DNA of 64,000 bases, from positions 62,001 to 126,000 of the forward strand of contig CAINFC010000006.1 in NCBI GenBank assembly GCA_903847975.1, given 5' to 3'. Origin of the DNA: an uncultured Acidobacteriota bacterium. Lineage in GTDB: Bacteria > Acidobacteriota > UBA6911 > CAINFC01. Below the pieces are notes generated by a model, which saw nothing but the letters and a program-made list of their open reading frames with translations, searched no databases and had not been told where the DNA came from. The translations under genes and the position numbers were made by a program. Position 1 is the stretch's first letter, and each line of letters opens with the position of its first letter. Positions 1-64,000 of this stretch are shown here, piece after piece.

Positions 1-1782
1 GCTTTCCATGGCGCACCAGGCTGCCGCCTGGGTCAGATCGGGGAACAGCTGCCGGAACAAAAAGGCCACCTGGCCCCGCGGATCCAGGCTGCGCTGCGCC
101 GTACCCAGCAGCAGCCCCTTGTCGGAGTATGCCTTGAAGATCAAGCTGGTGGCGCTGGAGAGCGGATTCATCACCGCGATGCCCGTGGATTGTCCCGTTT
201 CGGTCAATACTTTCGGAATAAAGCGGCGCTGCCCTATGAGGAGGGTGGTGGTGGTCGTCATCCCAGTGGTGGTGGTGGACGGCCGCTGGGTGGTAGTGGT
301 CGTGGCCTGAGTGGTCGTTGTCTGGATCGCCGTGGTGGTTGGCAGAGAAGTGCTGGACTGGAAAGGCAGGAGGATGTAGGAGTCCCCGATGCTTCCGTTT
401 TTTCGACCCTGGGTTTCCTTGGCGGGAACCCAGGTTTGCACGTACTCCACGTTCACATCGTCGGGCGAAACGGTGCAGCGCAGGTAACCGATCCCTCCCA
501 GAAGCCTTCCGGTCGTGTAGCCGTAAGAAGCGGCCCGGGTGCCCAGGTCCGTATTGACCGCGCTGGGCTGAGGTGACTCCTGGTAGACAATGCCATCCAG
601 GTCCTGCTTGCCGTAAAAATGGTCATGCCCATGGAAGAAGACGTGAACCCGGTTGGCAACCAGCAGGTTATGAATCGGCATTGGCCAGCCGGGGCGCGCC
701 TGGCTGAATCCCGGGGTGTCGTCCAGGTTATAGCCTCCCCATTCCAGGTACTTGGCCGCTTCCACCCCGCCGCGCATCTGCCCCCCTTTGTTCCATCCGC
801 CGACCAGGTTGTGGCTGAAAACGAATTTGAATCGGGCGGAGCTGCCCTCCAGGATTCGCTTCAGCCAGTCGTACTGCTCCCGGCCCAGGGTCAAAGACCA
901 GTCGCCGCTCTGTTCCGGAGCTTGGGGTGTGTGCCAGTAAGGATCCAGCACGACAAAGAGAGCATGGCCCCATTCCCAGGCATAGTAGCTTTCCCGCAGG
1001 CCGACAAACTTTTCTTCCTTGGTGCCTCCGGTATAAAAGGCGTCCGGGAACGGATTGGGAATATAAAGCTTGCGGATCAGGGTATCCCACACCGGGAGGC
1101 TATCGGCGGAATTGTTTACCCGGTTGCCCCATTCCGCTTCATGGTTGCCCAGTACAAAAAAAAGGGGCAGGGAATGACAGGCAATATCGTAATAGCTGCG
1201 GAGCTGGAAAACACGGTCTACGACAGCCTGATAGGCGATGGGCGGCTGAATTTTATCCGTCATCCAGGTGTCCCCCAGGTCGATCAGGAAGTCCGATTTG
1301 CCGGCCAGCATGTTCTTCAAGGTAAGACGATAGGCTTCCGGGTCGGAATTTTCATCCAAATGCGGATCCGCCTGCACCGCAAAAGAAAATGTACTTCCCC
1401 GCTTTCGCTGGGTGTGGAAGCTGTGTTCGTCCCGGGACAGGAATTCGGTGGAGCCCGTTTCCCGGTAACGCATTCGGTAATAATAAAGAGTATCCGGTTG
1501 CAGGCCCTGGATGGCGACCTCGATGGGGGTTCCCGCAGAGAAGCTGGCAACCTGGGTTTTTCCGGAATAGGACGAAGAATCGGGACCGTATTCGAAGTAC
1601 ACATCCAGGTTGCGGTCGGCAACCGCATGGACAGTGATCGAACTGTCCGTCGGGCGCCCAAGCAGTTCACCCATAGTGAACGTGGGCGCGGCCTGGCCCG
1701 TCGGCTGCAGGACCAGCCAGACCAGCCACCCCATGAACAATGAAAGGCGGTTGTATATCGCATCCTTATCTCGTAATTTCAT
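1..1782 (-). CDS. Secreted purple-acid-phosphatase-like metallophosphoesterase, 3' end cut by the window edge
   Basis: The frame is open from ATG 1782 (AGAGG just upstream) to base 1, giving 594 residues without a stop, so the C-terminus is missing. A hydrophobic export segment lies near residues 13-30. An Fn3-like domain follows at about 35-125, as in purple acid phosphatases. The calcineurin-like core keeps the metal-binding motifs in order: DPH (D139, H141), LGD (D171), GNH (N213, H214), a histidine in FVFSHN, and GHDH (385-388). A Thr-rich linker occupies about 475-515. The last visible part (about 516 onward) resembles a recurrent extracellular beta-domain with the pattern TGIAVMNP...GQVAF. 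The likely role is an extracytoplasmic phosphomonoesterase or phosphodiesterase; the substrate is unknown. The phosphoesterase fold is secure and the C-terminal module assignment is tentative. Confidence 0.85.
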   Translation of the reverse strand, partial: MKLRDKDAIYNRLSLFMGWLVWLVLQPTGQAAPTFTMGELLGRPTDSSITVHAVADRNLDVYFEYGPDSSSYSGKTQVASFSAGTPIEVAIQGLQPDTLYYYRMRYRETGSTEFLSRDEHSFHTQRKRGSTFSFAVQADPHLDENSDPEAYRLTLKNMLAGKSDFLIDLGDTWMTDKIQPPIAYQAVVDRVFQLRSYYDIACHSLPLFFVLGNHEAEWGNRVNNSADSLPVWDTLIRKLYIPNPFPDAFYTGGTKEEKFVGLRESYYAWEWGHALFVVLDPYWHTPQAPEQSGDWSLTLGREQYDWLKRILEGSSARFKFVFSHNLVGGWNKGGQMRGGVEAAKYLEWGGYNLDDTPGFSQARPGWPMPIHNLLVANRVHVFFHGHDHFYGKQDLDGIVYQESPQPSAVNTDLGTRAASYGYTTGRLLGGIGYLRCTVSPDDVNVEYVQTWVPAKETQGRKNGSIGDSYILLPFQSSTSLPTTTAIQTTTTQATTTTTQRPSTTTTGMTTTTTLLIGQRRFIPKVLTETGQSTGIAVMNPLSSATSLIFKAYSDKGLLLGTAQRSLDPRGQVAFLFRQLFPDLTQAAAWCAMES

Positions 1783-1999
1783 TCCTCTGTCTCCTGTCCG
1801 GTTCGTCGACTCATCGCATATCAGACCATTGACGTACGATGGACCCAGGTGGTTGACAGCACGTGCAAAAAGTAACGCCTCTTCCGTCTCCGGGATTTTA
1901 CAATCCTTACCTTTTGGGTAGAGGGCTTATGGCGAGCAAATCAAGTGTGATATTCTCTTATTAAATCATCTTCGAACGAAATTAAGGATAAGACCCATT
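1783..1999. other. Divergent intergenic region
   Basis: This 217-base gap separates the leftward phosphatase from the rightward chemosensory operon and should hold both promoters. A TTGACA hexamer lies at 1853-1858 on the plus strand, but no good -10 box follows at 16-18 bases. A TATTCT at 1951-1956 lacks a matching -35. AAGGA at 1984-1988 serves the gene starting at 2000. I cannot assign a promoter with confidence. Confidence 0.4.
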
Positions 2000-2371
2000 A
2001 TGAAAAGACAAGCAAAGAAATCGGCTCAAAAAGTAGACTGTCCGGTCTGTGGTCTGGCTTTTGAAAAACGAGGACTGCCGGGACACATGCGTTACAACCA
2101 CCCCGGCCAGGAATTGGAAAAGGCTGTTCCCGCTGGGAAAGAATCCAAGGCGGCAAAGGCTGTAACAAGGAGGCGAAAAGCGCCGGCCGGCGCTCCCTCA
2201 ACCAACAAAGGCGCGCATGATTGCCTGAAGGCGGCGCTGGAATCTCTGGCCAGGCGCCAGCAGGAAATAGAGCGGGAACTGGATCGGATGGAGGTTCTTC
2301 TGGCGGAAAAGGAAGAAATCCTTCGCGAAATCCAGGCAGTGGAGACTGCCCTGAAGGTTTTCCAGAAATAG
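2000..2371 (+). CDS. Small C2H2-type zinc-finger / coiled-coil protein at the head of a chemosensory operon
   Basis: This 123-residue protein starts at ATG 2000 behind AAGGA. The N-terminal third has a zinc-finger-like C-x2-C-x12-H-x4-H pattern (CPVCGLAF then HMRYNH). A basic, low-complexity stretch (about 50-70) follows. The C-terminal third is a charged amphipathic helix rich in Glu, Leu and Arg, very likely a coiled coil. It ends 5 bases before the first CheW start and so is probably co-transcribed. No known Wsp or Che component has this layout. It could bind nucleic acid or act as a small scaffold for the array. I do not recognise the family. Confidence 0.7.
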   Translation: MKRQAKKSAQKVDCPVCGLAFEKRGLPGHMRYNHPGQELEKAVPAGKESKAAKAVTRRRKAPAGAPSTNKGAHDCLKAALESLARRQQEIERELDRMEVLLAEKEEILREIQAVETALKVFQK

Positions 2372-2376
2372 CCGGA

Positions 2377-2868
2377 ATGGTATGGGCGGAGAATGTGGCA
2401 GATAATCAACCGACATTCCTGCTGGTTTTCCTGCTGGATGGCCGCCGATACGCGCTGCCTTTGCCCCATGTGGAACAGAGTGTTGCGGCGGTTGCCCCCA
2501 GTTTCCTTCCCTGTGCGCTGGACTTTGTTGCCGGGGTGGTCAACTTTCACGGCCGTATACTGCCATTGATCGACCTGCGGGGCAGGTTCGGGCTTCCGAG
2601 CCGCGAAATCGGCGCCTACGATTTGTTCCTGATCGCGCGGTCCTCTCGTCGCTCCATGGCACTCTGGGTAGATTCCGTAGAAGGAGTCATGCCCCTCCCG
2701 GAGGACGACATTTCCCCGGCCGACCAAGTCATTCCCGGAATTCGTTATCTTCAGGGAATGACGCGTCTGCCGGGGGATATTTACTTCATTTTCGACATTG
2801 AAAAATGCCTTTCCCTGGAAGAGGAAGACCTTCTCCGCGAGGCGCTTCCGGAGATCAGTCGGACATGA
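2377..2868 (+). CDS. cheW: CheW-like coupling protein (first copy)
   Basis: This 163-residue CheW-domain protein links a chemoreceptor to the CheA kinase in the cytoplasmic array. Visible CheW features are the opening strand (FLLVFLLDGRRYALPL), a central VAGVVNFHGRILPLIDLR segment matching the usual G-x-I-x-LRG-x-x-P-x-x-DLR region, and a closing strand near the C-terminus. ATG 2377 was chosen because it lies 5 bases past the previous stop and immediately precedes the domain; an upstream extension in this frame would be Gly-rich read-through of the zinc-finger gene. The stop overlaps the cheR start (ATGA). With the second CheW at 4365, the operon carries two coupling proteins, as WspB and WspD do in Pseudomonas. 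Confidence 0.85.
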   Translation: MVWAENVADNQPTFLLVFLLDGRRYALPLPHVEQSVAAVAPSFLPCALDFVAGVVNFHGRILPLIDLRGRFGLPSREIGAYDLFLIARSSRRSMALWVDSVEGVMPLPEDDISPADQVIPGIRYLQGMTRLPGDIYFIFDIEKCLSLEEEDLLREALPEISRT

Positions 2869-4364
2869 AAATTCGAAAAGACAGTACTTTTCTATCCGCC
2901 TATCGCCTCAAAATAGAAAAGGAATATGGCCTCTTTTTTCCGGAAGAGCGAATCGAGGAGCTACAGAAAAGAACGGAAGATGCCGCGGCGGAAATGGAGG
3001 GTTGCGACGGGAAGGAGTGTATTTCCCTCTTCCTCGCCGATCAGCTTGCCGCGGGCCCAAAGGAGATTCTCCTCTCTCATCTCACAGTCGGGGAAACCTA
3101 TTTTTTCAGGGAAGCAGGCAGCCTGCAGGCCTTCCTGGACCATATTCTGCCGGAACGGATTTCCTGGTGCCGCAAGAAGCGCAGGGACCGGCTGCGTATC
3201 TGGAGCGCCGGCTGCGCAAGCGGAGAGGAGGCCTTCACCCTGGCATCCCTGATTCACTTTTTTGCCCAGGGCAGGGAGGTACCGCCGGTTGAAATTTGGG
3301 CAACGGACATCAACGTTCGGGCCCTTCGTAAAGCGCAGCTCGGAACCTATACCGAGTGGTCATTCCGTCAGGCTCCCGTCTGGCTTAAAGCAGGTTATTT
3401 TGATCCTCTACCCTCCCACCGTTACAGGATTCGGAGGGAGATCCAGGACATGGTTTCTTTCTCGCCTTTGAATCTGGTCCTGGACAATTATGCGATCTCT
3501 GGAACCGAATTGCGGTCTATGGACTGCATTTTCTGCCGTAATGTTCTTATGTATTTCTCCCCGGAGGCCTTGAGAAAGGTGACCGACCGCCTCCGGTCCT
3601 GCCTGGATGAGGGTGGGTTCCTGGTGGTCAGTCCCAGCGAAGCCTCTCATATTCACGATTCACAACTCAGGATCCTTGGATTACCGGATGCCACGCTGTT
3701 CCAGAAAGTTGAGGCCGGACCCGGGAAGCCGGATCCCGCTCGGCCGCCTGTCCCTTTTCCACACTCTCCGGCTCCTGCCGCTGTGGCCCACGGCAGAAAA
3801 AAGTCCTCCCGGAGCCCGATTCCCGTCGCCGAATCCGGGGAGCGGTGCCCGCAACCCTCCATCAGCTCCGAGGATGATTGGAGTTCCAGGGTCGAGCAGC
3901 TCTGCCGGCAGGGTTGTTTGGAAGAAGCCCGCCAGAAGCTGCTTTCCCACCTGGAGCTCCATCCGAAAGACGGCAAAGCCGCGAGCGTTCTGGCACGGGT
4001 TCTGGCCAATCAGGGAAATCTATCCGGAGCTCAGGAGTGGTGCGAACGAGCCCTATCCCTGGATAAGCTGGACGCGACTTCCTGTTATCTTCTGGCTGCG
4101 ATTTTCCGGGAAAAAGGACAGCCTGCCCTGGCCTCTCCGGTCCTGAAGCGCCTGCTGTTTTTTCAACCCGAACATGTTCTAGCTCACTACACACTGGCCA
4201 ACATAGCCCGGGCAGAAGGGAAGGATAAAGAAGCAGCCAGGCATTACAGCAATGCTCTTCGATTGCTGGAGCGCTATGGAAGGGAAGAAATCCTGCCGGA
4301 ATCGGACGGCCTGACGGCCAGGCAAATCCGGGAGCTGATCGGAACAGAAAGCCGGAGGTCTTAA
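2865..4364 (+). CDS. cheR: CheR-type receptor methyltransferase with C-terminal TPRs (WspC-like)
   Basis: This 499-residue protein starts at ATG 2865, overlapping the CheW stop by four bases. The N-terminal helical CheR domain is followed by TVGETYFFRE (74-83), the typical LT-x-x-ET-x-FFR motif. The SAM-binding loop is SAGCASGEEAF (114-124), and CRNVLMYF (224-231) is the late CheR signature. A Pro/Ser-rich linker (about 290-340) leads to about three TPR-like helix pairs (345-470). CheR enzymes methylate glutamates of chemoreceptors; the TPR tail, found in WspC-like and FrzF-like proteins, is thought to control or localise the enzyme. The partner is presumably the MCP at 4931. Family assignment is firm. 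Confidence 0.9.
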   Translation: MKIRKDSTFLSAYRLKIEKEYGLFFPEERIEELQKRTEDAAAEMEGCDGKECISLFLADQLAAGPKEILLSHLTVGETYFFREAGSLQAFLDHILPERISWCRKKRRDRLRIWSAGCASGEEAFTLASLIHFFAQGREVPPVEIWATDINVRALRKAQLGTYTEWSFRQAPVWLKAGYFDPLPSHRYRIRREIQDMVSFSPLNLVLDNYAISGTELRSMDCIFCRNVLMYFSPEALRKVTDRLRSCLDEGGFLVVSPSEASHIHDSQLRILGLPDATLFQKVEAGPGKPDPARPPVPFPHSPAPAAVAHGRKKSSRSPIPVAESGERCPQPSISSEDDWSSRVEQLCRQGCLEEARQKLLSHLELHPKDGKAASVLARVLANQGNLSGAQEWCERALSLDKLDATSCYLLAAIFREKGQPALASPVLKRLLFFQPEHVLAHYTLANIARAEGKDKEAARHYSNALRLLERYGREEILPESDGLTARQIRELIGTESRRS

Positions 4365-4889
4365 ATGATTTCTGACGATCCCAAAGCGCTGCTTCAGAAA
4401 CGGGCCAGAATCCTGGCACAGAAGATCACCGGGGCAGATCGAAAGGAGCAGGGACTGGAAGTGGTTGCCTTTCATCTGGGGGACGAATTCTACGGGGTGG
4501 AAAAGGAATTTGTGCAGGAAGTCTTCCCGTTGAGCGAATTTACATCCCTTCCGGGGGTGCCGGATTTCGTTTACGGGGTGGTTGCCCTGCGGGGCCAGGT
4601 GATTTCGCTGATGGACCTTCGAGTTGTATTTGATATTGCCAGACCGGCAGCCGACAAAGCCTGCTTTTCGATTCTTTTTGTAAGGCATGGAGACCTGGTG
4701 ACAGGCCTTCTTGCCGATACGGTTGCCGGGGTTCAATTCGTTGCCCCTGACAGGATATTTCCCCCTCTTCCGGCCATGACCCGAAACAAGATGGCGTATG
4801 TGAAGGGAGTCACCCCGGAGAGCATGATTCTATTGGATATCGCCGCCTTGCTGGATGATCCCGAACGGATCGTTCGCCAGGAAGATTGA
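4365..4889 (+). CDS. cheW: CheW-like coupling protein (second copy)
   Basis: This 174-residue protein starts at ATG 4365, directly after the cheR stop, with GGAGGT five bases upstream. After a charged N-terminal extension of about 30 residues, the CheW fold shows VVAFHLGDEFYGV, a VYGVVALRGQVISLMDLR segment with the canonical LRG-x-x-xx-x-DLR core, and a final MILLDIAALL strand. The long N-terminal helix distinguishes it from the first CheW and resembles WspD-type proteins. It probably couples the MCP to the CheA at 6714, alone or alternating with the first copy. Confidence 0.88.
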   Translation: MISDDPKALLQKRARILAQKITGADRKEQGLEVVAFHLGDEFYGVEKEFVQEVFPLSEFTSLPGVPDFVYGVVALRGQVISLMDLRVVFDIARPAADKACFSILFVRHGDLVTGLLADTVAGVQFVAPDRIFPPLPAMTRNKMAYVKGVTPESMILLDIAALLDDPERIVRQED

Positions 4890-4930
4890 TTTGCACTGAG
4901 GAAGACACACGAGAAAAGAGGAATCGAAAC

Positions 4931-6694
4931 ATGAACGCCAGGTGGATTCAGAATCTTAGCATCCGTTCCAAGCTTTTCCTTAGTTTTGGGGTCCTGCTGG
5001 CCCTTCTGATAGTGGTTCTGCTGGTTTCATTTTACGTGATTCGCGCTATCCATTCGGATGACACGGTCATCCTGCAGCAGAGGCTGCCCAATGCGCTGGG
5101 TTTCGCCAACTTGCGCTCCCATCAGAACTACCAGCGGGTCCTGATGATGGAAACCCTGTCCGTACAGGATAAAAAAGAGCAGGAGTTGAGACTTGCAGAG
5201 GTCCAGAAGTACAAGGAGCTGATCGATGAACTGACCCGGCAGATTGATACCAGAATCCGGAATGAGCCGGACAAAATGGTGCAGTTCAACGAATACAAGT
5301 CCATTCTGGACAGCTACCGCCAGACGCGTAACGAAGTGCAAACCTACATCCTGCAGGGAGACCTGCAAAAAGCCAGGGTGATGGATGCCGGCGTGGGCAT
5401 TCAGGAAGAACGTTACGACCGGATGCGGTCCATTTTATTATCACTGGGCGCCCAGGAGGAAAAAGAAGCCGCGCTTATGGTAGAAGCCAGTGAAGGCAGC
5501 TACTGGAACTCCATTCGGCTGTTCGGTATCCTGGCCACCCTGTCCGTAATCATTGGTATATGGGTGGCCGTTGCCCTGGGTCGGATCATTTCCCAGCCTC
5601 TCACGGAAATAACGCGGGTTGCGGAGAAGATTGCTACGGGGGATTTCCAGGCGGAACTGTCGGCCACGGAGCGTGCCGATGAGGTCGGCCTGCTGTTCAA
5701 AGCGTTCGGGAAAATGGTGGATTTTTTATCAAATCTCTCACAGAATGCACGTCGGGTGACTTCGGGCGATCTGACCCAAACGGTGCAGCCGGTTTCCAGG
5801 AACGATATTCTCGGGAAAACCATGTCCGATATGGTGGCCACCCTGCGCAAGATCATACTCGACATTCAGCAGGCCACGCAGGTGCTGGCTGGCGCAGCCT
5901 CGGAAATCCTGACCACTACCGCGCAGCTGGCCACCAGTTCCTCGGAGACGGCTGCTGCGGTGAATGAGACCATGACCACCGTCGAAGAATTGCGGCAAAC
6001 GAGCCTGATGGTCAACCAGAAGGCTGGAAACGTGCTGGAAAACGCACAGAATACGGTAAAAATATCTCAAAGCGGAAATAAGTCCATTGAAGAATCCATC
6101 AACGGAATGAACCGCATTCAGGAGCAGATGGAGACGGTCGCCGACCACATTATCCAGCTGAGCGAGCAGAGCCAGGCGATCGGGTCCATTATTGTTACCG
6201 TGGAGGAGCTGGCCTTCCAATCCAGCATTCTGGCCGTCAACGCTTCGATCGAAGCCGCCAAGGCCGGGGACCATGGCAAGGGCTTTGCGGTGGTTGCTCA
6301 GGAGGTCAAAAGCATGTCGGAGCAGTCCAAGCAGGCCACCACTCAAGTACGGGCCATATTGAGCGACATACAGAAAGCCATCAGCTCGGCCGTTCTGGCT
6401 ACGGAGCAGGGAAGCAAGGCTGTGGAAACGGGAGTGCGGCAGTTCCAGGGAGCCAAGGAAGCGATCCAGTGGCTGACAGAAAGCATCGACACCTCCGCGC
6501 ACATGTCCACGCTGATTGCCGCCTCTACCAAGGAGCAGCTGCTCGGCGTGGACCAGGCGGCCATTGCCATGGAGAATATTCGCCAATCCACCCTCCAGAA
6601 CGTGTCGGCCAACAAGCAGGCGGAAATAGCCGCGCGCAAGTTGAACGAACTCGGCCAGAAGCTGAAGCTGATGGTCGAGCAGTTCCGCCTATAG
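4931..6694 (+). CDS. Transmembrane methyl-accepting chemotaxis protein (WspA-like)
   Basis: This 587-residue receptor starts at ATG 4931 with AGAGGA ten bases upstream; an in-frame ATG at 4886 would overlap the CheW gene and add an unlikely leader. TM1 spans about 13-37. A helical periplasmic sensor of roughly 155 residues follows (4HB_MCP-like, no small-molecule motif recognised), then TM2 at about 197-218, HAMP (about 220-275) and a long cytoplasmic coiled-coil signalling domain. The hairpin tip is divergent but recognisable (NASIEAAKAGDHGKGFAVVA). This region contacts CheA and CheW. Position between two CheW genes and CheA suggests it is the dedicated receptor. In Wsp systems the equivalent receptor responds to surface or envelope stress; that function is inferred, not shown here. 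Confidence 0.92.
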   Translation: MNARWIQNLSIRSKLFLSFGVLLALLIVVLLVSFYVIRAIHSDDTVILQQRLPNALGFANLRSHQNYQRVLMMETLSVQDKKEQELRLAEVQKYKELIDELTRQIDTRIRNEPDKMVQFNEYKSILDSYRQTRNEVQTYILQGDLQKARVMDAGVGIQEERYDRMRSILLSLGAQEEKEAALMVEASEGSYWNSIRLFGILATLSVIIGIWVAVALGRIISQPLTEITRVAEKIATGDFQAELSATERADEVGLLFKAFGKMVDFLSNLSQNARRVTSGDLTQTVQPVSRNDILGKTMSDMVATLRKIILDIQQATQVLAGAASEILTTTAQLATSSSETAAAVNETMTTVEELRQTSLMVNQKAGNVLENAQNTVKISQSGNKSIEESINGMNRIQEQMETVADHIIQLSEQSQAIGSIIVTVEELAFQSSILAVNASIEAAKAGDHGKGFAVVAQEVKSMSEQSKQATTQVRAILSDIQKAISSAVLATEQGSKAVETGVRQFQGAKEAIQWLTESIDTSAHMSTLIAASTKEQLLGVDQAAIAMENIRQSTLQNVSANKQAEIAARKLNELGQKLKLMVEQFRL

Positions 6695-6713
6695 GACTTA
6701 TTCCCGTACCGTC

Positions 6714-9035
6714 ATGGCCAGAAGAGAAGATGAACTATGGGCCAGGCTTCTGCCGACCTTCCGGGTGGAGGCGGCCGACCACCTGCGGAATATCTCTTCG
6801 AGTATCCTGGAACTGGAGAAAGAAGCGGACCCGGAAGCAGCCCGGCGGCTGATCGAAGCCACCTATCGGGAGGCCCATAGCCTCAAGGGAGCCGCGCGAT
6901 CGGTCCGCCTCACGGAAATAGAAGCCCTATGCCGCGCGCTGGAAAGCATTTTTTATTCATTGAAATCGAACACTCTTACCGCCTCCGGCTCTCTGTTTGA
7001 TCTGCTTCACCGGGTGCTGAAAATAGTAAATGCCGAGCTGGAAAAAGCCCATCCGGCGGCTTCCGGGCCGCCCAATCCCCTGGTCCAGGACATCATTGCC
7101 CGGATGGAAGAAGTTCTGCCGGGGGCCTGGCCGGTCGATTCTACGGCGAATACACCGACGGGAGAGGCGGACCGCGACCCCCGCAGCCCGATCGAAATCC
7201 GACCTGCTGCTCCCAAGTCTGCAGACCAGAATGTGACAGCGGACAAATCCAGAGAACAGCGGAGCCTTCGGATCTCCGAAAGTAAACTGGATTCCGTCCT
7301 TCAACAGGCCGAAGAGTCCATTGCCCACAAGATCTCTGCCGACAGCCTGGCCGCCGAGCTGAAGCAGTTGCAGCAAAGTTACCTGGAGAGGCGAAAGCAA
7401 TGGATCGAGCTGCAGTCCGAAATGAAGCGTTTCCTGATCCGATTGCCGCGGAACAGCTCCGGCGGGTCCGGGCCACGTTCCGGATCGAAGGAACATATCC
7501 TGGAATTGATGGAGCAGGAAGATCTCCAGGGCAAGAGCCTGCTGCTGAAGCTGGGCCAGATTTCCCGACAGGCAGAACAAAGCGCCCGGTTGCTGAAAGG
7601 CTCTGTCGATATGCTCCTGGATACCGCCAAGCACCTGGTCCTTCTGCCCTTTTCCACCATATGCGACGGATTTCCCCAAATGGTACGGGAAATATCCCGT
7701 GAGCTCCGTAAGCAGGTGGATTTCACTTTGACCGGAGCCGACCTGGAAATAGACAAGCGGATTCTCGAAGAGCTGAGGGTTCCGCTCATGCACATGATTC
7801 GAAACAGCCTGGATCATGGAATCGAATCCCCGGATGAGAGGATAAAAAAGAATAAACCTGCGTCGGGCACCATCCAGGTGGCCGTGCGTCCTGCAGACAG
7901 CGGTAAAGTGGAGATTCTGGTAGAAGATGACGGACGGGGAATCGACGTTCCTCAAGTGGAAAGTGCCGCGAGAAAACTGGGATTTCTCTCCGAAGAACAA
8001 AGGACGGCGGTAGCCGAGGAGGCTTTCCGGCTTATCTTTCATTCCGGTGTTTCCACCAGCCCCATCGTTTCCGATATGTCCGGAAGGGGATTGGGCATGT
8101 CCATCGTCCGTGAAAAGGTGGACCAGCTGGGGGGGACCATCTCTGTGGTGAGCCAGAAAGGGGAAGGAACCCAGTTTCGAATTCTGTTGCCATTGAGCCT
8201 GGCCACCCTGCGCGGCGTTTTTATCCGGGTGGAAGAGAGGCTTTTTGTGATACCCACGCCTCATGTGGAACGCGTCCTTCGGGTGAAACAAAGCGAAATA
8301 AGAAGCGTGGAAGGCGCGCTCGCCATCCAGGACGGTGAGAGACCCACCCGACTGGTTTCGCTGGCGGAGGTTCTCGGCCTACCCCGACGGAACAAGCCGG
8401 AAAAGGAAAACAAGCGCCAGGTTGCCATCATCGTCAGCGCAGGAGATGTTCGCGTCGCCTTCCAGGTCGATGATGCCGTTCGGGAACAGGAAGTCCTGGT
8501 TAAAAATTTCAACCGTCAGTTGACGCGCATACGAAACATAGCCGGCGCCACAATCCTCGGGAGCAGCCAGGTTGTGCCGGTTTTGAATGCCGCAGACCTG
8601 CTGAAGCACGCCTTGATGTCGCCGTCCTCCCAAGGCCGGGACCCGGGGCCAAGGGAAGCGCAGGGTTCCCGAAAAAAGAAAATTCTGGTGGTGGAAGATT
8701 CGATCACTTCCCGGACGCTGCTGCGCAACATCCTGGAAAGTGCCGGATACGATGTGCAGACGGCTGTGGACGGCATGGATGCCTTTTCCCGTCTGCAGAT
8801 CGAAGAATTCGACCTGGTGGTTTCCGATATCGAAATGCCGCGGATGAACGGCTTCGACCTGACAACCAGAATACGGGGCAGCTCCCGGCTTACCGAACTT
8901 CCGGTGATTTTAGTAACTTCCATGGGCTCGCGCGAAGACCGGGAGAAGGGGATCGACGCGGGTGCCAACGCCTATCTTACCAAAAGCGGTTTTGATCAAA
9001 GCAACCTGCTGGAAGCAGTCCGCCGGCTGGTTTAA
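6714..9035 (+). CDS. cheA: Hybrid chemotaxis histidine kinase CheA-REC (WspE-like)
   Basis: This 773-residue kinase has an N-terminal Hpt domain with phospho-accepting H55 in AHSLKGAARS, and a linker without an obvious CheY-binding P2. A dimerisation/HATPase core follows, with the N box near 359 (HMIRNSLDHGIE), DDGRGID near 404 and the GRGLGMSIV lid. A CheW-like regulatory domain (about 500-630) leads to a C-terminal receiver (about 655-773) with phosphoacceptor D705 in VVSDIEMPRMNG. All kinase and receiver catalytic positions look intact. Fused-REC CheA is typical of Wsp/Frz-like signalling, where the receiver can act as phosphate sink or output. The gap to the MCP is short and no strong ribosome-binding site is visible at ATG 6714. 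Confidence 0.93.
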   Translation: MARREDELWARLLPTFRVEAADHLRNISSSILELEKEADPEAARRLIEATYREAHSLKGAARSVRLTEIEALCRALESIFYSLKSNTLTASGSLFDLLHRVLKIVNAELEKAHPAASGPPNPLVQDIIARMEEVLPGAWPVDSTANTPTGEADRDPRSPIEIRPAAPKSADQNVTADKSREQRSLRISESKLDSVLQQAEESIAHKISADSLAAELKQLQQSYLERRKQWIELQSEMKRFLIRLPRNSSGGSGPRSGSKEHILELMEQEDLQGKSLLLKLGQISRQAEQSARLLKGSVDMLLDTAKHLVLLPFSTICDGFPQMVREISRELRKQVDFTLTGADLEIDKRILEELRVPLMHMIRNSLDHGIESPDERIKKNKPASGTIQVAVRPADSGKVEILVEDDGRGIDVPQVESAARKLGFLSEEQRTAVAEEAFRLIFHSGVSTSPIVSDMSGRGLGMSIVREKVDQLGGTISVVSQKGEGTQFRILLPLSLATLRGVFIRVEERLFVIPTPHVERVLRVKQSEIRSVEGALAIQDGERPTRLVSLAEVLGLPRRNKPEKENKRQVAIIVSAGDVRVAFQVDDAVREQEVLVKNFNRQLTRIRNIAGATILGSSQVVPVLNAADLLKHALMSPSSQGRDPGPREAQGSRKKKILVVEDSITSRTLLRNILESAGYDVQTAVDGMDAFSRLQIEEFDLVVSDIEMPRMNGFDLTTRIRGSSRLTELPVILVTSMGSREDREKGIDAGANAYLTKSGFDQSNLLEAVRRLV

Positions 9036-9052
9036 ATCGTTCGGGTTCACGC

Positions 9053-10102
9053 ATGATTCGTCTGCTCATGATTGGATCGCCGTTACAGGAATCCAAGGCA
9101 GTGGGGGAGGTACTGGCCCGGCAGGGAGAGATCGCCCTGGTAGGCATTGCGGAAAATGGACGCCAGGGCCTGGATCTTACGGCCGCCCTGCGGCCGGATG
9201 TCATAACCCTGGAAATCGGAAGGCCCGGGTGCGGGGGGCTGGACATCTGCCGGAGCATCATGGAGCTTTATCCAACGCCCGTCATCCTGCTCTCGGAGCC
9301 GCATTCGGCTGCCGATGACGAAATTGCCTTTCGCGCCCTGGCGGCCGGCGCTTTGACCCTGATTCCGAAACCAGGCCTATGCCTTGTGCCGGATGGGCCG
9401 TTTCTGGAGGAATTGCAGCACACCATACGGGTCATGACTCGTGCCAGAGTAGCCAGGTGGAAGCCGGCCCGATCCAGGCAAAGCCGACCTGGGGGATCGG
9501 CCTCCGGACCTGGAAAGGAATATTCCCGGTCACAAATCAAAATAGTAGCCGTAGGCGCATCTACCGGCGGACCGGCGGTGCTGGCCACCATACTTTCTTT
9601 CCTCCCGGCCAGCTTTCCGGTGCCCATTCTGCTCGTACAGCATATTGCCTCCGGCTTCACTTCGGGCTTTGCCGACTGGCTTTCTTTGCAGACTTCTCTG
9701 GCTGTTCAGATCGCACGGCATGGCGAAATGCCCCAGGCGGCGCACGTCTATCTTCCGCCGGACGATTGCCAGATGGGTTTGTGTTCCCAAGGATCGCTGC
9801 TGCTCCGCCGGAGGGACCCCCAAGAAATATCCCATACTTCCGTCGGGTTTTTATTTTCTGCCGTGGCGGAGGCATATGGAAATCAGGCCATCGGAGTTCT
9901 GCTGACCGGAATGGGGAAAGATGGCTCCGCGCAGTTGAAAAAAATGAAGGAAAAAGGCGCCGTCACGATTGTGCAGAGTCCGGAAACTGCCATGGTGAGC
10001 GGAATGCCCGGAGAGGCCATGCGGCTGGGGGCCGCACGCCTGTTGCTTCCGCCCGATCAAATTGGAGCCATGCTTGTCCGCCTGGTTGCAAAGGTTGTAT
10101 AA
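9053..10102 (+). CDS. cheB: CheB-like methylesterase with a degenerate receiver domain (WspF-like)
   Basis: This 349-residue protein has receiver plus CheB methylesterase architecture. The esterase triad is intact: S170 in GASTGG, H197 in VQHIASGF and D290 in GMGKDG. The receiver (1-110) is degenerate. The acidic pocket normally written DD is I7-G8, and the phosphoacceptor position in VITLEIGRP is E54 rather than Asp. The lysine of the IPKP turn remains. A canonical CheB is switched on by CheA phosphorylation, so this one is probably phosphorylation-independent or gated by protein contact (inference). It demethylates or deamidates receptor glutamates, presumably on the MCP at 4931. It starts 17 bases after cheA. 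Confidence 0.9.
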   Translation: MIRLLMIGSPLQESKAVGEVLARQGEIALVGIAENGRQGLDLTAALRPDVITLEIGRPGCGGLDICRSIMELYPTPVILLSEPHSAADDEIAFRALAAGALTLIPKPGLCLVPDGPFLEELQHTIRVMTRARVARWKPARSRQSRPGGSASGPGKEYSRSQIKIVAVGASTGGPAVLATILSFLPASFPVPILLVQHIASGFTSGFADWLSLQTSLAVQIARHGEMPQAAHVYLPPDDCQMGLCSQGSLLLRRRDPQEISHTSVGFLFSAVAEAYGNQAIGVLLTGMGKDGSAQLKKMKEKGAVTIVQSPETAMVSGMPGEAMRLGAARLLLPPDQIGAMLVRLVAKVV

Positions 10103-10120
10103 ATAAGGAAAGAAAAAATT

Positions 10121-10882
10121 GTGGGTGCTCAAATGGCAGAAAAAGAAATGGTTGACGTCCTTGTCGTGGAAGACAGTCCGACCCAGGCGGAGGAGCTGCG
10201 CCTGATCCTGGAAAGCAGGCAATATTCGGTCTGCCTGGCTCCCAACGGCCGGAATGCCCTGGAGCAGCTGGACCGGATCCGGCCGGAGGTGGTCATCACC
10301 GATATCCTCATGCCGGAAATGGATGGCTACGAGCTGTGCCGCAACATCAAGGCCAGCGAAAAATGGAAAACCATACCCGTGATGCTCCTGACCGCCTTAT
10401 CGGATCCGGAAGATGTCATCAAAGGACTGGAATGCAAGGCGGACGCTTTCCTGAACAAGCCCTACGACCGGAGCTATCTGCTTTCCCGAATCCAGCACAT
10501 TATTCTGAACCGTGAGATCCGAAAGACGGAAAGCATGCAGATGGGGGTGGAAATCATCTTCCGTGAAAAAAAGTACTTTATCACTTCCGACCGCCTGCAG
10601 ATCCTCAACCTGCTTCTTTCCACGTTCGAAGCCGCCGTGCACAAGAACATCGAGCTGGAAAAAGTGAATCGGGAATTGAAACATACCCTGGAAACGGTAA
10701 AACACCTGCGCGGGCTGCTGCCGATCTGTTCCAGCTGCAAGAAGATCCGCAACGATTCCGGCTACTGGCAGCACGTCGAGGCTTATATCAGCGAGCATAC
10801 GGACGTCGACTTCACCCACGGGATCTGCCCCGACTGCATCCGCCGGATTTACCCCGGATATCAGGCCTCGGGGAAAAAATAG
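10121..10882 (+). CDS. Response regulator: receiver, coiled coil and Cys-rich C-terminal domain
   Basis: This 253-residue protein is read from GTG 10121, which has AAGGA about 11 bases upstream; ATG 10133 is the alternative but lacks a ribosome-binding site. The receiver (10-130) is complete: E17/D18 acidic pocket, phosphoacceptor D61 in VITDILMPEMDGY, a Thr in LLTAL and Lys in LNKPYD. After a connecting helix, the C-terminal part carries LPICSSCKKIR, a GYWQHVEAYI block and GICPDC, two CxxC pairs that could bind zinc. This tail is widespread at the ends of sensor kinases and regulators, but its function is unclear to me. It closes the Wsp-like operon where WspR (REC-GGDEF) would be expected; no GGDEF is present here. 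Confidence 0.85.
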   Translation: MGAQMAEKEMVDVLVVEDSPTQAEELRLILESRQYSVCLAPNGRNALEQLDRIRPEVVITDILMPEMDGYELCRNIKASEKWKTIPVMLLTALSDPEDVIKGLECKADAFLNKPYDRSYLLSRIQHIILNREIRKTESMQMGVEIIFREKKYFITSDRLQILNLLLSTFEAAVHKNIELEKVNRELKHTLETVKHLRGLLPICSSCKKIRNDSGYWQHVEAYISEHTDVDFTHGICPDCIRRIYPGYQASGKK

Positions 10883-10888
10883 CCGGCT

Positions 10889-12250
10889 TTATCTTCCAAG
10901 AACAGGGAGGGACCAGCCCGCCCGGTAGCTTTTTCGAAGGAAGCGGTTGGCCTCCTCATCATTGGTAACGCGCATCGCCGGCCCGTCCCACAGCAGCTTC
11001 ACTCCGTTCCTCCGCTTGGCGGCATTTCCCAGCATGATGATTTCGGTGAACAGGCTGGAATATTCGAAACTGGCTCCGGACGGATCGCCGCCCCGGCAAG
11101 CCTGAATCCACTCCTGGTAATGACCGACGGATCGGGGGATGGACTTGGGAGGGCGTTTGTAGCTTTTCATTTTTTCCTCGGGAATCAGGCGTGGGCTTTC
11201 CCCGTACACGCCGCAAACGATTTTTCCCTTATCTCCCCAGAAAAGGGCTCCTCCCTCCGGATGCCCCAGCGGGCGCCCCGGCTCCAGTTCCTCCGGTCGT
11301 GGGGGGCGCAGCCCGTCATACCAAACTACCTGCAGCGGGGGCATCGATCCTCGTGCCGGGAACTGATAGTTGACGATGCAGGCCACCGGATAGGCTTCGT
11401 CGTTCAAATCGGAGCAGATGGCTTCCACGCTTTCCGGGTGAGACAGCTTCAAAGCAGTGAATACCGGATCCAGGGTGTGGCATCCCCGGTCCGCCAGCAT
11501 GCCGCTGCCAAAGTCCCACCAGTTGCGCCAGACGGCGGGATGGTAACAGGGGGAATAGGGTCGGGAAGGCGCTCCCCCGAGCCACAAATCCCAGTCCAGC
11601 GTGGCAGGAGGATCGTAGGTGGCCGATGGCCGGCGGCCGCACATCGGACTCCACCAGGCGTGGCCCCATGGAAAATGCGTGAGGGTGCACCATGCTTCCA
11701 CTTTGCGCACTTCGCCAATGGCCCCGTCCCAGATCCATTCGCAGATCAGACGAATTCCCTCATCCGCATGTCCCTGAATTCCCATTTGGGTGGCCAGCCG
11801 ATTTTTCCGTGCGGCCTCCGCCAGGAGCCGGCATTCTTCCACGCTGTGAGCCATCGGCTTTTGAATGCGTACATGCTTGCCGGCTTTCATGGCGGCCAGT
11901 GCGATCACCGCATGGGTGTGGTCCGGTGTAGCGATGGTCACCGCATCCAGCTCCTTTTGCTCCTCCAGGAGCTGGCGGTAGTCGCGATAGCGCCTGGCTT
12001 GCGGATAGCGGTCAAACGTCGGCAGGGCGTAGCGATCGTCCACATCGCATAAGGCCACGATATTTTCCCCGCTCAGGTTGCGCAGATCCGTCGACCCCAT
12101 GCCGCCGATCCCTATTCCGGCCAGGTTCAGCTTATCGCTGGGGGCCCGGTAGCCGGCACCCCCCAGAACGTGCCGGGGCACAACCAGAAACGCGCCGGCG
12201 GAAGCCGCCGATGCCATGGTACGTAATAAATTCCTGCGGTCCGTCTGCAT
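10889..12250 (-). CDS. Tat-exported Gfo/Idh/MocA-family oxidoreductase
   Basis: This 453-residue protein is read from ATG 12250; a further in-frame TTG at 12268 seems less likely. The N-terminus has a Tat-like signal (DRRNLLRT followed by an Ala-rich segment). The Rossmann fold shows GIGIGGMGS, then VALCDVD, TIATPDHTHA and a QKP version of the family EKP motif, keeping the catalytic-region lysine. The C-terminal part is the usual Gfo/Idh/MocA alpha/beta sheet domain. Relatives use bound NAD(P) on sugars or sugar-like compounds; exported Tat members are common in polysaccharide degraders. It faces the glycosyltransferase genes across a 102-base divergent gap, and its stop lies six bases from the stop of the response regulator. 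Substrate unknown. Confidence 0.88.
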   Translation of the reverse strand: MQTDRRNLLRTMASAASAGAFLVVPRHVLGGAGYRAPSDKLNLAGIGIGGMGSTDLRNLSGENIVALCDVDDRYALPTFDRYPQARRYRDYRQLLEEQKELDAVTIATPDHTHAVIALAAMKAGKHVRIQKPMAHSVEECRLLAEAARKNRLATQMGIQGHADEGIRLICEWIWDGAIGEVRKVEAWCTLTHFPWGHAWWSPMCGRRPSATYDPPATLDWDLWLGGAPSRPYSPCYHPAVWRNWWDFGSGMLADRGCHTLDPVFTALKLSHPESVEAICSDLNDEAYPVACIVNYQFPARGSMPPLQVVWYDGLRPPRPEELEPGRPLGHPEGGALFWGDKGKIVCGVYGESPRLIPEEKMKSYKRPPKSIPRSVGHYQEWIQACRGGDPSGASFEYSSLFTEIIMLGNAAKRRNGVKLLWDGPAMRVTNDEEANRFLRKSYRAGWSLPVLGR

Positions 12251-12271
12251 TTTTTCACCCCGTCCCAAGGT

Positions 12272-12300
12272 TTGGAATCGAACGAAACAAAGTATAAAAT
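12272..12300 (+). promoter_or_regulatory. Candidate sigma-70-type promoter for the glycosyltransferase pair
   Basis: TTGGAA (12272-12277) and TAAAAT (12295-12300) are separated by exactly 17 bases, 53 bases before the ATG at 12353. Both boxes are close to consensus and the spacing is ideal. Nothing comparable was seen for the divergent oxidoreductase gene. Confidence 0.5.
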
Positions 12301-12352
12301 AAGAGCGCCTGTCTGTCGCCGAAGAAAAACAGAAAGGATTTTATACCGGATC

Positions 12353-12985
12353 ATGTCGAAAGTATTAGTCATTCAGACGGCGAGGCCGGAATATATCGAC
12401 CTGGCCATGAAGGACATTCTGTCCAAGGAATTGCTGGGCAAGTGCCAGATCACGGTTTTTTGCCGTGGGCTGGCGGACGAACTCCGGCTTTTTCAGTCCA
12501 TGACCTGGATCGATACACTGGACGTGCACCAGGAAACCGGGGGTGCGTTCGGCCATCTCCTCCGCCTGCGGCAGGAGAAGTATGATGTGGTCATCACGTT
12601 TTTCACCCGCGATCCCAGCTACTGGAAAATCAAGGGATTCGTATTCCTGGTCGGCGGCCGGCATCTGCTCGTTTTTAACGAGCACCTGGGCTGTTTTTTC
12701 TATACGCACCGGGCCTTTTACGCCTTCCTGAAAACCCGGTACCGCGACTGGATACGGGAATGCAAGCAGAAAATCGGCAGTTCGCTGGGCACTTCCCAGG
12801 GGTATGTTTCCCGATCGCAATCGGCCGGCATGCGCCTGTTGCGGCCGTTCCATCTTTTTTTAAAAATTCTCCTCTTTCCCTTTCGCTTTCTTTATCTGCT
12901 GCTATGGAGTCAGTGCATGGAAAGAAAGCGCAGGAAAACGCTGGAAGCCGGAACTTTCATTTACCGAAAGGAAGAATTGATTTGA
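12353..12985 (+). CDS. Glycosyltransferase-associated protein of unknown function with a C-terminal hydrophobic region
   Basis: This 210-residue protein starts at ATG 12353 with AGAAAGG upstream. The opening strand (KVLVIQTARPEY) and alternating helices resemble the N-terminal Rossmann half of GT-B glycosyltransferases, but the second, nucleotide-sugar-binding half is absent. Two short hydrophobic stretches lie at about 98-118 and 168-190, the second flanked by basic residues, suggesting membrane attachment. Its stop overlaps the start of the next gene (TTGA), so the two are translationally coupled. It may be a partner or remnant of the family-9 enzyme that follows, in cell-surface glycan synthesis. 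I cannot name the family. Confidence 0.65.
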   Translation: MSKVLVIQTARPEYIDLAMKDILSKELLGKCQITVFCRGLADELRLFQSMTWIDTLDVHQETGGAFGHLLRLRQEKYDVVITFFTRDPSYWKIKGFVFLVGGRHLLVFNEHLGCFFYTHRAFYAFLKTRYRDWIRECKQKIGSSLGTSQGYVSRSQSAGMRLLRPFHLFLKILLFPFRFLYLLLWSQCMERKRRKTLEAGTFIYRKEELI

Positions 12986-14124
12986 GCGATACCGAAGAAG
13001 CTGTTTTTGCCTGGGACTGCCGGTACTTTCGAGGCGACAAACCCTGCTGCCACAGGAGGGCTTGCCTCCATTGTGCGCATTATCGCCCGATCCGCCAACG
13101 GATTCTGATCATCAAACTGGGCGCCATGGGGGATGTCATCCGCACGACTCCGATTCTTACCGGACTTCGCAAAGCCTTCCCGGACAGTCACATCACCTGG
13201 CTCACCTTGCCTAATATCATGCCTTTGCTCGAAGGAATCGGGATCGACCGGCTGCTGGCCGATGACTGGAGGACCACACGGCTGCTGCTGTCCGAATCCT
13301 TTGATATAGCCGTCTGCCTGGACAAGGAAACGGATGTTCTGGCGCTGATGAACCGCGTCAGCGCCGTGCAGAAGTTCGGGTTCCTGCTTGGAAAATACGG
13401 ACAGGTTGTTCCAGCGGGAGACTCTTCCACCTTCCTCTTTCATCTGGGCGTTTCCGATGAGCTGAAGTTCCGCGTAAACCGGAAGTCCTATACAGAACTG
13501 GTCTTCGACTGCCTGCAGCTTCCTTATTCCGGGGAAAAGTACCTGCTGCCGGAGTTACCCCTGGAAAGCACCTGGGCACGGGAAACGCTGCAGAGGGAGG
13601 GATGCCCTCCGGGTCGCCGGAGGATTGCTTTTAATACCGGAGCCGGCCCGGTATTCGCCACCAAGAAATGGACCTCGGAAGGATACGCAGAATTGGGAAG
13701 GAGACTTCTCCGGGAATTCGACGCCCACATCCTCCTCCTGGGAGGCGAATCCGAAAAAGAGCGCAACCTTGGTATCGCGGAAGGCATAGCGGGCGGCCCG
13801 CGGGTTTCTCTGCCCGACACCAGGGATTCCATACGGCGTCTGACGGCTCTGATCGGGGAATGCGACCTGATGGTGACCAGCGATACGCTGGGAATGCACC
13901 TGGCCATCGGGCAGGAAAAACCGGCGGTTGCTCTTTTCGGGCCCACCTGCGCTCAGGAAGTCGACCTGTTTGGTCACGGAGAAAAAATTGTTGGAACTTT
14001 TGAGTGCTGCCCCTGTTATCTGTCCGCCTGCCCCAAGGAGATTTCCTGCATGGAAGCCCTGGAAGCGGAAACCGTGCTCGAAGCATGCCGCAGACAGCTT
14101 TCCCCAGGAAGCCAGGGCCGGTGA
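12982..14124 (+). CDS. Family 9 glycosyltransferase (ADP-heptose:LPS heptosyltransferase-like)
   Basis: This 380-residue protein is read from TTG 12982, which overlaps the preceding stop and has AAAGGAAG seven bases upstream; ATG 12904 is a possible longer start inside the previous gene. After a Cys-rich N-terminal segment (two CC/CxxC-like groups before residue 35), the GT9 signature ILIIKLGAMGDVIRTTP appears, followed by TGAGPVFATKKW and the nucleotide-binding SDTLGMHLA...ALFGPT region. The C-terminus has another Cys cluster (CCPCYLSAC). GT9 enzymes add heptose or related sugars to lipopolysaccharide core at the inner membrane. The Cys clusters suggest a bound metal or disulfides. Family secure, donor and acceptor unknown. 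Confidence 0.88.
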   Translation: MSDTEEAVFAWDCRYFRGDKPCCHRRACLHCAHYRPIRQRILIIKLGAMGDVIRTTPILTGLRKAFPDSHITWLTLPNIMPLLEGIGIDRLLADDWRTTRLLLSESFDIAVCLDKETDVLALMNRVSAVQKFGFLLGKYGQVVPAGDSSTFLFHLGVSDELKFRVNRKSYTELVFDCLQLPYSGEKYLLPELPLESTWARETLQREGCPPGRRRIAFNTGAGPVFATKKWTSEGYAELGRRLLREFDAHILLLGGESEKERNLGIAEGIAGGPRVSLPDTRDSIRRLTALIGECDLMVTSDTLGMHLAIGQEKPAVALFGPTCAQEVDLFGHGEKIVGTFECCPCYLSACPKEISCMEALEAETVLEACRRQLSPGSQGR

Positions 14125-14165
14125 TTTTTTTCAAACCGAATCAAAGAAAGCAAGGAGACATCCGG

Positions 14166-15047
14166 ATGGACATTCCAATTTCCCGTCGACACTTTTTCCG
14201 ATCTACGGCTGCGCTTTCGGCTGCGGCCCTGACCCGGAGCGATTCACAAGCCGCTGCCCAGAGTACCCGTTTTGGCTTCACCACCTACCAGTGGGGGCAG
14301 GACTGGGATATTCCCAAGCTGATTTCCAATTGCAGCCAGGCCAAAGTTTGGGGTGTGGAACTGCGCACCAGTTCCAAATATGCACACGGCGTCGAGCTGG
14401 AAATCGGTCCCGAACGCCGGCGGGAGGTGAAGAAAGCATTTGCGGACAGCCCGGTGAAACTGGTCGGGATGGCCTGTGGAGAGAGGTTTGACAGTCCTGA
14501 TCCAAAGGCACTGAAATCGGCCATCGAAGCCAGCAAGGGGTTCTTGCAGCTTAGCCACGACGTCGGCTCCTCCGGATTGCGGGTGTTTCCCAATGACTTC
14601 CACAAGGAAGTTCCGCGGGAAAAAACCATCGAGCAGATTGCCGGGGCTCTTCGGGAAATCGGCGCCGTCGCTGCCAGCCTGGGCCAGCAGGTAAGGCTGG
14701 AATCTCACGGCAGCGCCGGGGACCTGGTATCCATTCGTGCCATTATGGACCAGGTAGGGCATCCGGCGGTCCGGGTCAAGCTGAATAGTATGTCAAGGGA
14801 TAAGGAAGGGAAGGGCTTTGAGGCCAATTTCAACCTGGTTAAGGGCATGCTCGCCGACACGCTGCACCTGCACGAGCTGAATGACCCGGCTTTTCCCTAT
14901 CTCGAGCAGATGAAGCTGCTGGTGCGCAGCGGCTGGTCCGGCTGGCAGCTCCTGGAAGCCAGCGCCAAGGTTCCGGACCGGCTGCAGGCGCTTAAGGAAC
15001 AGCGCGAGATCTGGGACCGGCTGCTGGCGGACGCTTTGAAGGGGTAG
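14166..15047 (+). CDS. Exported sugar phosphate isomerase/epimerase-like TIM-barrel protein
   Basis: This 293-residue protein starts at ATG 14166 with AAGGAG upstream. The N-terminus is a Tat-like signal (SRRHFFRS then an Ala-rich stretch). The rest resembles the xylose-isomerase-like (AP_endonuc_2) TIM barrel: an opening FGFTTYQWG strand, a VELRTSS segment, LRVFPND, VRLESHG and a late LHLHELND strand with polar residues that could bind metal and substrate. Members interconvert sugars or inositol derivatives and often occur near Gfo/Idh/MocA oxidoreductases such as the gene at 10889. It lies 41 bases after the glycosyltransferase. Exact reaction unknown. Confidence 0.75.
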   Translation: MDIPISRRHFFRSTAALSAAALTRSDSQAAAQSTRFGFTTYQWGQDWDIPKLISNCSQAKVWGVELRTSSKYAHGVELEIGPERRREVKKAFADSPVKLVGMACGERFDSPDPKALKSAIEASKGFLQLSHDVGSSGLRVFPNDFHKEVPREKTIEQIAGALREIGAVAASLGQQVRLESHGSAGDLVSIRAIMDQVGHPAVRVKLNSMSRDKEGKGFEANFNLVKGMLADTLHLHELNDPAFPYLEQMKLLVRSGWSGWQLLEASAKVPDRLQALKEQREIWDRLLADALKG

Positions 15048-15144
15048 ATTTTTTTCCTATTCTTCCGCACCGGGGCAGGACGGCCGGACAGGATTGTCCG
15101 AAGGCGCCGACCGTCGTGCGGGCACTCCGTCACGTACCGCTGGG

Positions 15145-15179
15145 AAAAAGAAAAAGGGCTGGTCGGATGACCAGCCCTT
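15145..15179 (-). terminator. Rho-independent terminator of the TonB-dependent receptor gene
   Basis: A perfect 11-base-pair inverted repeat (15154-15164 with 15169-15179) encloses the tetraloop GGAT. Read on the minus strand, it is followed by a T-rich run (complement of the A-rich 15145-15155), 40 bases past the receptor stop. On the plus strand no T-run follows, so it mainly serves the leftward gene. Confidence 0.85.
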
Positions 15180-15219
15180 CCCGGTTATTCCGCGGGATCC
15201 GCGTTTAACCCGAACAGCA

Positions 15220-18200
15220 TCAGAAGGTCAGCTTGAAACCCATCTGCAGTACGCGGTTGTCGCGCCAGGAGGTGGGGGTGCCGAACGTCCGGTTGGTGGA
15301 GGAAAGACCGCCTCCCTGATTGTCCGCAGTAAAAGAAGTGTTGATTCCCCAGATCTGCGGATGGTTGAAAGCGTTGTAGGCTTCCAGCCGGAACATGAAA
15401 TTGATACCCTCGGTAAATCGGAACCTCTTGGCCAGGGAAAGGTCGAAATTATTGATTCCGGGCATTCTCAGGGTATTGCGCCCCAGGCTGCCGTAATCGC
15501 CGTCCACCGGGCGGGTGAACGCAGCGGCGTTGAAGTAGCGCCACTGATTGCTGCCCGACATCGGATCGCCCACCACATTCGGTCGGATGGTCGTGTTGCA
15601 GTCAATGCACTGCATGTTGCCGTTGGAAGTGACATCGATCGGCCGGCCGGTGGCAAACTTGGCAATCCCGCTGAACTGCCAGTCGTTGAACATGGTGGCC
15701 AGAACCCGGTTGGAAAAGGCTTTCGGCAGGTCATAGATGTAATCAATGGCCAGGAAGTGCGTCATGTCGTATCCGGCGGGCGCCCAGTTCATGCGGATGT
15801 TGAACGGATTGTTGATGGTATCGCTGTCGTTGTCCACCAGGTCCATGGTTTTGGACCAGGTGTAGTTGACGTTGAAGGAGAAGCGGTTGGCAAACCGGCG
15901 GCTCAGCCGGGTCAGAAAAGCGTGGTAGGAAGAGTAGCCCGTGGTCTCAATACCGGTAAGCCGGCCGAATCCGCGGAAGGGCCGCAGAGCGTCGGCGACG
16001 CTATTGACGGAAGCCAGGAGCGTCGGATACTTGATGTAGGTTCCTGCCGGCAGGGAATTGAAATACCTTTGAATCATCAGATGGGTTCCGCGGTTGCCGA
16101 CGTAGGAGAGATCCAGCGTGAACTTGGACTGCAGTTCCTTCTGGACTCCCAGGTTCCAGGAGTAGATGACCGGCATGGTGTTGTCCGGTATGAACACGAC
16201 ATAGGCGGGCGGAGTCACCGCCGCCTTGGCCGCCGTCACCGAAAGGTCGATGTTATTGACGTTTCCGTTGACCTGCGTGGCGGAAGTGATGTTGGGAAAT
16301 GCGTTGCCTGCGCTGAAATTGAAGTTATTCTGGCGAAGCCGCTCGTAAAATACACCGAAGCCGGCGCGGAGCGCCGTCTTGCCGTCTCCGAAAAGATCGT
16401 AGGCAAAGCCGAGGCGCGGGGCCCACATGTTTTTCGAGTCGGCAAACCCGCGCTTGACCCCGTTGCAGGGATCGCACACCAGGCCGACGGCCATAAGCTG
16501 GGTCTGGGCGTCTCCGATGATTTTGGCATAGTTGGCGCTGGAACGATTGATTTCAATCTGCGGCGCCGTGGAAGAATTGTAGCGGGCCGGATCCACGCTC
16601 CAGACCGGGAAGCCGCCTTCCACCGGCGGCTTGGCGCCGTCGCGGAGGTAGGTGTAGGTCGGTGTGGACCTCTGGAACCGGATCCCGTATTCCAGGGTCA
16701 AACGGGGCGTCATCTTCCAGCTGTCCTGGGCGAAACCTTCCCAGGACTGGAAGCGGAAGTAGGGATAAACATGAACATTCGGCTGGGTATAGGTAGAGAA
16801 ATTGCCGAGCATCAGGTTGGCAAGCCCCGAGTTGGTGTCCAAAGGCACCGAGGCTCCGCCATTGAAGTTGATGGAACCCTGGCCGTTTCCGCCGGCGGTC
16901 TGCTTTTTATTGTCCCGGTTGTAATGGAAGCCGAACTTCATGGTGTGCTTTTTCATCATCCAGGACACATTTTCGGTCAAGGAATAATCGCGTCCGTCGT
17001 TGTGCCAGCCCACATTTCCGAAATTCAGTGTGGAGAGCGGTGAGGCGGTCAGGTTGGCCACCAGGTTGGCAATGTTGGCCGCAGGGTAGAGCTGCGTCCA
17101 GCTGGCTCCCAGCTTGTCCCGATCCGACAGCGAGGTATCGATCGAGCCCAGGCTCTGGGACTGGTGATTGTAGGATAGGATCGTCTCGGTGGCCACCGAG
17201 GGGGTCAGGCTGCCAACCAGGTTGTAAGACCAGGAGCTGCCCGGCTTGGGACGGTTCATGGGGTTGACGATAAACGGGTGGGTAACCCAGACTCCAAGGT
17301 AGTTTTCTTCTTTCTGATAATCGTTCACCCAACGAAAGTAAGAGGTGAAGCGGTTGTTGATGATGTAATCCAGCCGCAGCAGGTCCTGGTCCTTGCGCAG
17401 GTTGGAAGGGGCGGTAAAGGTATAGCGCACATATCCGGGGCTGGCCACCGGCAGCGACTTGTAATTGGCCACCCCGGTATAGAGCTTCAGCAACGCCGAA
17501 CTCCTGGCATTCCACATCGAGGTCGGGACGGTATTATTGGCGAAAGCCACGCCGCCGGTGATATTCCCGGCCCCATCGCGCTTGATGGTACCCGGCTGGA
17601 AGATGGTGCCCACCTTGAACTGCGGCGCATAATCCATGTTCTTGTCCGTGAGCCAGGCGCTGAAGTTGCCGTTGATCAGGATATCGGGAGCGGGAATGTC
17701 GGAATACTTCGATCCGGAAGCGGCAATGCTGCGCCGCGTCATTTCGCGGTTGTAGAAGAAAAAGAGCTTCTTCTGGTCCTTGGAGGAAACCTTGGGGAAG
17801 GGGATCCACCCGCTGAAGTTGCCTCCGAACTGGTTATAGCGCAGCTTGTCTTTGATTTTCTTGGCATTGGGATTGGACGTTTTGGCCGTATTATAGGCAT
17901 CCGAAAAGCCGGTGGCCATGGCATCAAAGGCATCATTTCTCAGGTATTCGTACAGCGTTCCGTGAAAGTTGGCCGATCCCGACTTGGTCTGTACGGCGAC
18001 CACCATGCCGGAATTTCTGCCGTATTCGGCGTTGAAGCTGCTCTGCTGCACCTTGAACTCGGCGATGGAGTCGATGCTCGGCTGGGTGTACTGCGACTGA
18101 TTGTCGCCCACATCGAGATTGGGGGAGCCATCCAGGTAGAAATTATTCTGGGAGCCGCGTCCGCCGTTGGCGTGGAAGGAGCTGACATCGTTGAAGTTGA

Positions 18201-18729
18201 TGTCAAAATCGCTGCGGGCCCCGCTGTTGACACCGGGAACGGTGTTCATCAGGGATACCCAGTTGCGGCCGTTCATGGGCAGCTCCTGGATCTGCTTGTT
18301 GTCCACCAGGAAGGCTTTTTCCATGGTGTTGGTCTGAACCGTGGGCAGGGCTTCGGTCACCATTACGGATTCGGAAATTTCCCCGATCTGCATCTGGACC
18401 TGCCCGATGTCCAGCTTGGTGTTGACCTCCAGCTGGATGGTTCTTTGCACTTTTTTGAACCCCGACATCTCCACGGCGACCAGGTAGGCCCCTGGCTGCA
18501 CGTTCAGAGCCATGAAACGCCCCTGATCGTCCGAGGTCGTCTCGCGGGCGATGGTATTCTTGCTGACGTCGGTAATAGAGATTTTGGCACCGGCGATCAC
18601 GGCACCGGAGGCATCGGTGACCGTTCCGCTGATATATTGGGATTGAGCGAGTAAAACGGGTGCGGAAATCCAAAGCGAAAACAGGATGGCTGCTGCCAGG
18701 AATCCCACACGCTTCTTGATCTTGAACAT
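15220..18729 (-). CDS. Oar-like TonB-dependent outer-membrane receptor with carboxypeptidase-regulatory N-terminal domain
   Basis: This 1169-residue protein starts at ATG 18729 behind a near-perfect AAGGAGGA. A Sec signal peptide (1-28) is followed by a CarboxypepD_reg-like domain (about 30-115, with SGTVTDASGAVIAGA), a plug domain (about 125-240, ELPMNGRNW...VPGV), and a large beta-barrel ending in the terminal Phe expected for BAM-inserted barrels. Such receptors are very abundant in Acidobacteriota and import oligosaccharides or peptides, or act in adhesion; the ligand is not predictable here. A TTGACA/TAAATT promoter and a palindromic operator lie upstream and a strong terminator follows, so it is a single-gene unit, probably controlled by a LacI-type repressor encoded elsewhere. 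Confidence 0.93.
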   Translation of the reverse strand: MFKIKKRVGFLAAAILFSLWISAPVLLAQSQYISGTVTDASGAVIAGAKISITDVSKNTIARETTSDDQGRFMALNVQPGAYLVAVEMSGFKKVQRTIQLEVNTKLDIGQVQMQIGEISESVMVTEALPTVQTNTMEKAFLVDNKQIQELPMNGRNWVSLMNTVPGVNSGARSDFDINFNDVSSFHANGGRGSQNNFYLDGSPNLDVGDNQSQYTQPSIDSIAEFKVQQSSFNAEYGRNSGMVVAVQTKSGSANFHGTLYEYLRNDAFDAMATGFSDAYNTAKTSNPNAKKIKDKLRYNQFGGNFSGWIPFPKVSSKDQKKLFFFYNREMTRRSIAASGSKYSDIPAPDILINGNFSAWLTDKNMDYAPQFKVGTIFQPGTIKRDGAGNITGGVAFANNTVPTSMWNARSSALLKLYTGVANYKSLPVASPGYVRYTFTAPSNLRKDQDLLRLDYIINNRFTSYFRWVNDYQKEENYLGVWVTHPFIVNPMNRPKPGSSWSYNLVGSLTPSVATETILSYNHQSQSLGSIDTSLSDRDKLGASWTQLYPAANIANLVANLTASPLSTLNFGNVGWHNDGRDYSLTENVSWMMKKHTMKFGFHYNRDNKKQTAGGNGQGSINFNGGASVPLDTNSGLANLMLGNFSTYTQPNVHVYPYFRFQSWEGFAQDSWKMTPRLTLEYGIRFQRSTPTYTYLRDGAKPPVEGGFPVWSVDPARYNSSTAPQIEINRSSANYAKIIGDAQTQLMAVGLVCDPCNGVKRGFADSKNMWAPRLGFAYDLFGDGKTALRAGFGVFYERLRQNNFNFSAGNAFPNITSATQVNGNVNNIDLSVTAAKAAVTPPAYVVFIPDNTMPVIYSWNLGVQKELQSKFTLDLSYVGNRGTHLMIQRYFNSLPAGTYIKYPTLLASVNSVADALRPFRGFGRLTGIETTGYSSYHAFLTRLSRRFANRFSFNVNYTWSKTMDLVDNDSDTINNPFNIRMNWAPAGYDMTHFLAIDYIYDLPKAFSNRVLATMFNDWQFSGIAKFATGRPIDVTSNGNMQCIDCNTTIRPNVVGDPMSGSNQWRYFNAAAFTRPVDGDYGSLGRNTLRMPGINNFDLSLAKRFRFTEGINFMFRLEAYNAFNHPQIWGINTSFTADNQGGGLSSTNRTFGTPTSWRDNRVLQMGFKLTF

Positions 18730-18763
18730 GAAGTCCTCCTTGAAAAATGCTTAAAGTTCGAAG

Positions 18764-18777
18764 AGGTAACGTTACCT
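18764..18777 (-). promoter_or_regulatory. Palindromic operator AGGTAACGTTACCT
   Basis: This perfect 14-base palindrome has a central CG, the symmetry typical of LacI/GalR-family operators. It begins 9 bases downstream of the -10 box of the receptor promoter and lies 34 bases before the start codon, so a bound protein would block initiation or early elongation. The cognate regulator is not in the window. The site assignment is strong; the LacI-family inference is moderate. Confidence 0.65.
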
Positions 18778-18786
18778 ACGGCCGTT

Positions 18787-18815
18787 AATTTAATGCCAGT
18801 CGGTATCCTTGTCAA
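18787..18815 (-). promoter_or_regulatory. Sigma-70-type promoter of the TonB-dependent receptor gene
   Basis: On the minus strand a consensus TTGACA (18815-18810) is followed after exactly 17 bases by TAAATT (18792-18787). The leader to the ATG at 18729 is about 50 bases and contains the palindrome at 18764-18777. This is the best promoter match in the window. Confidence 0.75.
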
Positions 18816-18903
18816 GCAAAATACTAAGGACCTCAATTCTTTATTGGTTCCGGAATGCCTTTCTTTGATAGCATTAGGGAATAAAGACCGGGAAATTGGG
18901 AAA

Positions 18904-19341
18904 ATGATCACAGGACTGGACCATATCAATATCGTAGTAAGCAATCTCGAACAGGCGAAGGATTTTTTCCGGATGCTGGGATTTACCGAGGGGGACAGCT
19001 CGGCGCTGCAGGGCGAGTGGATCTCCGCCGTTGTAGGACTACCGGAGGTGGAGGCCATCTACCAGGCCATGCATTTTCCCGGCTCGCCGGTACAGGTCGA
19101 GCTGATCGAGTACCGGAATCCGCCTTCCTCGGCAGCCCCGGGGCCGGAGCAGGCCAACCGGATCGGCTACCGGCATCTGGCCTTCTCGGTTGACGACCTG
19201 GAAAAAACCATGGAGGAGCTGGCCGGGCGACATGTCCGCTTTCTGAGCCAAATGCAGGTGTACGCCAGAAGGGGAAAGAAGCTGGTCTACTTCTACGGGC
19301 CGGACGGAATTCTTTTAGAGCTTTCGGAATATCCGCGGTAG
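18904..19341 (+). CDS. VOC-superfamily (glyoxalase/epimerase/dioxygenase-like) protein
   Basis: This 145-residue protein is read from ATG 18904, where the VOC fold begins; an upstream in-frame ATG at 18793 would run through the receptor promoter. The two beta-alpha-beta-beta-beta halves show the expected metal ligands: His in LDHINIVV, Glu in VELIEY, His in YRHLAFSV and Glu in ILLELSE. With four ligands present it is probably a metal enzyme of the methylmalonyl-CoA epimerase or glyoxalase I type, or a fosfomycin-resistance-like relative. The reaction is not assignable from sequence alone. It sits 9 bases before the efflux operon and may be co-transcribed with it. Confidence 0.8.
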   Translation: MITGLDHINIVVSNLEQAKDFFRMLGFTEGDSSALQGEWISAVVGLPEVEAIYQAMHFPGSPVQVELIEYRNPPSSAAPGPEQANRIGYRHLAFSVDDLEKTMEELAGRHVRFLSQMQVYARRGKKLVYFYGPDGILLELSEYPR

Positions 19342-19350
19342 GAGCCCGAT

Positions 19351-20640
19351 ATGCGGAATACCTGTTGGCCCCATGTGGCGTTCGCTATTCTTCTTTGCGT
19401 GTCAGTGCCGGCGGAAGCGCAGGAGCCTTCTGCTCCCGAAGAACGGCTGGTGATGAGCACCCTGGAGCGCAATCCGGGGCTCCAGGGGCAAAAAGAGGTT
19501 ATCGAATCGAAGAAAAAAGCGGCCCGCATGGCCGGGACACTTCCGGACCCTATGGCGGAAGTATCTCTGAACACATTTCAGATTCCCTGGGTCAAGCTCC
19601 AGGATGCTCTGGGAACCGGCATCGAGCTGGGATTCACGCAGGTTCTTCCCCCGCAATCCAAACGGAAGGCCGCCCGCAGCACCGCCGAAAAGGAAATTGA
19701 AGTGGAGCTGCGGCGCCTGCGAACCATGGAAAACGAACTTTCCTTTCAGGTACGGCAGGCGATCTACGAATATGCCTTTACTTTTCTGGTTCTGGAAAAC
19801 CTCGAAAACAACCGCCAGGTGCTGGAAAACTCGGTACGGGCCGCGGAAGCAGCCTATGCCAGCAATCGGGGCAACCTGGCCGACATTCTGACCGCCCAGA
19901 GAGAGGTTACCCGAAACCGCATCCGCCGGGAGGAAGTGGCCGAAGAGCAGGAGGTTTGGCTGGCCCGCCTGGACGGATTTCAGGAACAGGTATTGGACCG
20001 GCAGCTTCTGCTGCAGGTGCCTTTCCCCGAACCGCAAGCCATTCCGCCTGTTGCCGAATGGCTTGATAAAGTCTCCGAGCTTTCCCCGTCGGTGCTGGCA
20101 AGCAGAGCATTGGAGGATCTGGCGGAAAGCCGGGTGCAGGAAGCCAGGCTGGGGCACCGTCCCGATTTCCTGCTGGGAGCCGGACTTCGCATTCGTGACA
20201 TGAGTATGGATAAAGATACTTTTTTTGCTCTGCGGGCCGGTATGACCTTGCCCTTCTTTCACCGCCGCGACCGCTACCAGCCGGCCCTGGAATCCTCTCA
20301 GCACCAGAGGCAGGGTGCCGCACGGGATACCCAGCAGGCGGTGCTGAACGGCAGGACCGCTCTGGCCGTCTCCTGGCGCCAGGCGGAAAAGAGCCTGGCG
20401 CGCTACCGGTTATACCGTGACGGCCTGATGCTGCAGGCGCAGCTGGCATACGATTCTGCGGTGGCGGCCTACGGCGCCCAGAAAGCGGATTTCAGCTCGC
20501 TGATGCAGTCCCTGGTCGCTTACTACGATTCCCGTCAGGAAATGCTGCAGAATCGCAAGGAGCACTGGATGGGGGTGCTGGATGCCGCCGCCGTACTGGG
20601 AGTGAACCCGGCGACTCTCCGGAGGGAAAAAAATCAATGA
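19351..20640 (+). CDS. TolC/CusC-like outer-membrane efflux protein
   Basis: This 429-residue protein starts at ATG 19351 with AGGAG upstream. A Sec signal peptide occupies about 1-24. The mature part has long amphipathic helices and two internally related halves, as in OEP (TolC) proteins, for example ASNRGNLADILTAQREVTR and the matching VAAYGAQKADFSSLMQSLV. It forms the outer-membrane exit duct for the RND pump encoded next. The stop overlaps the adaptor gene start (ATGA), indicating translational coupling. No N-terminal lipidation Cys is obvious. Confidence 0.88.
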   Translation: MRNTCWPHVAFAILLCVSVPAEAQEPSAPEERLVMSTLERNPGLQGQKEVIESKKKAARMAGTLPDPMAEVSLNTFQIPWVKLQDALGTGIELGFTQVLPPQSKRKAARSTAEKEIEVELRRLRTMENELSFQVRQAIYEYAFTFLVLENLENNRQVLENSVRAAEAAYASNRGNLADILTAQREVTRNRIRREEVAEEQEVWLARLDGFQEQVLDRQLLLQVPFPEPQAIPPVAEWLDKVSELSPSVLASRALEDLAESRVQEARLGHRPDFLLGAGLRIRDMSMDKDTFFALRAGMTLPFFHRRDRYQPALESSQHQRQGAARDTQQAVLNGRTALAVSWRQAEKSLARYRLYRDGLMLQAQLAYDSAVAAYGAQKADFSSLMQSLVAYYDSRQEMLQNRKEHWMGVLDAAAVLGVNPATLRREKNQ

Positions 20641-22028
20641 CCATCCGACGCCTGTGGGGCAAAATCGGCCCCTGCCGTCTGCTCGTTGTGCTTGCCTTGA
20701 TGGCTATTTCGGTTTCCTGCCGGAAGGAAATGGCCGAAGCCAAAAAATACCATTGTCCGATGCATCCTACGGTGATATCGGACAGGCCGGGGGATTGTCC
20801 CATATGCGGTATGAATCTCGTACCGATGGAAAAAAAGGGAGCGGCGGCGGAGAAAGCCGCAGGAGCGATACCCCCCTCGGAGTTGCGTCCGACATCTGCG
20901 GCCAAAGGCAGGTATTACTGCCCCATGCATCCCCACTTCACCTCCGATGACCCGGATGTTCGATGTCCGGAATGCGGCATGAAACTGGATCCGGTAGCGG
21001 AAAAGCCGGTTCCGGGCCTGGCCCAGGTTCAAATCAGTCCGGAAAGCCGGAGCCGCATCGGGCTGAAAACCGAGGCGGCCGGAACGCGGGTCTTTCAAAA
21101 GGAAATACGCACCACGGCGCGGCTGGCGGCAGACGAAACCCGTCTGGCCCGCGTAACCACCAAGGTCGACGGCTGGGTGGAAAAGCTTTACATTAACACC
21201 ACCGGCCAGCAGGTCCATCGGGGAGAGGCGCTGCTTAGCCTTTACAGCCCGGAACTGGTCGCCACCCAGCAGGAGCTGCTGACGGCCCTGGCACTCTCTC
21301 GCCGGCTCGCCGAAAGCCCGGTCCCGGGCGTCAGCCAGGGCGGCCGGGAGATCATAGAGGCCGCCCGGCGACGCCTCGGTCTATGGGATATTTCGGCGGA
21401 TCAGATCGACCGGATCGAAAATACGGGAGAAGTACAAAAACAGCTGTTGATCTACGCTCCTGCCGAAGGCCTGGTTCTGGAAAAAATGGTTTTACCCGGA
21501 CAGAAAATTGCCGCCGGGGAGTCCCTGCTGCTGATCGCCGATCTGGGCGAGCTTTGGGCACTGGCCGACCTCTACGAAAATGACCTGGCCTGGATCCGGG
21601 TGGGCATGCCAGCCGAACTGAGTTTCGCCACCTGGCCCGGGAAAAAGTTTCGCGCTTCGGTGAGCTTTCTCGAGCCGGCGGTCAACCCTCAGACGCGAAC
21701 TCTGAAAGCCCGCCTGCAGGTTCCCAATCCGGAAAAGCTGCTCCGCCTGGAAATGTTTGCCGAAGCCCGGATGTGGATGGATGCCGGCCGACGAACGGCT
21801 GTTCCGGAGGATGCGGTGCTGCTGACCGGAGAAAGAACCTATGTCTTTCTGGAAGAGGCCGAGGGGCGAATTTTTCCGAGGGAAATCGTGACCGGGATGC
21901 GCAGCGGAGGATTCCTGGAAGTCGTCTCGGGATTGCAGCCGGGTGAAAAAGTGGTCACTTCGGCCCATTTTCTGATCGATTCCGAGTCTGCCTTGAAAGC
22001 GGCCCTGGAGGCGGTCAGCAGCCGGTAG
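20637..22028 (+). CDS. cusB: CusB-like RND periplasmic adaptor with two heavy-metal-binding modules
   Basis: This 463-residue protein has a signal sequence whose Cys at 28 could be lipidated. Two consecutive heavy-metal-binding modules follow, each with a CPMHP start and a CP-x-CGM end (C40/H43...C54/C57 and C95/H98...C110/C113). The membrane-fusion body includes VDGWVEKLYINTTGQ (barrel-sandwich), a helical hairpin (about 200-250) and beta-barrel/MP domains. In Cus-type systems the adaptor captures Cu(I) or Ag(I) in the periplasm and hands it to the pump; doubled Cys/His/Met-rich modules suggest a metallochaperone role. It overlaps the TolC-like gene at its start. Confidence 0.9.
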   Translation: MTIRRLWGKIGPCRLLVVLALMAISVSCRKEMAEAKKYHCPMHPTVISDRPGDCPICGMNLVPMEKKGAAAEKAAGAIPPSELRPTSAAKGRYYCPMHPHFTSDDPDVRCPECGMKLDPVAEKPVPGLAQVQISPESRSRIGLKTEAAGTRVFQKEIRTTARLAADETRLARVTTKVDGWVEKLYINTTGQQVHRGEALLSLYSPELVATQQELLTALALSRRLAESPVPGVSQGGREIIEAARRRLGLWDISADQIDRIENTGEVQKQLLIYAPAEGLVLEKMVLPGQKIAAGESLLLIADLGELWALADLYENDLAWIRVGMPAELSFATWPGKKFRASVSFLEPAVNPQTRTLKARLQVPNPEKLLRLEMFAEARMWMDAGRRTAVPEDAVLLTGERTYVFLEEAEGRIFPREIVTGMRSGGFLEVVSGLQPGEKVVTSAHFLIDSESALKAALEAVSSR

Positions 22029-22086
22029 CCGTCTTTCCGAGGGGTCCCGGTCCAGCCCATGAGACATTTTCAAGCCAGCGCTGAGC

Positions 22087-25000
22087 ATGATCGATCGAAT
22101 CATTGAATTTTCCGCCCGCAACCGGCTTCTGGTCATCCTGACGACGGCTGCCGCCGTGATTATGGCGGTGCGCATCCTGCCGTGGATTCCGCTGGATGCC
22201 ATTCCCGACCTGAGCGATACCCAGGTGATCATTTATTCCCGCTGGGACCGCAGCCCGGATATCGTCGAGGACCAGGTGACCTACCCGATTGTGGCCGCCC
22301 TGCTGGGAACCCCGAAGATCAAAGCGATTCGCGGCTTCAGCGATTTCGGATTTTCCTACGTCTACGTCATTTTTCAGGACGGGACCGACCTCTATTGGGC
22401 CCGGAGCCGGGTACTCGAGTATTTGAGCAAGATCCAGGGCAGTCTGCCGGCCGGAGTCAAAACCGAGCTGGGGCCGGACGCAACCGGGGTAGGCTGGGTC
22501 TTTCAATATGCTCTGACCGACCGCAGCGGAAAACAGGACCTGGCCTCCCTGCGCTCCTACCAGGACTGGTACCTGCGCTATGCGCTGCAAAGCGTACCCG
22601 GTGTGGCCGAAGTCGCTTCCGTCGGCGGGTTTCAGAAACAGTACCAGGTGACCGTGGATCCGGCGCGTCTGCAGGCCTACGGGGTTTCCATTCTGGATGC
22701 CGTTGAAGCCATCCGCAAAAGCAACGGGGAGGTCGGCGGCCGGCTCATGGAATGGTCCGGAAAGGAGTACATGGTCCGCGGCCGCGGCTATGTCCGCCGT
22801 ATCCAGGATCTGGAGGAAGCCGTGGTGCGCGCTGACTCCCGGGGTACCCCGCTGCGCCTGGGCGACATCGCGCATGTCACACTGGGTCCCCAGATACGCC
22901 GTGGACTGGCGGATCTGAACGGGAACGGCGACGCGGTGGGTGGCATCGTGGTCATGCGACACGGAGAAAACGCGCTGAACGTGATTGCCGCGGTGAAGGA
23001 ACGGCTGGCGGAATTGAAGAATTCTTTTCCTGCGGGTGTCGAGCTGGTAACGACCTACGACCGTTCGGAGCTGATTCGGGAGTCCATCGAGACGTTAAAG
23101 GACGAGCTGTTCCTGGAAATGGCGATCGTCAGCGCCGTCATCCTGTTCTTCCTCTGGCACGTTCCCTCGGCCCTGGTTCCCATCGTCACCATCCCCGTTT
23201 CGGTTCTGCTGGCTTTTATCCCTATGTATTACGGCGGAATCGGCTCCAACATCATGAGCCTGGCAGGCATCGCCATCTCGATCGGCGTCCTGGTGGACGG
23301 AGCCATCGTTGAGGTGGAAAACGCGTATAAGAAGCTGGAACTATGGAATGCCGGAGGACGACCGGGGGACCTGCACACGATCCGCCTGGAAGCGCTGAAG
23401 GAGGTGGGCCCTTCCGTATTCTTCTCCCTGCTGGTCATCGCGGTGTCCTTTCTGCCTATTTTTACGCTGGTCGACCAGGAGGGGAGACTTTTCAAGCCTC
23501 TGGCCTACACCAAAACTCTGGCCATGGCTGCCGCCGCGGTTTTGGCGGTTACCCTGGATCCGGCGGTGAGAATGCTCTTCACCCGCATGGATCCCTTTCG
23601 CTTCCGCCCACGGTTTTTCTCTGGTCTGATCAATATATTTACGGTAGGGCGGTACTATCCGGAGGAAAAACACCCGGTCAGCCGGATCCTCTTCTGGCTG
23701 TACGAAGGACCCTGCCGGCTCACCTTGCGTTTTCCGTGGGCGGTGATTGTCCTGGCGGTCCTGGTTGTTTTGACCACGGGGCATGCCTACCTGCAGCTTG
23801 GACAGGAGTTCATGCCGCCTTTGAACGAAGGTTCCATTCTTTATATGCCCACCACCATGCCGGGCATCTCGGTCACCGAGGCGCAGAAACTGTTGGAAAC
23901 GCAGGACCGGCTGATTCGCTCGATACCCGAAGTCGAAACGGTATTCGGCAAGGCGGGACGCGCGGAAACCTCGACCGACCCGGCGCCTTTTTCGATGATG
24001 GAAACCACGGTACTTCTCAAGCCGCGCAGCGAATGGCGGTTCCGGAAGCAGTGGCATTCCGATCTTTCCCTCCCCTCCTGGGCCCATGCCCTGCTGCGAA
24101 GCGCCTGGCCGGAGCGCATCCGGTGGGAAGAACTGATCGAGGAGCTGGACCATGTCCTGCAAATTCCCGGCAACACCAACGCCTGGACGATGCCGATTAA
24201 AGCTCGCATCGACATGCTGACCACCGGGGTTCGCACGCCTCTGGGTCTGAAAATTCTGGGCGCCGACCTGAATGTCATCCAGGAGCTGGGAACCCAGCTG
24301 GAGCACATCATTCGAGAGGTACCGGGAACCCGAAGCGTGTTTTCCGAAAGGGCCGCCGGCGGCTATTTTGTCGATATCGTTCCCCGGCGGACCGCGATTG
24401 CCCGCTATGGTCTCAGTATCGAAGAGGTCCAGATGGTGATCATGGCGGCGCTTGGCGGGGAAACGGTGGCCAACACCATTGAGGGCCGGGAGCGTTATTC
24501 CATCAACCTGCGCTATCCCCGGGATTACCGCATGCAACTGGAGAAGGTGGAGCGCATTCTGGTTCCCGCCGCGGATGGACGGCAGATTCCTCTGGGCCTG
24601 CTTGCCGATGTCTCCCTGAAAACCGGGCCCTCGATGATCCGAAACGAAAACGGAATGCTGGCCGGCTACGTGTATGTCGATATCGAAGGCCGCGACATCG
24701 GCACCTACGTGGAAGAAGCGCGCGCCGCAGTGGAAAAAAAGTGGAAGCCTCCGGCCGGATATACGGTTCTCTGGAGCGGACAGTATGAGAACATCCTGCG
24801 GGTGCGGGAGCGGTTGAAGTTCGTGGTGCCGCTCACCATCCTTTTGATTTTTTTTCTGCTCTACATGAATACCCGCTCCTGGTTCAAAACCATCGTGGTG
24901 ATGCTGGCCGTCCCCTTTTCTTTGGTGGGAGCCGTCTGGCTGCTCTATTTTCTCGAATACCATGTTTCCATTGCCGTCTGGGTGGGGATGATCGCCCTGA

Positions 25001-25362
25001 TGGGACTGGACGCGGAAACCGGGGTGTTCATGCTCCTGTTTCTGGACCTTTCCTATGAAGAGGCCCGTCGGCAGGGCCGGTTAAACAACCTGGCGGAATT
25101 GAAGGATGCAGTGCTTCACGGGGCGGTAAAACGCATTCGGCCCAAAATGATGACCGTCGCCGCGGCCACCATGGGGCTGCTGCCCATCCTGTGGAGCACG
25201 GGCACCGGTGCCGACCTGATGAAGAGGGTGGCGGCTCCCATGGTGGGCGGGCTGGCAACATCCTTTATTATGGAGCTTTTGGTCTATCCTCCCATCTATC
25301 TGCTTTGGAAAAAGCGCCTGCTGCCCAAAGAATCCGGCGCAGTGCAGACAAAAGGGCAATAA
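22087..25362 (+). CDS. cusA: CusA/CzcA-type heavy-metal RND efflux pump
   Basis: This 1091-residue protein has the length and twofold repeat of HME-RND pumps: TM1 near residue 15, a large periplasmic loop, TM2-6, TM7 and a second loop, then TM8-12. Signatures include IPDLSDTQVIIYS after TM1, SIGVLVDGAIVEVENA in TM4 with the proton-relay Asp, and GLDAETGVFMLLFLDL in the TM10-11 region typical of the HME branch. Periplasmic Met-rich positions would determine Cu/Ag versus Zn/Co specificity; I cannot decide from inspection, but the CPMHP modules of the partner adaptor favour Cu/Ag. A 58-base gap separates it from the adaptor gene. Confidence 0.92.
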   Translation: MIDRIIEFSARNRLLVILTTAAAVIMAVRILPWIPLDAIPDLSDTQVIIYSRWDRSPDIVEDQVTYPIVAALLGTPKIKAIRGFSDFGFSYVYVIFQDGTDLYWARSRVLEYLSKIQGSLPAGVKTELGPDATGVGWVFQYALTDRSGKQDLASLRSYQDWYLRYALQSVPGVAEVASVGGFQKQYQVTVDPARLQAYGVSILDAVEAIRKSNGEVGGRLMEWSGKEYMVRGRGYVRRIQDLEEAVVRADSRGTPLRLGDIAHVTLGPQIRRGLADLNGNGDAVGGIVVMRHGENALNVIAAVKERLAELKNSFPAGVELVTTYDRSELIRESIETLKDELFLEMAIVSAVILFFLWHVPSALVPIVTIPVSVLLAFIPMYYGGIGSNIMSLAGIAISIGVLVDGAIVEVENAYKKLELWNAGGRPGDLHTIRLEALKEVGPSVFFSLLVIAVSFLPIFTLVDQEGRLFKPLAYTKTLAMAAAAVLAVTLDPAVRMLFTRMDPFRFRPRFFSGLINIFTVGRYYPEEKHPVSRILFWLYEGPCRLTLRFPWAVIVLAVLVVLTTGHAYLQLGQEFMPPLNEGSILYMPTTMPGISVTEAQKLLETQDRLIRSIPEVETVFGKAGRAETSTDPAPFSMMETTVLLKPRSEWRFRKQWHSDLSLPSWAHALLRSAWPERIRWEELIEELDHVLQIPGNTNAWTMPIKARIDMLTTGVRTPLGLKILGADLNVIQELGTQLEHIIREVPGTRSVFSERAAGGYFVDIVPRRTAIARYGLSIEEVQMVIMAALGGETVANTIEGRERYSINLRYPRDYRMQLEKVERILVPAADGRQIPLGLLADVSLKTGPSMIRNENGMLAGYVYVDIEGRDIGTYVEEARAAVEKKWKPPAGYTVLWSGQYENILRVRERLKFVVPLTILLIFFLLYMNTRSWFKTIVVMLAVPFSLVGAVWLLYFLEYHVSIAVWVGMIALMGLDAETGVFMLLFLDLSYEEARRQGRLNNLAELKDAVLHGAVKRIRPKMMTVAAATMGLLPILWSTGTGADLMKRVAAPMVGGLATSFIMELLVYPPIYLLWKKRLLPKESGAVQTKGQ

Positions 25363-25366
25363 TCCT

Positions 25367-28165
25367 ATGGTTCCCGGAAACTACCGATACCACCGCCGGC
25401 TACGAAAAGTACCTCTGCTCTTCCTGCTTTTCTTTTTCTGCCGGATCCCCTGCGCAGCCGGGCAGGTTCCTGCCGGCAGCCGTTCCCGGCAGCCGGAGTA
25501 TTTCCAGTGGCTCAAAAGCCGCCAGGATCAGCAGGATTTCAGCCGCCTGGTGCTGAGAAACGATCTCAAGGTGCTGATTGCGGAAAGCCACGAAACTCCC
25601 CTGGCGGTGATCGGTTTGTATGCGGCCGCTCCCGGCAGCTCGTCGCGGGAAAGAGAGGCAGTCATCGGAGAAATGGCGATGCGCCTGCTTTTCAGCGGAT
25701 CTCCGAAAAGGCCCGCCGCGCAGCTTTCCGATCAGCTGTGGGCCAGTTCGCACTTCTGGTGGGTGGAGAACCGGCCGGAGAGCGTCCTTTTGTGGATGGT
25801 ATGCGATCCTAACGAGCTCTCCCGCAACCTGGAGGCTTACGCGGAAATGATCCTCGGGTCGGTCTGGGACGACGCCTCGCTGCAAAAAGCCTGGGCCGGA
25901 TTCCGATACCAAAGCGAGCGCATGTTCCGGATCCAGGCCAGCGGCTCGGACCTGGCTTCCTCCTGCCTTTTTTCCTGGTGGGACACCCCTTCTTTTTCCG
26001 ACTGGGCAAAGCGTTACGAGGCTCTGCCTCTCCAGGAAGTCAGCGCCTGGAGGGCCCGGTACCTGAGAACCGATAACCTCACGCTGCTGCTCTACGGCGA
26101 TTTTTCTGCCGAAACCATCAGCCGTGAGCTGGTCCGCCGCTTCAAGGAGCTGCCGAAGCCGGCTGCCGGGGTTTCCCCGGCGGCAGAGGCGCGCTCGGGA
26201 AAACCCGGTCCTAAAGCCGTTCCGGTCATGGAGCAGAAATTCAGCTACACCTTCCTTCCCGGAGAAGTGAACCGCGCTGTCCTTCAGGTTCGCTACCCTC
26301 TTCCGCCCGAAGACCATGCGGATTCGCCTGCCCTGCGCTCCCTTGCCCAGCTGCTGGCCTCGGGACCCGGCAGCTGGCTGCACGATCAGCTGATGGACGG
26401 CAAAAAAGCAGCTTTGGCATTGAAAATGGAGCGGGTCAGCTATCCTGCCTGCCCGGGCTGGCTTCTTTTTCAGGCGGAATCCGCACCGGGCGACCTGGAC
26501 GCACTGGAGATCGAGTTTTTTTCCAGCCTGGAGCGGCTGCATAAATCGGAGATCCTCGACCCGGCCCTGGCGCGGGCCAACGCCCAGGCCCAGATGGAAT
26601 TTTATTCCCGCCTGGAAACCGCCTGGCAGCGGGCCACCCATCTTCTCCACCTGGAGCTGGGGAGCACCGCCAAGAGCTGGTGGTTCGTCCCGGAAAAGAT
26701 CCGGCAGGTCAAAGCGGAAGATTTAAAGCAGGTCGCGCGCCTCTACCTCGACTTTGACCGCGCCCAGGTGAGGGAAATCCTTCCGTCCTCCATGGGTTCC
26801 AGGAAATATAACGCTGCCTCCTTTCGTCAGACAATGCAAGCCATCACCAGCCTGGTGACGGAATCGTCTCTGCAGGTCACCCGGAGTCGGAACGAAGAGC
26901 AGCTGGTCGATCCCGCATGGAAACCGAAAAGCAAGAATGCGCCTATCGCCCAGCCGGGCAACCCGGAACGTACCTCCATCCTGCGGGGGCCGGAGCTGGA
27001 AGTCTGGGAAAATCCCTCCTTGCCCATCGTGGACATTGGCATGTATTTTCCGGGTGGGATCGACCTGGAAGGCGGAGAGAAATCCGGGCTGACCAGGCTT
27101 TTGCTGGGCTGCCTGATGCATGCCGATCCTGCCAGCGTCCTGGGGCAGGAGCTTCTTTTGATCGGCCTGCGCGGCGGAAGGATGGAAATTGTTTTTGAAA
27201 AGGAGTATTTCGGATACCGCTTGCGGGTCCCTCCCGATCTGGCCTGGAAGTCGCTGGACATGCTTCGTCACTTGTTGAATAATCGCTCTTTTCGCGAAGA
27301 GGATGTGGCTGCGGAGTGGAAGCGGTTGCAGAATCAGGCAGCCGCCCGGCTCGATCACCCGGTAGCCCGTTGGGCTTCGGTTTTTGATTCGCAGGTATTC
27401 GGGCCGCATCCTTACGGGCGTCTGGGTTATCCCGACCTGCAGGGAAAAGCCGAATGGAAACTCTCCCAGGTGATCGATTGGCACGGGCAGCTGATTGAAA
27501 GCAAGCTGCCGCTGGTGATTGTCGTCGGTGACATTAACGGTACGGAGCTGGCCGGATATTTTGTCAAGCACTTCAGCAGCTCGAGATTCGTGCAGCGCAA
27601 AATCGAATGGCCCGGCACCACCCCTCCCAAAGAGTCAAAAACGGTGGACCTGTCCGGCGGCCAGGGCGTTCGCGATCGCGTGTACCTGATGCTTGGTCCG
27701 GAAGGGGAAAACGAAGAAACCTGGCTGATCCTGGTGGCCAGGGAGCTGCTGGAAAAGGAAACAGGCCGCGGCACCATCCCGCCTGCCTGGGGGGAACCCG
27801 GCCATCTGCTTGCCGGAATCACTTCCTTCCGGAAAGGAAGCCGCATGGTTTTCCACGCTCCGGTATGGGTGGAAGCCTATGCCCAGGGCGGTTCCGGCCT
27901 TTTGAACTGGATCCGGCAGCTGCCGGGCGCGATCCGGGAGAATGACTGGGAATATGCCAAGGGACGAATGGTGCAGCGCATTTTTCTGGAAACCCAGAAA
28001 CGGGAGGGAATCATGGGCTATCTGGCCCGAGGCTACTTCGTACAGCAACAGTTTACGGTTCCATCCAGGCTGCAGGCCAAGCTGGATTCGGTGTCCCTGG
28101 GTGAATTTCGCGAAGTCGTGGAGCGATTCTGGGGGCAGGACAAATATATTGAAGTTCAATGGTAG
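25367..28165 (+). CDS. Exported M16 (insulinase)-like protein lacking the zinc-binding motif
   Basis: This 932-residue protein starts four bases after the cusA stop; no clear ribosome-binding site, so it is probably coupled. A signal sequence lies at about 12-33. Two tandem M16-like halves are visible (about 55-480 and 520-930), each beginning with a NGLKV-like strand. In the first half the HxxEH zinc motif is replaced by V99-x-x-E102-M103 (AVIGEM). The second half has GLTRLLLGCLM at the equivalent place, also without the histidines. It is therefore probably a non-catalytic M16 homologue, possibly a chaperone-like clamp or the regulatory half of a heterodimeric peptidase. Its place directly after the metal pump is unusual. 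Confidence 0.8.
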   Translation: MVPGNYRYHRRLRKVPLLFLLFFFCRIPCAAGQVPAGSRSRQPEYFQWLKSRQDQQDFSRLVLRNDLKVLIAESHETPLAVIGLYAAAPGSSSREREAVIGEMAMRLLFSGSPKRPAAQLSDQLWASSHFWWVENRPESVLLWMVCDPNELSRNLEAYAEMILGSVWDDASLQKAWAGFRYQSERMFRIQASGSDLASSCLFSWWDTPSFSDWAKRYEALPLQEVSAWRARYLRTDNLTLLLYGDFSAETISRELVRRFKELPKPAAGVSPAAEARSGKPGPKAVPVMEQKFSYTFLPGEVNRAVLQVRYPLPPEDHADSPALRSLAQLLASGPGSWLHDQLMDGKKAALALKMERVSYPACPGWLLFQAESAPGDLDALEIEFFSSLERLHKSEILDPALARANAQAQMEFYSRLETAWQRATHLLHLELGSTAKSWWFVPEKIRQVKAEDLKQVARLYLDFDRAQVREILPSSMGSRKYNAASFRQTMQAITSLVTESSLQVTRSRNEEQLVDPAWKPKSKNAPIAQPGNPERTSILRGPELEVWENPSLPIVDIGMYFPGGIDLEGGEKSGLTRLLLGCLMHADPASVLGQELLLIGLRGGRMEIVFEKEYFGYRLRVPPDLAWKSLDMLRHLLNNRSFREEDVAAEWKRLQNQAAARLDHPVARWASVFDSQVFGPHPYGRLGYPDLQGKAEWKLSQVIDWHGQLIESKLPLVIVVGDINGTELAGYFVKHFSSSRFVQRKIEWPGTTPPKESKTVDLSGGQGVRDRVYLMLGPEGENEETWLILVARELLEKETGRGTIPPAWGEPGHLLAGITSFRKGSRMVFHAPVWVEAYAQGGSGLLNWIRQLPGAIRENDWEYAKGRMVQRIFLETQKREGIMGYLARGYFVQQQFTVPSRLQAKLDSVSLGEFREVVERFWGQDKYIEVQW

Positions 28166-28188
28166 TCATTATAAAAACGGAAAGGCTT

Positions 28189-31100
28189 ATGAAACATTGG
28201 ATATTTTTCTTTTTGTCGGGTCTTCTGATGGTGGCTCATGCAACCGGTGCACCTCAGGAAAAGCAATGGGATGTCCGGCTGGAAGAGCCGACCGGACTGT
28301 ACCCGCGGGACGGCGAAATCGTTCGGATTCCCGTGGAAAGTCTGGGGGGAAACCGTTCCGGCTTCCTGGTCGTTTCGCCGGAAGGGAACGAGGTTCCCTG
28401 GCAGGTGGCCGGCCCGGATCTTCTTTTTCCGGCAGAGGTAGTTCCCGGAGAGCTTCCCGTTTACCGGATCCGCTGCTGCCAGTCGGCCCCCCGGGAGCCT
28501 TTCCTCAGCCAGGTACAGGTAAGAAAGGTGGGAATGCGCCGGATTGAGATGAGCAATTCCCGTTTCCGGGTCATGGTCGACTACTCGATTCCTGCCATCG
28601 TGGAGGCTTATTCTCTTTCTGCGGAGGAGCACAAACGCCTGAATTTTGTGGACACTACGCCCGATGACCGCCCATCTTTCGTCGGCGACATCCATGAGTC
28701 CGACTGGAAGGATGACTGGGTTGTTAAAATCCCCGGAGTAGACGGGCCGCATAAAGGCTGGACTTCTCTGGGCGGGGACGGGCCCATGACCGAGGTTTCC
28801 ATCCTGGAATCGGGGCCGCTGCGCGGACATGTCCGCCTTTCGCGCCAGGGAGAATCGTGGGATTTTCAGTGGAATGCCGGCAGCTCCGTGCTGCTTTGGA
28901 AAGCTTCTCGCGGATTCCGCTTCGCCACGATCGCTGCCCTGCCGTTTCTTCCTTTCGACCGCTTCGTAGGCGGATCGGAGTACGAATGGCCGACCGGGCC
29001 CGGAGAAAACGAACCGCCGGATCATCACATTGGGGTTCGCCCCTGGAAGCAGCTGCCGGGCGGACACGCCGTTTACTACCGAAGCAAGGAAAATTACGGC
29101 GCTTTTGGGCTGATAGCGCTGGATGCCGAACTGCAGTGGACCGGAATCGGTTCGCACAAAGTCGTGGCGGAAAAGAAGTCGGGACCAACGGAGATCGGTC
29201 TTCTTTTTCCTTCCTGGAAAGATGGAAGCACCGTTCTGGAATCGCGCCGCGAGAACCGTACCTATCGCCAGCCCCTGCTCCTCCGGATTGCTCCCGGTCG
29301 GGAGGAGGCATCGAAGGCCTACTCTGCGATTCACTCGGCTCCCCGGGAGGACCGGACCGAATTACGTTCCTCCGGGCCTCTGCCCGAGCCGTTCCACCCG
29401 GCCCGTTTGTCCCTGGACGGAGAGTGGGACCTGGCATGGACGGAAAAAGGAAGCGGTCCGCCCAAAGAGGGCTGGCGCAAGGTCACGGTTCCCGGGAATG
29501 TGCAGACCCAATGGCTTGACCCCGCCAAAATCTATTCCAAAGAGGCGGAATGGACCAGCTACAAGGAATGGTGGTATCGAAAGTCCATTGCGCTTCCCGG
29601 CACGTTTTCCGGAAAGAAAGTCCTGATTCACTTCGGGGCCACCGACTATTATGCGGATATTTACTGGAACGGGAAATACCTGGCCCGGCATGAGGGCTAT
29701 ATGGACCCCTACCGCATCGACCTCGGAGAGCGCAATCTCACTGGCGGAAACAATGAGCTCATGGTGCGGGTCTGGGCGCCGGTCAACTACTACTGGAAGC
29801 ACCGGTCTTATACCGTTAAGGGTGCCTACGGGGGAGTCGACCAGAAGCCGGACGACATCACGCCGATGGGAATTTCCCGATCCGTCTATCTCCAGGCGTA
29901 TGAAGGTCCGCGCATCGCCGACGTTGCGGTCGATACGCGTCTGGTCGGAGAAAAAGATGCGGAGGTGGAGATTCAGCTCACCGCCGACTCTCTGGAAGCG
30001 GACATGAATTACTTCTGGGAAGTAAGCCTTTCTCCGCGCAATTTTTCATCCTCGGAGCGCTACCAGGCAAAAAAAGCAGTGCGGGCCGGCTTGAACCGCC
30101 TGGTCATCCCGGTAGCCAATCCGCAGCTCTGGTGGACCAGGGATCACGGCAAGCCCAACCTTTACAACATGGAAATCAGGCTGGTGGCGGAAAGCGGCCG
30201 CGTCTATGACGGTCAATCCATGGCGGTGGGCATCCGGGAAATCGAAAAAATCGGATGGTACTTTTACCTGAACCGCAAGCGCCTTTTCATACGCGGCACC
30301 AACTATTATTACAATCTGTATATTTCGCAGATGAACCGGGAGGCCTATCGCAAGGACATCGAGCTGATGGCCGGCATGAATATCAACCTGATCCGCATTC
30401 ATTGCCATTTCAGCAATCCCGAGTTTTACGATCTGGCGGACGAAATGGGCATCCTGCTCTGGCAGGACTACCTGGAATCCTGGTATCCCCATGACCGCCG
30501 CTTTTCCCTGAAAGCGGCCCGCCTGTACGACCCGCTGATCCGTGCCGTGCGAAACCACCCCAGCGTGGCCATATGGATTACCAGTGACGAGGAAGACTTT
30601 GAAAACTACCGGGATTTGACCAAGCACCTGGAGCCGAGACCTTCTCTGCTCGACCCGCAGAGGCGCCCCGTTCAGCGTTCCACCGGCCGATTCGGCGATT
30701 CCCATATTTACTACGGCTGGTATTGGGGTACGGTGTGGGATTACACGCGCATCGACAGCGATTTTGTTTCCGAGCTGGGGGCCACCTCTCTGCCCAATTA
30801 TGAGACGCTGGTCAAGTATATGCCCAACGCCTGGCCCATACGGGATCACCAGGAGGAATGGATTTTTCGCCGGCTGCAGATCAAGGAAGCCATGAAAGCC
30901 TGGGGAGATCCCCGGGATCGCAGCCTGCAGGAGTATATTCCGATCACCCAGAGCTACGTGTCCCGTCTTTTCCAGATCGCTCTGGAAAGGCAGCGCCGGC
31001 TCAAGTATAACCATGCGGGCGGCATCTGCCACTTTCACGCCATCGACATCTGGCCTTCGGTAACCATGGCGGCGATCGACTTTGACCGGAAGCCCACCAA

Positions 31101-31467
31101 GACCTATTATACGGTTCAGAGGAGCTTTGCCCCGGTCATGGCGAGCCTCGAGTATGATCGGGATCAATGGTCGGTCGGGGAATCCTTCCGATGCGGACTC
31201 TGGGCCATTAACGATCTTTGGGATGCCATTCCCAATACCCGGATTGTCTGGAAGATTGTCGACTCGTCCGGCAAGGCTGTCCATGAGGGGACCTACCGAC
31301 TGGACATGGCCGCTGACTCCGTGAAAAAACTGGGCGATATTTCCTGGCCGGCAGCGGCCCCCGGCGCTTATGAACTGCGAGCCGAAGTGATAGATGGAGC
31401 GGGGGGGAAGCGGTCCGAGAACCTGTTCGAATTTAAAATTGTGGCTCGAAGCGGCGAAAAACAATAG
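28189..31467 (+). CDS. Secreted glycoside hydrolase family 2-like enzyme (beta-mannosidase/glucosaminidase type)
   Basis: This 1092-residue protein starts at ATG 28189 behind GGAAAGG; an earlier ATG (28159) lies inside the previous gene. A signal peptide occupies 1-22. An N-terminal region of about 380 residues is not recognised. A GH2 jelly-roll sugar-binding domain (about 405-530, LSLDGEWDLAW...YWNGKYLARHEGY), an Ig-like domain and a TIM barrel follow. The acid/base segment reads W796-I-T-S-D800-E801, where most GH2 enzymes have N-E, and the nucleophile is probably E862 in FVSELGATS. Both glutamates are kept, so activity is plausible. A C-terminal beta-domain ends the protein. Substrate unknown; secretion suggests glycan processing in the periplasm or outside. 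Confidence 0.82.
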   Translation: MKHWIFFFLSGLLMVAHATGAPQEKQWDVRLEEPTGLYPRDGEIVRIPVESLGGNRSGFLVVSPEGNEVPWQVAGPDLLFPAEVVPGELPVYRIRCCQSAPREPFLSQVQVRKVGMRRIEMSNSRFRVMVDYSIPAIVEAYSLSAEEHKRLNFVDTTPDDRPSFVGDIHESDWKDDWVVKIPGVDGPHKGWTSLGGDGPMTEVSILESGPLRGHVRLSRQGESWDFQWNAGSSVLLWKASRGFRFATIAALPFLPFDRFVGGSEYEWPTGPGENEPPDHHIGVRPWKQLPGGHAVYYRSKENYGAFGLIALDAELQWTGIGSHKVVAEKKSGPTEIGLLFPSWKDGSTVLESRRENRTYRQPLLLRIAPGREEASKAYSAIHSAPREDRTELRSSGPLPEPFHPARLSLDGEWDLAWTEKGSGPPKEGWRKVTVPGNVQTQWLDPAKIYSKEAEWTSYKEWWYRKSIALPGTFSGKKVLIHFGATDYYADIYWNGKYLARHEGYMDPYRIDLGERNLTGGNNELMVRVWAPVNYYWKHRSYTVKGAYGGVDQKPDDITPMGISRSVYLQAYEGPRIADVAVDTRLVGEKDAEVEIQLTADSLEADMNYFWEVSLSPRNFSSSERYQAKKAVRAGLNRLVIPVANPQLWWTRDHGKPNLYNMEIRLVAESGRVYDGQSMAVGIREIEKIGWYFYLNRKRLFIRGTNYYYNLYISQMNREAYRKDIELMAGMNINLIRIHCHFSNPEFYDLADEMGILLWQDYLESWYPHDRRFSLKAARLYDPLIRAVRNHPSVAIWITSDEEDFENYRDLTKHLEPRPSLLDPQRRPVQRSTGRFGDSHIYYGWYWGTVWDYTRIDSDFVSELGATSLPNYETLVKYMPNAWPIRDHQEEWIFRRLQIKEAMKAWGDPRDRSLQEYIPITQSYVSRLFQIALERQRRLKYNHAGGICHFHAIDIWPSVTMAAIDFDRKPTKTYYTVQRSFAPVMASLEYDRDQWSVGESFRCGLWAINDLWDAIPNTRIVWKIVDSSGKAVHEGTYRLDMAADSVKKLGDISWPAAAPGAYELRAEVIDGAGGKRSENLFEFKIVARSGEKQ

Positions 31468-31480
31468 CACTTGAAAAATT

Positions 31481-33865
31481 ATGGAGCATTCAGTGAAGGC
31501 AAACTATTTATCTCTGCAATGGCGTGGTCCGGTCCTACTCCTGACCCTTATTCTGATCATGGCATCTTTTGCGGCGGCCCAGGATGCCCGCCGAAGCCGT
31601 AAGGTGGGTCTTTTCCCCATCGAAACCGGGAAAACAGCCTGGAAACAACCCGGCTTCCCCGAGGAGACGGCCCGGCTGGTGGCCACCGGTACGGGCGGCG
31701 TTCTTTTTGCCGGGACCGACAGCGGCTTGTTCCGGTACGAAAAAGGTTCATGGGAGGCCGTTCCGGACGCACCGGCTGAAAAAGTATCCCTGCTCGCCAT
31801 TCGAGGTGAGGAGGCCTGGTTTGTGTCGGCGGGTATTCTGAGGGTTGCGGTCTCTAAGAGCGTGAAGACGGCAGCGGCCATCCCCGTCGGAATCCCGCGT
31901 CGGCTGGCCGTTTCGCCTGACGGCCGCCAGGTGTGGCTGGCGATGGAGGAAGGACTGTTCCGTCTTCAGGGGTCCGATTGGCGGAAAGAGGATGGGTGGA
32001 CCGTCTGTGCTCCGGACCACGGCAAGCTGCGGGATGTCTGCCTGGGGCCGCAGGGGCAGCTGGCGCTGGCCGCGGAAGGAGGTCTTTTCCTGCTTTCTTC
32101 CGACGGCGCCTGGCAAAAGTCGAATCCTTATCGCGGCACCCGGAGCTGGGCACCGCGGGATGTCCGTGCCGTGGCCTATGATTCCCGGGGGCGGCTCTGG
32201 TTTGCCTGTCCACAGGGAGTCGGCTCCTGGGACGGCAGGGAGTGGAGCCTGTACACGGGAAGGGAAGGCTTGCCATACAATGACTTCACGACCATGGCCG
32301 CCGGTGAAAACGGAGTGGTCTGGTTCGGTACGCACCTGGGAGCGATCCGCTTTGACGGACAGGATTGGGAGTACCGGCAGGGAAAGCGCTGGATGCGCGG
32401 AGACGATGTCCTTTCTCTGGCGGTGGATGCCGGGGGAAATTGCTGGATGGCCACGGACAAAGGCCTCTCCGCCATCGAAAGAAAGCCGATTTTATTGCGG
32501 CAGAAAGCGGACTACTACGAAAAGGAGATCGATCTGCGCCACAGGCGGACGCCATACGGCTACGTGCTCGGTGTGTCGCTTCCCAGGACGGGGGACAAGA
32601 GCGACTGGACGCAGCACGACAGCGACAATGACGGCCTTTGGACCTCCATGTACGGAGCCGGAGAGTGCTATGCCTTTGCCGCCACCGGGAAGGAGGTTTA
32701 CCGACAGAAGGCCAGGGCGGCCTTCGAAGCGCTCCGCTTTCTGGGATCGGTAACCCAGGGCGGCACGCCCGGCGCTCCCCCGGGATTTGTGGCCCGAACC
32801 GTATTGCCGTATAGCGCCGGAGACCCCAACAAGACGGCCTATACACGGGAGAAGGACGAGCGCACCCGCGCTACGCGCGACCGTCTCTGGAAGATCCTCG
32901 TTCCTCGCTGGCCGCTGAGTGCCGATCGGCAATGGTATTGGAAGACGGATACCAGTTCCGACGAGCTCGATGGGCACTACTTCTTCTACGCGCGCTACTT
33001 TGACCTGGTTGCCGGCACGCCGGAAGAGCGTAAGGCCGTGCAGGATCACGTCCGGTCGCTGACGGACCATCTCCTGGCTCACAACTTTACCTTGACCGAC
33101 TGGGATGGCAAGCCGACCCGCTGGGCGATTTTCAATCCGCAGTCGCTCAATGACGATCCCTCCTGGTGGGAAGAGCGCGGCATGAATTCGCTGAGCATCC
33201 TTTCCTATCTGAAAACCGCGGAGCACATTACCGGAGATTCCAAATACCGGCAGGCGGCCAAAGAGCTGGTGGAAAAATACGGGTATGCTGCCAACTCCCT
33301 GATCCCCAAAAACAATGCCGGACCGGGGGCCGGAAATCAGTCGGATGATGAAATGGTGTTCATGTGCTACTACAACCTCCTGCTGTACGAAGACAACCCG
33401 GCGCTGATCCAGCGATACGCCAAGGGATTTGCTTCGCGATGGGAGATGGAGCGGCCCGAGCTCTGTCCTCTGTTCAATTTTCTGGCCGCTTCGGTTCTGG
33501 AAGGAAAAAGCTATGTCACCTCCCATGAAACGGAGAATCTATCTCCGGAAGGACCATGGCTGGACGAATCGATCGACACGCTGCAGCGCTTTCCGCTGGA
33601 CCTGGTGGATTGGCGCCTGACCAACAGCCATCGGACCGATGTGATCCTGCTTCCCGATTACAGCAACGACGGGGAAGGAAGCCGGGGCCGGGGTATGCGG
33701 TACAATGGCAGGGTGCTTAAAGTTGACGAGCGATTTGTGGACCACTGGAACCACGACCCCTGGCGGCTGAACCAGGGGGGCAACGGGAATTACCTGGCAG
33801 ACGGAGCCGGCTTTCTGCTTCCATACTATATGGGGCTTTATCATAAATTCATCGAAGAGCCATGA
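31481..33865 (+). CDS. Exported beta-propeller fused to a helical (alpha/alpha) toroid domain
   Basis: This 794-residue protein has an N-terminal hydrophobic export segment (about 15-34). Residues about 50-340 contain repeated blades of the two-component-regulator-propeller type (VWFGTHLGAIRFDGQDW, NCWMATDKGLSAI and similar), usually found in the sensor domains of hybrid kinases; no kinase is attached here. Residues 350-790 are helical with Trp/Tyr/Asp-rich turns (GHYFFYARYF, NSLSILSYLKTAEHITGD), resembling an (alpha/alpha) toroid of the kind that binds or cleaves polysaccharides. The stop overlaps the diguanylate cyclase start (ATGA), linking it to c-di-GMP signalling. I do not recognise a named family for the full architecture. 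Confidence 0.7.
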   Translation: MEHSVKANYLSLQWRGPVLLLTLILIMASFAAAQDARRSRKVGLFPIETGKTAWKQPGFPEETARLVATGTGGVLFAGTDSGLFRYEKGSWEAVPDAPAEKVSLLAIRGEEAWFVSAGILRVAVSKSVKTAAAIPVGIPRRLAVSPDGRQVWLAMEEGLFRLQGSDWRKEDGWTVCAPDHGKLRDVCLGPQGQLALAAEGGLFLLSSDGAWQKSNPYRGTRSWAPRDVRAVAYDSRGRLWFACPQGVGSWDGREWSLYTGREGLPYNDFTTMAAGENGVVWFGTHLGAIRFDGQDWEYRQGKRWMRGDDVLSLAVDAGGNCWMATDKGLSAIERKPILLRQKADYYEKEIDLRHRRTPYGYVLGVSLPRTGDKSDWTQHDSDNDGLWTSMYGAGECYAFAATGKEVYRQKARAAFEALRFLGSVTQGGTPGAPPGFVARTVLPYSAGDPNKTAYTREKDERTRATRDRLWKILVPRWPLSADRQWYWKTDTSSDELDGHYFFYARYFDLVAGTPEERKAVQDHVRSLTDHLLAHNFTLTDWDGKPTRWAIFNPQSLNDDPSWWEERGMNSLSILSYLKTAEHITGDSKYRQAAKELVEKYGYAANSLIPKNNAGPGAGNQSDDEMVFMCYYNLLLYEDNPALIQRYAKGFASRWEMERPELCPLFNFLAASVLEGKSYVTSHETENLSPEGPWLDESIDTLQRFPLDLVDWRLTNSHRTDVILLPDYSNDGEGSRGRGMRYNGRVLKVDERFVDHWNHDPWRLNQGGNGNYLADGAGFLLPYYMGLYHKFIEEP

Positions 33866-35436
33866 GCTTCCTTTCCTTTCTGGCTTTTTCCCTGACCGTA
33901 CTTGTGGCGGCCGCTCTCGTTCTACGCCAGAGGCGCGCCGCCAACGAGATCCGGAAACTGCGGGAAAAGGATGCCGCCCGGCTGCATTCCGTCCTTGCAT
34001 CGGCGGAAGCGGGGATTTTCCTTACGGATCTTTCCGGCCGGATTACGGAGGCCAATCAGGCCTCCTGCCGGATGCTGGGGTATTCCTTCCAGGAAATGGC
34101 CGGGAAAAAATGGAGCGCTCTGGTTTTTCGGACCGATGAAAATGGAACTTCTCCGGTTGACGAAGACGGCCCGGAAGCGGGGGTGCCGCCCCCCGAAAGG
34201 AACCGGGCCGGCCGCAAGGGGATCGGGTGGAGGAAGGACGGCTCGCGCTTTGACCTTCGCCTGGCCTCCTTCCCGATCGTGCAAGGGGAGGATCCCATCG
34301 GATGTGTCCGGTATCTGTACGATATCTCCGAGCAGGAGAAACTGCAGAATGCTCAGCAGCAGAGCAACGACAAGCTCATCGTCTGGCTGGGCGAACTGAC
34401 CCTTCGCAACCGGGAAGCCAAATTGATGAACGAAATGATGGACTGGCTTCACTCCTGCGTCAACCTGGAAGAAGGATACGAAATTGTAGCCCGCTATGCC
34501 CGCCAGCTGTTCCCGGGACAGTTCGGAGCGCTTTTCATTGTAAATTCACAGCAGGGATCGATGGAGGCCGTCTCTTCCTGGGGAGGAGCGCCGGTATCGG
34601 AGGACAGCCTGACGACACGGGACTGCTGGTCCCTGCGCCGCGGGCAGGTCCACAGCTTTCGGAATGCCCAGACGGACATGATCTGCCGGCACGTGAGGGC
34701 ATCGGAAACGAAATTTCCCTATGTATGCATCCCGCTGCTTGAGCAGGGAGAAGCATTAGGGGTGCTGCACCTCCAGGGGACGGGTCGCGAAGCTCCTTTT
34801 GCGGAAGACCTGCCGGAGGAGTACCGTGAAAGCCGCCATCAGCTTACCATCAACCTGGCGGAGCGGGTCGGGCTGGCCCTGGCCAACATGAAGCTCAGGG
34901 AAACACTTCGCTACCAGGCCATCCGTGATCCCCTGACCAATCTGTTTAACCGGCGCCACATGGAGGAATCCCTGCTGCGGGAAATTCACCGCATCCAGCG
35001 GCGGAAGCTGAGCATGGGGGTCCTGATGATCGACCTGGATTACTTCAAACAGTACAACGACTCCCACGGGCACGAAGCCGGTGACCTGCTCCTGAAAGCC
35101 TTGGGTAATCTCATCCGGACCCACATCCGCCGCGAGGATATACCCTGCCGGTATGGAGGAGAGGAGTTTGTCATCATTCTCATCGAAAGTCCCCTTGCTG
35201 ACACCTGCCGGCGCGCCGAAACCCTTCGGGAACTGATAAAAGGGTTGGCCAGCCACAAGGACATCCGGGGACCGGTCAGTGTTTCCATCGGAGTTGCCTG
35301 CCTGCCGCAGCACGGAAACGATATGCCGACCCTGCTTCGGGCAGCGGACCAGGCCTTATACGATGCTAAAAAATCGGGCCGTGACCGGGTTTGCGTCGCG
35401 CGTCCGGAGACAGAAACTCCGCAAGACCGATTATAG
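33862..35436 (+). CDS. Membrane-anchored PAS-GAF-GGDEF diguanylate cyclase
   Basis: This 524-residue protein has one N-terminal TM segment (about 3-22), a PAS domain (about 40-155), a short coiled coil, a GAF-like domain (about 190-345) and a C-terminal GGDEF domain. The active site is GGEEF (432-436), a catalytically competent variant. The inhibitory I-site RxxD is R423-R-E-D426, exactly five residues upstream, so product inhibition is expected. It makes cyclic di-GMP from two GTP in response to signals sensed by PAS and GAF. Translational coupling to the propeller protein suggests a functional pair. Possible downstream targets include the PilZ protein at 38946. Confidence 0.92.
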   Translation: MSFLSFLAFSLTVLVAAALVLRQRRAANEIRKLREKDAARLHSVLASAEAGIFLTDLSGRITEANQASCRMLGYSFQEMAGKKWSALVFRTDENGTSPVDEDGPEAGVPPPERNRAGRKGIGWRKDGSRFDLRLASFPIVQGEDPIGCVRYLYDISEQEKLQNAQQQSNDKLIVWLGELTLRNREAKLMNEMMDWLHSCVNLEEGYEIVARYARQLFPGQFGALFIVNSQQGSMEAVSSWGGAPVSEDSLTTRDCWSLRRGQVHSFRNAQTDMICRHVRASETKFPYVCIPLLEQGEALGVLHLQGTGREAPFAEDLPEEYRESRHQLTINLAERVGLALANMKLRETLRYQAIRDPLTNLFNRRHMEESLLREIHRIQRRKLSMGVLMIDLDYFKQYNDSHGHEAGDLLLKALGNLIRTHIRREDIPCRYGGEEFVIILIESPLADTCRRAETLRELIKGLASHKDIRGPVSVSIGVACLPQHGNDMPTLLRAADQALYDAKKSGRDRVCVARPETETPQDRL

Positions 35437-35509
35437 CGGTAAATCCCTCTTTATCCGGAATAGAAAACTCGTGTCAACCCGCAGGAATTCCACTTCGTCA
35501 GAAAAAGAT

Positions 35510-36100
35510 ATGGATGGCGATACGGTCGATCTGGCGGCGGAACCGATAGCCGGATTTACTCTTTCTGATTTTTCCCGCTGGATGAGCTCAGAGCAAAAGC
35601 GTATTTTTCTTCTCTGCCTTAGAATTCTCAGGAACGTGGATGATGCGGATATGGCTACACAAGATACTTTCCTGAAATCCTACGAGGAGCTGAAAAAGGG
35701 GAAAACGGCATCGCTGGGATCCCCCGCCGCATGGTTGACCCGGGTTGCTGTCAATACCTGCCTGGACACGATTCGTTCCAGGCGATGGAAGTTCTGGCGA
35801 CGCAGGCTTCCGCATACCGATGAGCAGACGGTGCTGCTTCTTTCCGCGGCGCCGGCGCCCAGTCCGGAAGACGAGACGCTCTCCCGGCAGATTGCCGGAA
35901 GGATCAGCCTGGCATTGGGAAGGCTCAGCCTGCGGCAGCGGTCCGTTTTTATCCTTCGCCATGAGGAAGGGAAGAGCCTCGAGGAAATTGCAGAGATTTT
36001 GAATCTGGAGGTAGGCACAGTCAAGGTGCATATGTCGCGTGCCGTCCTTAAACTTCGACAGGAATTGAGAGAATTTTATGCCGGAAACGCATTGGAGTGA
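35510..36100 (+). CDS. ECF-type RNA polymerase sigma factor
   Basis: From ATG 35510 the protein has 196 residues; a GTG at 35471 is a possible earlier start, and neither has a strong ribosome-binding site. Sigma region 2 covers about 25-90 (RIFLLCLRILRNVDDADMATQDTFL is its split core). Region 4 covers about 125-185 with a helix-turn-helix (SLEEIAEILNLEVGTVKVHM). No extra C-terminal domain is present. The next gene encodes a zinc-finger, single-TM protein overlapping by 23 bases, the usual arrangement of an ECF sigma and its membrane anti-sigma factor. The regulon probably includes the following Spy-like gene and an envelope-stress response. Confidence 0.87.
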   Translation: MDGDTVDLAAEPIAGFTLSDFSRWMSSEQKRIFLLCLRILRNVDDADMATQDTFLKSYEELKKGKTASLGSPAAWLTRVAVNTCLDTIRSRRWKFWRRRLPHTDEQTVLLLSAAPAPSPEDETLSRQIAGRISLALGRLSLRQRSVFILRHEEGKSLEEIAEILNLEVGTVKVHMSRAVLKLRQELREFYAGNALE

Positions 36101-36515
36101 AGATCAGGTTATCGCTGAACTGTATGGAGTCGGCCCGGGGGACGATCACCTGTCGCACTGTCCGCAATGCCGCAGTCGGGTGGATCGCCTTATGCAGGAG
36201 CGACAGAAGCGGATACAAGGGGACCTGCCTGTTTCTTATGATTTCCTGGCGGCGCAAAGGCGCTGCGTGCTGGCCCGGCTGGATGCCAGGGCGGCATGGT
36301 GGCAGCGCCCCTTTCTGATTCCGGCGACGGCTCTCCTCGCCCTTATTCTGGTCCTGTCTATGCTGAATCCTTTTCGCTGGTCCGGCGAACCGCAGGACAC
36401 CGGTAACACGTCTTATTCCGATTCGACGGTCTTTGAGGATGCCTTTGCCAGAGCATACAGTACCGAACCGGAATTTTCGGAACCGTTGCAGGCATTGTTT
36501 GAGGTGAAGCCATGA
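36078..36515 (+). CDS. Putative membrane anti-sigma factor with zinc-finger-like motif
   Basis: This 145-residue protein overlaps the sigma gene by 23 bases, which implies coupled synthesis. The N-terminal cytoplasmic part contains H-x3-C-x2-C in HLSHCPQC, the ZAS-type anti-sigma signature. A single TM segment lies at about 76-95 (LIPATALLALILVLSML). The remaining 50 residues, acidic and Ser/Thr-rich, would be periplasmic and could sense stress. It is short and divergent, so the call relies on motif plus context. Confidence 0.7.
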   Translation: MPETHWSEDQVIAELYGVGPGDDHLSHCPQCRSRVDRLMQERQKRIQGDLPVSYDFLAAQRRCVLARLDARAAWWQRPFLIPATALLALILVLSMLNPFRWSGEPQDTGNTSYSDSTVFEDAFARAYSTEPEFSEPLQALFEVKP

Positions 36516-36964
36516 GCCAAGGCGCTAAACATTTTACCCGGCTGGCAGCCCTCCTGTGGTTGCTTTCCGGCACTGTTTTCTCCCAGGTACCCGGACTGTT
36601 CCCCTGGTGGGACAGCCCGATTGCCGGCAACCTGGGCCTGACGGAAGCCCAAAAGACACAGATCCGTACGCGCCTGGACGAATGGCGCGACAAAATCATG
36701 AACCTGAACCGGAATCTGGAAGAAGCCGAAGCGGCCATGCGCGCCCAGTTCGACAAAGAACCTCCCGACGAGCGCCAGGCCGTCGAGTGCATTGAAAAAT
36801 CGGTGGAAGCCCGGGCTGAACTGACCCGTGCCGTCAGCATGATGTCCCTGCGATTGCGCCAGGTATTAACCGCAGATCAGTGGAGAGAGCTGCAAAAACG
36901 CCAGCAACAGCGTCGCCCGCCCCAGGGGAGGCCGCTGGGCGCTGCTCCCCCGCGCCAGGGATGA
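36512..36964 (+). CDS. Spy/CpxP-like periplasmic protein
   Basis: This 150-residue protein starts at ATG 36512, overlapping the preceding stop (ATGA). A signal peptide ends near residue 25. The mature part is helical with two LTxxQ-type motifs (LTEAQ and LTADQ), the mark of the Spy/CpxP/CnrX-like family of periplasmic chaperones and metal-stress sensors. The C-terminus is a Gln/Arg/Pro-rich tail. Together with the sigma and anti-sigma genes it forms a three-gene envelope-stress cassette. It may also sense metal, given the Cus-type pump upstream. Confidence 0.75.
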   Translation: MSQGAKHFTRLAALLWLLSGTVFSQVPGLFPWWDSPIAGNLGLTEAQKTQIRTRLDEWRDKIMNLNRNLEEAEAAMRAQFDKEPPDERQAVECIEKSVEARAELTRAVSMMSLRLRQVLTADQWRELQKRQQQRRPPQGRPLGAAPPRQG

Positions 36965-37322
36965 CCGGTTTCCGCTGAAAAGCGCTTCCTTCCCCGGTGG
37001 GGAATTCGTGCCTTCCCGGATGATCGCTTTCGGGCCTTTTCCAGAATTTTATACCAATTATATTCCTATGTCACAATGTAACGTTTAAGGCGCCGGATGT
37101 GACCTGCATCCATTTCGCTGGTGATCCCGGACGCCTCCCGCCGTGTTATCCGTTACAACTATAGTATTAAGACCATTATTTGCTTGACTTATAGTGCCCC
37201 GCCCCAATATATTTTTAATGCATGCTTTTAACTCGGAGAAGAACTTGGAGCGGTGTAAGGAAAGTGGCTTTTATTCAAAAAACGGCCGGGGCCAGTGCCG
37301 AAAGCCGTAAAGGAATGAAATT
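36965..37322. other. Intergenic region of 358 bases
   Basis: The first part contains a small hairpin (36990-36995 with 36999-37004) but no T-run, so no clear terminator. A promoter candidate lies at 37184-37213. The remaining 109 bases form a leader for the Fn3-LamG gene. I looked for a c-di-GMP (GEMM) riboswitch because of the nearby GGDEF and PilZ genes and found no convincing core. No small gene was recognised. Confidence 0.5.
37184..37213 (+). promoter_or_regulatory. Candidate promoter for the Fn3-LamG protein gene
   Basis: TTGACT (37184-37189) and TATATT (37208-37213) are separated by 18 bases, in a locally AT-rich stretch. The predicted leader to ATG 37323 is about 100 bases. Confidence 0.5.
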
Positions 37323-38876
37323 ATGCGATGCTTTTTGACCGGTTTTTCCACGCAGGGGCGGGTTCTCGCTGCCATCGCCGTCATAGCGATCCAAATATCC
37401 TTCTTAGCCCTTTCGGATGCCTCCTTTGCCGGAGACGTAAAGCTCGCCTGGGATCCCGTGTCCTCCACCAATCTGGCAGGATACAAAATCTATTACGGTA
37501 CCGCTTCCGGGCAATACAGAACCCCGATCACCATCGGCATAATGACAACCTATACGATCCCGGGCCTGGCCGATGGAACGTGGTATATTGCGATCAAATC
37601 GTACGATACCAACCTGGTGGAAAGTGGATATTCCGCTGAGATCTGTGCCATGGTGTCCGGCACCACGGTGGTGCAAATCAGTCCTTCCGCAACCACCACC
37701 GTCATCACCACAACGCTACTGGCTACCACAACTACGTTGGCTACTACAACCACATCCGCACCGATCCTGCCGCCAACCACGAATGCGCCGACGACTACCA
37801 ATACCACCACTCTTTTGCCGACCACTACCAGCAGCACCACCTCCTCTACCAAGGCCTCCACCAGTACCACGACTTCCACCAAGGCCTCCACCAGTACCAC
37901 GACTTCCACCAAGGCTTCCACAAGCACCACAACTTCCACGACCACGACTCTGGGGTTGACCATCAGTGGGGTATCGACCTCATCCGTTACCAACACCAAA
38001 GCCAATGTCAACTGGACAACCAGCCAGAATGCCGACGGGCAGGTGGAATACGGTACAAATAACTCTTATGGGTCGCTAAGTTCTCTGGTATCAGCGCTTT
38101 CCACCGGGCATGCCATTACTCTCGAAAATCTTACCGCCAACACCACCTACCAATTCCGGGTAAAAAGCAAGAATGCCTCCGGAACGCAGGTGTTGTCTGC
38201 CAACTATAGTTTTAAAACCACCAACACGACGGACATTACTTCCGGCCTGGTCGCCGCTTACGGTTTTGATGAGGGCAGCGGAGCAACGACCGCCGATTCG
38301 TCAGGGAATTTGCGAACGGCCGCAATTGTGAACGCCGTCTGGTCCACGGATGCCAAAACGGGGAAAGCGCTGGCCTTCAACACCACCGGGACAGTTGCCA
38401 ATCAGTACCTGACCGCTTCCTCATCGGGATTACCGGCCACCAACAGCCCGATCACCATTGCGGTATGGCTCTCGCTGACAGTGCGGAGCGGCCCGACCCA
38501 ATCGGCTCTGAATATTATGGATACGACCAAAGGCATCTCCCTGCAGCTCGGGTTGAAGGAAAATCGGATGGGGGTCTGGCAGGCCGGCGGAGGATGGCTG
38601 GCCATCGGTAAACAGGCGCCTTCCAAGGGATGGAGCTTTTACGCCTATACCTACGATGGGAAAACTCATAGGTTTTACACCGATGGAACGGAAGCCGGAA
38701 ACTCGACCAATGCACCGTTGGGGATAAATCCCAACCTGTTTGAGATCGGACGCAGCACAGGCGGAGCAGACTATCTGAAGGGAATTATGGATGAGGTCCG
38801 AATCTACAGCCGGGCACTGACAGCTACAGAGATCAACGCGCTCTCTACCATATCGGTAGCCAGTATGGCGAAATAA
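37323..38876 (+). CDS. Secreted Fn3 - Thr-rich linker - Fn3 - LamG/concanavalin-like protein
   Basis: This 517-residue protein has a signal peptide ending near residue 36 (SFA-GD). A first Fn3-like domain spans about 37-112 (VKLAWDPVSSTNLAGY is its opening). A Thr/Ser-rich linker (about 117-217) contains three tandem decapeptides encoded by 30-base DNA repeats. A second Fn3-like domain spans about 219-310, and a LamG/concanavalin A-like domain about 318-505 (VAAYGFDEGSGATTADSSG opening; GIMDEVRIYSRALTATEI closing). These domains bind carbohydrates or act as adhesin modules. The linker resembles that of the left-edge phosphatase. No sorting signal or anchor was seen. The role is probably extracellular polymer binding. 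Confidence 0.85.
   Translation: MRCFLTGFSTQGRVLAAIAVIAIQISFLALSDASFAGDVKLAWDPVSSTNLAGYKIYYGTASGQYRTPITIGIMTTYTIPGLADGTWYIAIKSYDTNLVESGYSAEICAMVSGTTVVQISPSATTTVITTTLLATTTTLATTTTSAPILPPTTNAPTTTNTTTLLPTTTSSTTSSTKASTSTTTSTKASTSTTTSTKASTSTTTSTTTTLGLTISGVSTSSVTNTKANVNWTTSQNADGQVEYGTNNSYGSLSSLVSALSTGHAITLENLTANTTYQFRVKSKNASGTQVLSANYSFKTTNTTDITSGLVAAYGFDEGSGATTADSSGNLRTAAIVNAVWSTDAKTGKALAFNTTGTVANQYLTASSSGLPATNSPITIAVWLSLTVRSGPTQSALNIMDTTKGISLQLGLKENRMGVWQAGGGWLAIGKQAPSKGWSFYAYTYDGKTHRFYTDGTEAGNSTNAPLGINPNLFEIGRSTGGADYLKGIMDEVRIYSRALTATEINALSTISVASMAK
37851..37940 (+). repeat. Three 30-base tandem repeats coding a Thr/Ser-rich linker
   Basis: Copies at 37851-37880 and 37881-37910 are identical; the third (37911-37940) differs at five positions. 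The repeat is in frame (10 codons), so gain or loss of units would change linker length without a frameshift. Confidence 0.9.
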
Positions 38877-38945
38877 GTGGGTTAACACGGATCGGATTAT
38901 CTGCCTAAAAGATTGAAGGAAGGCAATGGCAAAGCGAGGGAGAGT

Positions 38946-40208
38946 ATGATTTATAGAAATCCCATGAATAAGCGAAAAAATGTCAGGAACAATCTGCACT
39001 GCCGGATCGTTCTGCAGGGAATCAACCAGGACGGAATCCCGTTTGAGGTGACCGGCCGAAGTGTGGATATCAGCCGCACCGGTTGCGGGATCATTCTGGA
39101 TCACGATTTCACTCTGCAGGGCTCAGCGGTTACCATTTCCAGCGCTGGAAAATTCAGGTCCGAAGCTACCGTTCAATGGATACGGCGAGATCCCAAAACA
39201 GGTCAGGTGGCTGTCGGTTTGCGTCTGGGAAAGACGCAGATGAATTTTGCCTTCAAAGTGGCTGTATCCCTGCTTCTCTCCTGGGCTTTTCTGGCGCAGG
39301 CCACATTTGCCCGGCCGAATTCCGGACCGGCGTCCGGAAGAATGGATTCAACCCGGCAGGAGCAGACGGTTTCTCCTTCTTCCGCTCTTCCCGGCGGGGC
39401 TATTGCCTATCAGACGGAGCGCTCCTGGATTCAAGAGGCGGTCCTGGAGGCCTCCAAGCCGAAAGCGGACGAGGGAATTAACAGCAAAATCGATATTTCG
39501 CTTACCAAAACGAGCTATGCCGTGGGAGAGACGATTACCCTGGGAACCTATAATGTTTCCAACCCGTCCCGACAAGAGCAGAATATCGAGCTGAAAACCT
39601 GGATCACCGGTCCGGCCGGAACCGCCGTATCGGTTGGAAATGTCGGGTCGGACGGACAATATTCCATTGCTTCCGGTTCCAGCGAAAACTACGGGCCGGT
39701 TCAGGTTTTGTCCGTCACGGACGACATGCCGTCCGGGCGGTATGAGGTGGGCACGCGTATTTTGAATCCGGTCACCGGGGATATCCTGGGGGAAAATAAC
39801 AAATCTTTCAGCGTTTCCACCGGCGGGCAGGCCCTGCCGCGAGCCAAGGCGGCCGAATCCACTTCGGTGATTCTGGACATGCAAATGAGCAAATCCAGCT
39901 ATACCTTTGGTGAAGACGTATCGCTCATCGATGGCTGTCGAATTGTAAACAAAGCCGGACAGGACGCCACGATCGAGGTAAAGATCTGGCTGGAAGGACC
40001 TGGACTGAGTCCCATCACACTGGTTTCCATGGGAAGCGACGGGTCGCTGATTCTGACTCCGAACGCCAACATGAAACTGAATCCAATGCAGGATTTCAAA
40101 ATAACTCAGGATCTGCCGGCCGGAACCTATCAGCTGAAGTCAAGAGTCCTGGATCCCGTCACCGGTCAGGGAATCACCCAGACGGTGAGCAATTTCGACA
40201 TTCGCTAG
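38946..40208 (+). CDS. PilZ-domain protein fused to an export signal and two exported beta-domains
   Basis: This 420-residue protein starts at ATG 38946 behind GAGGGAGAG. An N-terminal PilZ domain (about 6-95) has both c-di-GMP-binding motifs: RxxxR (R10, R14) and DxSxxG (D41, S43, G46). Directly after it comes a hydrophobic segment (about 102-122) with an Ala-x-Ala-like end, resembling a signal peptide or anchor. Two homologous beta-sandwich-like repeats follow (about 175-288 and 303-419), each opening with SY-x-x-GE and closing with a RxLxPVTG-like strand. Thus a c-di-GMP receptor inside the cell may be joined to a periplasmic or extracellular part. Alternatively an internal ATG at 39240, with GGGAAAG upstream, makes the exported part alone. 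The architecture is unusual. Confidence 0.8.
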   Translation: MIYRNPMNKRKNVRNNLHCRIVLQGINQDGIPFEVTGRSVDISRTGCGIILDHDFTLQGSAVTISSAGKFRSEATVQWIRRDPKTGQVAVGLRLGKTQMNFAFKVAVSLLLSWAFLAQATFARPNSGPASGRMDSTRQEQTVSPSSALPGGAIAYQTERSWIQEAVLEASKPKADEGINSKIDISLTKTSYAVGETITLGTYNVSNPSRQEQNIELKTWITGPAGTAVSVGNVGSDGQYSIASGSSENYGPVQVLSVTDDMPSGRYEVGTRILNPVTGDILGENNKSFSVSTGGQALPRAKAAESTSVILDMQMSKSSYTFGEDVSLIDGCRIVNKAGQDATIEVKIWLEGPGLSPITLVSMGSDGSLILTPNANMKLNPMQDFKITQDLPAGTYQLKSRVLDPVTGQGITQTVSNFDIR

Positions 40209-40262
40209 CGACTTCCACTTTCTTGCGTAAACAGGGTAAAATGAAAATGGCAACCGGGAGGA

Positions 40263-40349
40263 ATGAAAGCGATTGAATACGGCCGCTCTTTCTCCCTGAG
40301 CCCATTTTCGAGCCTTCCAGGCGGAAAGCTCATGCAGGAAACTTTATGA
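40263..40349 (+). CDS. Possible 28-codon leader ORF
   Basis: A short frame begins at ATG 40263 and ends with a TGA that overlaps the next gene's ATG (ATGA at 40346). GGGAGGA is present but lies almost against the ATG, closer than usual, which weakens the case. If translated it could couple expression to the downstream gene. No conserved features seen. Confidence 0.2.
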   Translation: MKAIEYGRSFSLSPFSSLPGGKLMQETL

Positions 40350-41452
40350 AGCGGAAGTTGATACTGGCAACCGCCCTGGTTTGCATCTTTTACGTTCCTT
40401 TCTGTTTTGCTGCGGAAAGTCCCGGTACCGGGAAATCCGTTAGCGCCCTTCCTTCTGTTTCCGTTCCTATTCTGGGCAAGTTATTGAAAATTCCTGCCGG
40501 CACGTTTCAGCAGGGTTCACCCAATTCGGAAGCCTGCCGGGAGAGCGATGAGGGGCCGCAATTCGCTCACACCATAGGGCAGAGCCTGCTGGTCATGGAA
40601 ACGGAAGTTACCCGCCAGATGTGGGCCGACCTGAAAAAGGATCAGCCCAGCCTGGGAGATGACCCTTCCGATTACTCCACCACCTACAACGGCACGACTC
40701 CGGTCAAATATCTTAAATGGTATCAGGCCATCCTTTTTGCGAATCTGATTTCGTCGAATCAGCAGCTCAACCGCTGCTACTTCCGGGATTCCGGATTCAC
40801 CCAGCCGGTCGTGGATGCCAGTACATCGCCGGTTTACTGCAATTTTTCGGCGGATGGGTATCGTCTGCCTTCCGAAGGAGAATGGGAATACCTGGCCCGC
40901 GCCACGACAGCCATGCCCTATTCGACCGTCGAATCCGGTCCGTGGGCGAACTACTGTTCTTCGGTCCCATTTTGTTCCGATCTTCCCGCGCTGAATGCCA
41001 GAGCCATCTTCAGCTGTCTGTTCACCACCAGCCGATCCCTGGTCTTCAGGAAAAAACCGGTTTCGCTCCCGGATATTGGCGGGCAGGGAAAGGCAGCATC
41101 CCCATGGCAGAGCCTGCGGCCGCAGGGCGATTATACCGAACCGCAGCCGGTGGGAGGCTCCCGGACGGCAAACGACTGGGAGCTGAAGGATACCATGGGC
41201 AATGTTGCGGAGTTCTGCTGGGACATTTATGCCTCCGCCTACCCAAGCGGTCCGGTCACCGACTACCGCGGACCGACCACCAGCTCCAACACGGCCCGCA
41301 CTGCCCGCGGGGGTTCTTATACTTCCACTCCGGGCAAGCTTCGACTATCCTACCGGCGGGACATTGAGCCCGACCTGGAATCCATGGATGTGGGATTCCG
41401 TCTGGTCCGGAACCCCTCCTCTCGAATTTTCCTCCCCCTTCTGCTGCGCTGA
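40346..41452 (+). CDS. Secreted FGE-sulfatase (SUMF1)-fold protein without the catalytic cysteines
   Basis: This 368-residue protein has a signal peptide (1-22) and the SUMF1/FGE-sulfatase domain. Visible are IPAGTFQQGSP, an ETEVTRQMW segment, the YRLPSEGEWEYLAR core, DTMGNVAEFCWD, a RGGSY strand and the closing DVGFRLVR. In true formylglycine-generating enzymes the segment after RGGSF carries two catalytic cysteines; here it reads TSTPGKLRL. It is therefore not expected to oxidise sulfatase cysteines and is more likely a binding or structural member of this C-type-lectin-like fold. About 30 residues after RLPSEGEWEYLAR is an insertion with extra Cys. It converges on the T6SS cluster, with only five bases between the two stops. 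Confidence 0.82.
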   Translation: MKRKLILATALVCIFYVPFCFAAESPGTGKSVSALPSVSVPILGKLLKIPAGTFQQGSPNSEACRESDEGPQFAHTIGQSLLVMETEVTRQMWADLKKDQPSLGDDPSDYSTTYNGTTPVKYLKWYQAILFANLISSNQQLNRCYFRDSGFTQPVVDASTSPVYCNFSADGYRLPSEGEWEYLARATTAMPYSTVESGPWANYCSSVPFCSDLPALNARAIFSCLFTTSRSLVFRKKPVSLPDIGGQGKAASPWQSLRPQGDYTEPQPVGGSRTANDWELKDTMGNVAEFCWDIYASAYPSGPVTDYRGPTTSSNTARTARGGSYTSTPGKLRLSYRRDIEPDLESMDVGFRLVRNPSSRIFLPLLLR

Positions 41453-41457
41453 AGGGC

Positions 41458-43746
41458 CTACCTGCCGGACATCAGCCTCCGGCAGATCAGTCCTGCGGCA
41501 ATGGCTGCCAGCCTTTTTCTTTGGGGCGGATATTGTCGAAAGGAAACGATTGGAGCGCTCCACTGCAGAAGGGGCAGCCAATAGGCCCAAAGATCACTCT
41601 GCCCGGGTGCATATCCGGCAGCATATTCCCGCAGCAGGCCGATCAGGGAAAGGATCTTTTCCATCATGGGATCATTGCTGCTTCCCAGGCCGCATGGCTT
41701 TTCGGTAAGGGTCCGAACCTCGATAAGCGCCCGGCATTGAAGGGCGATGGTGGACAAATCTTCCTCCGTCTCCAGGCGGGTCATCTGCAAAAGGGTCAGG
41801 GCTTCCATGCGGGCAAAATCGGATGCCACATTGCGGATGCCGGTTTCGGAAAAATCGATGATGTAGATGTTCTCCCTGTCGTCGATCAGGATATTGTTCA
41901 GATTCAGGTCCCCATGGGTGATGGAGCGGTGAAGCACCCGTCGATCCTGCATGCGGTCCTCAAACAGGATTCGTATGGCGCGAAACGGATTCGGGAGACG
42001 CATGCCCAGCTCCGGGCAATCCATTTCCTCGTCCTCCCGGCCAATACCCAGCAGGCTCTCCGCATCCTCTTCCATTCTTGGAAAAAGCCCTCGCGGATCG
42101 TGCTCCCGGAAAAGAAAGGTCGGCTCAAGCCGCGTCTGGCCATACCAGGGATACAGGATTTTCCCGAATAAGGAATCCAACACCGGCCGGAGATCCTCAA
42201 AGCTTCTCTGAATCAGCAGATCCCCAAGCCAGGTCAGCCGCGTGTCCGGACCGTTCAGGCCGACGAAATTATATCGAAGAGCTGCCCACTCCCCCATCTG
42301 CGCCTTGCCCATGATGACCGCGCTGTTGTTCAGTATGAAGGGGCGAACACACTCCTTATAGGCCTTTTCTTCCCGTTCGATCCAGTCCCGGGTGCTGATT
42401 TTCAGCACCGTCGGCAGCATCTTTCTTTGCTGGGCATCCCAGCCGCTGACCCGGAACGTCGTGGAGCTATATCCTCCGGGTAGCGGATCCGCCAGGATTT
42501 CCAGGGAATCGGAATAGACATTTCGAGCCAGGCACTCCCATTCGAAAGGGAATGGCTTCCCGTCGGCTCGATGGACCTTCAATCGTGCGTCTTCCGCGGA
42601 GCGTACTTCCGATGGCACAAAAAGCCAGGCGGCGGCCTCCTCCAATTTCCAGTCCGTCATCCAATCGGCAGCCAAGATTTCCGTCTCCAGGGACAGCATC
42701 TGCTTCAGCAAATCCTTCCAATGCTCGCCGGGATGCGGCTCCGGAGTGTTTTCCGAAAACAGGAAACAGGTACCGAAGAAACGATCGGTACATCCCTGGA
42801 TTTCGCGGGAGTGTCCCATGCTGCAGATTTCCGCCGTTTCGTCATCGGCAAGAGGCAGCCTTTCCCTTGCTGCGGCTATTCCGGCAAGAACCAGCCTCCT
42901 GGAGTCCCGGCGTCCCAGAATCAGAAATCCGAACGGGGCAGAACAAGGCAATGCAAAGCGGCGCCGGACTTCCCTGGCGGCGTGGTCCAACAGGGCGCAT
43001 AACGGGATTGCCGGCTGCAGGGCGGTGATCCGAACGGCTGGTTCCCCGCGGAAGGAGAGGGCCTGACGCACGTGGAAATAGGCCTCTCCCGGATGGGGGG
43101 CCAGGAGAAAATCGGCTTCGGCGGTCCCTCGCGGCTGGACTGCCACCCAGTAGCCGGAAGCCAGAAAAGGCCCTTCCGCTTCTTCGGCCTCTTCCGGATG
43201 CCGGCCCAGGCCGCCGATGCCCCAGGCCAGCCCAAGCTCCTGCAGCGAAACGGTCTGGAGAGCTACCGGGCCTTTGCCTGTCCCATCCGGTATAGTGCGG
43301 CTTAATCCCCATAAATCCAGGCAATCGCGCCCGGAATCGAGCTCCTGCCATCGGAAGTGTGGATCTGTCGCCTCCAAAACCGCAGGGGAATATGGAGTCG
43401 GTCCGGAAATAGAGGAGATTTTTTCCATGGCCCGGGAAACATCCGGCTCAAGATGAAAGAGGTTCAGCAGGCCGGTGGTGCGCAGGGTGTCGAGAACAAA
43501 GGGCTGCACTCCGGCCAGGGTGATAGGATAATCGCTTTTGGCGCGAGCCTTTCGCAAGCGGACCAGAGTGCGTACTCCCAGGCTGGAAAGAAAGCTGGTA
43601 CCCGATAAATCGAGCAGCAGAGGCAGGCGGTCGTATTTCCCTTCGGGGAAAGTTCTTTCCAGCTGCTGCGCTCCTTCACTGTCGATGCGACCTTTTAAGA
43701 CTGCGATGACGACCTGTTTTGTTTCGTGCAGATGTATTTCCAGCAT
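41458..43746 (-). CDS. STAS domain fused to an aminoglycoside-phosphotransferase-like kinase, at the end of the T6SS cluster
   Basis: This 762-residue protein starts at ATG 43746, 28 bases after the PAAR stop. Residues 1-112 form a STAS domain (anti-sigma-antagonist type: LLLDLSGTSFLSSLG, with a Ser at the phosphorylatable position). Residues about 113-430 are not recognised. Residues about 430-762 resemble the APH/choline-kinase-like fold: probable ATP-binding K449 in TVLKIS, catalytic HGDLNLNN (H611, D613, N618) and metal-binding D631 in IIDFSETG. T6SS clusters often carry Ser/Thr kinase, phosphatase, FHA and TagF regulators; none is seen in this window. This fusion may replace them as a switch of secretion (inference). 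It could also be a neighbour unrelated to secretion. Confidence 0.75.
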   Translation of the reverse strand: MLEIHLHETKQVVIAVLKGRIDSEGAQQLERTFPEGKYDRLPLLLDLSGTSFLSSLGVRTLVRLRKARAKSDYPITLAGVQPFVLDTLRTTGLLNLFHLEPDVSRAMEKISSISGPTPYSPAVLEATDPHFRWQELDSGRDCLDLWGLSRTIPDGTGKGPVALQTVSLQELGLAWGIGGLGRHPEEAEEAEGPFLASGYWVAVQPRGTAEADFLLAPHPGEAYFHVRQALSFRGEPAVRITALQPAIPLCALLDHAAREVRRRFALPCSAPFGFLILGRRDSRRLVLAGIAAARERLPLADDETAEICSMGHSREIQGCTDRFFGTCFLFSENTPEPHPGEHWKDLLKQMLSLETEILAADWMTDWKLEEAAAWLFVPSEVRSAEDARLKVHRADGKPFPFEWECLARNVYSDSLEILADPLPGGYSSTTFRVSGWDAQQRKMLPTVLKISTRDWIEREEKAYKECVRPFILNNSAVIMGKAQMGEWAALRYNFVGLNGPDTRLTWLGDLLIQRSFEDLRPVLDSLFGKILYPWYGQTRLEPTFLFREHDPRGLFPRMEEDAESLLGIGREDEEMDCPELGMRLPNPFRAIRILFEDRMQDRRVLHRSITHGDLNLNNILIDDRENIYIIDFSETGIRNVASDFARMEALTLLQMTRLETEEDLSTIALQCRALIEVRTLTEKPCGLGSSNDPMMEKILSLIGLLREYAAGYAPGQSDLWAYWLPLLQWSAPIVSFRQYPPQRKRLAAIAAGLICRRLMSGR

Positions 43747-43774
43747 GAGTCACTCAAATGAATGGGAAAAAGGG

Positions 43775-44071
43775 CTAGCCGATAATGACCGTGGGACAGC
43801 CCACCGTTATGGTTCCGCCGTGTGCGGTGAGATCCCCGAGGCGGGCGGCGGGCATTCCGCCAATGAGGACGGTAAAAGACCCCAGAGCAATGACATCCGG
43901 CGGTCCTACGCAAAGGCACATATCTCCGACCCGGGCGGCGGGCATTCCGCCGATCAGAACCGTCGGGCAGCAGGGCGGGAGGATGGGACCTCCGACATGA
44001 GGGATGGGCGGTACTCCCGGGGTAGCCATGGGACAGGTGTGCATGTCCGTCAGCCGTGCGGCAGGAGGCAT
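43775..44071 (-). CDS. T6SS PAAR-repeat spike tip protein
   Basis: This 98-residue protein starts at ATG 44071 behind AAAGGAG. It is almost entirely PAAR: PAARLTDMHTCP at the start and two MPAARVGD/MPAARLGD repeats with conserved His and Cys that bind the structural metal. PAAR proteins sharpen the VgrG spike and can carry effectors; here there is no C-terminal toxin extension. It lies 20 bases after the vgrG stop and is part of the same operon. Confidence 0.92.
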   Translation of the reverse strand: MPPAARLTDMHTCPMATPGVPPIPHVGGPILPPCCPTVLIGGMPAARVGDMCLCVGPPDVIALGSFTVLIGGMPAARLGDLTAHGGTITVGCPTVIIG

Positions 44072-44091
44072 AATCGATCTCCTTTCTTCCC

Positions 44092-46374
44092 TCAGGCTTC
44101 CCAGGCTTCCTGATCCAGCCGGGTAAAGCAGATTTTACAGGATCCGGCGTCGATGCCGGTCACGCGCAAAACACCTTTTTCATCCGTGGTGCCGCTGGTC
44201 TCCGAACCGTCCGGGAGCTGCACCCGGCAAGGTTCCCCTGGAACCGGGCAGCCGGCCTCATCCACCAGGGCAATTTCGATCCAGTGGGTTTTCTTTTTGT
44301 TTTCTTCGGAGTTGGGATCGTGACTGGCAACTTTCGGCAACTGAGGCTGGGCACCCGGCTTGGCAGTGTCCGCTTCCTCCACTTTGTTAGGCGCCAGGAC
44401 GGGAACCAGGGTTCCCGCCATGCCGGACAAAGCGGCCCCTCCGCTGTTGATCATTACCATGGCACCTTGAATTTGAACACCACCCGGATTGACGGTGACG
44501 AAACTCCCGCCGCACTTCAGCGACAGGCCGACCGCGGCTTCCACGACCACGTTCATTCCCTTGAGATAGAGCGATCCGCTGACCTGCTCGCTGTGGTTGC
44601 CCTTGAATTCCTCGGCCACGTTCCCGTCGACGGCCAGAGACAGGGATCCGCTGACCTTGGCCGCCGCCTTGCCTTTCACGGTCAGGTGGTAGTCTCTTTC
44701 CACCTTGCCGACGGCGTCCCGGCGGATGGTGAACTCCGCGTCGCGCTCCACGAGCTCCTTCCGGTCGCGCTTGACAATCAGGCAGGAATCATTTTCGATG
44801 GTTTCGCGGCGATCGTTTTTAACCCGCAGGTCAAAATCCTTTTCCGCATGCTGGAAAAATTGCTCCTGGCCCTTTTGGTCTTCAAAGCGGATTTCATTAA
44901 AACCCTCCCCGCCTTTGGAGGAATAGGACTTCACGGCACTAACCGTTTTCATGTCGGGAAGGGCGTAGGGCGGCATCGACTCTCCGTTGTAAACCCGCCC
45001 GGTAATTATCGGCTGATCGGGATTGCCCTCCAGGAAATCGACAATCACCTCCTGTCCGATCCGGGGAATGGTCATCATTCCCCATCCTTTCCCCGCCCAG
45101 CCCTGGGAGACCCGGATCCAGCAGGAGCTCTTATCATCGAACTGCCCCTCCCGGTCCCAGTGAAACTGCACTTTGACTCGGCCGTACTTGTCCACATAGA
45201 TTTCCTCCCCGGGAGGGCCTACCACCAGAGCGGTCTGGCTTCCGGGAACAACCGGGATCGGAGTGTGCCGCACCGGGCGGAAAGAGGTGGCGAAGGGAAT
45301 ACAACGGAAACGGTTGGCATACTCGCATTCCGCCGAGGTGTCCTCTCCGGAACTCCGGTAGCTGGCACTCTGGTCGAATTCGTGTTCGATGGCCACCAGC
45401 ACATAGGGCTTATTAAAGTCCTTTCGATAATGTTCCTTCAGCTCGAAACGAAAGCCGGGCTGCATCCCCAGGCAGTTTCCCTCTCCTCGGATGTGCATTA
45501 GAAAAGTTTCCTCTTCCTGCATTCGTATTCCGGTCAGCTGGTCTCCCTGGTCACGAGCGGTAAATTCGCCCGGATAGTCGTAAATTTCATATCCGCGCTC
45601 GTCTTTGCCGGTCACCCCGCTGCTCAGCTGCACCAGAGGGGTTTCGAAATTGAAATCGCGCAGCGTATACTGGCCGGGTTTGACTTCCTGGCTTAGCATC
45701 CAGGTTCTGACGGTCTCCGATTTTTCGATACCCCCTTCCACGGGACGGAACAGGATCTCCGGCCAAACCGATGAAGGCTTGAATTCGGAGGAATGGTCCG
45801 CCAGAACCAGGGTGTGCTTCTTCTGCTCGTGCTCGAAAAAGTAATAAATCCCGTCTTCTTCCATCAGCCGGGAAATGAATTGAAAATCGGTTTCCCGGTA
45901 CTGAACGCAATATTCCCGGGGCTGGTAGTTGCCGTGCAGCCGCAGGGCATAATCGCTGAATTTCCGGTCGGCAAAAATGGCCTGCAGGATATCGGCGGTG
46001 GTTTTGTTCTGGAAAATCCGGCAGTTGCGCGTGCAGGTCAAAAACCAGGGCCAGGGAACCAGTGTGGCGGTATAGTTGGTCATCCATATGCCGGTCGGAC
46101 TGCTCTCGACATATTCGGTTCCTCCCTGCGTAAAGGAGCTCAGAAAACCGTTCAGGAACGCTTCCGATCCGTTGTCCAGCTGCCAGCGCAGGGAGACATT
46201 CTTGCCGACCAGGGAGGCAAAGGGGAGAGAGCGGTTTTCCGAAAACATTTCCAGGTCGAAGCGAAACAGCTGAGAAATTCCTTCGCAGCCGCGAAAACGG
46301 CGCAACAGCAGAACATCTTTCCCCAGAGGCGTAATAACCTGGGCCCGCCGCTGGTCCTGGGAGTAAGTACCCAT
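44092..46374 (-). CDS. vgrG: T6SS spike protein VgrG (TssI) with a C-terminal transthyretin-like domain
   Basis: This 760-residue protein starts at ATG 46374 behind GGAGG. Gp27-like and gp5-OB domains span about 1-480 (FRGCEGISQLFRF, YCVQYRETDFQFISRLMEEDGIYYFF split over the Vgr core, WIRVSQGWAGKGWG). A repetitive beta-helix needle follows (about 490-660). The last 90 residues form a separate domain (IEIALVDEAGCPVPG, DGSETSGTTDEKGVLRV) of the transthyretin/carboxypeptidase-regulatory type, known in other VgrGs as an adaptor for effectors. No toxin gene follows; PAAR and the STAS-kinase do. It forms the puncturing tip on the Hcp tube. Confidence 0.95.
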   Translation of the reverse strand: MGTYSQDQRRAQVITPLGKDVLLLRRFRGCEGISQLFRFDLEMFSENRSLPFASLVGKNVSLRWQLDNGSEAFLNGFLSSFTQGGTEYVESSPTGIWMTNYTATLVPWPWFLTCTRNCRIFQNKTTADILQAIFADRKFSDYALRLHGNYQPREYCVQYRETDFQFISRLMEEDGIYYFFEHEQKKHTLVLADHSSEFKPSSVWPEILFRPVEGGIEKSETVRTWMLSQEVKPGQYTLRDFNFETPLVQLSSGVTGKDERGYEIYDYPGEFTARDQGDQLTGIRMQEEETFLMHIRGEGNCLGMQPGFRFELKEHYRKDFNKPYVLVAIEHEFDQSASYRSSGEDTSAECEYANRFRCIPFATSFRPVRHTPIPVVPGSQTALVVGPPGEEIYVDKYGRVKVQFHWDREGQFDDKSSCWIRVSQGWAGKGWGMMTIPRIGQEVIVDFLEGNPDQPIITGRVYNGESMPPYALPDMKTVSAVKSYSSKGGEGFNEIRFEDQKGQEQFFQHAEKDFDLRVKNDRRETIENDSCLIVKRDRKELVERDAEFTIRRDAVGKVERDYHLTVKGKAAAKVSGSLSLAVDGNVAEEFKGNHSEQVSGSLYLKGMNVVVEAAVGLSLKCGGSFVTVNPGGVQIQGAMVMINSGGAALSGMAGTLVPVLAPNKVEEADTAKPGAQPQLPKVASHDPNSEENKKKTHWIEIALVDEAGCPVPGEPCRVQLPDGSETSGTTDEKGVLRVTGIDAGSCKICFTRLDQEAWEA

Positions 46375-46386
46375 ACGAACCTCCTT

Positions 46387-49071
46387 CTATGAGACCCGGT
46401 ATACGAATTCGCCCTGCCCCCCCACCTCGATATGCACGCCGGCAATGGAGGATCCTTCGGCCATGCGGGACAGGAAGAGCCCGGACATTTCCGGCAGCAG
46501 AGTTCCGGTCAGGATGTGATCGACGTTGCGTGCGCCGCTCTCCACCTCTTTGCATCGGTCGGCAATGGCCTGGATCACCGACTCATCGTACGTGAAGGTC
46601 GCGCCGTGATTTTCTTTGAGCCGAGAGGCAATTCGTCCCAGCTGCAGACGAATGATCCGCTGCATGACCGCATCGCCGATCGGATAGTAGGCGGTGACCA
46701 CCATCCGTCCCAGGAGCGCGGGTTTGAAGACCTTGATCAATTCCGGGCGGATCGCAGATACCAGGGCGGCCGGGTCCGGAGCGGTTTCCGGATCGGCACA
46801 GAGCTTCATGACCGTGTCGGTGGCTACATTGGAAGTCAAAAGGATCACCGTATTCTTGAAATCAATTTCCCTTCCTTCCCCGTCCTCCAGTATTCCCTTG
46901 TCAAAAACCTGGTAAAAGAGCTCCATGACGTCCGGATGCGCCTTTTCCACTTCATCCAGAAGGACCACGGAATAAGGCTTTCGACGCACCGCCTCCGTCA
47001 GCACGCCCCCTTCTCCATATCCCACATACCCCGGGGGAGATCCCTTCAGCGAGGAGACCGTATGGGCCTCCTGGTACTCGCTCATGTTGATCACCACCAT
47101 ATTGCGCTCACCCCCGTAAAGGGTTTCCGCCAGGGTGACCGCCGTCTCGGTCTTGCCCACGCCGCTTGGACCCACCAGCAGGAACACGCCAATCGGGCGC
47201 CGCGGATCCGTCAAGCCGGCCCGGGAAGTCTGGATGCGACGGGCAATCTCTTCCAGGGCGTGGCTTTGCCCGATGACCCGGTGCTCCAGCCGCTCCTTCA
47301 GAGATAGCACGGTCTTGATTTCGTCGGTCATCATCCGGCCGACGGGAATTCCGGTCCATCCGGAGATGACATCGGCAATCGCCTGGGAGGTGACGCAGGC
47401 CTGCATGAGCGGCGTTTCTCCCTGAACCCGGGCCAGCTCGTCGCTGCGCTGCGAGAGGCGCAATCGCCATTCCTCCACGCTGACCCCGGCGTTGGCGGCG
47501 GCCCTGGCCCCCTCCTCCTGGCCGGTGCCGGGAAGGCAGGCTTGCTCCAGCTGCGTGCGCAACTGCCGAATTTCGCCGATCAACTCCTTTTCTTTATCCC
47601 ATTGCCGCTGCAGCGTTTCCAGGCGAAGCTCCTCTTCCTCCTTCTCCGAGCGCAGCTGCGCCATCCGGGCCTGGTGGTCGGCCCCGACTGCGGCTTCCCG
47701 CTCCAGGACTTCGATTTCCACAGCCCGGTGATCGATGCGTCTCCGGCAATCCTCGATCGGCGGAGGAGTGGCCGACTGGCCGATGGCCACCCGGGCGCAG
47801 GCCGTATCCAGAACGCTGACCGCTTTGTCCGGCAGCTGCCGGGAGGACAGGTAGCGGTGCGACAGGCGCACGGCATCTTCCACGGCTTCGTCCAGAATCC
47901 GCACCTGGTGATGTTTTTCCATGGTTTCCGTCAGCCCGCGCATCATGATAATGGCCTGCGCTTCCGTGGGCTCCTCCACCTTGATGACCTGAAACCTTCG
48001 GGCCAGGGCGGCATCTTTTTCGAAATACTTTTTATATTCCGCCCAGGTGGTAGCGGCAATCGTGCGCAATTCTCCGCGGGCCAGGGCCGGCTTGAGCAGG
48101 TTGGCGGCGTCGCTCTGTCCGGCCTGTCCGCCGGCGCCAATCATGGTGTGGGCTTCATCAATAAAGAGAATCAGCGGACTGGGAGAGGATTTTACTTCTT
48201 CAATCACCGTCTTAAGACGGTTTTCAAATTCGCCTTTGATGCCGGCTCCAGCTTGCAGCAGCCCCAGATCGAGGGTGCGGACAATGACATTACGAAGCGG
48301 AGGAGGGACATCTCCCTGGGCCACGCGGAGGGCAAACCCCTCGACCACCGCGGTCTTGCCCACGCCGGCTTCGCCCGTCAAAATGGGGTTGTTCTGCCGG
48401 CGCCGCGTCAGGATATCGATGACCTGGCGAATTTCCAGGTCTCGGCCCAGTACGGGGTCGATTTTACCCGCCCGGGCACGGGCGGTGAGGTCGACGGTGT
48501 ATTGATCCAGTGCTTGGGTTTTTCCTGCCGCAGCCGCGGCCCCCGGCTCTCCCGGGCCCTGGGCGGCCGCTCCCGGAAGGGAGGAATCGGCACGGTCTTC
48601 CGCGGAACCGGCACAGACCGCGACCATTTCCTTTTTAAGCGCCTCTGCCGAAAGGCGGGAAAATTCCTTCGAAATTTCCTGCGCCAGGCGGGACAAATCG
48701 TCGTTGCTGATCAGGGCCAGAAGGAGGTGGCAGGAGCGCACCCGCGAGGAGCCGAAATCGATGGAGGCCAACAGCCAGGCATTTTCCACCAGTCGGGGAA
48801 TATGGGGGGAAAGGGCCGGAGTGCGTGAATTCCCAGTCTTCAGCCGATCCAGGGAGCGGGTCAGGTCCCGGACCAGGCGGGACCGGTCGATTTCGTAATG
48901 GCGGGCGATTCGGATCAGATCGGAATCAGCAGCCTCCGCCAGCTTCAGAAAGAGATGCTCCAAATCCACTTCATAGTTCGTGCGCGACAGGCACAAGCCG
49001 GCTGCCGCTTCCAGCGCGCTGCGGGATGTCTCATTGAGCCTTCCAATCAAGGATTTCAAATTTACCGCCAT
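46387..49071 (-). CDS. clpV: T6SS sheath-recycling AAA+ ATPase ClpV (TssH)
   Basis: This 894-residue protein is a Clp/Hsp100 ATPase with a Clp-N domain (1-160), two AAA+ modules with Walker A GEAGVGKTA (first) and GPSGVGKTE (second), Walker B LFIDEAHTMIGAGG in the first, and a short coiled-coil middle domain (about 430-530). The divergent N-terminal domain and position in the tss operon identify it as ClpV rather than ClpB. It disassembles contracted TssB/TssC sheaths in the cytoplasm. The stop lies 12 bases upstream of vgrG. Several Ala/Gly/Pro-rich residues at about 165-190 link the N domain to AAA1. Confidence 0.95.
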   Translation of the reverse strand: MAVNLKSLIGRLNETSRSALEAAAGLCLSRTNYEVDLEHLFLKLAEAADSDLIRIARHYEIDRSRLVRDLTRSLDRLKTGNSRTPALSPHIPRLVENAWLLASIDFGSSRVRSCHLLLALISNDDLSRLAQEISKEFSRLSAEALKKEMVAVCAGSAEDRADSSLPGAAAQGPGEPGAAAAAGKTQALDQYTVDLTARARAGKIDPVLGRDLEIRQVIDILTRRRQNNPILTGEAGVGKTAVVEGFALRVAQGDVPPPLRNVIVRTLDLGLLQAGAGIKGEFENRLKTVIEEVKSSPSPLILFIDEAHTMIGAGGQAGQSDAANLLKPALARGELRTIAATTWAEYKKYFEKDAALARRFQVIKVEEPTEAQAIIMMRGLTETMEKHHQVRILDEAVEDAVRLSHRYLSSRQLPDKAVSVLDTACARVAIGQSATPPPIEDCRRRIDHRAVEIEVLEREAAVGADHQARMAQLRSEKEEEELRLETLQRQWDKEKELIGEIRQLRTQLEQACLPGTGQEEGARAAANAGVSVEEWRLRLSQRSDELARVQGETPLMQACVTSQAIADVISGWTGIPVGRMMTDEIKTVLSLKERLEHRVIGQSHALEEIARRIQTSRAGLTDPRRPIGVFLLVGPSGVGKTETAVTLAETLYGGERNMVVINMSEYQEAHTVSSLKGSPPGYVGYGEGGVLTEAVRRKPYSVVLLDEVEKAHPDVMELFYQVFDKGILEDGEGREIDFKNTVILLTSNVATDTVMKLCADPETAPDPAALVSAIRPELIKVFKPALLGRMVVTAYYPIGDAVMQRIIRLQLGRIASRLKENHGATFTYDESVIQAIADRCKEVESGARNVDHILTGTLLPEMSGLFLSRMAEGSSIAGVHIEVGGQGEFVYRVS

Positions 49072-49134
49072 AACGGTACCTCTTTCTTTCGGAAAATGGT
49101 CATCGGTTATTCCAAACAGTTTCTGCCTAGACGA

Positions 49135-50163
49135 TCAACAGGCCGCCGCAAGAATCAGCTGCGGGTCATCCTCTGCCGTGGTTTCCGTTTTCAGCCAGGT
49201 AGTCCAGCCCAGGAAGGCCGGATTCCGGGCGCTGCTTCCCAGCTGGCAGGAAGGAACCTCCTCCTTTTTCAGGAGAAGCTGGAAATCGAAGTCGAACTCC
49301 ATTCCCGCCAGGAAACGCACCAGATCCACAGCCGGCTGGTGGGCGCTGCCGTTCGGCAGGAAAGAGGAAAGCTGGGCCAGAGTCAACGGCCCAAAGCGCA
49401 GACGGAACTTGGCCTGCTGGTCCCAAAGACGGGAGCCCAGGATGGCATCGGTTCCCAATCCGCAATTGGCCAGGCCCAGAGAAGTCTGGCTCTCGCGGTC
49501 GATCGACAGCCATTGTCCCACAAATTGCTCCACCGCAACCGGAACTCCAAAATGGCTGCGGAGAATGTTCTCCAGGCAGGAAGCGGATCGGGGATGCTGC
49601 GTAATCCAGCCGCTGTAGTAGAGCAGGGTGCTGTCGGCTACCGACTGCCGGAGTCGCAGAGAGGGAGACCCCAGGCCGATCAGCTGAAACAGGTACCCGG
49701 TGAAAGGGTCCTGCCGGTCGCGCTCATAGCCAATGGCAAAGCGGTACTTTTCCCAGGCACGGTAGAACAGGGAGACCAGCCGGTGGTGAAAGCCATCCAG
49801 AAACTCCCAGAGGGCCCGGTCTTTCTGCCGGACCCGCTCCATGATCAGCTCCGTATAGGGAGCGGGGAGTACACCCTGCTGGCCGGTCAATCCCATGAAG
49901 GCGACCACCATCTCCGGAACGGAAAGCCCCTCTTCCTCTATCGATCGGCGAATATCCATCACCTCGCTGGGGGGGAAGTTCAAGGAAAGCCATGACCGGA
50001 AACGAACGGCTTCCTCTCCCGGCGAGTGAAAATAACCGACGGGCCGGCGCTCCGGATGAAACCGTTCCATCAGGCGAACCGCCTGGAAGAAGCCGAACGA
50101 ATAAGGCTCTTCAAAAAAAACTTTGGCTAGAGGAGGTTCTGCTCTCCCGCTCGTGGGGGCCAT
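49135..50163 (-). CDS. tssG: T6SS baseplate protein TssG (ImpH/VasB)
   Basis: This 342-residue protein begins at ATG 50163, 37 bases inside tssF, implying coupled translation. TssG features include the opening FFEEPYSFGFFQAVRLMER, the PVGYFHSPGEEAVRFRS segment, MVVAFMGLTGQQGVLP and the late RFGPLTLAQLSSFLP. It forms the baseplate wedge with TssE, TssF and TssK. Length is typical of the family. Confidence 0.94.
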   Translation of the reverse strand: MAPTSGRAEPPLAKVFFEEPYSFGFFQAVRLMERFHPERRPVGYFHSPGEEAVRFRSWLSLNFPPSEVMDIRRSIEEEGLSVPEMVVAFMGLTGQQGVLPAPYTELIMERVRQKDRALWEFLDGFHHRLVSLFYRAWEKYRFAIGYERDRQDPFTGYLFQLIGLGSPSLRLRQSVADSTLLYYSGWITQHPRSASCLENILRSHFGVPVAVEQFVGQWLSIDRESQTSLGLANCGLGTDAILGSRLWDQQAKFRLRFGPLTLAQLSSFLPNGSAHQPAVDLVRFLAGMEFDFDFQLLLKKEEVPSCQLGSSARNPAFLGWTTWLKTETTAEDDPQLILAAAC

Positions 50164-52001
50164 CGGCGCAGTACTCCTTCTCTTTGTTTGATTGTGGCGA
50201 CCAGCTGGTTGAAAGAATTGATGGAGGTGTAGAGGCCCAGGAAACGGTCCAGTACGGAGGCGAACAGAAACAGGCTGCTGCCGGCATACTGCTCCTCGTC
50301 GAACTCGATGGTGGTTTCCACCCCCCGCAGCAGCCCGCTGCCGATCGGCGAGCCGGTCTGCCGCACCACGCGGCGGCTGTCCACGCGGGTGATACCCTGA
50401 ATCTGCTTGCGCACCGCGCTGGATTCCGTGAAATCGTACAGCAACAGAATTTCCTGCAAGGCTTCCGGTGAGCCCTTGTGCCGGCCGTCCACCAGGGAGA
50501 GGTAATTGAGCGACAGGTGGGAAATGAGCCGCCAGTGCGCGCTCTGCCGAAGCGGCGGGCGGACGGTACCGGTCGGCTTTTTCAGGCAGCGGATCCGGGA
50601 CAGGCTTCGTATTCCCTCCACCTCAAAATCGCCATCCCTTCCGCCAAAAGGAAGTTTTCCGGGAAGGTCCCGGTTGGTGCAGGTAATTTGAACGGTGACC
50701 CCTTCGGCGGCCGGAACCTGCGGTCTGAAATTTAGATCCACAAACGACAGATACACTTCCGTGCCCGGGTCTTCCTTGCGGGCCGAAGGGCGGCGGGAAG
50801 AGTACCAGTAGGGTCGGTCGCGGTCGCGCTGCGATCCGTGCTCCGCGGAGTAAAAGGGTTGAAAGGAACGCGTTTCCTTGAGAAACGGATCCGTGGCCTG
50901 CACCCCGTCCACGCTGTATATTTCCGTGGCCATCTGCCGGTGGACGTCCGGAACCAGATGGTATTCGCTCTGCTGCTGCGTCAGGGCGATCGGCTCGGCG
51001 ACTTTTTGAAAAAGGTTTACAATCGGAGTGCATCCCAGTTGAAAGGTGCCGGCATCCACATTCGGTCGTTGGGATATACCTCCGGCCAGATGAATCAGAA
51101 TTTCGAATTGGTCCCCGAAGCCGGCCCGGTGGGCCTCTTCGAGTCCGCCAATCTCCAGGAAATAAAATTTTTCTGGAAAGGCAAAATACTCGGAGAGCAG
51201 CGCATACCCGCGGAAAGACCGCGGAGAGTAAGGTAGAAGCGCTTCCTCCGGGGAAAACCCCACGGGCCGAAGGCAGGTGGCCGGAAGAGAGAGGGGCGGT
51301 GGCAGCGGAGCGGAGGCCGGCAGGCGCGAAGAGCGTAAGGGGCGCAGCTCCACCCGGAGGGCGTGATTGAAGATCAGGGCGTACAGAGGACAGACAATCT
51401 GCGGCTCTCCGTTGAGAAAAAACCGGAGGCTTTCTATGGGCCGGGCCTCTTTCCCTTCACCGCAGTTCAACTTGGACAGCGCGGTTTCATTCTGGCATTG
51501 CAGCCGGAGGCGCAGTACCATTTCCGGAGGGCGGAGTCCCCGTTCCTGCCGCTCCGGCGTTTCCAGCGAGGCAGAGAGGACTTCGATCGGCCAAAGGATC
51601 ATCGGGAAGCAGGTTCGAAAGCGGCAGGGTGTTCCCTGGATCGGCTTGGAGTACAGGATGGTACCGCGCTTTATATCATAGCCGGAGGCGATCTTTCCCT
51701 GCGTCGGATCCAGCGCGAACTGGACGATGGAAAGGGAGGGAATCGGCGCCAGATAGTGCGGGTAAAGAACGTTCAGCAGGGACTCGGTAATCTGCGGGAA
51801 CTCGTCGTCCAGCTTCAGATGAATGCGGGCCGCCAGAAAAGCGAACGACTCGATCAGCCGTTCGACGTGAGGATCCTCGCACTGGTCCGGCTCCAGCATG
51901 AGTCTTCCTGCCACTTTGGGGTACTTAGCGGCAAACTCCTCTCCCAGGCGGCGAAGATAAGTCAACTCCCGTTCGTAGTATTCCAGCAGCTGATCGCGCA
52001 T
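50127..52001 (-). CDS. tssF: T6SS baseplate protein TssF (ImpG/VasA)
   Basis: This 624-residue protein starts at ATG 52001, sharing one base with the tssE stop (TAATG). Typical TssF marks are the opening YYERELTYLRRLGEEFA, KVAGRLMLEPDQCEDPHVERL, and FPQITESLLNVLYPHYLAP, followed by later segments such as FYSAEHGSQ and the final SFNQLVATIKQREGVLRRWP. It is the core baseplate wedge component around the VgrG hub. Confidence 0.95.
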   Translation of the reverse strand: MRDQLLEYYERELTYLRRLGEEFAAKYPKVAGRLMLEPDQCEDPHVERLIESFAFLAARIHLKLDDEFPQITESLLNVLYPHYLAPIPSLSIVQFALDPTQGKIASGYDIKRGTILYSKPIQGTPCRFRTCFPMILWPIEVLSASLETPERQERGLRPPEMVLRLRLQCQNETALSKLNCGEGKEARPIESLRFFLNGEPQIVCPLYALIFNHALRVELRPLRSSRLPASAPLPPPLSLPATCLRPVGFSPEEALLPYSPRSFRGYALLSEYFAFPEKFYFLEIGGLEEAHRAGFGDQFEILIHLAGGISQRPNVDAGTFQLGCTPIVNLFQKVAEPIALTQQQSEYHLVPDVHRQMATEIYSVDGVQATDPFLKETRSFQPFYSAEHGSQRDRDRPYWYSSRRPSARKEDPGTEVYLSFVDLNFRPQVPAAEGVTVQITCTNRDLPGKLPFGGRDGDFEVEGIRSLSRIRCLKKPTGTVRPPLRQSAHWRLISHLSLNYLSLVDGRHKGSPEALQEILLLYDFTESSAVRKQIQGITRVDSRRVVRQTGSPIGSGLLRGVETTIEFDEEQYAGSSLFLFASVLDRFLGLYTSINSFNQLVATIKQREGVLRRWPPRAGEQNLL

Positions 52002-52486
52002 TACTTTTCCTTCAGCGTATACTCCCCCCGGCCGATTTGCATGGTGGTGTCAAAGGTGACCGGCTCGGGTGCCGGATCCACTTTCAGTCGGGCATCGATC
52101 CGGAATTTCAACAGCCGGCTCGCATCCTCGGAGGGCTCCAACGAAACGGATACGTTCTCCAGGCGAGGTTCAAAGGTTACGATTACGCTTTCGATCGCCC
52201 GGCGCAGCCGGCTTTTATCGGCTGGGCTTCTCACCCCGATATGGGTGAAGTCCGGCAAGCCGTAAGCGGCGACCGAGGTCTGCAGCTCCTTGCAACCCGG
52301 CGGAATCTCGTCGGCGAAACGCCGGGTGTTGAGGAGCCATTCGAGATCGCGGCATACGGCCTGTTTCATCTGTCGTAGCCCGCTGGCCCGCGAAGCCGGC
52401 GCCTCCTGGCGAAGTTCCGGCTCGCGGTCGATCAGCCGGTCGAGGACCGACAGCGTGATTCGTACCTGATCCTCCAGGTAGGGCAT
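52001..52486 (-). CDS. tssE: T6SS baseplate protein TssE (gp25-like)
   Basis: This 161-residue protein belongs to the GPW/gp25 family. Visible are VRITLSVLDRLIDREP at the N-terminus, a RDLEWLLNTRR segment, and the gp25 core around VRSPADKSRLRRAIESVI and FEPRL, matching the family's R-x-x-IExxIxxFEPRL motif. It initiates sheath polymerisation from the baseplate. It lies six bases after the hcp stop and shares a stop/start junction with tssF. Confidence 0.93.
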   Translation of the reverse strand: MPYLEDQVRITLSVLDRLIDREPELRQEAPASRASGLRQMKQAVCRDLEWLLNTRRFADEIPPGCKELQTSVAAYGLPDFTHIGVRSPADKSRLRRAIESVIVTFEPRLENVSVSLEPSEDASRLLKFRIDARLKVDPAPEPVTFDTTMQIGRGEYTLKEK

Positions 52487-52492
52487 TGCCGG

Positions 52493-52984
52493 CTATACCT
52501 TTTTATTGGCCTTCAGATCCCAGCCGGCCGCCACATCCCCTTTCGCTTTTCCGGTAGACGGATCGGTGGAAGTGTATTTCAGCTCCACTTTCCCGTAGGT
52601 CATTTCCACCTGCTCTTTGGGAAGCTCATTGCCTGTGGTATGCCCCACCGGCTCGTAGCTGGTGATCATCACATCGGAGAACTTGTATTCCATGTACTTC
52701 ACCTTGTCGCCTCCGGCGCGGCAGAGTTCGAACAGCGCGGTTTTAAAAACTTCCCCGGTGGCGCAGGCAATGGCCAGCTTGGGGGAAGCTTTGTCGATCA
52801 GCTTGGTGATCGAAAAATCCTTGAAGTCGGCCCGTTCCGAAGAACGCGAACCGGCGGTGCTGGCCACGGACTTCGGCTGGTGAACTCCCCAGCTGAAAGA
52901 AAGCACTTCAATCCAGTCCTTGTGCTTGTCGTCGGTGCTCTCACCGGGAATTCCTTCGATTTTCAGATACGCATCGAAAGCCAT
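52493..52984 (-). CDS. hcp: T6SS tube protein Hcp (TssD)
   Basis: This 163-residue Hcp1-family protein starts at ATG 52984 with AAGGAG upstream. It shows the Hcp opening AFDAYLKIEGIPGES, WIEVLSFSWGVHQP, a central ISKLIDKASP-like stretch (ITKLIDKASP) and the late YTSTDPSTGKAKGD tail. Hcp hexamers stack into the inner tube propelled by sheath contraction. It follows tssC by 160 bases, the longest gap in the cluster, where a hairpin may permit separate control, as expected for an abundantly needed component. Confidence 0.95.
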   Translation of the reverse strand: MAFDAYLKIEGIPGESTDDKHKDWIEVLSFSWGVHQPKSVASTAGSRSSERADFKDFSITKLIDKASPKLAIACATGEVFKTALFELCRAGGDKVKYMEYKFSDVMITSYEPVGHTTGNELPKEQVEMTYGKVELKYTSTDPSTGKAKGDVAAGWDLKANKKV

Positions 52985-53091
52985 ACGTTTTCTCCTTGAT
53001 TGTGAAAAAAGAGCAGCTCTCCTGTGTAAGGCGAGGAGATTCCGCTCGGTATTAATAATCCTTCCACTCGCTCTTGAATCTCCTGGGACGC

Positions 53092-53119
53092 CGCCCCCTC
53101 CGGTCCCTCCCGAGGGGCG
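53092..53119 (-). other. GC-rich hairpin between tssC and hcp
   Basis: CGCCCCCTC (53092-53100) can pair with GAGGGGCG (53112-53119) around an 11-base loop, with one bulge. No T-run follows, so it is not a standard terminator. It could be a processing or stability element ahead of hcp. Confidence 0.35.
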
Positions 53120-53143
53120 CGGAGACCGCTGGCCGGCCGCTAC

Positions 53144-54634
53144 CTACTTTTGGGCGGAGGGCGGCAACTCCGCAACCAGACGCAGCGATACGCTCAGTTC
53201 GTCCAGCTGGAAATGCGGCTTGAGAAAGGCAATCGCCTTGTAGACCCCCGGCTTGCCGGCGACGTCCATCACCTCGATGCGCCCTTCGCGCAAGGGGTAC
53301 TGCGCCTTGATTTCCTGTCCGGCGTCGTCATCCAGCAGGATGTATTTGCTGATCCATTGATTCAGGTAATCTTCACAGTTTTTACGGGACATGAAGGAAC
53401 CGATCTTATCGCGCATCATGGCCTTGAGGTAATGCGCAAACCGGCAGATGGCGAAGGTGTACTGCAGCTGCGAGGACAACCGGGCATTGGCGTTGGCGAA
53501 ATCACTGTCGTATTTCTTGGCTTTGTTTACCGACTGCGTACCGAAAAATGCGGCGTAGTCCGTATTTTTGCAGTGCACCAGGGGAATGAAGCCCAGGTCG
53601 GAGAGCTCTTTCTCCCTACGTTCGGTGATGGCAATTTCCGTCGGACATTTGAGGGCTACATCGCCTTCATCGGTTTTGAAGGTGTGCGTGGGGAGTCCCT
53701 CCACCAGACCTCCGCCTTCCACTCCGCGTATGGCGGCGCACCATTGGTACTTGGAAAAGGCGCTGGTCAGGCAGGAGCCCAGGGAATAGGCGGCATTGCC
53801 CCAAAGGTATTTGTGGTGGTCCCGCCCGTCCACATCCTCCTCAAACTGAAAGGTTTCTGTCGGGGAGGTTTCCTTGCCGTAAGGAAGGCGCATCAGGGTG
53901 CTGGGCACACAGAGCCCCACATAACGGCTGTCGTCGGATTCCCGGAAGGAGCGCCATTTGGCAAACTCCAGCCGCTCGAAGATCTTGGCCAGATCCCGGA
54001 CTTCGGTCATTTCCGTGAAGCTGTTCCACCCGAACATCTGCGGCGAGGCAGCGGAAAGGAAGGGAGCGTTGGCCGCGGCGGCCACGTTGGAAATCTTTTC
54101 CAGCAGGCTGATGTCTTCCGGGTGGTTGGTAAACTGAAAGTCGCCGATCATGCAGGCGAACGGAGAGCCGCCGAAGGTGCCGTACTCCTCTTCGTAAATC
54201 TTCTTGAAGAGCGCCGACTGGTCAAATTCCGGAGCCCGCTCCATATCCTTGAGCAGCTCCTTTTTCGTGGCGTTCATCACCCGGATCTTCATCATGCTGC
54301 CGGTTTCGCTGGAAAAAACCATCTGGTGCAATCCGCGCCAGGAGGCTTCCAGCTTCTGGAACTCCTCATGATGCATGATTTCATTCAGCTGCGCGCTGAG
54401 GTAGCGGTCGATCTGGGCAATGCGGGCCTTGATGGTCGCCTCCACATTTCTGCCGATGACCGCCTCTCCCTGCATGACCGCCTGCACAAACTCCGAGACC
54501 ATGTCTTTGGCACGATCGGTTTGGCTGGCATCCTTAGCCAGCCGGCCTTCCTCCAGGATCCGGGAGAGAATGCCCGATTCCTGCTTTTCCTCCTGCTGGA
54601 CCAATTGCTGTTTTTCGTTGAGCGGCTGGTTCAT
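53144..54634 (-). CDS. tssC: T6SS sheath large subunit TssC (VipB/EvpB)
   Basis: This 496-residue protein starts at ATG 54634 behind AAGGAG. TssC marks include the IDRYLSAQLNEIMHHEEFQ region, LEASWRGLHQMV, GSPFACMIGDFQF, the central LCVPSTLMRLPYG, and RFAHYLKAMMRDKIGSFM with the conserved NCEDYLNQWI following. With TssB it forms the contractile sheath and its C-terminal region is the ClpV-accessible part. It lies five bases after tssB. Confidence 0.96.
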   Translation of the reverse strand: MNQPLNEKQQLVQQEEKQESGILSRILEEGRLAKDASQTDRAKDMVSEFVQAVMQGEAVIGRNVEATIKARIAQIDRYLSAQLNEIMHHEEFQKLEASWRGLHQMVFSSETGSMMKIRVMNATKKELLKDMERAPEFDQSALFKKIYEEEYGTFGGSPFACMIGDFQFTNHPEDISLLEKISNVAAAANAPFLSAASPQMFGWNSFTEMTEVRDLAKIFERLEFAKWRSFRESDDSRYVGLCVPSTLMRLPYGKETSPTETFQFEEDVDGRDHHKYLWGNAAYSLGSCLTSAFSKYQWCAAIRGVEGGGLVEGLPTHTFKTDEGDVALKCPTEIAITERREKELSDLGFIPLVHCKNTDYAAFFGTQSVNKAKKYDSDFANANARLSSQLQYTFAICRFAHYLKAMMRDKIGSFMSRKNCEDYLNQWISKYILLDDDAGQEIKAQYPLREGRIEVMDVAGKPGVYKAIAFLKPHFQLDELSVSLRLVAELPPSAQK

Positions 54635-54639
54635 GGTTC

Positions 54640-55173
54640 TTACTCCTTATTTTCTTCCGGTTTTTTTTCGCTTTCCAGGCCCAGCGACCGGCTGAGCTCC
54701 TGCTGCGTGCCGGTGTTCTGGAGAATGTCCTGCAGCAACTCTTCCAATTTGTCGTTGCCGTCCATTTTGGAAGCCAAATCGGAAAGCTTCTGCCGGGCCT
54801 CCACCAGCTTGCGCAACGGTTCTACCTGCTGCACCAGCTGGTCGGGCTCGAAATCCTCCATCCTGTTGAACTTCAGTTCCACACCCATTTTGCTGTCGTC
54901 CCCGGTCAGCTTGTTGTCCACCCGCAGGGTCAGCCGGGGCTTCATGCCGGACAGGACCTGATCGAAATTGTCGCGATCGATCTCGATAAACTTCCGCTCC
55001 TTCAGCCGCGGCAGCGGGGTTTCCGGCTTACCCGAGAAGTCACCCATGACACCGACCACAAAGGGCAATTCCTTGACTTCGATGGCCCCGCCCACTTCCA
55101 CATCGTAGGTGATGTGCACCCGGGGAGGTCGAACACGGCCCAGCTTCTGTTGAATACTTTCTTTTTTTGGCAT
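54640..55173 (-). CDS. tssB: T6SS sheath small subunit TssB (VipA)
   Basis: This 177-residue protein starts at ATG 55173 behind AAAGGAGAG. It has the TssB opening QQKLGRVRPPRVHITYDVE, LPFVVGVMGDFSG, KERKFIEIDRDNFDQVL, and the later RKLVEARQKLSDLASKMDG with a Glu-rich C-terminal helix, the ClpV-responsive part of the sheath. Length is typical. Confidence 0.96.
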   Translation of the reverse strand: MPKKESIQQKLGRVRPPRVHITYDVEVGGAIEVKELPFVVGVMGDFSGKPETPLPRLKERKFIEIDRDNFDQVLSGMKPRLTLRVDNKLTGDDSKMGVELKFNRMEDFEPDQLVQQVEPLRKLVEARQKLSDLASKMDGNDKLEELLQDILQNTGTQQELSRSLGLESEKKPEENKE

Positions 55174-55197
55174 AAGCGCCTCTCCTTTGTATGGTAA

Positions 55198-56313
55198 TTA
55201 CGAATTGGAATCTACATCTTTAATTCCCAGGGTTTCCCGCAGACTGGAAAGCACCGCGGAATCCTTGATGACGTCTTCGAGCCATTGCGCAAGGGGCATT
55301 TGCCCCCAGTGTACCGCCCTCTGAACCAGATAGGAAACCGGACTGTGCGGCTCGGTAGCCCGGAAGAATTCGGCTATTTCCGCAAGGCGGCGCAGCGCCT
55401 CCCCCCGGGAGGCGATTTCCCCCGAAAAGTGGACTTGCGGCCTTGGCCCGACCGGTGGTTCCGAACCGGTGGTCGGCACCGGACCCTGGTTCACGATGGG
55501 AGCGGATCCGGCCGGCTGCTTCTCCTTTTTGATCCGCTCCACCAGACTGCCTATTTCTTCCAGGGCCTTTTTCAGCTCGCCCAGGCCCGGTGTCTGGCGT
55601 CCGAACCTCTGATCCATCCATCCGTCCAGTTTGTGGAATTCCTCTTCGCACTGCCGGATCGCCTCGTACAGTCCCTCATAAAAGTGAAGCGGGGATCGAT
55701 TTTTGGCCGCGCGCCACTGTTCTCCGTGAATCTTTTTTTCCTGGACGGCCTGCTCCCTCAGCTGGTTCACTTTATAGAGCTCTTCGGCGCCGAGCGCTTC
55801 CGGTTTTTCAGGAATATCGAACTGCTTGCTTTCCTCCCATTGAAGAAAGTTGTAGTTGTCGCCGCTGGGAAGGGCGGTCAGCTTGATCTCCTTGATCGCC
55901 AAGGACGTCTGCCGGCTGACCCAGGTCATCAGATTCGCACGGGCCTCCAGATCGTCTTCGTCCGGCAAGGGATAAAAGCAGTCCCAGAAGACTTCGTGAA
56001 AACCGCAGAGCAGTTGCAGCGCTTCCTTTAATCCCTGAAACTGGCGCAGCTTCACCAGGGCTTCCGACAGCCAGGCGGCGATCTGCAAATCCTTGGTTTT
56101 CCCGCTTAGGGCCTCCACGGCCAGGCGGTACACCTGGTTCCAATCGGCCGCTTTGATTTCCCGAACTCCTTCCGGCTCGATGGACACCTCGCTCCTCCGC
56201 GCTTCGCGGATCAGGTCATAGGGGCCGGAATGCTTGAGATCCGCACCCGCGGGGTTTTCGCCGGGGAAGGGAAGAAGAATGGTTTCGATATCCAGACTGC
56301 CATTTGCATTCAT
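55198..56313 (-). CDS. tssA: T6SS baseplate/sheath-cap protein TssA (ImpA N-terminal family)
   Basis: This 371-residue protein is read from ATG 56313, which has GGAGGA upstream and overlaps the amidase stop (ATGA). The ImpA domain lies at the N-terminus: PFPGENPAGADLKHSG, VYRLAVEALSGKTKDLQIAAW (a split motif of helices) and VFWDCFYPLPDEDD are strong marks. The C-terminal part (about 250-371) contains a linker with PVG repeats and a helical domain ending in PVSYLVQRAVHWGQMPLAQWL. TssA organises baseplate docking and sheath growth. Confidence 0.93.
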   Translation of the reverse strand: MNANGSLDIETILLPFPGENPAGADLKHSGPYDLIREARRSEVSIEPEGVREIKAADWNQVYRLAVEALSGKTKDLQIAAWLSEALVKLRQFQGLKEALQLLCGFHEVFWDCFYPLPDEDDLEARANLMTWVSRQTSLAIKEIKLTALPSGDNYNFLQWEESKQFDIPEKPEALGAEELYKVNQLREQAVQEKKIHGEQWRAAKNRSPLHFYEGLYEAIRQCEEEFHKLDGWMDQRFGRQTPGLGELKKALEEIGSLVERIKKEKQPAGSAPIVNQGPVPTTGSEPPVGPRPQVHFSGEIASRGEALRRLAEIAEFFRATEPHSPVSYLVQRAVHWGQMPLAQWLEDVIKDSAVLSSLRETLGIKDVDSNS

Positions 56314-56909
56314 GTCGGTAAGTCCTCCGGAACGGGAAACCCCTGCAGCCAGCGCATTCCCAGAACGCGCTCCCGAGCATAAGGCCTTATGCTGACCGCG
56401 TCCTGCTGATTGCCGCCGAGCAGCAGCAGTTGATCCTCCAGCAGCTTTACAAAAAAACCCACATGGCCCAGGGGAGAGTCCGCGCGGCCGCGCCACAGCA
56501 CGACCACGCAGCCGTAAACCGGAAAGTTCAAAGACACTCCCCCCCAGCCCAGCCAGGAGCGCGCGTCGGCTCGGGAAGTGCCGGGGAAGCCGGCCATGCG
56601 CATGCACCAGTTAACGAACGCCGAACACCAGGGAGTCTCATCCGCGGAGCGACCCAGGCCCGTGGCCCGCAGATAAGCCTCCACATTGACGGTCCGGCCC
56701 CGTGCGGATATCTCGCGGATTCCGTACTCGCGCAGGGCAAACTCCATCCATGGGAACGGCGAGAAATCCGTGGGGAGAAAAAGCTCATTTTTTCCTTTTT
56801 CCCCCGCATCCGGACCGGCCCAAAGGCCGGCATAAGCCCCAGCGCCCAGGCGCAGAAAATCGCTGCGAGCCAAAGTCGTTCGGGAATGGGGAGGGGTCGG
56901 TCCGGGCAT
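56310..56909 (-). CDS. Cys-His peptidoglycan amidase-like protein (TIGR02594/CHAP-like) embedded in the T6SS operon
   Basis: This 199-residue protein has the NlpC/P60-CHAP-like pattern: C95 in TPWCSAFVNWC, H149 in SPLGHVGFF and N167 in LLGGNQQD, the classical catalytic order. It aligns by eye with the TIGR02594 family of cell-wall amidases. An N-terminal stretch (about 15-32: SDFLRLGAGAYAGL) resembles an export signal without the twin Arg. Two roles are possible: a T6SS effector injected into prey, or a self-directed enzyme opening peptidoglycan for the trans-envelope complex, analogous to TagX in Acinetobacter. The embedded position, export-like N-terminus and no visible adjacent immunity gene favour the second (inference). 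It overlaps tssA by 4 bases. Confidence 0.75.
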   Translation of the reverse strand: MPGPTPPHSRTTLARSDFLRLGAGAYAGLWAGPDAGEKGKNELFLPTDFSPFPWMEFALREYGIREISARGRTVNVEAYLRATGLGRSADETPWCSAFVNWCMRMAGFPGTSRADARSWLGWGGVSLNFPVYGCVVVLWRGRADSPLGHVGFFVKLLEDQLLLLGGNQQDAVSIRPYARERVLGMRWLQGFPVPEDLPT

Positions 56910-56933
56910 ATCGAGTTTCCGCCGCAGGAAAGC

Positions 56934-57749
56934 TTATCTCTTCTCCTGTGCCTCGCTGGGACCTTCCTCAAACTGCAGGGACCGGCATTCCAGGAGAGAA
57001 ACTTCTTCCTGGTCCATTTGAAACACCCGCAATCCCAGGGGGAAGCAGATGGCGTCGGAAGGCCCCTGCCAGTCGGTCATTCGGCCGAGCTGCACCGGAG
57101 GATTGTCGCTTCGCCCGCTGCCCGGATAAAGGGAGAAAAGAAATACTTCTCCGACCGCTCCATCCCGGGATTGGATGCGGGCAGGGATCCACAGAAGATC
57201 GCGCAGGTGCCGCGGCGGTGTTACCTCCAGGCAGAGGATCTGCTCCCATGGAACCCAGGTGTACTTGTCGTGAACCACGACTTCCAGAACAGACCCCATC
57301 CCGTCGTGAACGTCGCGAAAATCGGAAAAAGGATTTCCATCCCGAAGGCCTCGCAGGGCCGGGCGATCTTCCTCGGCCTTTGCCAAAAGCCGCCCCGCGT
57401 CTTCCATTTCTCCGGAACGGACTTTATCGATCCCGGCCAGAAGCTGATCCACGTAATCCGGTGGCTCGCGGAGAAAATGAGGAGCGGTGCCATGCGAAAA
57501 AAGCAGCTGTCGGGATTTTTCGGCGGCCAGGATGTTCCGGTACACCTGAATACCGAAATGACGGCTGGCATCCGTCTGCATCAGAACCTGAAGCTGCTTT
57601 TCCGCACGATCCCACTCCGCGCACAGACTGAGCAGCTCAAAGAGGGTGATTCGGCAGGCCGGTTGCATGGGATTGGCCTTTACTTCACGGGTGGCCTGTT
57701 CGACGGCGGCCTTCAAGTCGCCGGCTTGGATCAGCTGTTGTATATCCAT
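56934..57749 (-). CDS. tagJ: T6SS accessory protein TagJ/ImpE
   Basis: This 271-residue protein matches the ImpE family. A TPR-like N-terminal helical region (DLKAAVEQATREVKANP, RITLFELLSLCAEWDRAEKQL split) leads to a C-terminal domain with VHDKYTWVPWEQI, LLWIPARI and GEVFLFSLYPGS, each typical of ImpE. In Pseudomonas TagJ binds the TssB sheath helix and modulates ClpV recruitment; a similar role is inferred. It follows tssM by 20 bases. Confidence 0.88.
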   Translation of the reverse strand: MDIQQLIQAGDLKAAVEQATREVKANPMQPACRITLFELLSLCAEWDRAEKQLQVLMQTDASRHFGIQVYRNILAAEKSRQLLFSHGTAPHFLREPPDYVDQLLAGIDKVRSGEMEDAGRLLAKAEEDRPALRGLRDGNPFSDFRDVHDGMGSVLEVVVHDKYTWVPWEQILCLEVTPPRHLRDLLWIPARIQSRDGAVGEVFLFSLYPGSGRSDNPPVQLGRMTDWQGPSDAICFPLGLRVFQMDQEEVSLLECRSLQFEEGPSEAQEKR

Positions 57750-57769
57750 AGCATTCTGTTCCTATCGCG

Positions 57770-60700
57770 TTATTCCGGCTGCAGGCCGATTTTCAGCTGG
57801 GAGGAGGAGGATGACAAGGTGATGTCCTGAGCCACCAGGCGGTAGCCCTTGGCTTTGACATACAGGCCATAGACTCCTGGCGGGATCGCCTTGGGAAACC
57901 GAAAGTATCCTTCGCTATCGGTGGAGGCCAGCGCCAGGTAATTGCTCAGTGTGACTTCGGTGTTCCCCTGCTTGAGCAGATATACCACTACCTTTTCCAA
58001 TGGAATGCCCTGCGGTTTGTCGATTACCCGGCCGCCAACGACCATGCCGCCGGCCGCCACCCCGGATTGCGGGGAGGGAGGGACCAGCGGCGCCAGGGTC
58101 TGAGAGGGAAAGGAACCGGCGGATCCGTCGACGGCCGGTGTTTTTTCCAGGGCCATTTTGATCGGCTGTTCGAGCAGGGGTTGAATCAGGCCGTTCATTT
58201 CCGGGTCCAGGTTTTGCAGCAGCCCCGCCGTCTGGCTCAGGGCCTCGGTAATACTGGCTTTAAGCGCACCAATCTGGTCCGGAGATTCGCCGGCGTTGAC
58301 GAAAGCATAAAGTTGCTGGTGTACTTTGGCCACCACCTGCAGATACGACTGAATTCCGCTGCCGGCAGAGGCGTCCCCGGTTCCCACGAACTGGTGCAGG
58401 GATTGAAAATTGCGGGTCAGGCGGTCCAGGTAGGCATTCCCGGAGTTTTTGGCATCCGCTCCCTGGAAGGTGTTCGCCGCCACGGTCTTGAAAAAACGGT
58501 ATAGGGCCGAGCTCTGGCTTCGCGTCAGACGTCCGATCTTTTCTGCCGCTTCCCGTCGGTTTTCGAAAGAAGTCAGGCGGGTTTCTCCCAGAAACGACTG
58601 CCAGTAGCGATTGTAATCGCTAAAATAAAGTTCCGACAGCTTTCGGGCCATGGCCTCTTTGGGCGGAAGAGACGGATCCAGATTCGGAGCCGTCTTGGAT
58701 AACACCCAGTAGCCCTTTTCGTAGTCGGCGCTAAAGGTGCCAATCGCTTTTTGGGCATAGCGATCCCAGCCGGCGCGGGTGAAAATGCCGGGGATCTGCT
58801 CGGCTCCCTGCATCAGATCGGTGTCTTTCCCTTCCAGCGCCAGGGAAAGGGACATGGCGCTGAGTTGGGAAGCCCCTTCCTGCTTGAGCCGATTATAGTA
58901 ATTGGCAAGGAGGTCGATGTCCCCGAGATAATTCCGCTTTCGGGCTACAAGCCGCTGTCCGTCGCCGTCCAAGGGTACCAGGAGGTCGGGCCGGCTGTGC
59001 TTTTCCAGCAAATGCGCATAAAAAACCAGCTGCCTCTTCACCTCCTCCAGATCCGCCGAGGCGTCCTGCTGCCAGAACTTCAGGATCTCGGCATCGTCGC
59101 CAGGCATATAGTCGGAATCGGCGCGATTGGCTTCCGACATCATTAAGAATGACTTAAGAAGCAGATAGCAGCGCCGGTTGCTGCGGCGCAGCTCCAGAGT
59201 GGTAGGAGGCAATTCCGGCAGGTTGCTCAATTCCCGCCGTATATCTTCCACCGAAGGCCCGATGAAGTTCCTCTTCAGCCGCGAGGCATAAATCCTTCGC
59301 GCCGGTTCCATCACCTGGTCGGCAATGTACAGGCCCCAGTAGAAACGGCGTCCTCCGTCCGTGGCGAAGTGGGGGTCGTTGCGTTCCAGAACCAGCCGAA
59401 GCTCTTTCAGAATCTGCACCTCGGCAGCAGACTTAACCGCGGAGGCAGGTGCGATCCGGGCATGTTCCACCGCATCGATCAGGTTACGGCTCTCCCGATA
59501 AGAGGAGATAATCGGCCACATCAACAACGGCAGGAAAATCCCAAAGACAAGGCCCAGCGCAATTTTACGCCAGAGGCCCCGCCTCCTGGACACTGCGGAG
59601 GTGCCGCTCAGTACCCGGTCCGGAAAAAGGATGTTCGTAAAAAGGTTCTGGAGAAAGTAGGCCTTGACCTCGGCCGGCGCGCCCTCCGGACCCCTTTTCT
59701 CCGCGCTCTTCAGGCGTTTGGCCATGTAAGCGAAAAGGGGATCTACGACTTGGCCGTCCTGCAGGGAGCTGGCGAAGTAAAATCCGCGAAAAACAGGTCG
59801 GTCCCGGAAAGTATTGGGCTGGAAAAGGGGGGTAATGAAGCGGCTGAGAGAGTCTCGAAGCAGAGACCATTGCAACGGGAAGCGATAAATCCGGTCCTGC
59901 TTCTCCACACCTTTGGTGGTGAGCCTTTTGCGCCGGCGCTCCAGTAGAACCCGGGAAAGAAGGGCAAATTCCTTTTCAAACTCCTGATGCGGCTGCAGGT
60001 TCTGATATTGTTCGCGTCGAAGCGTACAGCCCCAGACCTGGGCTCTGCCGGATTCGTTCAAGTCCCGGAAATACTCCTGAAATCCCTCCAGGCGGTCGCA
60101 CTTATGAAAGATCAGATAAACCGGCAGTACCATCCCGAGCCGTTGAATGGTTTCATCGATACGCGCCCGGATCCGCAGGGCTTTTTCCCGCAGCGATTCG
60201 GCATCGGCGGCCGGCAGCTCCGAGGCATCGACAAAAAGCAGAATCCCGTCCAGGGGCTTGTTCTGGCGGACGCGGCGGATTTCATCCAGAAGACCGCTCC
60301 AGGCGCCGGGCTGGCGATCCTCGAGGCAGTAGCGGCCCGCCATGTCGAGGAACAGGGCTTCGTTGGCAATCCAAAGGTCGCACTGCCGGGTGGGCTCGAT
60401 TCCCCGTCGGCCGGAAGTACGGTCCGGATCGGTATAAGGAAACATCAGTCCGGACTGGGCCAAGGCACTGCTTTTACCGGATCCCGGAAGCCCCAGAACC
60501 ATATACCAAGGAATCCGGTATACGATGTCCCCCATCCCGGGGCGCGAGGCTATGGGGGAACGTCTCATCCACTGAATCGCCCTTTCCAGCTGGCCGCGAA
60601 AGCCGACCAGGTCGTCGCTTCCGCCGGCCGCTCCCGAAGAGGTGGACGGATCGAACGCCGCACCGGAAGCGGAAATGTTGACCGCGGGAAGATTCGGAGC

Positions 60701-60970
60701 AACCATATCGATGCGCGGAGTGGGGATATTAAGAGACGGGAGGGAGGGAGGCGTCACCGAAACCGGGGGGAGTTCCGCTGAGGTGTGGCCTTTCAGCAGG
60801 AATGCCAGGATCACCCAGATCACGATGAGCGCCAGCACCAGGAAAATACGGACGTCAAAACGAACCAGCCCGAGAGCCGGCCCGAAAAACCACACCGCCG
60901 CCATCAGCAGGAGCAGAAAAAATCCACTGATCAGAATCGGATTTTTTAAAATAGATATTAGCTTGTTCAT
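57770..60970 (-). CDS. tssM: T6SS membrane-complex protein TssM (IcmF/VasK) with a C-terminal carboxypeptidase-regulatory-like domain
   Basis: This 1066-residue protein has two N-terminal TM segments (about 11-30 and 42-60), a Pro/Ser-rich linker, and the IcmF NTPase core with Walker A GLPGSGKS (160-167) and switch segments GRRGIEPTRQCDLW and LFLDMAGRY. A third TM lies at about 460-480 (LVFGIFLPLLMWPII). The periplasmic part follows. Its last 90 residues (about 975-1066) form a separate domain, GGRVIDKPQGIPLEKVVVY ... STDSEGYFRF, of the carboxypeptidase-regulatory/TTR type, in place of the usual C-terminal beta-domain that binds TssJ. No tssJ is seen in the window. It probably forms the trans-envelope channel with TssL. 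Confidence 0.9.
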   Translation of the reverse strand: MNKLISILKNPILISGFFLLLLMAAVWFFGPALGLVRFDVRIFLVLALIVIWVILAFLLKGHTSAELPPVSVTPPSLPSLNIPTPRIDMVAPNLPAVNISASGAAFDPSTSSGAAGGSDDLVGFRGQLERAIQWMRRSPIASRPGMGDIVYRIPWYMVLGLPGSGKSSALAQSGLMFPYTDPDRTSGRRGIEPTRQCDLWIANEALFLDMAGRYCLEDRQPGAWSGLLDEIRRVRQNKPLDGILLFVDASELPAADAESLREKALRIRARIDETIQRLGMVLPVYLIFHKCDRLEGFQEYFRDLNESGRAQVWGCTLRREQYQNLQPHQEFEKEFALLSRVLLERRRKRLTTKGVEKQDRIYRFPLQWSLLRDSLSRFITPLFQPNTFRDRPVFRGFYFASSLQDGQVVDPLFAYMAKRLKSAEKRGPEGAPAEVKAYFLQNLFTNILFPDRVLSGTSAVSRRRGLWRKIALGLVFGIFLPLLMWPIISSYRESRNLIDAVEHARIAPASAVKSAAEVQILKELRLVLERNDPHFATDGGRRFYWGLYIADQVMEPARRIYASRLKRNFIGPSVEDIRRELSNLPELPPTTLELRRSNRRCYLLLKSFLMMSEANRADSDYMPGDDAEILKFWQQDASADLEEVKRQLVFYAHLLEKHSRPDLLVPLDGDGQRLVARKRNYLGDIDLLANYYNRLKQEGASQLSAMSLSLALEGKDTDLMQGAEQIPGIFTRAGWDRYAQKAIGTFSADYEKGYWVLSKTAPNLDPSLPPKEAMARKLSELYFSDYNRYWQSFLGETRLTSFENRREAAEKIGRLTRSQSSALYRFFKTVAANTFQGADAKNSGNAYLDRLTRNFQSLHQFVGTGDASAGSGIQSYLQVVAKVHQQLYAFVNAGESPDQIGALKASITEALSQTAGLLQNLDPEMNGLIQPLLEQPIKMALEKTPAVDGSAGSFPSQTLAPLVPPSPQSGVAAGGMVVGGRVIDKPQGIPLEKVVVYLLKQGNTEVTLSNYLALASTDSEGYFRFPKAIPPGVYGLYVKAKGYRLVAQDITLSSSSSQLKIGLQPE

Positions 60971-61007
60971 GGGCTTGCCCGTAATTGGTTGGATCGAACC
61001 GCGGGGT

Positions 61008-61763
61008 TCAGGCTCTTGCTCGCAGAGGGAAATAGGCTGCCGTTGCAGGCCGCAACCCGACGTTCGGGTGGCCCGTAGTTTTTAGAAGGCTCACCTGGAA
61101 AGGAATTCTTTCCTGAAGAGAACGGGCGCCGGAATGCACTCCCCAAAACATGGCCAGGTAGAGAAGCAGGGCAAAAACCGATATACCCCAGCAGGAGTAA
61201 ACGACCCAGCGGGGTAGCCGGTCGCTCGGGGCAGCCTGTGGGCTGTCCGGTATCCGGCCATGGGGAGACAGCTCGGAGAAGGACGATGTCCGGAACCTCT
61301 GGAGTTCTGCGGCAACCGTATCGATCAGCATCGGCAGCTTGTCGCTATCGCTCACTCCGTATTTGCCCTTGAAGCCGAGAAGCAGGCACAAATAATATAC
61401 TTCCAGCAAATCCGGTCGGGAGGCGCCCTGACGGCGTATTTCTTCCAGGTAGTCGAAAAAAGCCTCCCCGGCCAGGTAGGTTCCGAAATATTCCAGCTGC
61501 AGCGGATTGTCCGCCCAGCGCTCCTTGTGCAGGCAGCGGGAGTGCAGGATGGTTTCATCGATAAAGGCGGCCAGAGCATACTTGGCACTGCGAACTTCCT
61601 CTTCGGGAAGCCGCCGGGAGGAGCATTTCTCCTCAAAGTCGGCAAATACCTTGCGTGTGTCGGCAACCAGGGAATCAAAGTCCCCGCTTTGGGTTGCGGT
61701 ACGGAATTGCATGGCCAGCAGAAATAAATCGGTGGAAAGATCAGCGATGCTTTGAGCTTCCAT
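61008..61763 (-). CDS. tssL: T6SS membrane-complex protein TssL (DotU/VasF)
   Basis: This 251-residue protein shows DotU marks: DFEEKCSSRRLPEEEV, YALAAFIDETIL, WADNPLQLEYFGTYLAGEAFF (split), LLEVYYLCLLLGFKGKYG. A single C-terminal TM at about 186-208 (VVYSCWGISVFALLLYLAMF) anchors the cytoplasmic hook in the inner membrane; about 45 residues follow in the periplasm. No OmpA-type peptidoglycan-binding domain is fused, so wall anchoring must come from another protein. It lies 37 bases before tssM. Confidence 0.93.
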   Translation of the reverse strand: MEAQSIADLSTDLFLLAMQFRTATQSGDFDSLVADTRKVFADFEEKCSSRRLPEEEVRSAKYALAAFIDETILHSRCLHKERWADNPLQLEYFGTYLAGEAFFDYLEEIRRQGASRPDLLEVYYLCLLLGFKGKYGVSDSDKLPMLIDTVAAELQRFRTSSFSELSPHGRIPDSPQAAPSDRLPRWVVYSCWGISVFALLLYLAMFWGVHSGARSLQERIPFQVSLLKTTGHPNVGLRPATAAYFPLRARA

Positions 61764-61823
61764 AACGTCTTTCTTTTTTTGGCGTCCGTTGTTCCTCTGA
61801 ATGGGACCGTTTTGATTTCACGT

Positions 61824-63197
61824 TCAGCTTTTGATGGACCAAAGCTCCAGTTTTAACCCGGCAAACCGCTTCGGATTGGGAATCCGGAAGGCGATGGTGC
61901 GCGAGCTGCGGATGGCCTCCCAGTGCAGCATTGTTTCCGGGCCGCCCTGATCCTCCAGGCGAAAGTATTGGAATCCGAGCTTGACCCGCAAAGGGGAAGG
62001 AGGAATCGAGCGATGCACCAGAGAAACGCCGGGAAGAGCCAGTCCCAGAAGCGATTCGATTTTATCGACCGAGCTTATTTTGGCCTGCTGCGGCAGCTCC
62101 ATGATGAGCTGTCCTTCCGGAATATCCGCCGAGGCCGCCAGAAAGAGTTGCGCACCGATCAGCAGCTGGTCGTCCAGGATTTTGGCGGAGAAGCGGGATT
62201 CGCTGTCCCGCTGCAGGGGAATCTGTACCGCACCGGTCGGGATGACCGTCTTCAGGAGCTCCTGAATGGTCGCATCCAGCTGCACGAAAGTCGATTTCAG
62301 ATTCAGATGATCGTATTTCGGCAGGTCGCGCGGATGTCCGGCGGGAGAAAATGTCAACAGCGCGCCGGCCATCTGAGAAAGAGTCAGAAACAGCTTTTCG
62401 GGATGGACTGTGCCGAACCGGTAAGCATGGTCAAGCAGCGGAATGAAAGAATTAACCGTGTGCAGCAGCCAGAAGTTGGCCAGGTCGGAGGTGCTGAACT
62501 CAGCCAGCCCGCGTGTTCTTTGCCCACGGCCCTCCGACAGAGAGGTGCTTTTTGTGTACAGGATCTCCAGAAGCCGCAGGATCATTTCCATCAGGAATGG
62601 GGAAGCCCGCAGATGAAGTGCCGCAGGAATAAAAGTTTCTTCCAGGGACACCAGGCCTTGCGGCGTTCTTTTCATTTCCGCAATTTTGAGGTGCTCGTAT
62701 TCCGTAAGCGATTCGTCGCCGAACAGAATCTTAAGATTTTTTCGGGAAATGGCGATGTCCTTCTCGTTTTCCCCGGTCACTTCGTCCGCCACCCGGATCA
62801 TTTCGCTGCGGTACCGCTTCGGTTGTCTCTCTTCCGGTCCGTTCAGGTGAACATTGGATGCCCCCACCCGCTTGGAAGGAACTCCCAGGTAAACATCCAG
62901 GGAAGAAACCGCAGCAGGAAAGTGGCCTTCGATGGTCCGTGCCGGAGGAAGTGCGTCCGAGTCCGGAATGTCGAACCGCAACCCTCCCGGAAACATGCCC
63001 CGGCAGCTCAGTAAAGCGAAACGGTTGTTGATCAGCCCCTCCCGGTTTACCTTGATTTCGGTGAGCCCCCATCCAAAGGAAACCAGAGACCGCAAAACGA
63101 ACGCCAGGTTTTCTTCGTTTTCGTTGTCCCATTGCTGGAAGTGGTGCGGGGAAAGGAACATGCCCTCGCTCCACAATACTCTACGGTCACCGCTCAT
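61824..63197 (-). CDS. tssK: T6SS baseplate-membrane connector TssK (ImpJ/VasE)
   Basis: This 457-residue protein starts at ATG 63197 with GGCGGGAAT upstream. It opens with the TssK signature VLWSEGMFLSPHHFQQW, followed by SLVSFGWGLTEIKVNRE and later LANFWLLHTVNSFIPLLDH and HPEKLFLTLSQMAGAL, then the C-terminal receptor-binding domain (IRSSRTIAFRIP). TssK trimers join the baseplate to TssL/TssM. A promoter candidate lies upstream, so a transcript may start here. Confidence 0.95.
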   Translation of the reverse strand: MSGDRRVLWSEGMFLSPHHFQQWDNENEENLAFVLRSLVSFGWGLTEIKVNREGLINNRFALLSCRGMFPGGLRFDIPDSDALPPARTIEGHFPAAVSSLDVYLGVPSKRVGASNVHLNGPEERQPKRYRSEMIRVADEVTGENEKDIAISRKNLKILFGDESLTEYEHLKIAEMKRTPQGLVSLEETFIPAALHLRASPFLMEMILRLLEILYTKSTSLSEGRGQRTRGLAEFSTSDLANFWLLHTVNSFIPLLDHAYRFGTVHPEKLFLTLSQMAGALLTFSPAGHPRDLPKYDHLNLKSTFVQLDATIQELLKTVIPTGAVQIPLQRDSESRFSAKILDDQLLIGAQLFLAASADIPEGQLIMELPQQAKISSVDKIESLLGLALPGVSLVHRSIPPSPLRVKLGFQYFRLEDQGGPETMLHWEAIRSSRTIAFRIPNPKRFAGLKLELWSIKS

Positions 63198-63245
63198 ATT
63201 CCCGCCTTACCGTTTGGATTTGTAAATTGCGTAAACTATAGGGCA

Positions 63246-63274
63246 ATCATACCGCTTGTCGCCAAGTTTTCCAA
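63246..63274 (-). promoter_or_regulatory. Candidate promoter upstream of tssK
   Basis: On the minus strand TTGGAA (63274-63269) is followed after exactly 17 bases by TATGAT (63251-63246), leaving a leader of about 40 bases before tssK. It lies in the 107-base gap after the DUF4384 gene. It would allow transcription of tssK-tssL-tssM and beyond. Confidence 0.5.
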
Positions 63275-63304
63275 GATGCAGGCCCCCTAAATTCAGGCTT
63301 TTAC

Positions 63305-64000
63305 CTAACGGTGTGCGATGCGAAACTCAAACAGCACCGGGGCATCGGCCGTGGGTGAGGAAGAAACCACGGAAGTTTCCTTCCGGCGGGAAAACTGCAA
63401 TTCGCGGGAGGAAGCGGCCTCCTGTGCGGCCGTGAGGCCGCCCGGCAGCAGCTCTTTTTGCTCCAGGGTCCGCGTGCCGGCGGAGACGTCCACGCATTCT
63501 CCCCGGGCCCGGAAAAGCTCATCATTGCAACGGGGAATCAGCTTGCCTGCAGGCGTCCGGGCGGGAGGGGGAGAGGGCGGCGGCAGGGATAGCGAGGGCG
63601 GAGACGCGCCGGCACGCAACTCCGTCGGGCTGATCAGCCAGTAGACGGTTTCAAAACCGGGAGGCCCGGTAATCCGGTACCCACCCTCCAGAGCGGGAAT
63701 CAGGTAATCCCGTTCCGCTTCCACGCGGTTGTCCAGTCCGGCTTCCGCTCTGGGGAAAAGAAGGGCATACTGCCCGTTGCTGCCCAGATTCACGGCATAC
63801 AGATAGCCTTTGAAGTTCAAACGAACGCGAAAGCGGATAAAGCTTTCCGCCGGCAACACCAGGCCGGGATCCACTGCGATCCATTCGCTGCCGGCCTGCT
63901 GCTCCAGTACAATCTCGATTCGAAACTCCCCCTTTTCCAGGGAACTGGTTTGTCCCCGGGCGAGAATAGCGGCCGCGAATAGAAAACAGAGGAAATGCAG
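63305..64000 (-). CDS. Exported DUF4384-domain protein in the tssJ position, 5' end cut by the window edge
   Basis: The frame is open to base 64000 (231 residues visible) and begins with a hydrophobic signal-like stretch (LHFLCFLFAAAILARG), so only the first few residues are missing, unless CTG at the edge were used. The DUF4384 domain (about 45-120) shows FKGYLYAVNLGSNGQYALLFP, IPALEGGYRITGPPGFETVYWL, a pattern seen in many secreted bacterial proteins; I cite it in two parts because of its length. A Pro-rich linker and a Glu/Arg/Ser-rich tail follow. T6SS clusters often have the lipoprotein gene tssJ beside tssK; this exported protein sits there instead. Confidence 0.8.
   Translation of the reverse strand: MHFLCFLFAAAILARGQTSSLEKGEFRIEIVLEQQAGSEWIAVDPGLVLPAESFIRFRVRLNFKGYLYAVNLGSNGQYALLFPRAEAGLDNRVEAERDYLIPALEGGYRITGPPGFETVYWLISPTELRAGASPPSLSLPPPSPPPARTPAGKLIPRCNDELFRARGECVDVSAGTRTLEQKELLPGGLTAAQEAASSRELQFSRRKETSVVSSSPTADAPVLFEFRIAHR

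Follow-up and report, generated by a model that had tools for sequence, protein, structure and literature searches.

The window, a stretch of 64,000 nucleotides from an uncultured Acidobacteriota bacterium, encodes on its minus strand (41458..43746) a protein of 762 residues with an ATG start, in which a STAS domain, a middle domain of predicted acetolactate decarboxylase (ALDC)-like fold and a TCAD9 kinase domain are joined, as seen from the open reading frame, Pfam matches and relatives. The same protein is present in many bacteria without a type VI secretion system (T6SS), and in several of them it lies beside partner-switch genes; a general switch-controlled kinase is therefore the most likely reading. 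We lean towards a mechanism, with moderate confidence, in which Ser55 is phosphorylated and dephosphorylated by a pair of RsbW/SpoIIE type, the state of the STAS domain thereby gating the TCAD9 kinase. The preliminary description had proposed a single protein joining a STAS domain to an APH-like domain, which the open reading frame and the STAS and TCAD9/APH matches confirm, but had read it as a possible T6SS regulator; the distribution of its relatives does not support a dedicated role of this kind. The combination STAS - ALDC-like - TCAD9 is new, although the kinds of component are known.

The kinase domain (residues ~412-757; 41476..42513, minus strand) matches the TCAD9 family (PF19974) with an E-value of 8.7e-38 and 131 bits (cut-off 40), outscoring the APH hit (1.2e-8), and its extent follows from the matching of both halves of the profile (positions 8-172 and 274-414 of 429). 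The catalytic residues named previously are all present: the predicted ATP-binding lysine K449 (42400..42402), the H611-G612-D613 catalytic loop (41908..41916), N618, and D631, the metal-binding Asp of an IIDF motif (41854..41856), which together with E459 are invariant in all 19 aligned full-length members. In the AF2 model, this C-terminal part was matched by Foldseek to APH, APH(4), APH(3'), MTR kinase and choline kinase, in agreement with the kinase fold that had been expected, and the conserved residues suggest that the domain is an active APH-like phosphotransferase. TCAD9 domains with the same catalytic residues also occur on proteins without STAS, namely REC-TCAD9 proteins and isochorismatase-like-TCAD9-DSP phosphatase fusions. 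The earlier suggestion that the kinase phosphorylates its own STAS serine finds no support here, and is made less likely by the occurrence of the same kinase without STAS elsewhere. The isochorismatase-like, TCAD9 and dual-specificity phosphatase domains are found in one protein at L022:9233-11563 and L023:5346-7661. The REC-TCAD9 kinases (L059:9401-11014, L060:2491-4632 and L061:9266-10882) lie near very large multidomain proteins, in or beside which CHAT or TIR domains are seen, and have the look of a signalling or conflict system of their own.

The STAS domain (residues 5-106; 43429..43734, minus strand; PF01740, 3.3e-11) is modeled by AF2 with a fold that superposes on SpoIIAA/RsbV (Foldseek TMt 0.85-0.92), and the NCBIfam model ant_ant_sig gives the window protein 47 bits, below its cut-off of 53.45. 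In our own alignment Ser55 (codon 43582..43584, minus strand) falls at the position of Ser58, the serine that is phosphorylated in SpoIIAA, with the motif F-L-S-S-L-G here against F-M-D-S-S-G in SpoIIAA. Both S54 and S55 are invariant across the 19 aligned full-length members, so that the serine at a phosphorylatable position claimed previously is upheld at the level of sequence.

The middle domain (residues ~112-408; 42523..43413, minus strand) is predicted to adopt an ALDC/PTD012-like fold. The stretch from residue 113 to 430 has no Pfam match, and neither the middle domain nor a possible role in defence was illuminated by Pfam, NCBIfam or PADLOC; the ~300 residues had been left unassigned, which holds for Pfam, but they form a conserved domain whose fold can be predicted with AF2 and Foldseek. 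As the STAS and kinase domains dominate the full-length model, its best 50 Foldseek hits included no match to the middle domain, and a separate model was made from the orthologous domain of Formimonas (pLDDT 87.6, pTM 0.87). Foldseek matched this model to acetolactate decarboxylases, PTD012 and PPC-type (AF0104-like) proteins with E-values of 1.8e-8 to 1e-3, the ALDC fold being reached with a probability of 1.00, TMq ~0.45-0.48 and TMt ~0.56-0.64. The likeness is one of predicted structure, because the sequence profile of the domain reached no PDB chain.

Related stretches occur without the kinase. Two paralogues in the same genome (C6:334754 and C6:50139) consist of STAS and such a stretch and adjoin genes for a BPD_transp_2 permease and an ABC ATPase; among 297 genomes sampled from the phylum, 11 have this ABC-linked family. 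Its profile directly matches the middle stretch of the window protein, the homology lying in the C-terminal part of the ABC-linked proteins, and profile-profile comparison with the orthologous middle domains gave a probability of 99% (E 6e-18, 258 columns). Such STAS and ALDC-like proteins, at L020:8751-9995 and L017:8109-9329 in this genome and in alignment A7, have genes for the permease and the ABC ATPase next to them, and may constitute a family of ABC-linked regulators or enzymes that Pfam does not cover. An HxH motif is invariant in 12 of 12 of these cousins and present in five of the 14 full-length members, and is absent from the window protein. In ALDC and PTD012 such a motif has a role in metal binding, and here it would correspond to the zinc site of the fold. 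The middle domain of the window protein is probably a structural or ligand-binding relative of the ALDC/PTD012 fold, as modeled, with the metal site lost.

A search of 60 relatives with the full protein gave, outside its own genome, matches to the kinase region only. When TCAD9 was sought in 396 genomes of the phylum, 14 had a match, including one full-length relative, L058, which is 32% identical across the 759 positions aligned (E 4e-136). Scanning genome contigs with the single protein yielded no relatives, and with a two-member alignment of the window protein and L058 it yielded 13, which cover residues 1-759 and come from Bacillota, Armatimonadota, Cloacimonadota, Deltaproteobacteria (Myxococcota in the tree), Bacteroidales, Kiritimatiellae and Dependentiae. 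The 14 full-length relatives are about 29-34% identical, and others were found in Syntrophomonadia and around Cloacimonadota; 19 members were aligned in all. Within the phylum, the full architecture is present in two of the 396 sampled genomes, that of the window and G061. The distribution is patchy, since a class search around Sporotomaculum found a relative in that organism only, among 113 genomes. In the kinase tree the position of the window protein within the full-length group is not resolved; its nearest neighbour is from Kiritimatiellae (L083; support 90/91, long branch), and its kinase domain has a mean identity to other members of 41%, against 55% over all pairs. The STAS-TCAD9 protein is a widespread module of patchy distribution that has probably moved horizontally.

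The genes surrounding these relatives suggest how the protein may be controlled. In four of the six Bacillota relatives a SpoIIE phosphatase, an RsbW-type kinase and/or a STAS protein directly adjoins the gene, in three orientations: divergent in Sporotomaculum (a 5TMR-SpoIIE-HATPase_c_2 fusion and a STAS protein) and in Formimonas (a HATPase_c_2 protein), convergent in G561 and codirectional in G562 (SpoIIE, HATPase_c_2 and STAS in both). The STAS-kinase gene of G562 (L144:5607-7950) is interrupted, either by a stop codon or by a frameshift, with the neighbouring SpoIIE-HATPase-STAS cassette intact. The two Syntrophomonas loci have no partner-switch genes on the flanking DNA examined. Stretches matching HATPase_c_2 number only two to seven per genome in the four Bacillota concerned, so this adjacency is not expected by chance, and its retention despite changed orientation argues for function. 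The four cases are not independent because of shared descent, and as the five Bacillota proteins in the kinase tree form one clade, the linkage may have had a single origin. Outside the Bacillota, no neighbour was recognised as a partner-switch gene when compared with the proteins of Sporotomaculum and Formimonas. The window genome likewise has no such gene adjoining, the nearest HATPase_c_2 and SpoIIE genes seen lying on the same contig at a distance of ~71 kb; its 12 HATPase_c_2 and 22 SpoIIE matches indicate that partners are available elsewhere. The partner-switch-like control raised in the preliminary description is thus in keeping with the neighbours of the relatives, but none adjoins the gene here and control of the T6SS in particular is unsupported.

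In the mechanism that we favour, the protein would be a cytoplasmic signalling kinase of three modules. The STAS domain would act as an RsbV/SpoIIAA-like receiver: an RsbW-type HATPase kinase would add a phosphate to Ser55 and a SpoIIE-type phosphatase would take it off. Having lost HxH, the middle domain would probably serve as a coupling or ligand-binding module, through which the state of S55 may set the output of the TCAD9 kinase. In this genome, the module would have come to lie after vgrG-PAAR. A more specific version, in which a partner switch controls the APH-like TCAD9 kinase and not a sigma factor, through the STAS and ALDC-like module, and is here wired into the T6SS operon, is conceivable but doubtful.

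The switch-controlled kinase has to be weighed against a kinase of small molecules, metabolic or housekeeping in role and sensing through its STAS domain, for example in membrane transport or ion homeostasis, to which the Bacillota partner-switch genes would be a lineage-specific addition. The nearest folds (APH, methylthioribose kinase and choline kinase) would suit such an enzyme, as would the ABC permease and ATPase genes that adjoin the STAS and middle-domain cousins. So, too, would the Cloacimonadota relatives, which come after a TrkA-type K+ channel gene and not after partner-switch genes. We nevertheless consider this unlikely, as REC- and STAS-fused TCAD9 proteins resemble signal outputs, the SpoIIE and RsbW genes adjoin relatives in three orientations, and S54 and S55 are invariant. 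Cloacimonadota relatives have such K+ channel genes next to or near them at L146:11121-12149, L147:6539-7558, L081:3750-4781 and L075:112-816, the last judged only from the start of its sequence.

The surroundings of the gene in the window are those reported previously. It is the last on the minus strand, 28 bases beyond the end of the gene for a PAAR protein in the same direction (43775..44071, minus strand; PF05488, 4.3e-24), a neighbour given as context that does not imply a functional link; a convergent plus-strand FGE-sulfatase gene ends five bases off. The T6SS cluster (44092..63197, minus strand; Pfam and NCBIfam scans) runs VgrG-TssH-TssG-TssF-TssE-Hcp-TssC-TssB-TssA-ImpE-TssM-TssL-TssK. 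Between tssA and impE lies a gene for a CHAP-domain protein (56310-56909, minus strand), possibly a peptidoglycan-cleaving cargo or accessory. Given the gap of 28 bases and the common strand, co-expression with the T6SS is likely, and the gene may be co-transcribed with it. Its GC3 is 0.66, and both GC3 and codon use fall within or near the low end of the range of its neighbours, and so provide no proof of foreign origin.

This position is what invites the proposal that the protein is a dedicated T6SS regulator, the kinase phosphorylating its own STAS domain or a T6SS component and thereby controlling secretion. Among the cluster genes scanned there is no FHA, PP2C, TagF or Hanks-type kinase, which agrees with the previously stated absence of PpkA, PppA, Fha and TagF, and the protein of the window has diverged further than most other full-length members, as would fit re-specialisation. 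Against this, a search for TssC/VipB (PF05943), positive in the E. coli control, found it in 0 of the 14 genomes that encode full-length relatives, several of which are drafts; G061, the other sampled genome of the phylum with this architecture, gave no TssC hit. The full-length homologues are thus found away from T6SS genes. Of 297 genomes sampled from the phylum, 42, or about one in seven, have a TssF of this type, yet ten related T6SS loci that were fetched, several on contigs cut short or poorly called, contained no relative of the STAS-kinase gene, so that the architecture does not recur beside vgrG-PAAR among them; the slot after VgrG is occupied by DUF4123, PAAR, Hcp or unrelated genes. 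With TssC absent from the genomes of relatives and the gene absent from related loci, the link to the T6SS is seen once, in this genome. A regulator of this kind is improbable; the protein is probably not a T6SS component, and its place in the operon an isolated acquisition. Still less credible, and rejected because relatives, including those of Bacillota, occur in genomes without TssC, is a kinase effector secreted with VgrG-PAAR: the slot directly after vgrG-PAAR is a usual one for effectors, and comparable slots in related clusters are variable, some with DUF4123 adaptors, but around this gene there is no PAAR/VgrG fusion, DUF4123 adaptor or downstream immunity gene, and a STAS domain fits cytoplasmic regulation.

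The components may be compared with systems already described. TCAD9, the 'ternary complex associated domain 9', is listed in a figure legend as associated with vWA-MoxR-VMAP conflict systems (PMC10910872); the parent paper on ternary systems lists APH-type kinases among the effectors without using the name TCAD (PMC7159879). The window protein shares with this family a full-domain match well over the cut-off and the same catalytic residues, but its partner domain is STAS, and no vWA-MoxR-VMAP genes are present among the window genes scanned with Pfam. With the RsbV/RsbW/RsbU and SpoIIAA/SpoIIAB/SpoIIE systems it has in common the STAS fold and conserved serine, and its Bacillota relatives have SpoIIE, an RsbW-type kinase and STAS as neighbours; it differs in carrying, besides STAS, a middle domain and a second kinase in the same chain, with no sigma factor target evident. 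A review of partner switching and STAS proteins lists, as a STAS fusion outside SLC26/SulP, a STAS-glycosyltransferase, all4160 of Anabaena, and a term search of it found no phosphotransferase (PMC8256260). In all4160 an N-terminal STAS domain is likewise the regulatory module of an enzyme, whereas the enzyme here is an APH-like kinase and an ALDC-like domain is added. A full-text literature search also found no fusion of STAS with an aminoglycoside phosphotransferase. The window genome itself encodes a second STAS-kinase fusion, STAS-TIGR02172 (APH), of 386 residues (C211, L021:9102-10262, G000), which shares with the window protein an N-terminal STAS and an APH-type kinase, here joined directly and without the middle domain, and which matches TCAD9 only marginally (20.8 bits against the cut-off of 40). 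The middle domain shares the predicted fold of acetolactate decarboxylase, PTD012 and PPC proteins, but neither a sequence-profile match nor the HxH motif.

These comparisons keep a tempting but unsupported annotation as a T6SS regulator from spreading. They also assign a likely fold to a domain that Pfam lacks and that recurs in STAS proteins linked to ABC transporters. No function is described for TCAD9 in the literature examined, and its fusion to STAS, with SpoIIE, RsbW and STAS neighbours in several genera, offers a testable handle on its activation. If the mechanism proposed here is true, partner switching would be extended from transcription factors to the output of a kinase.
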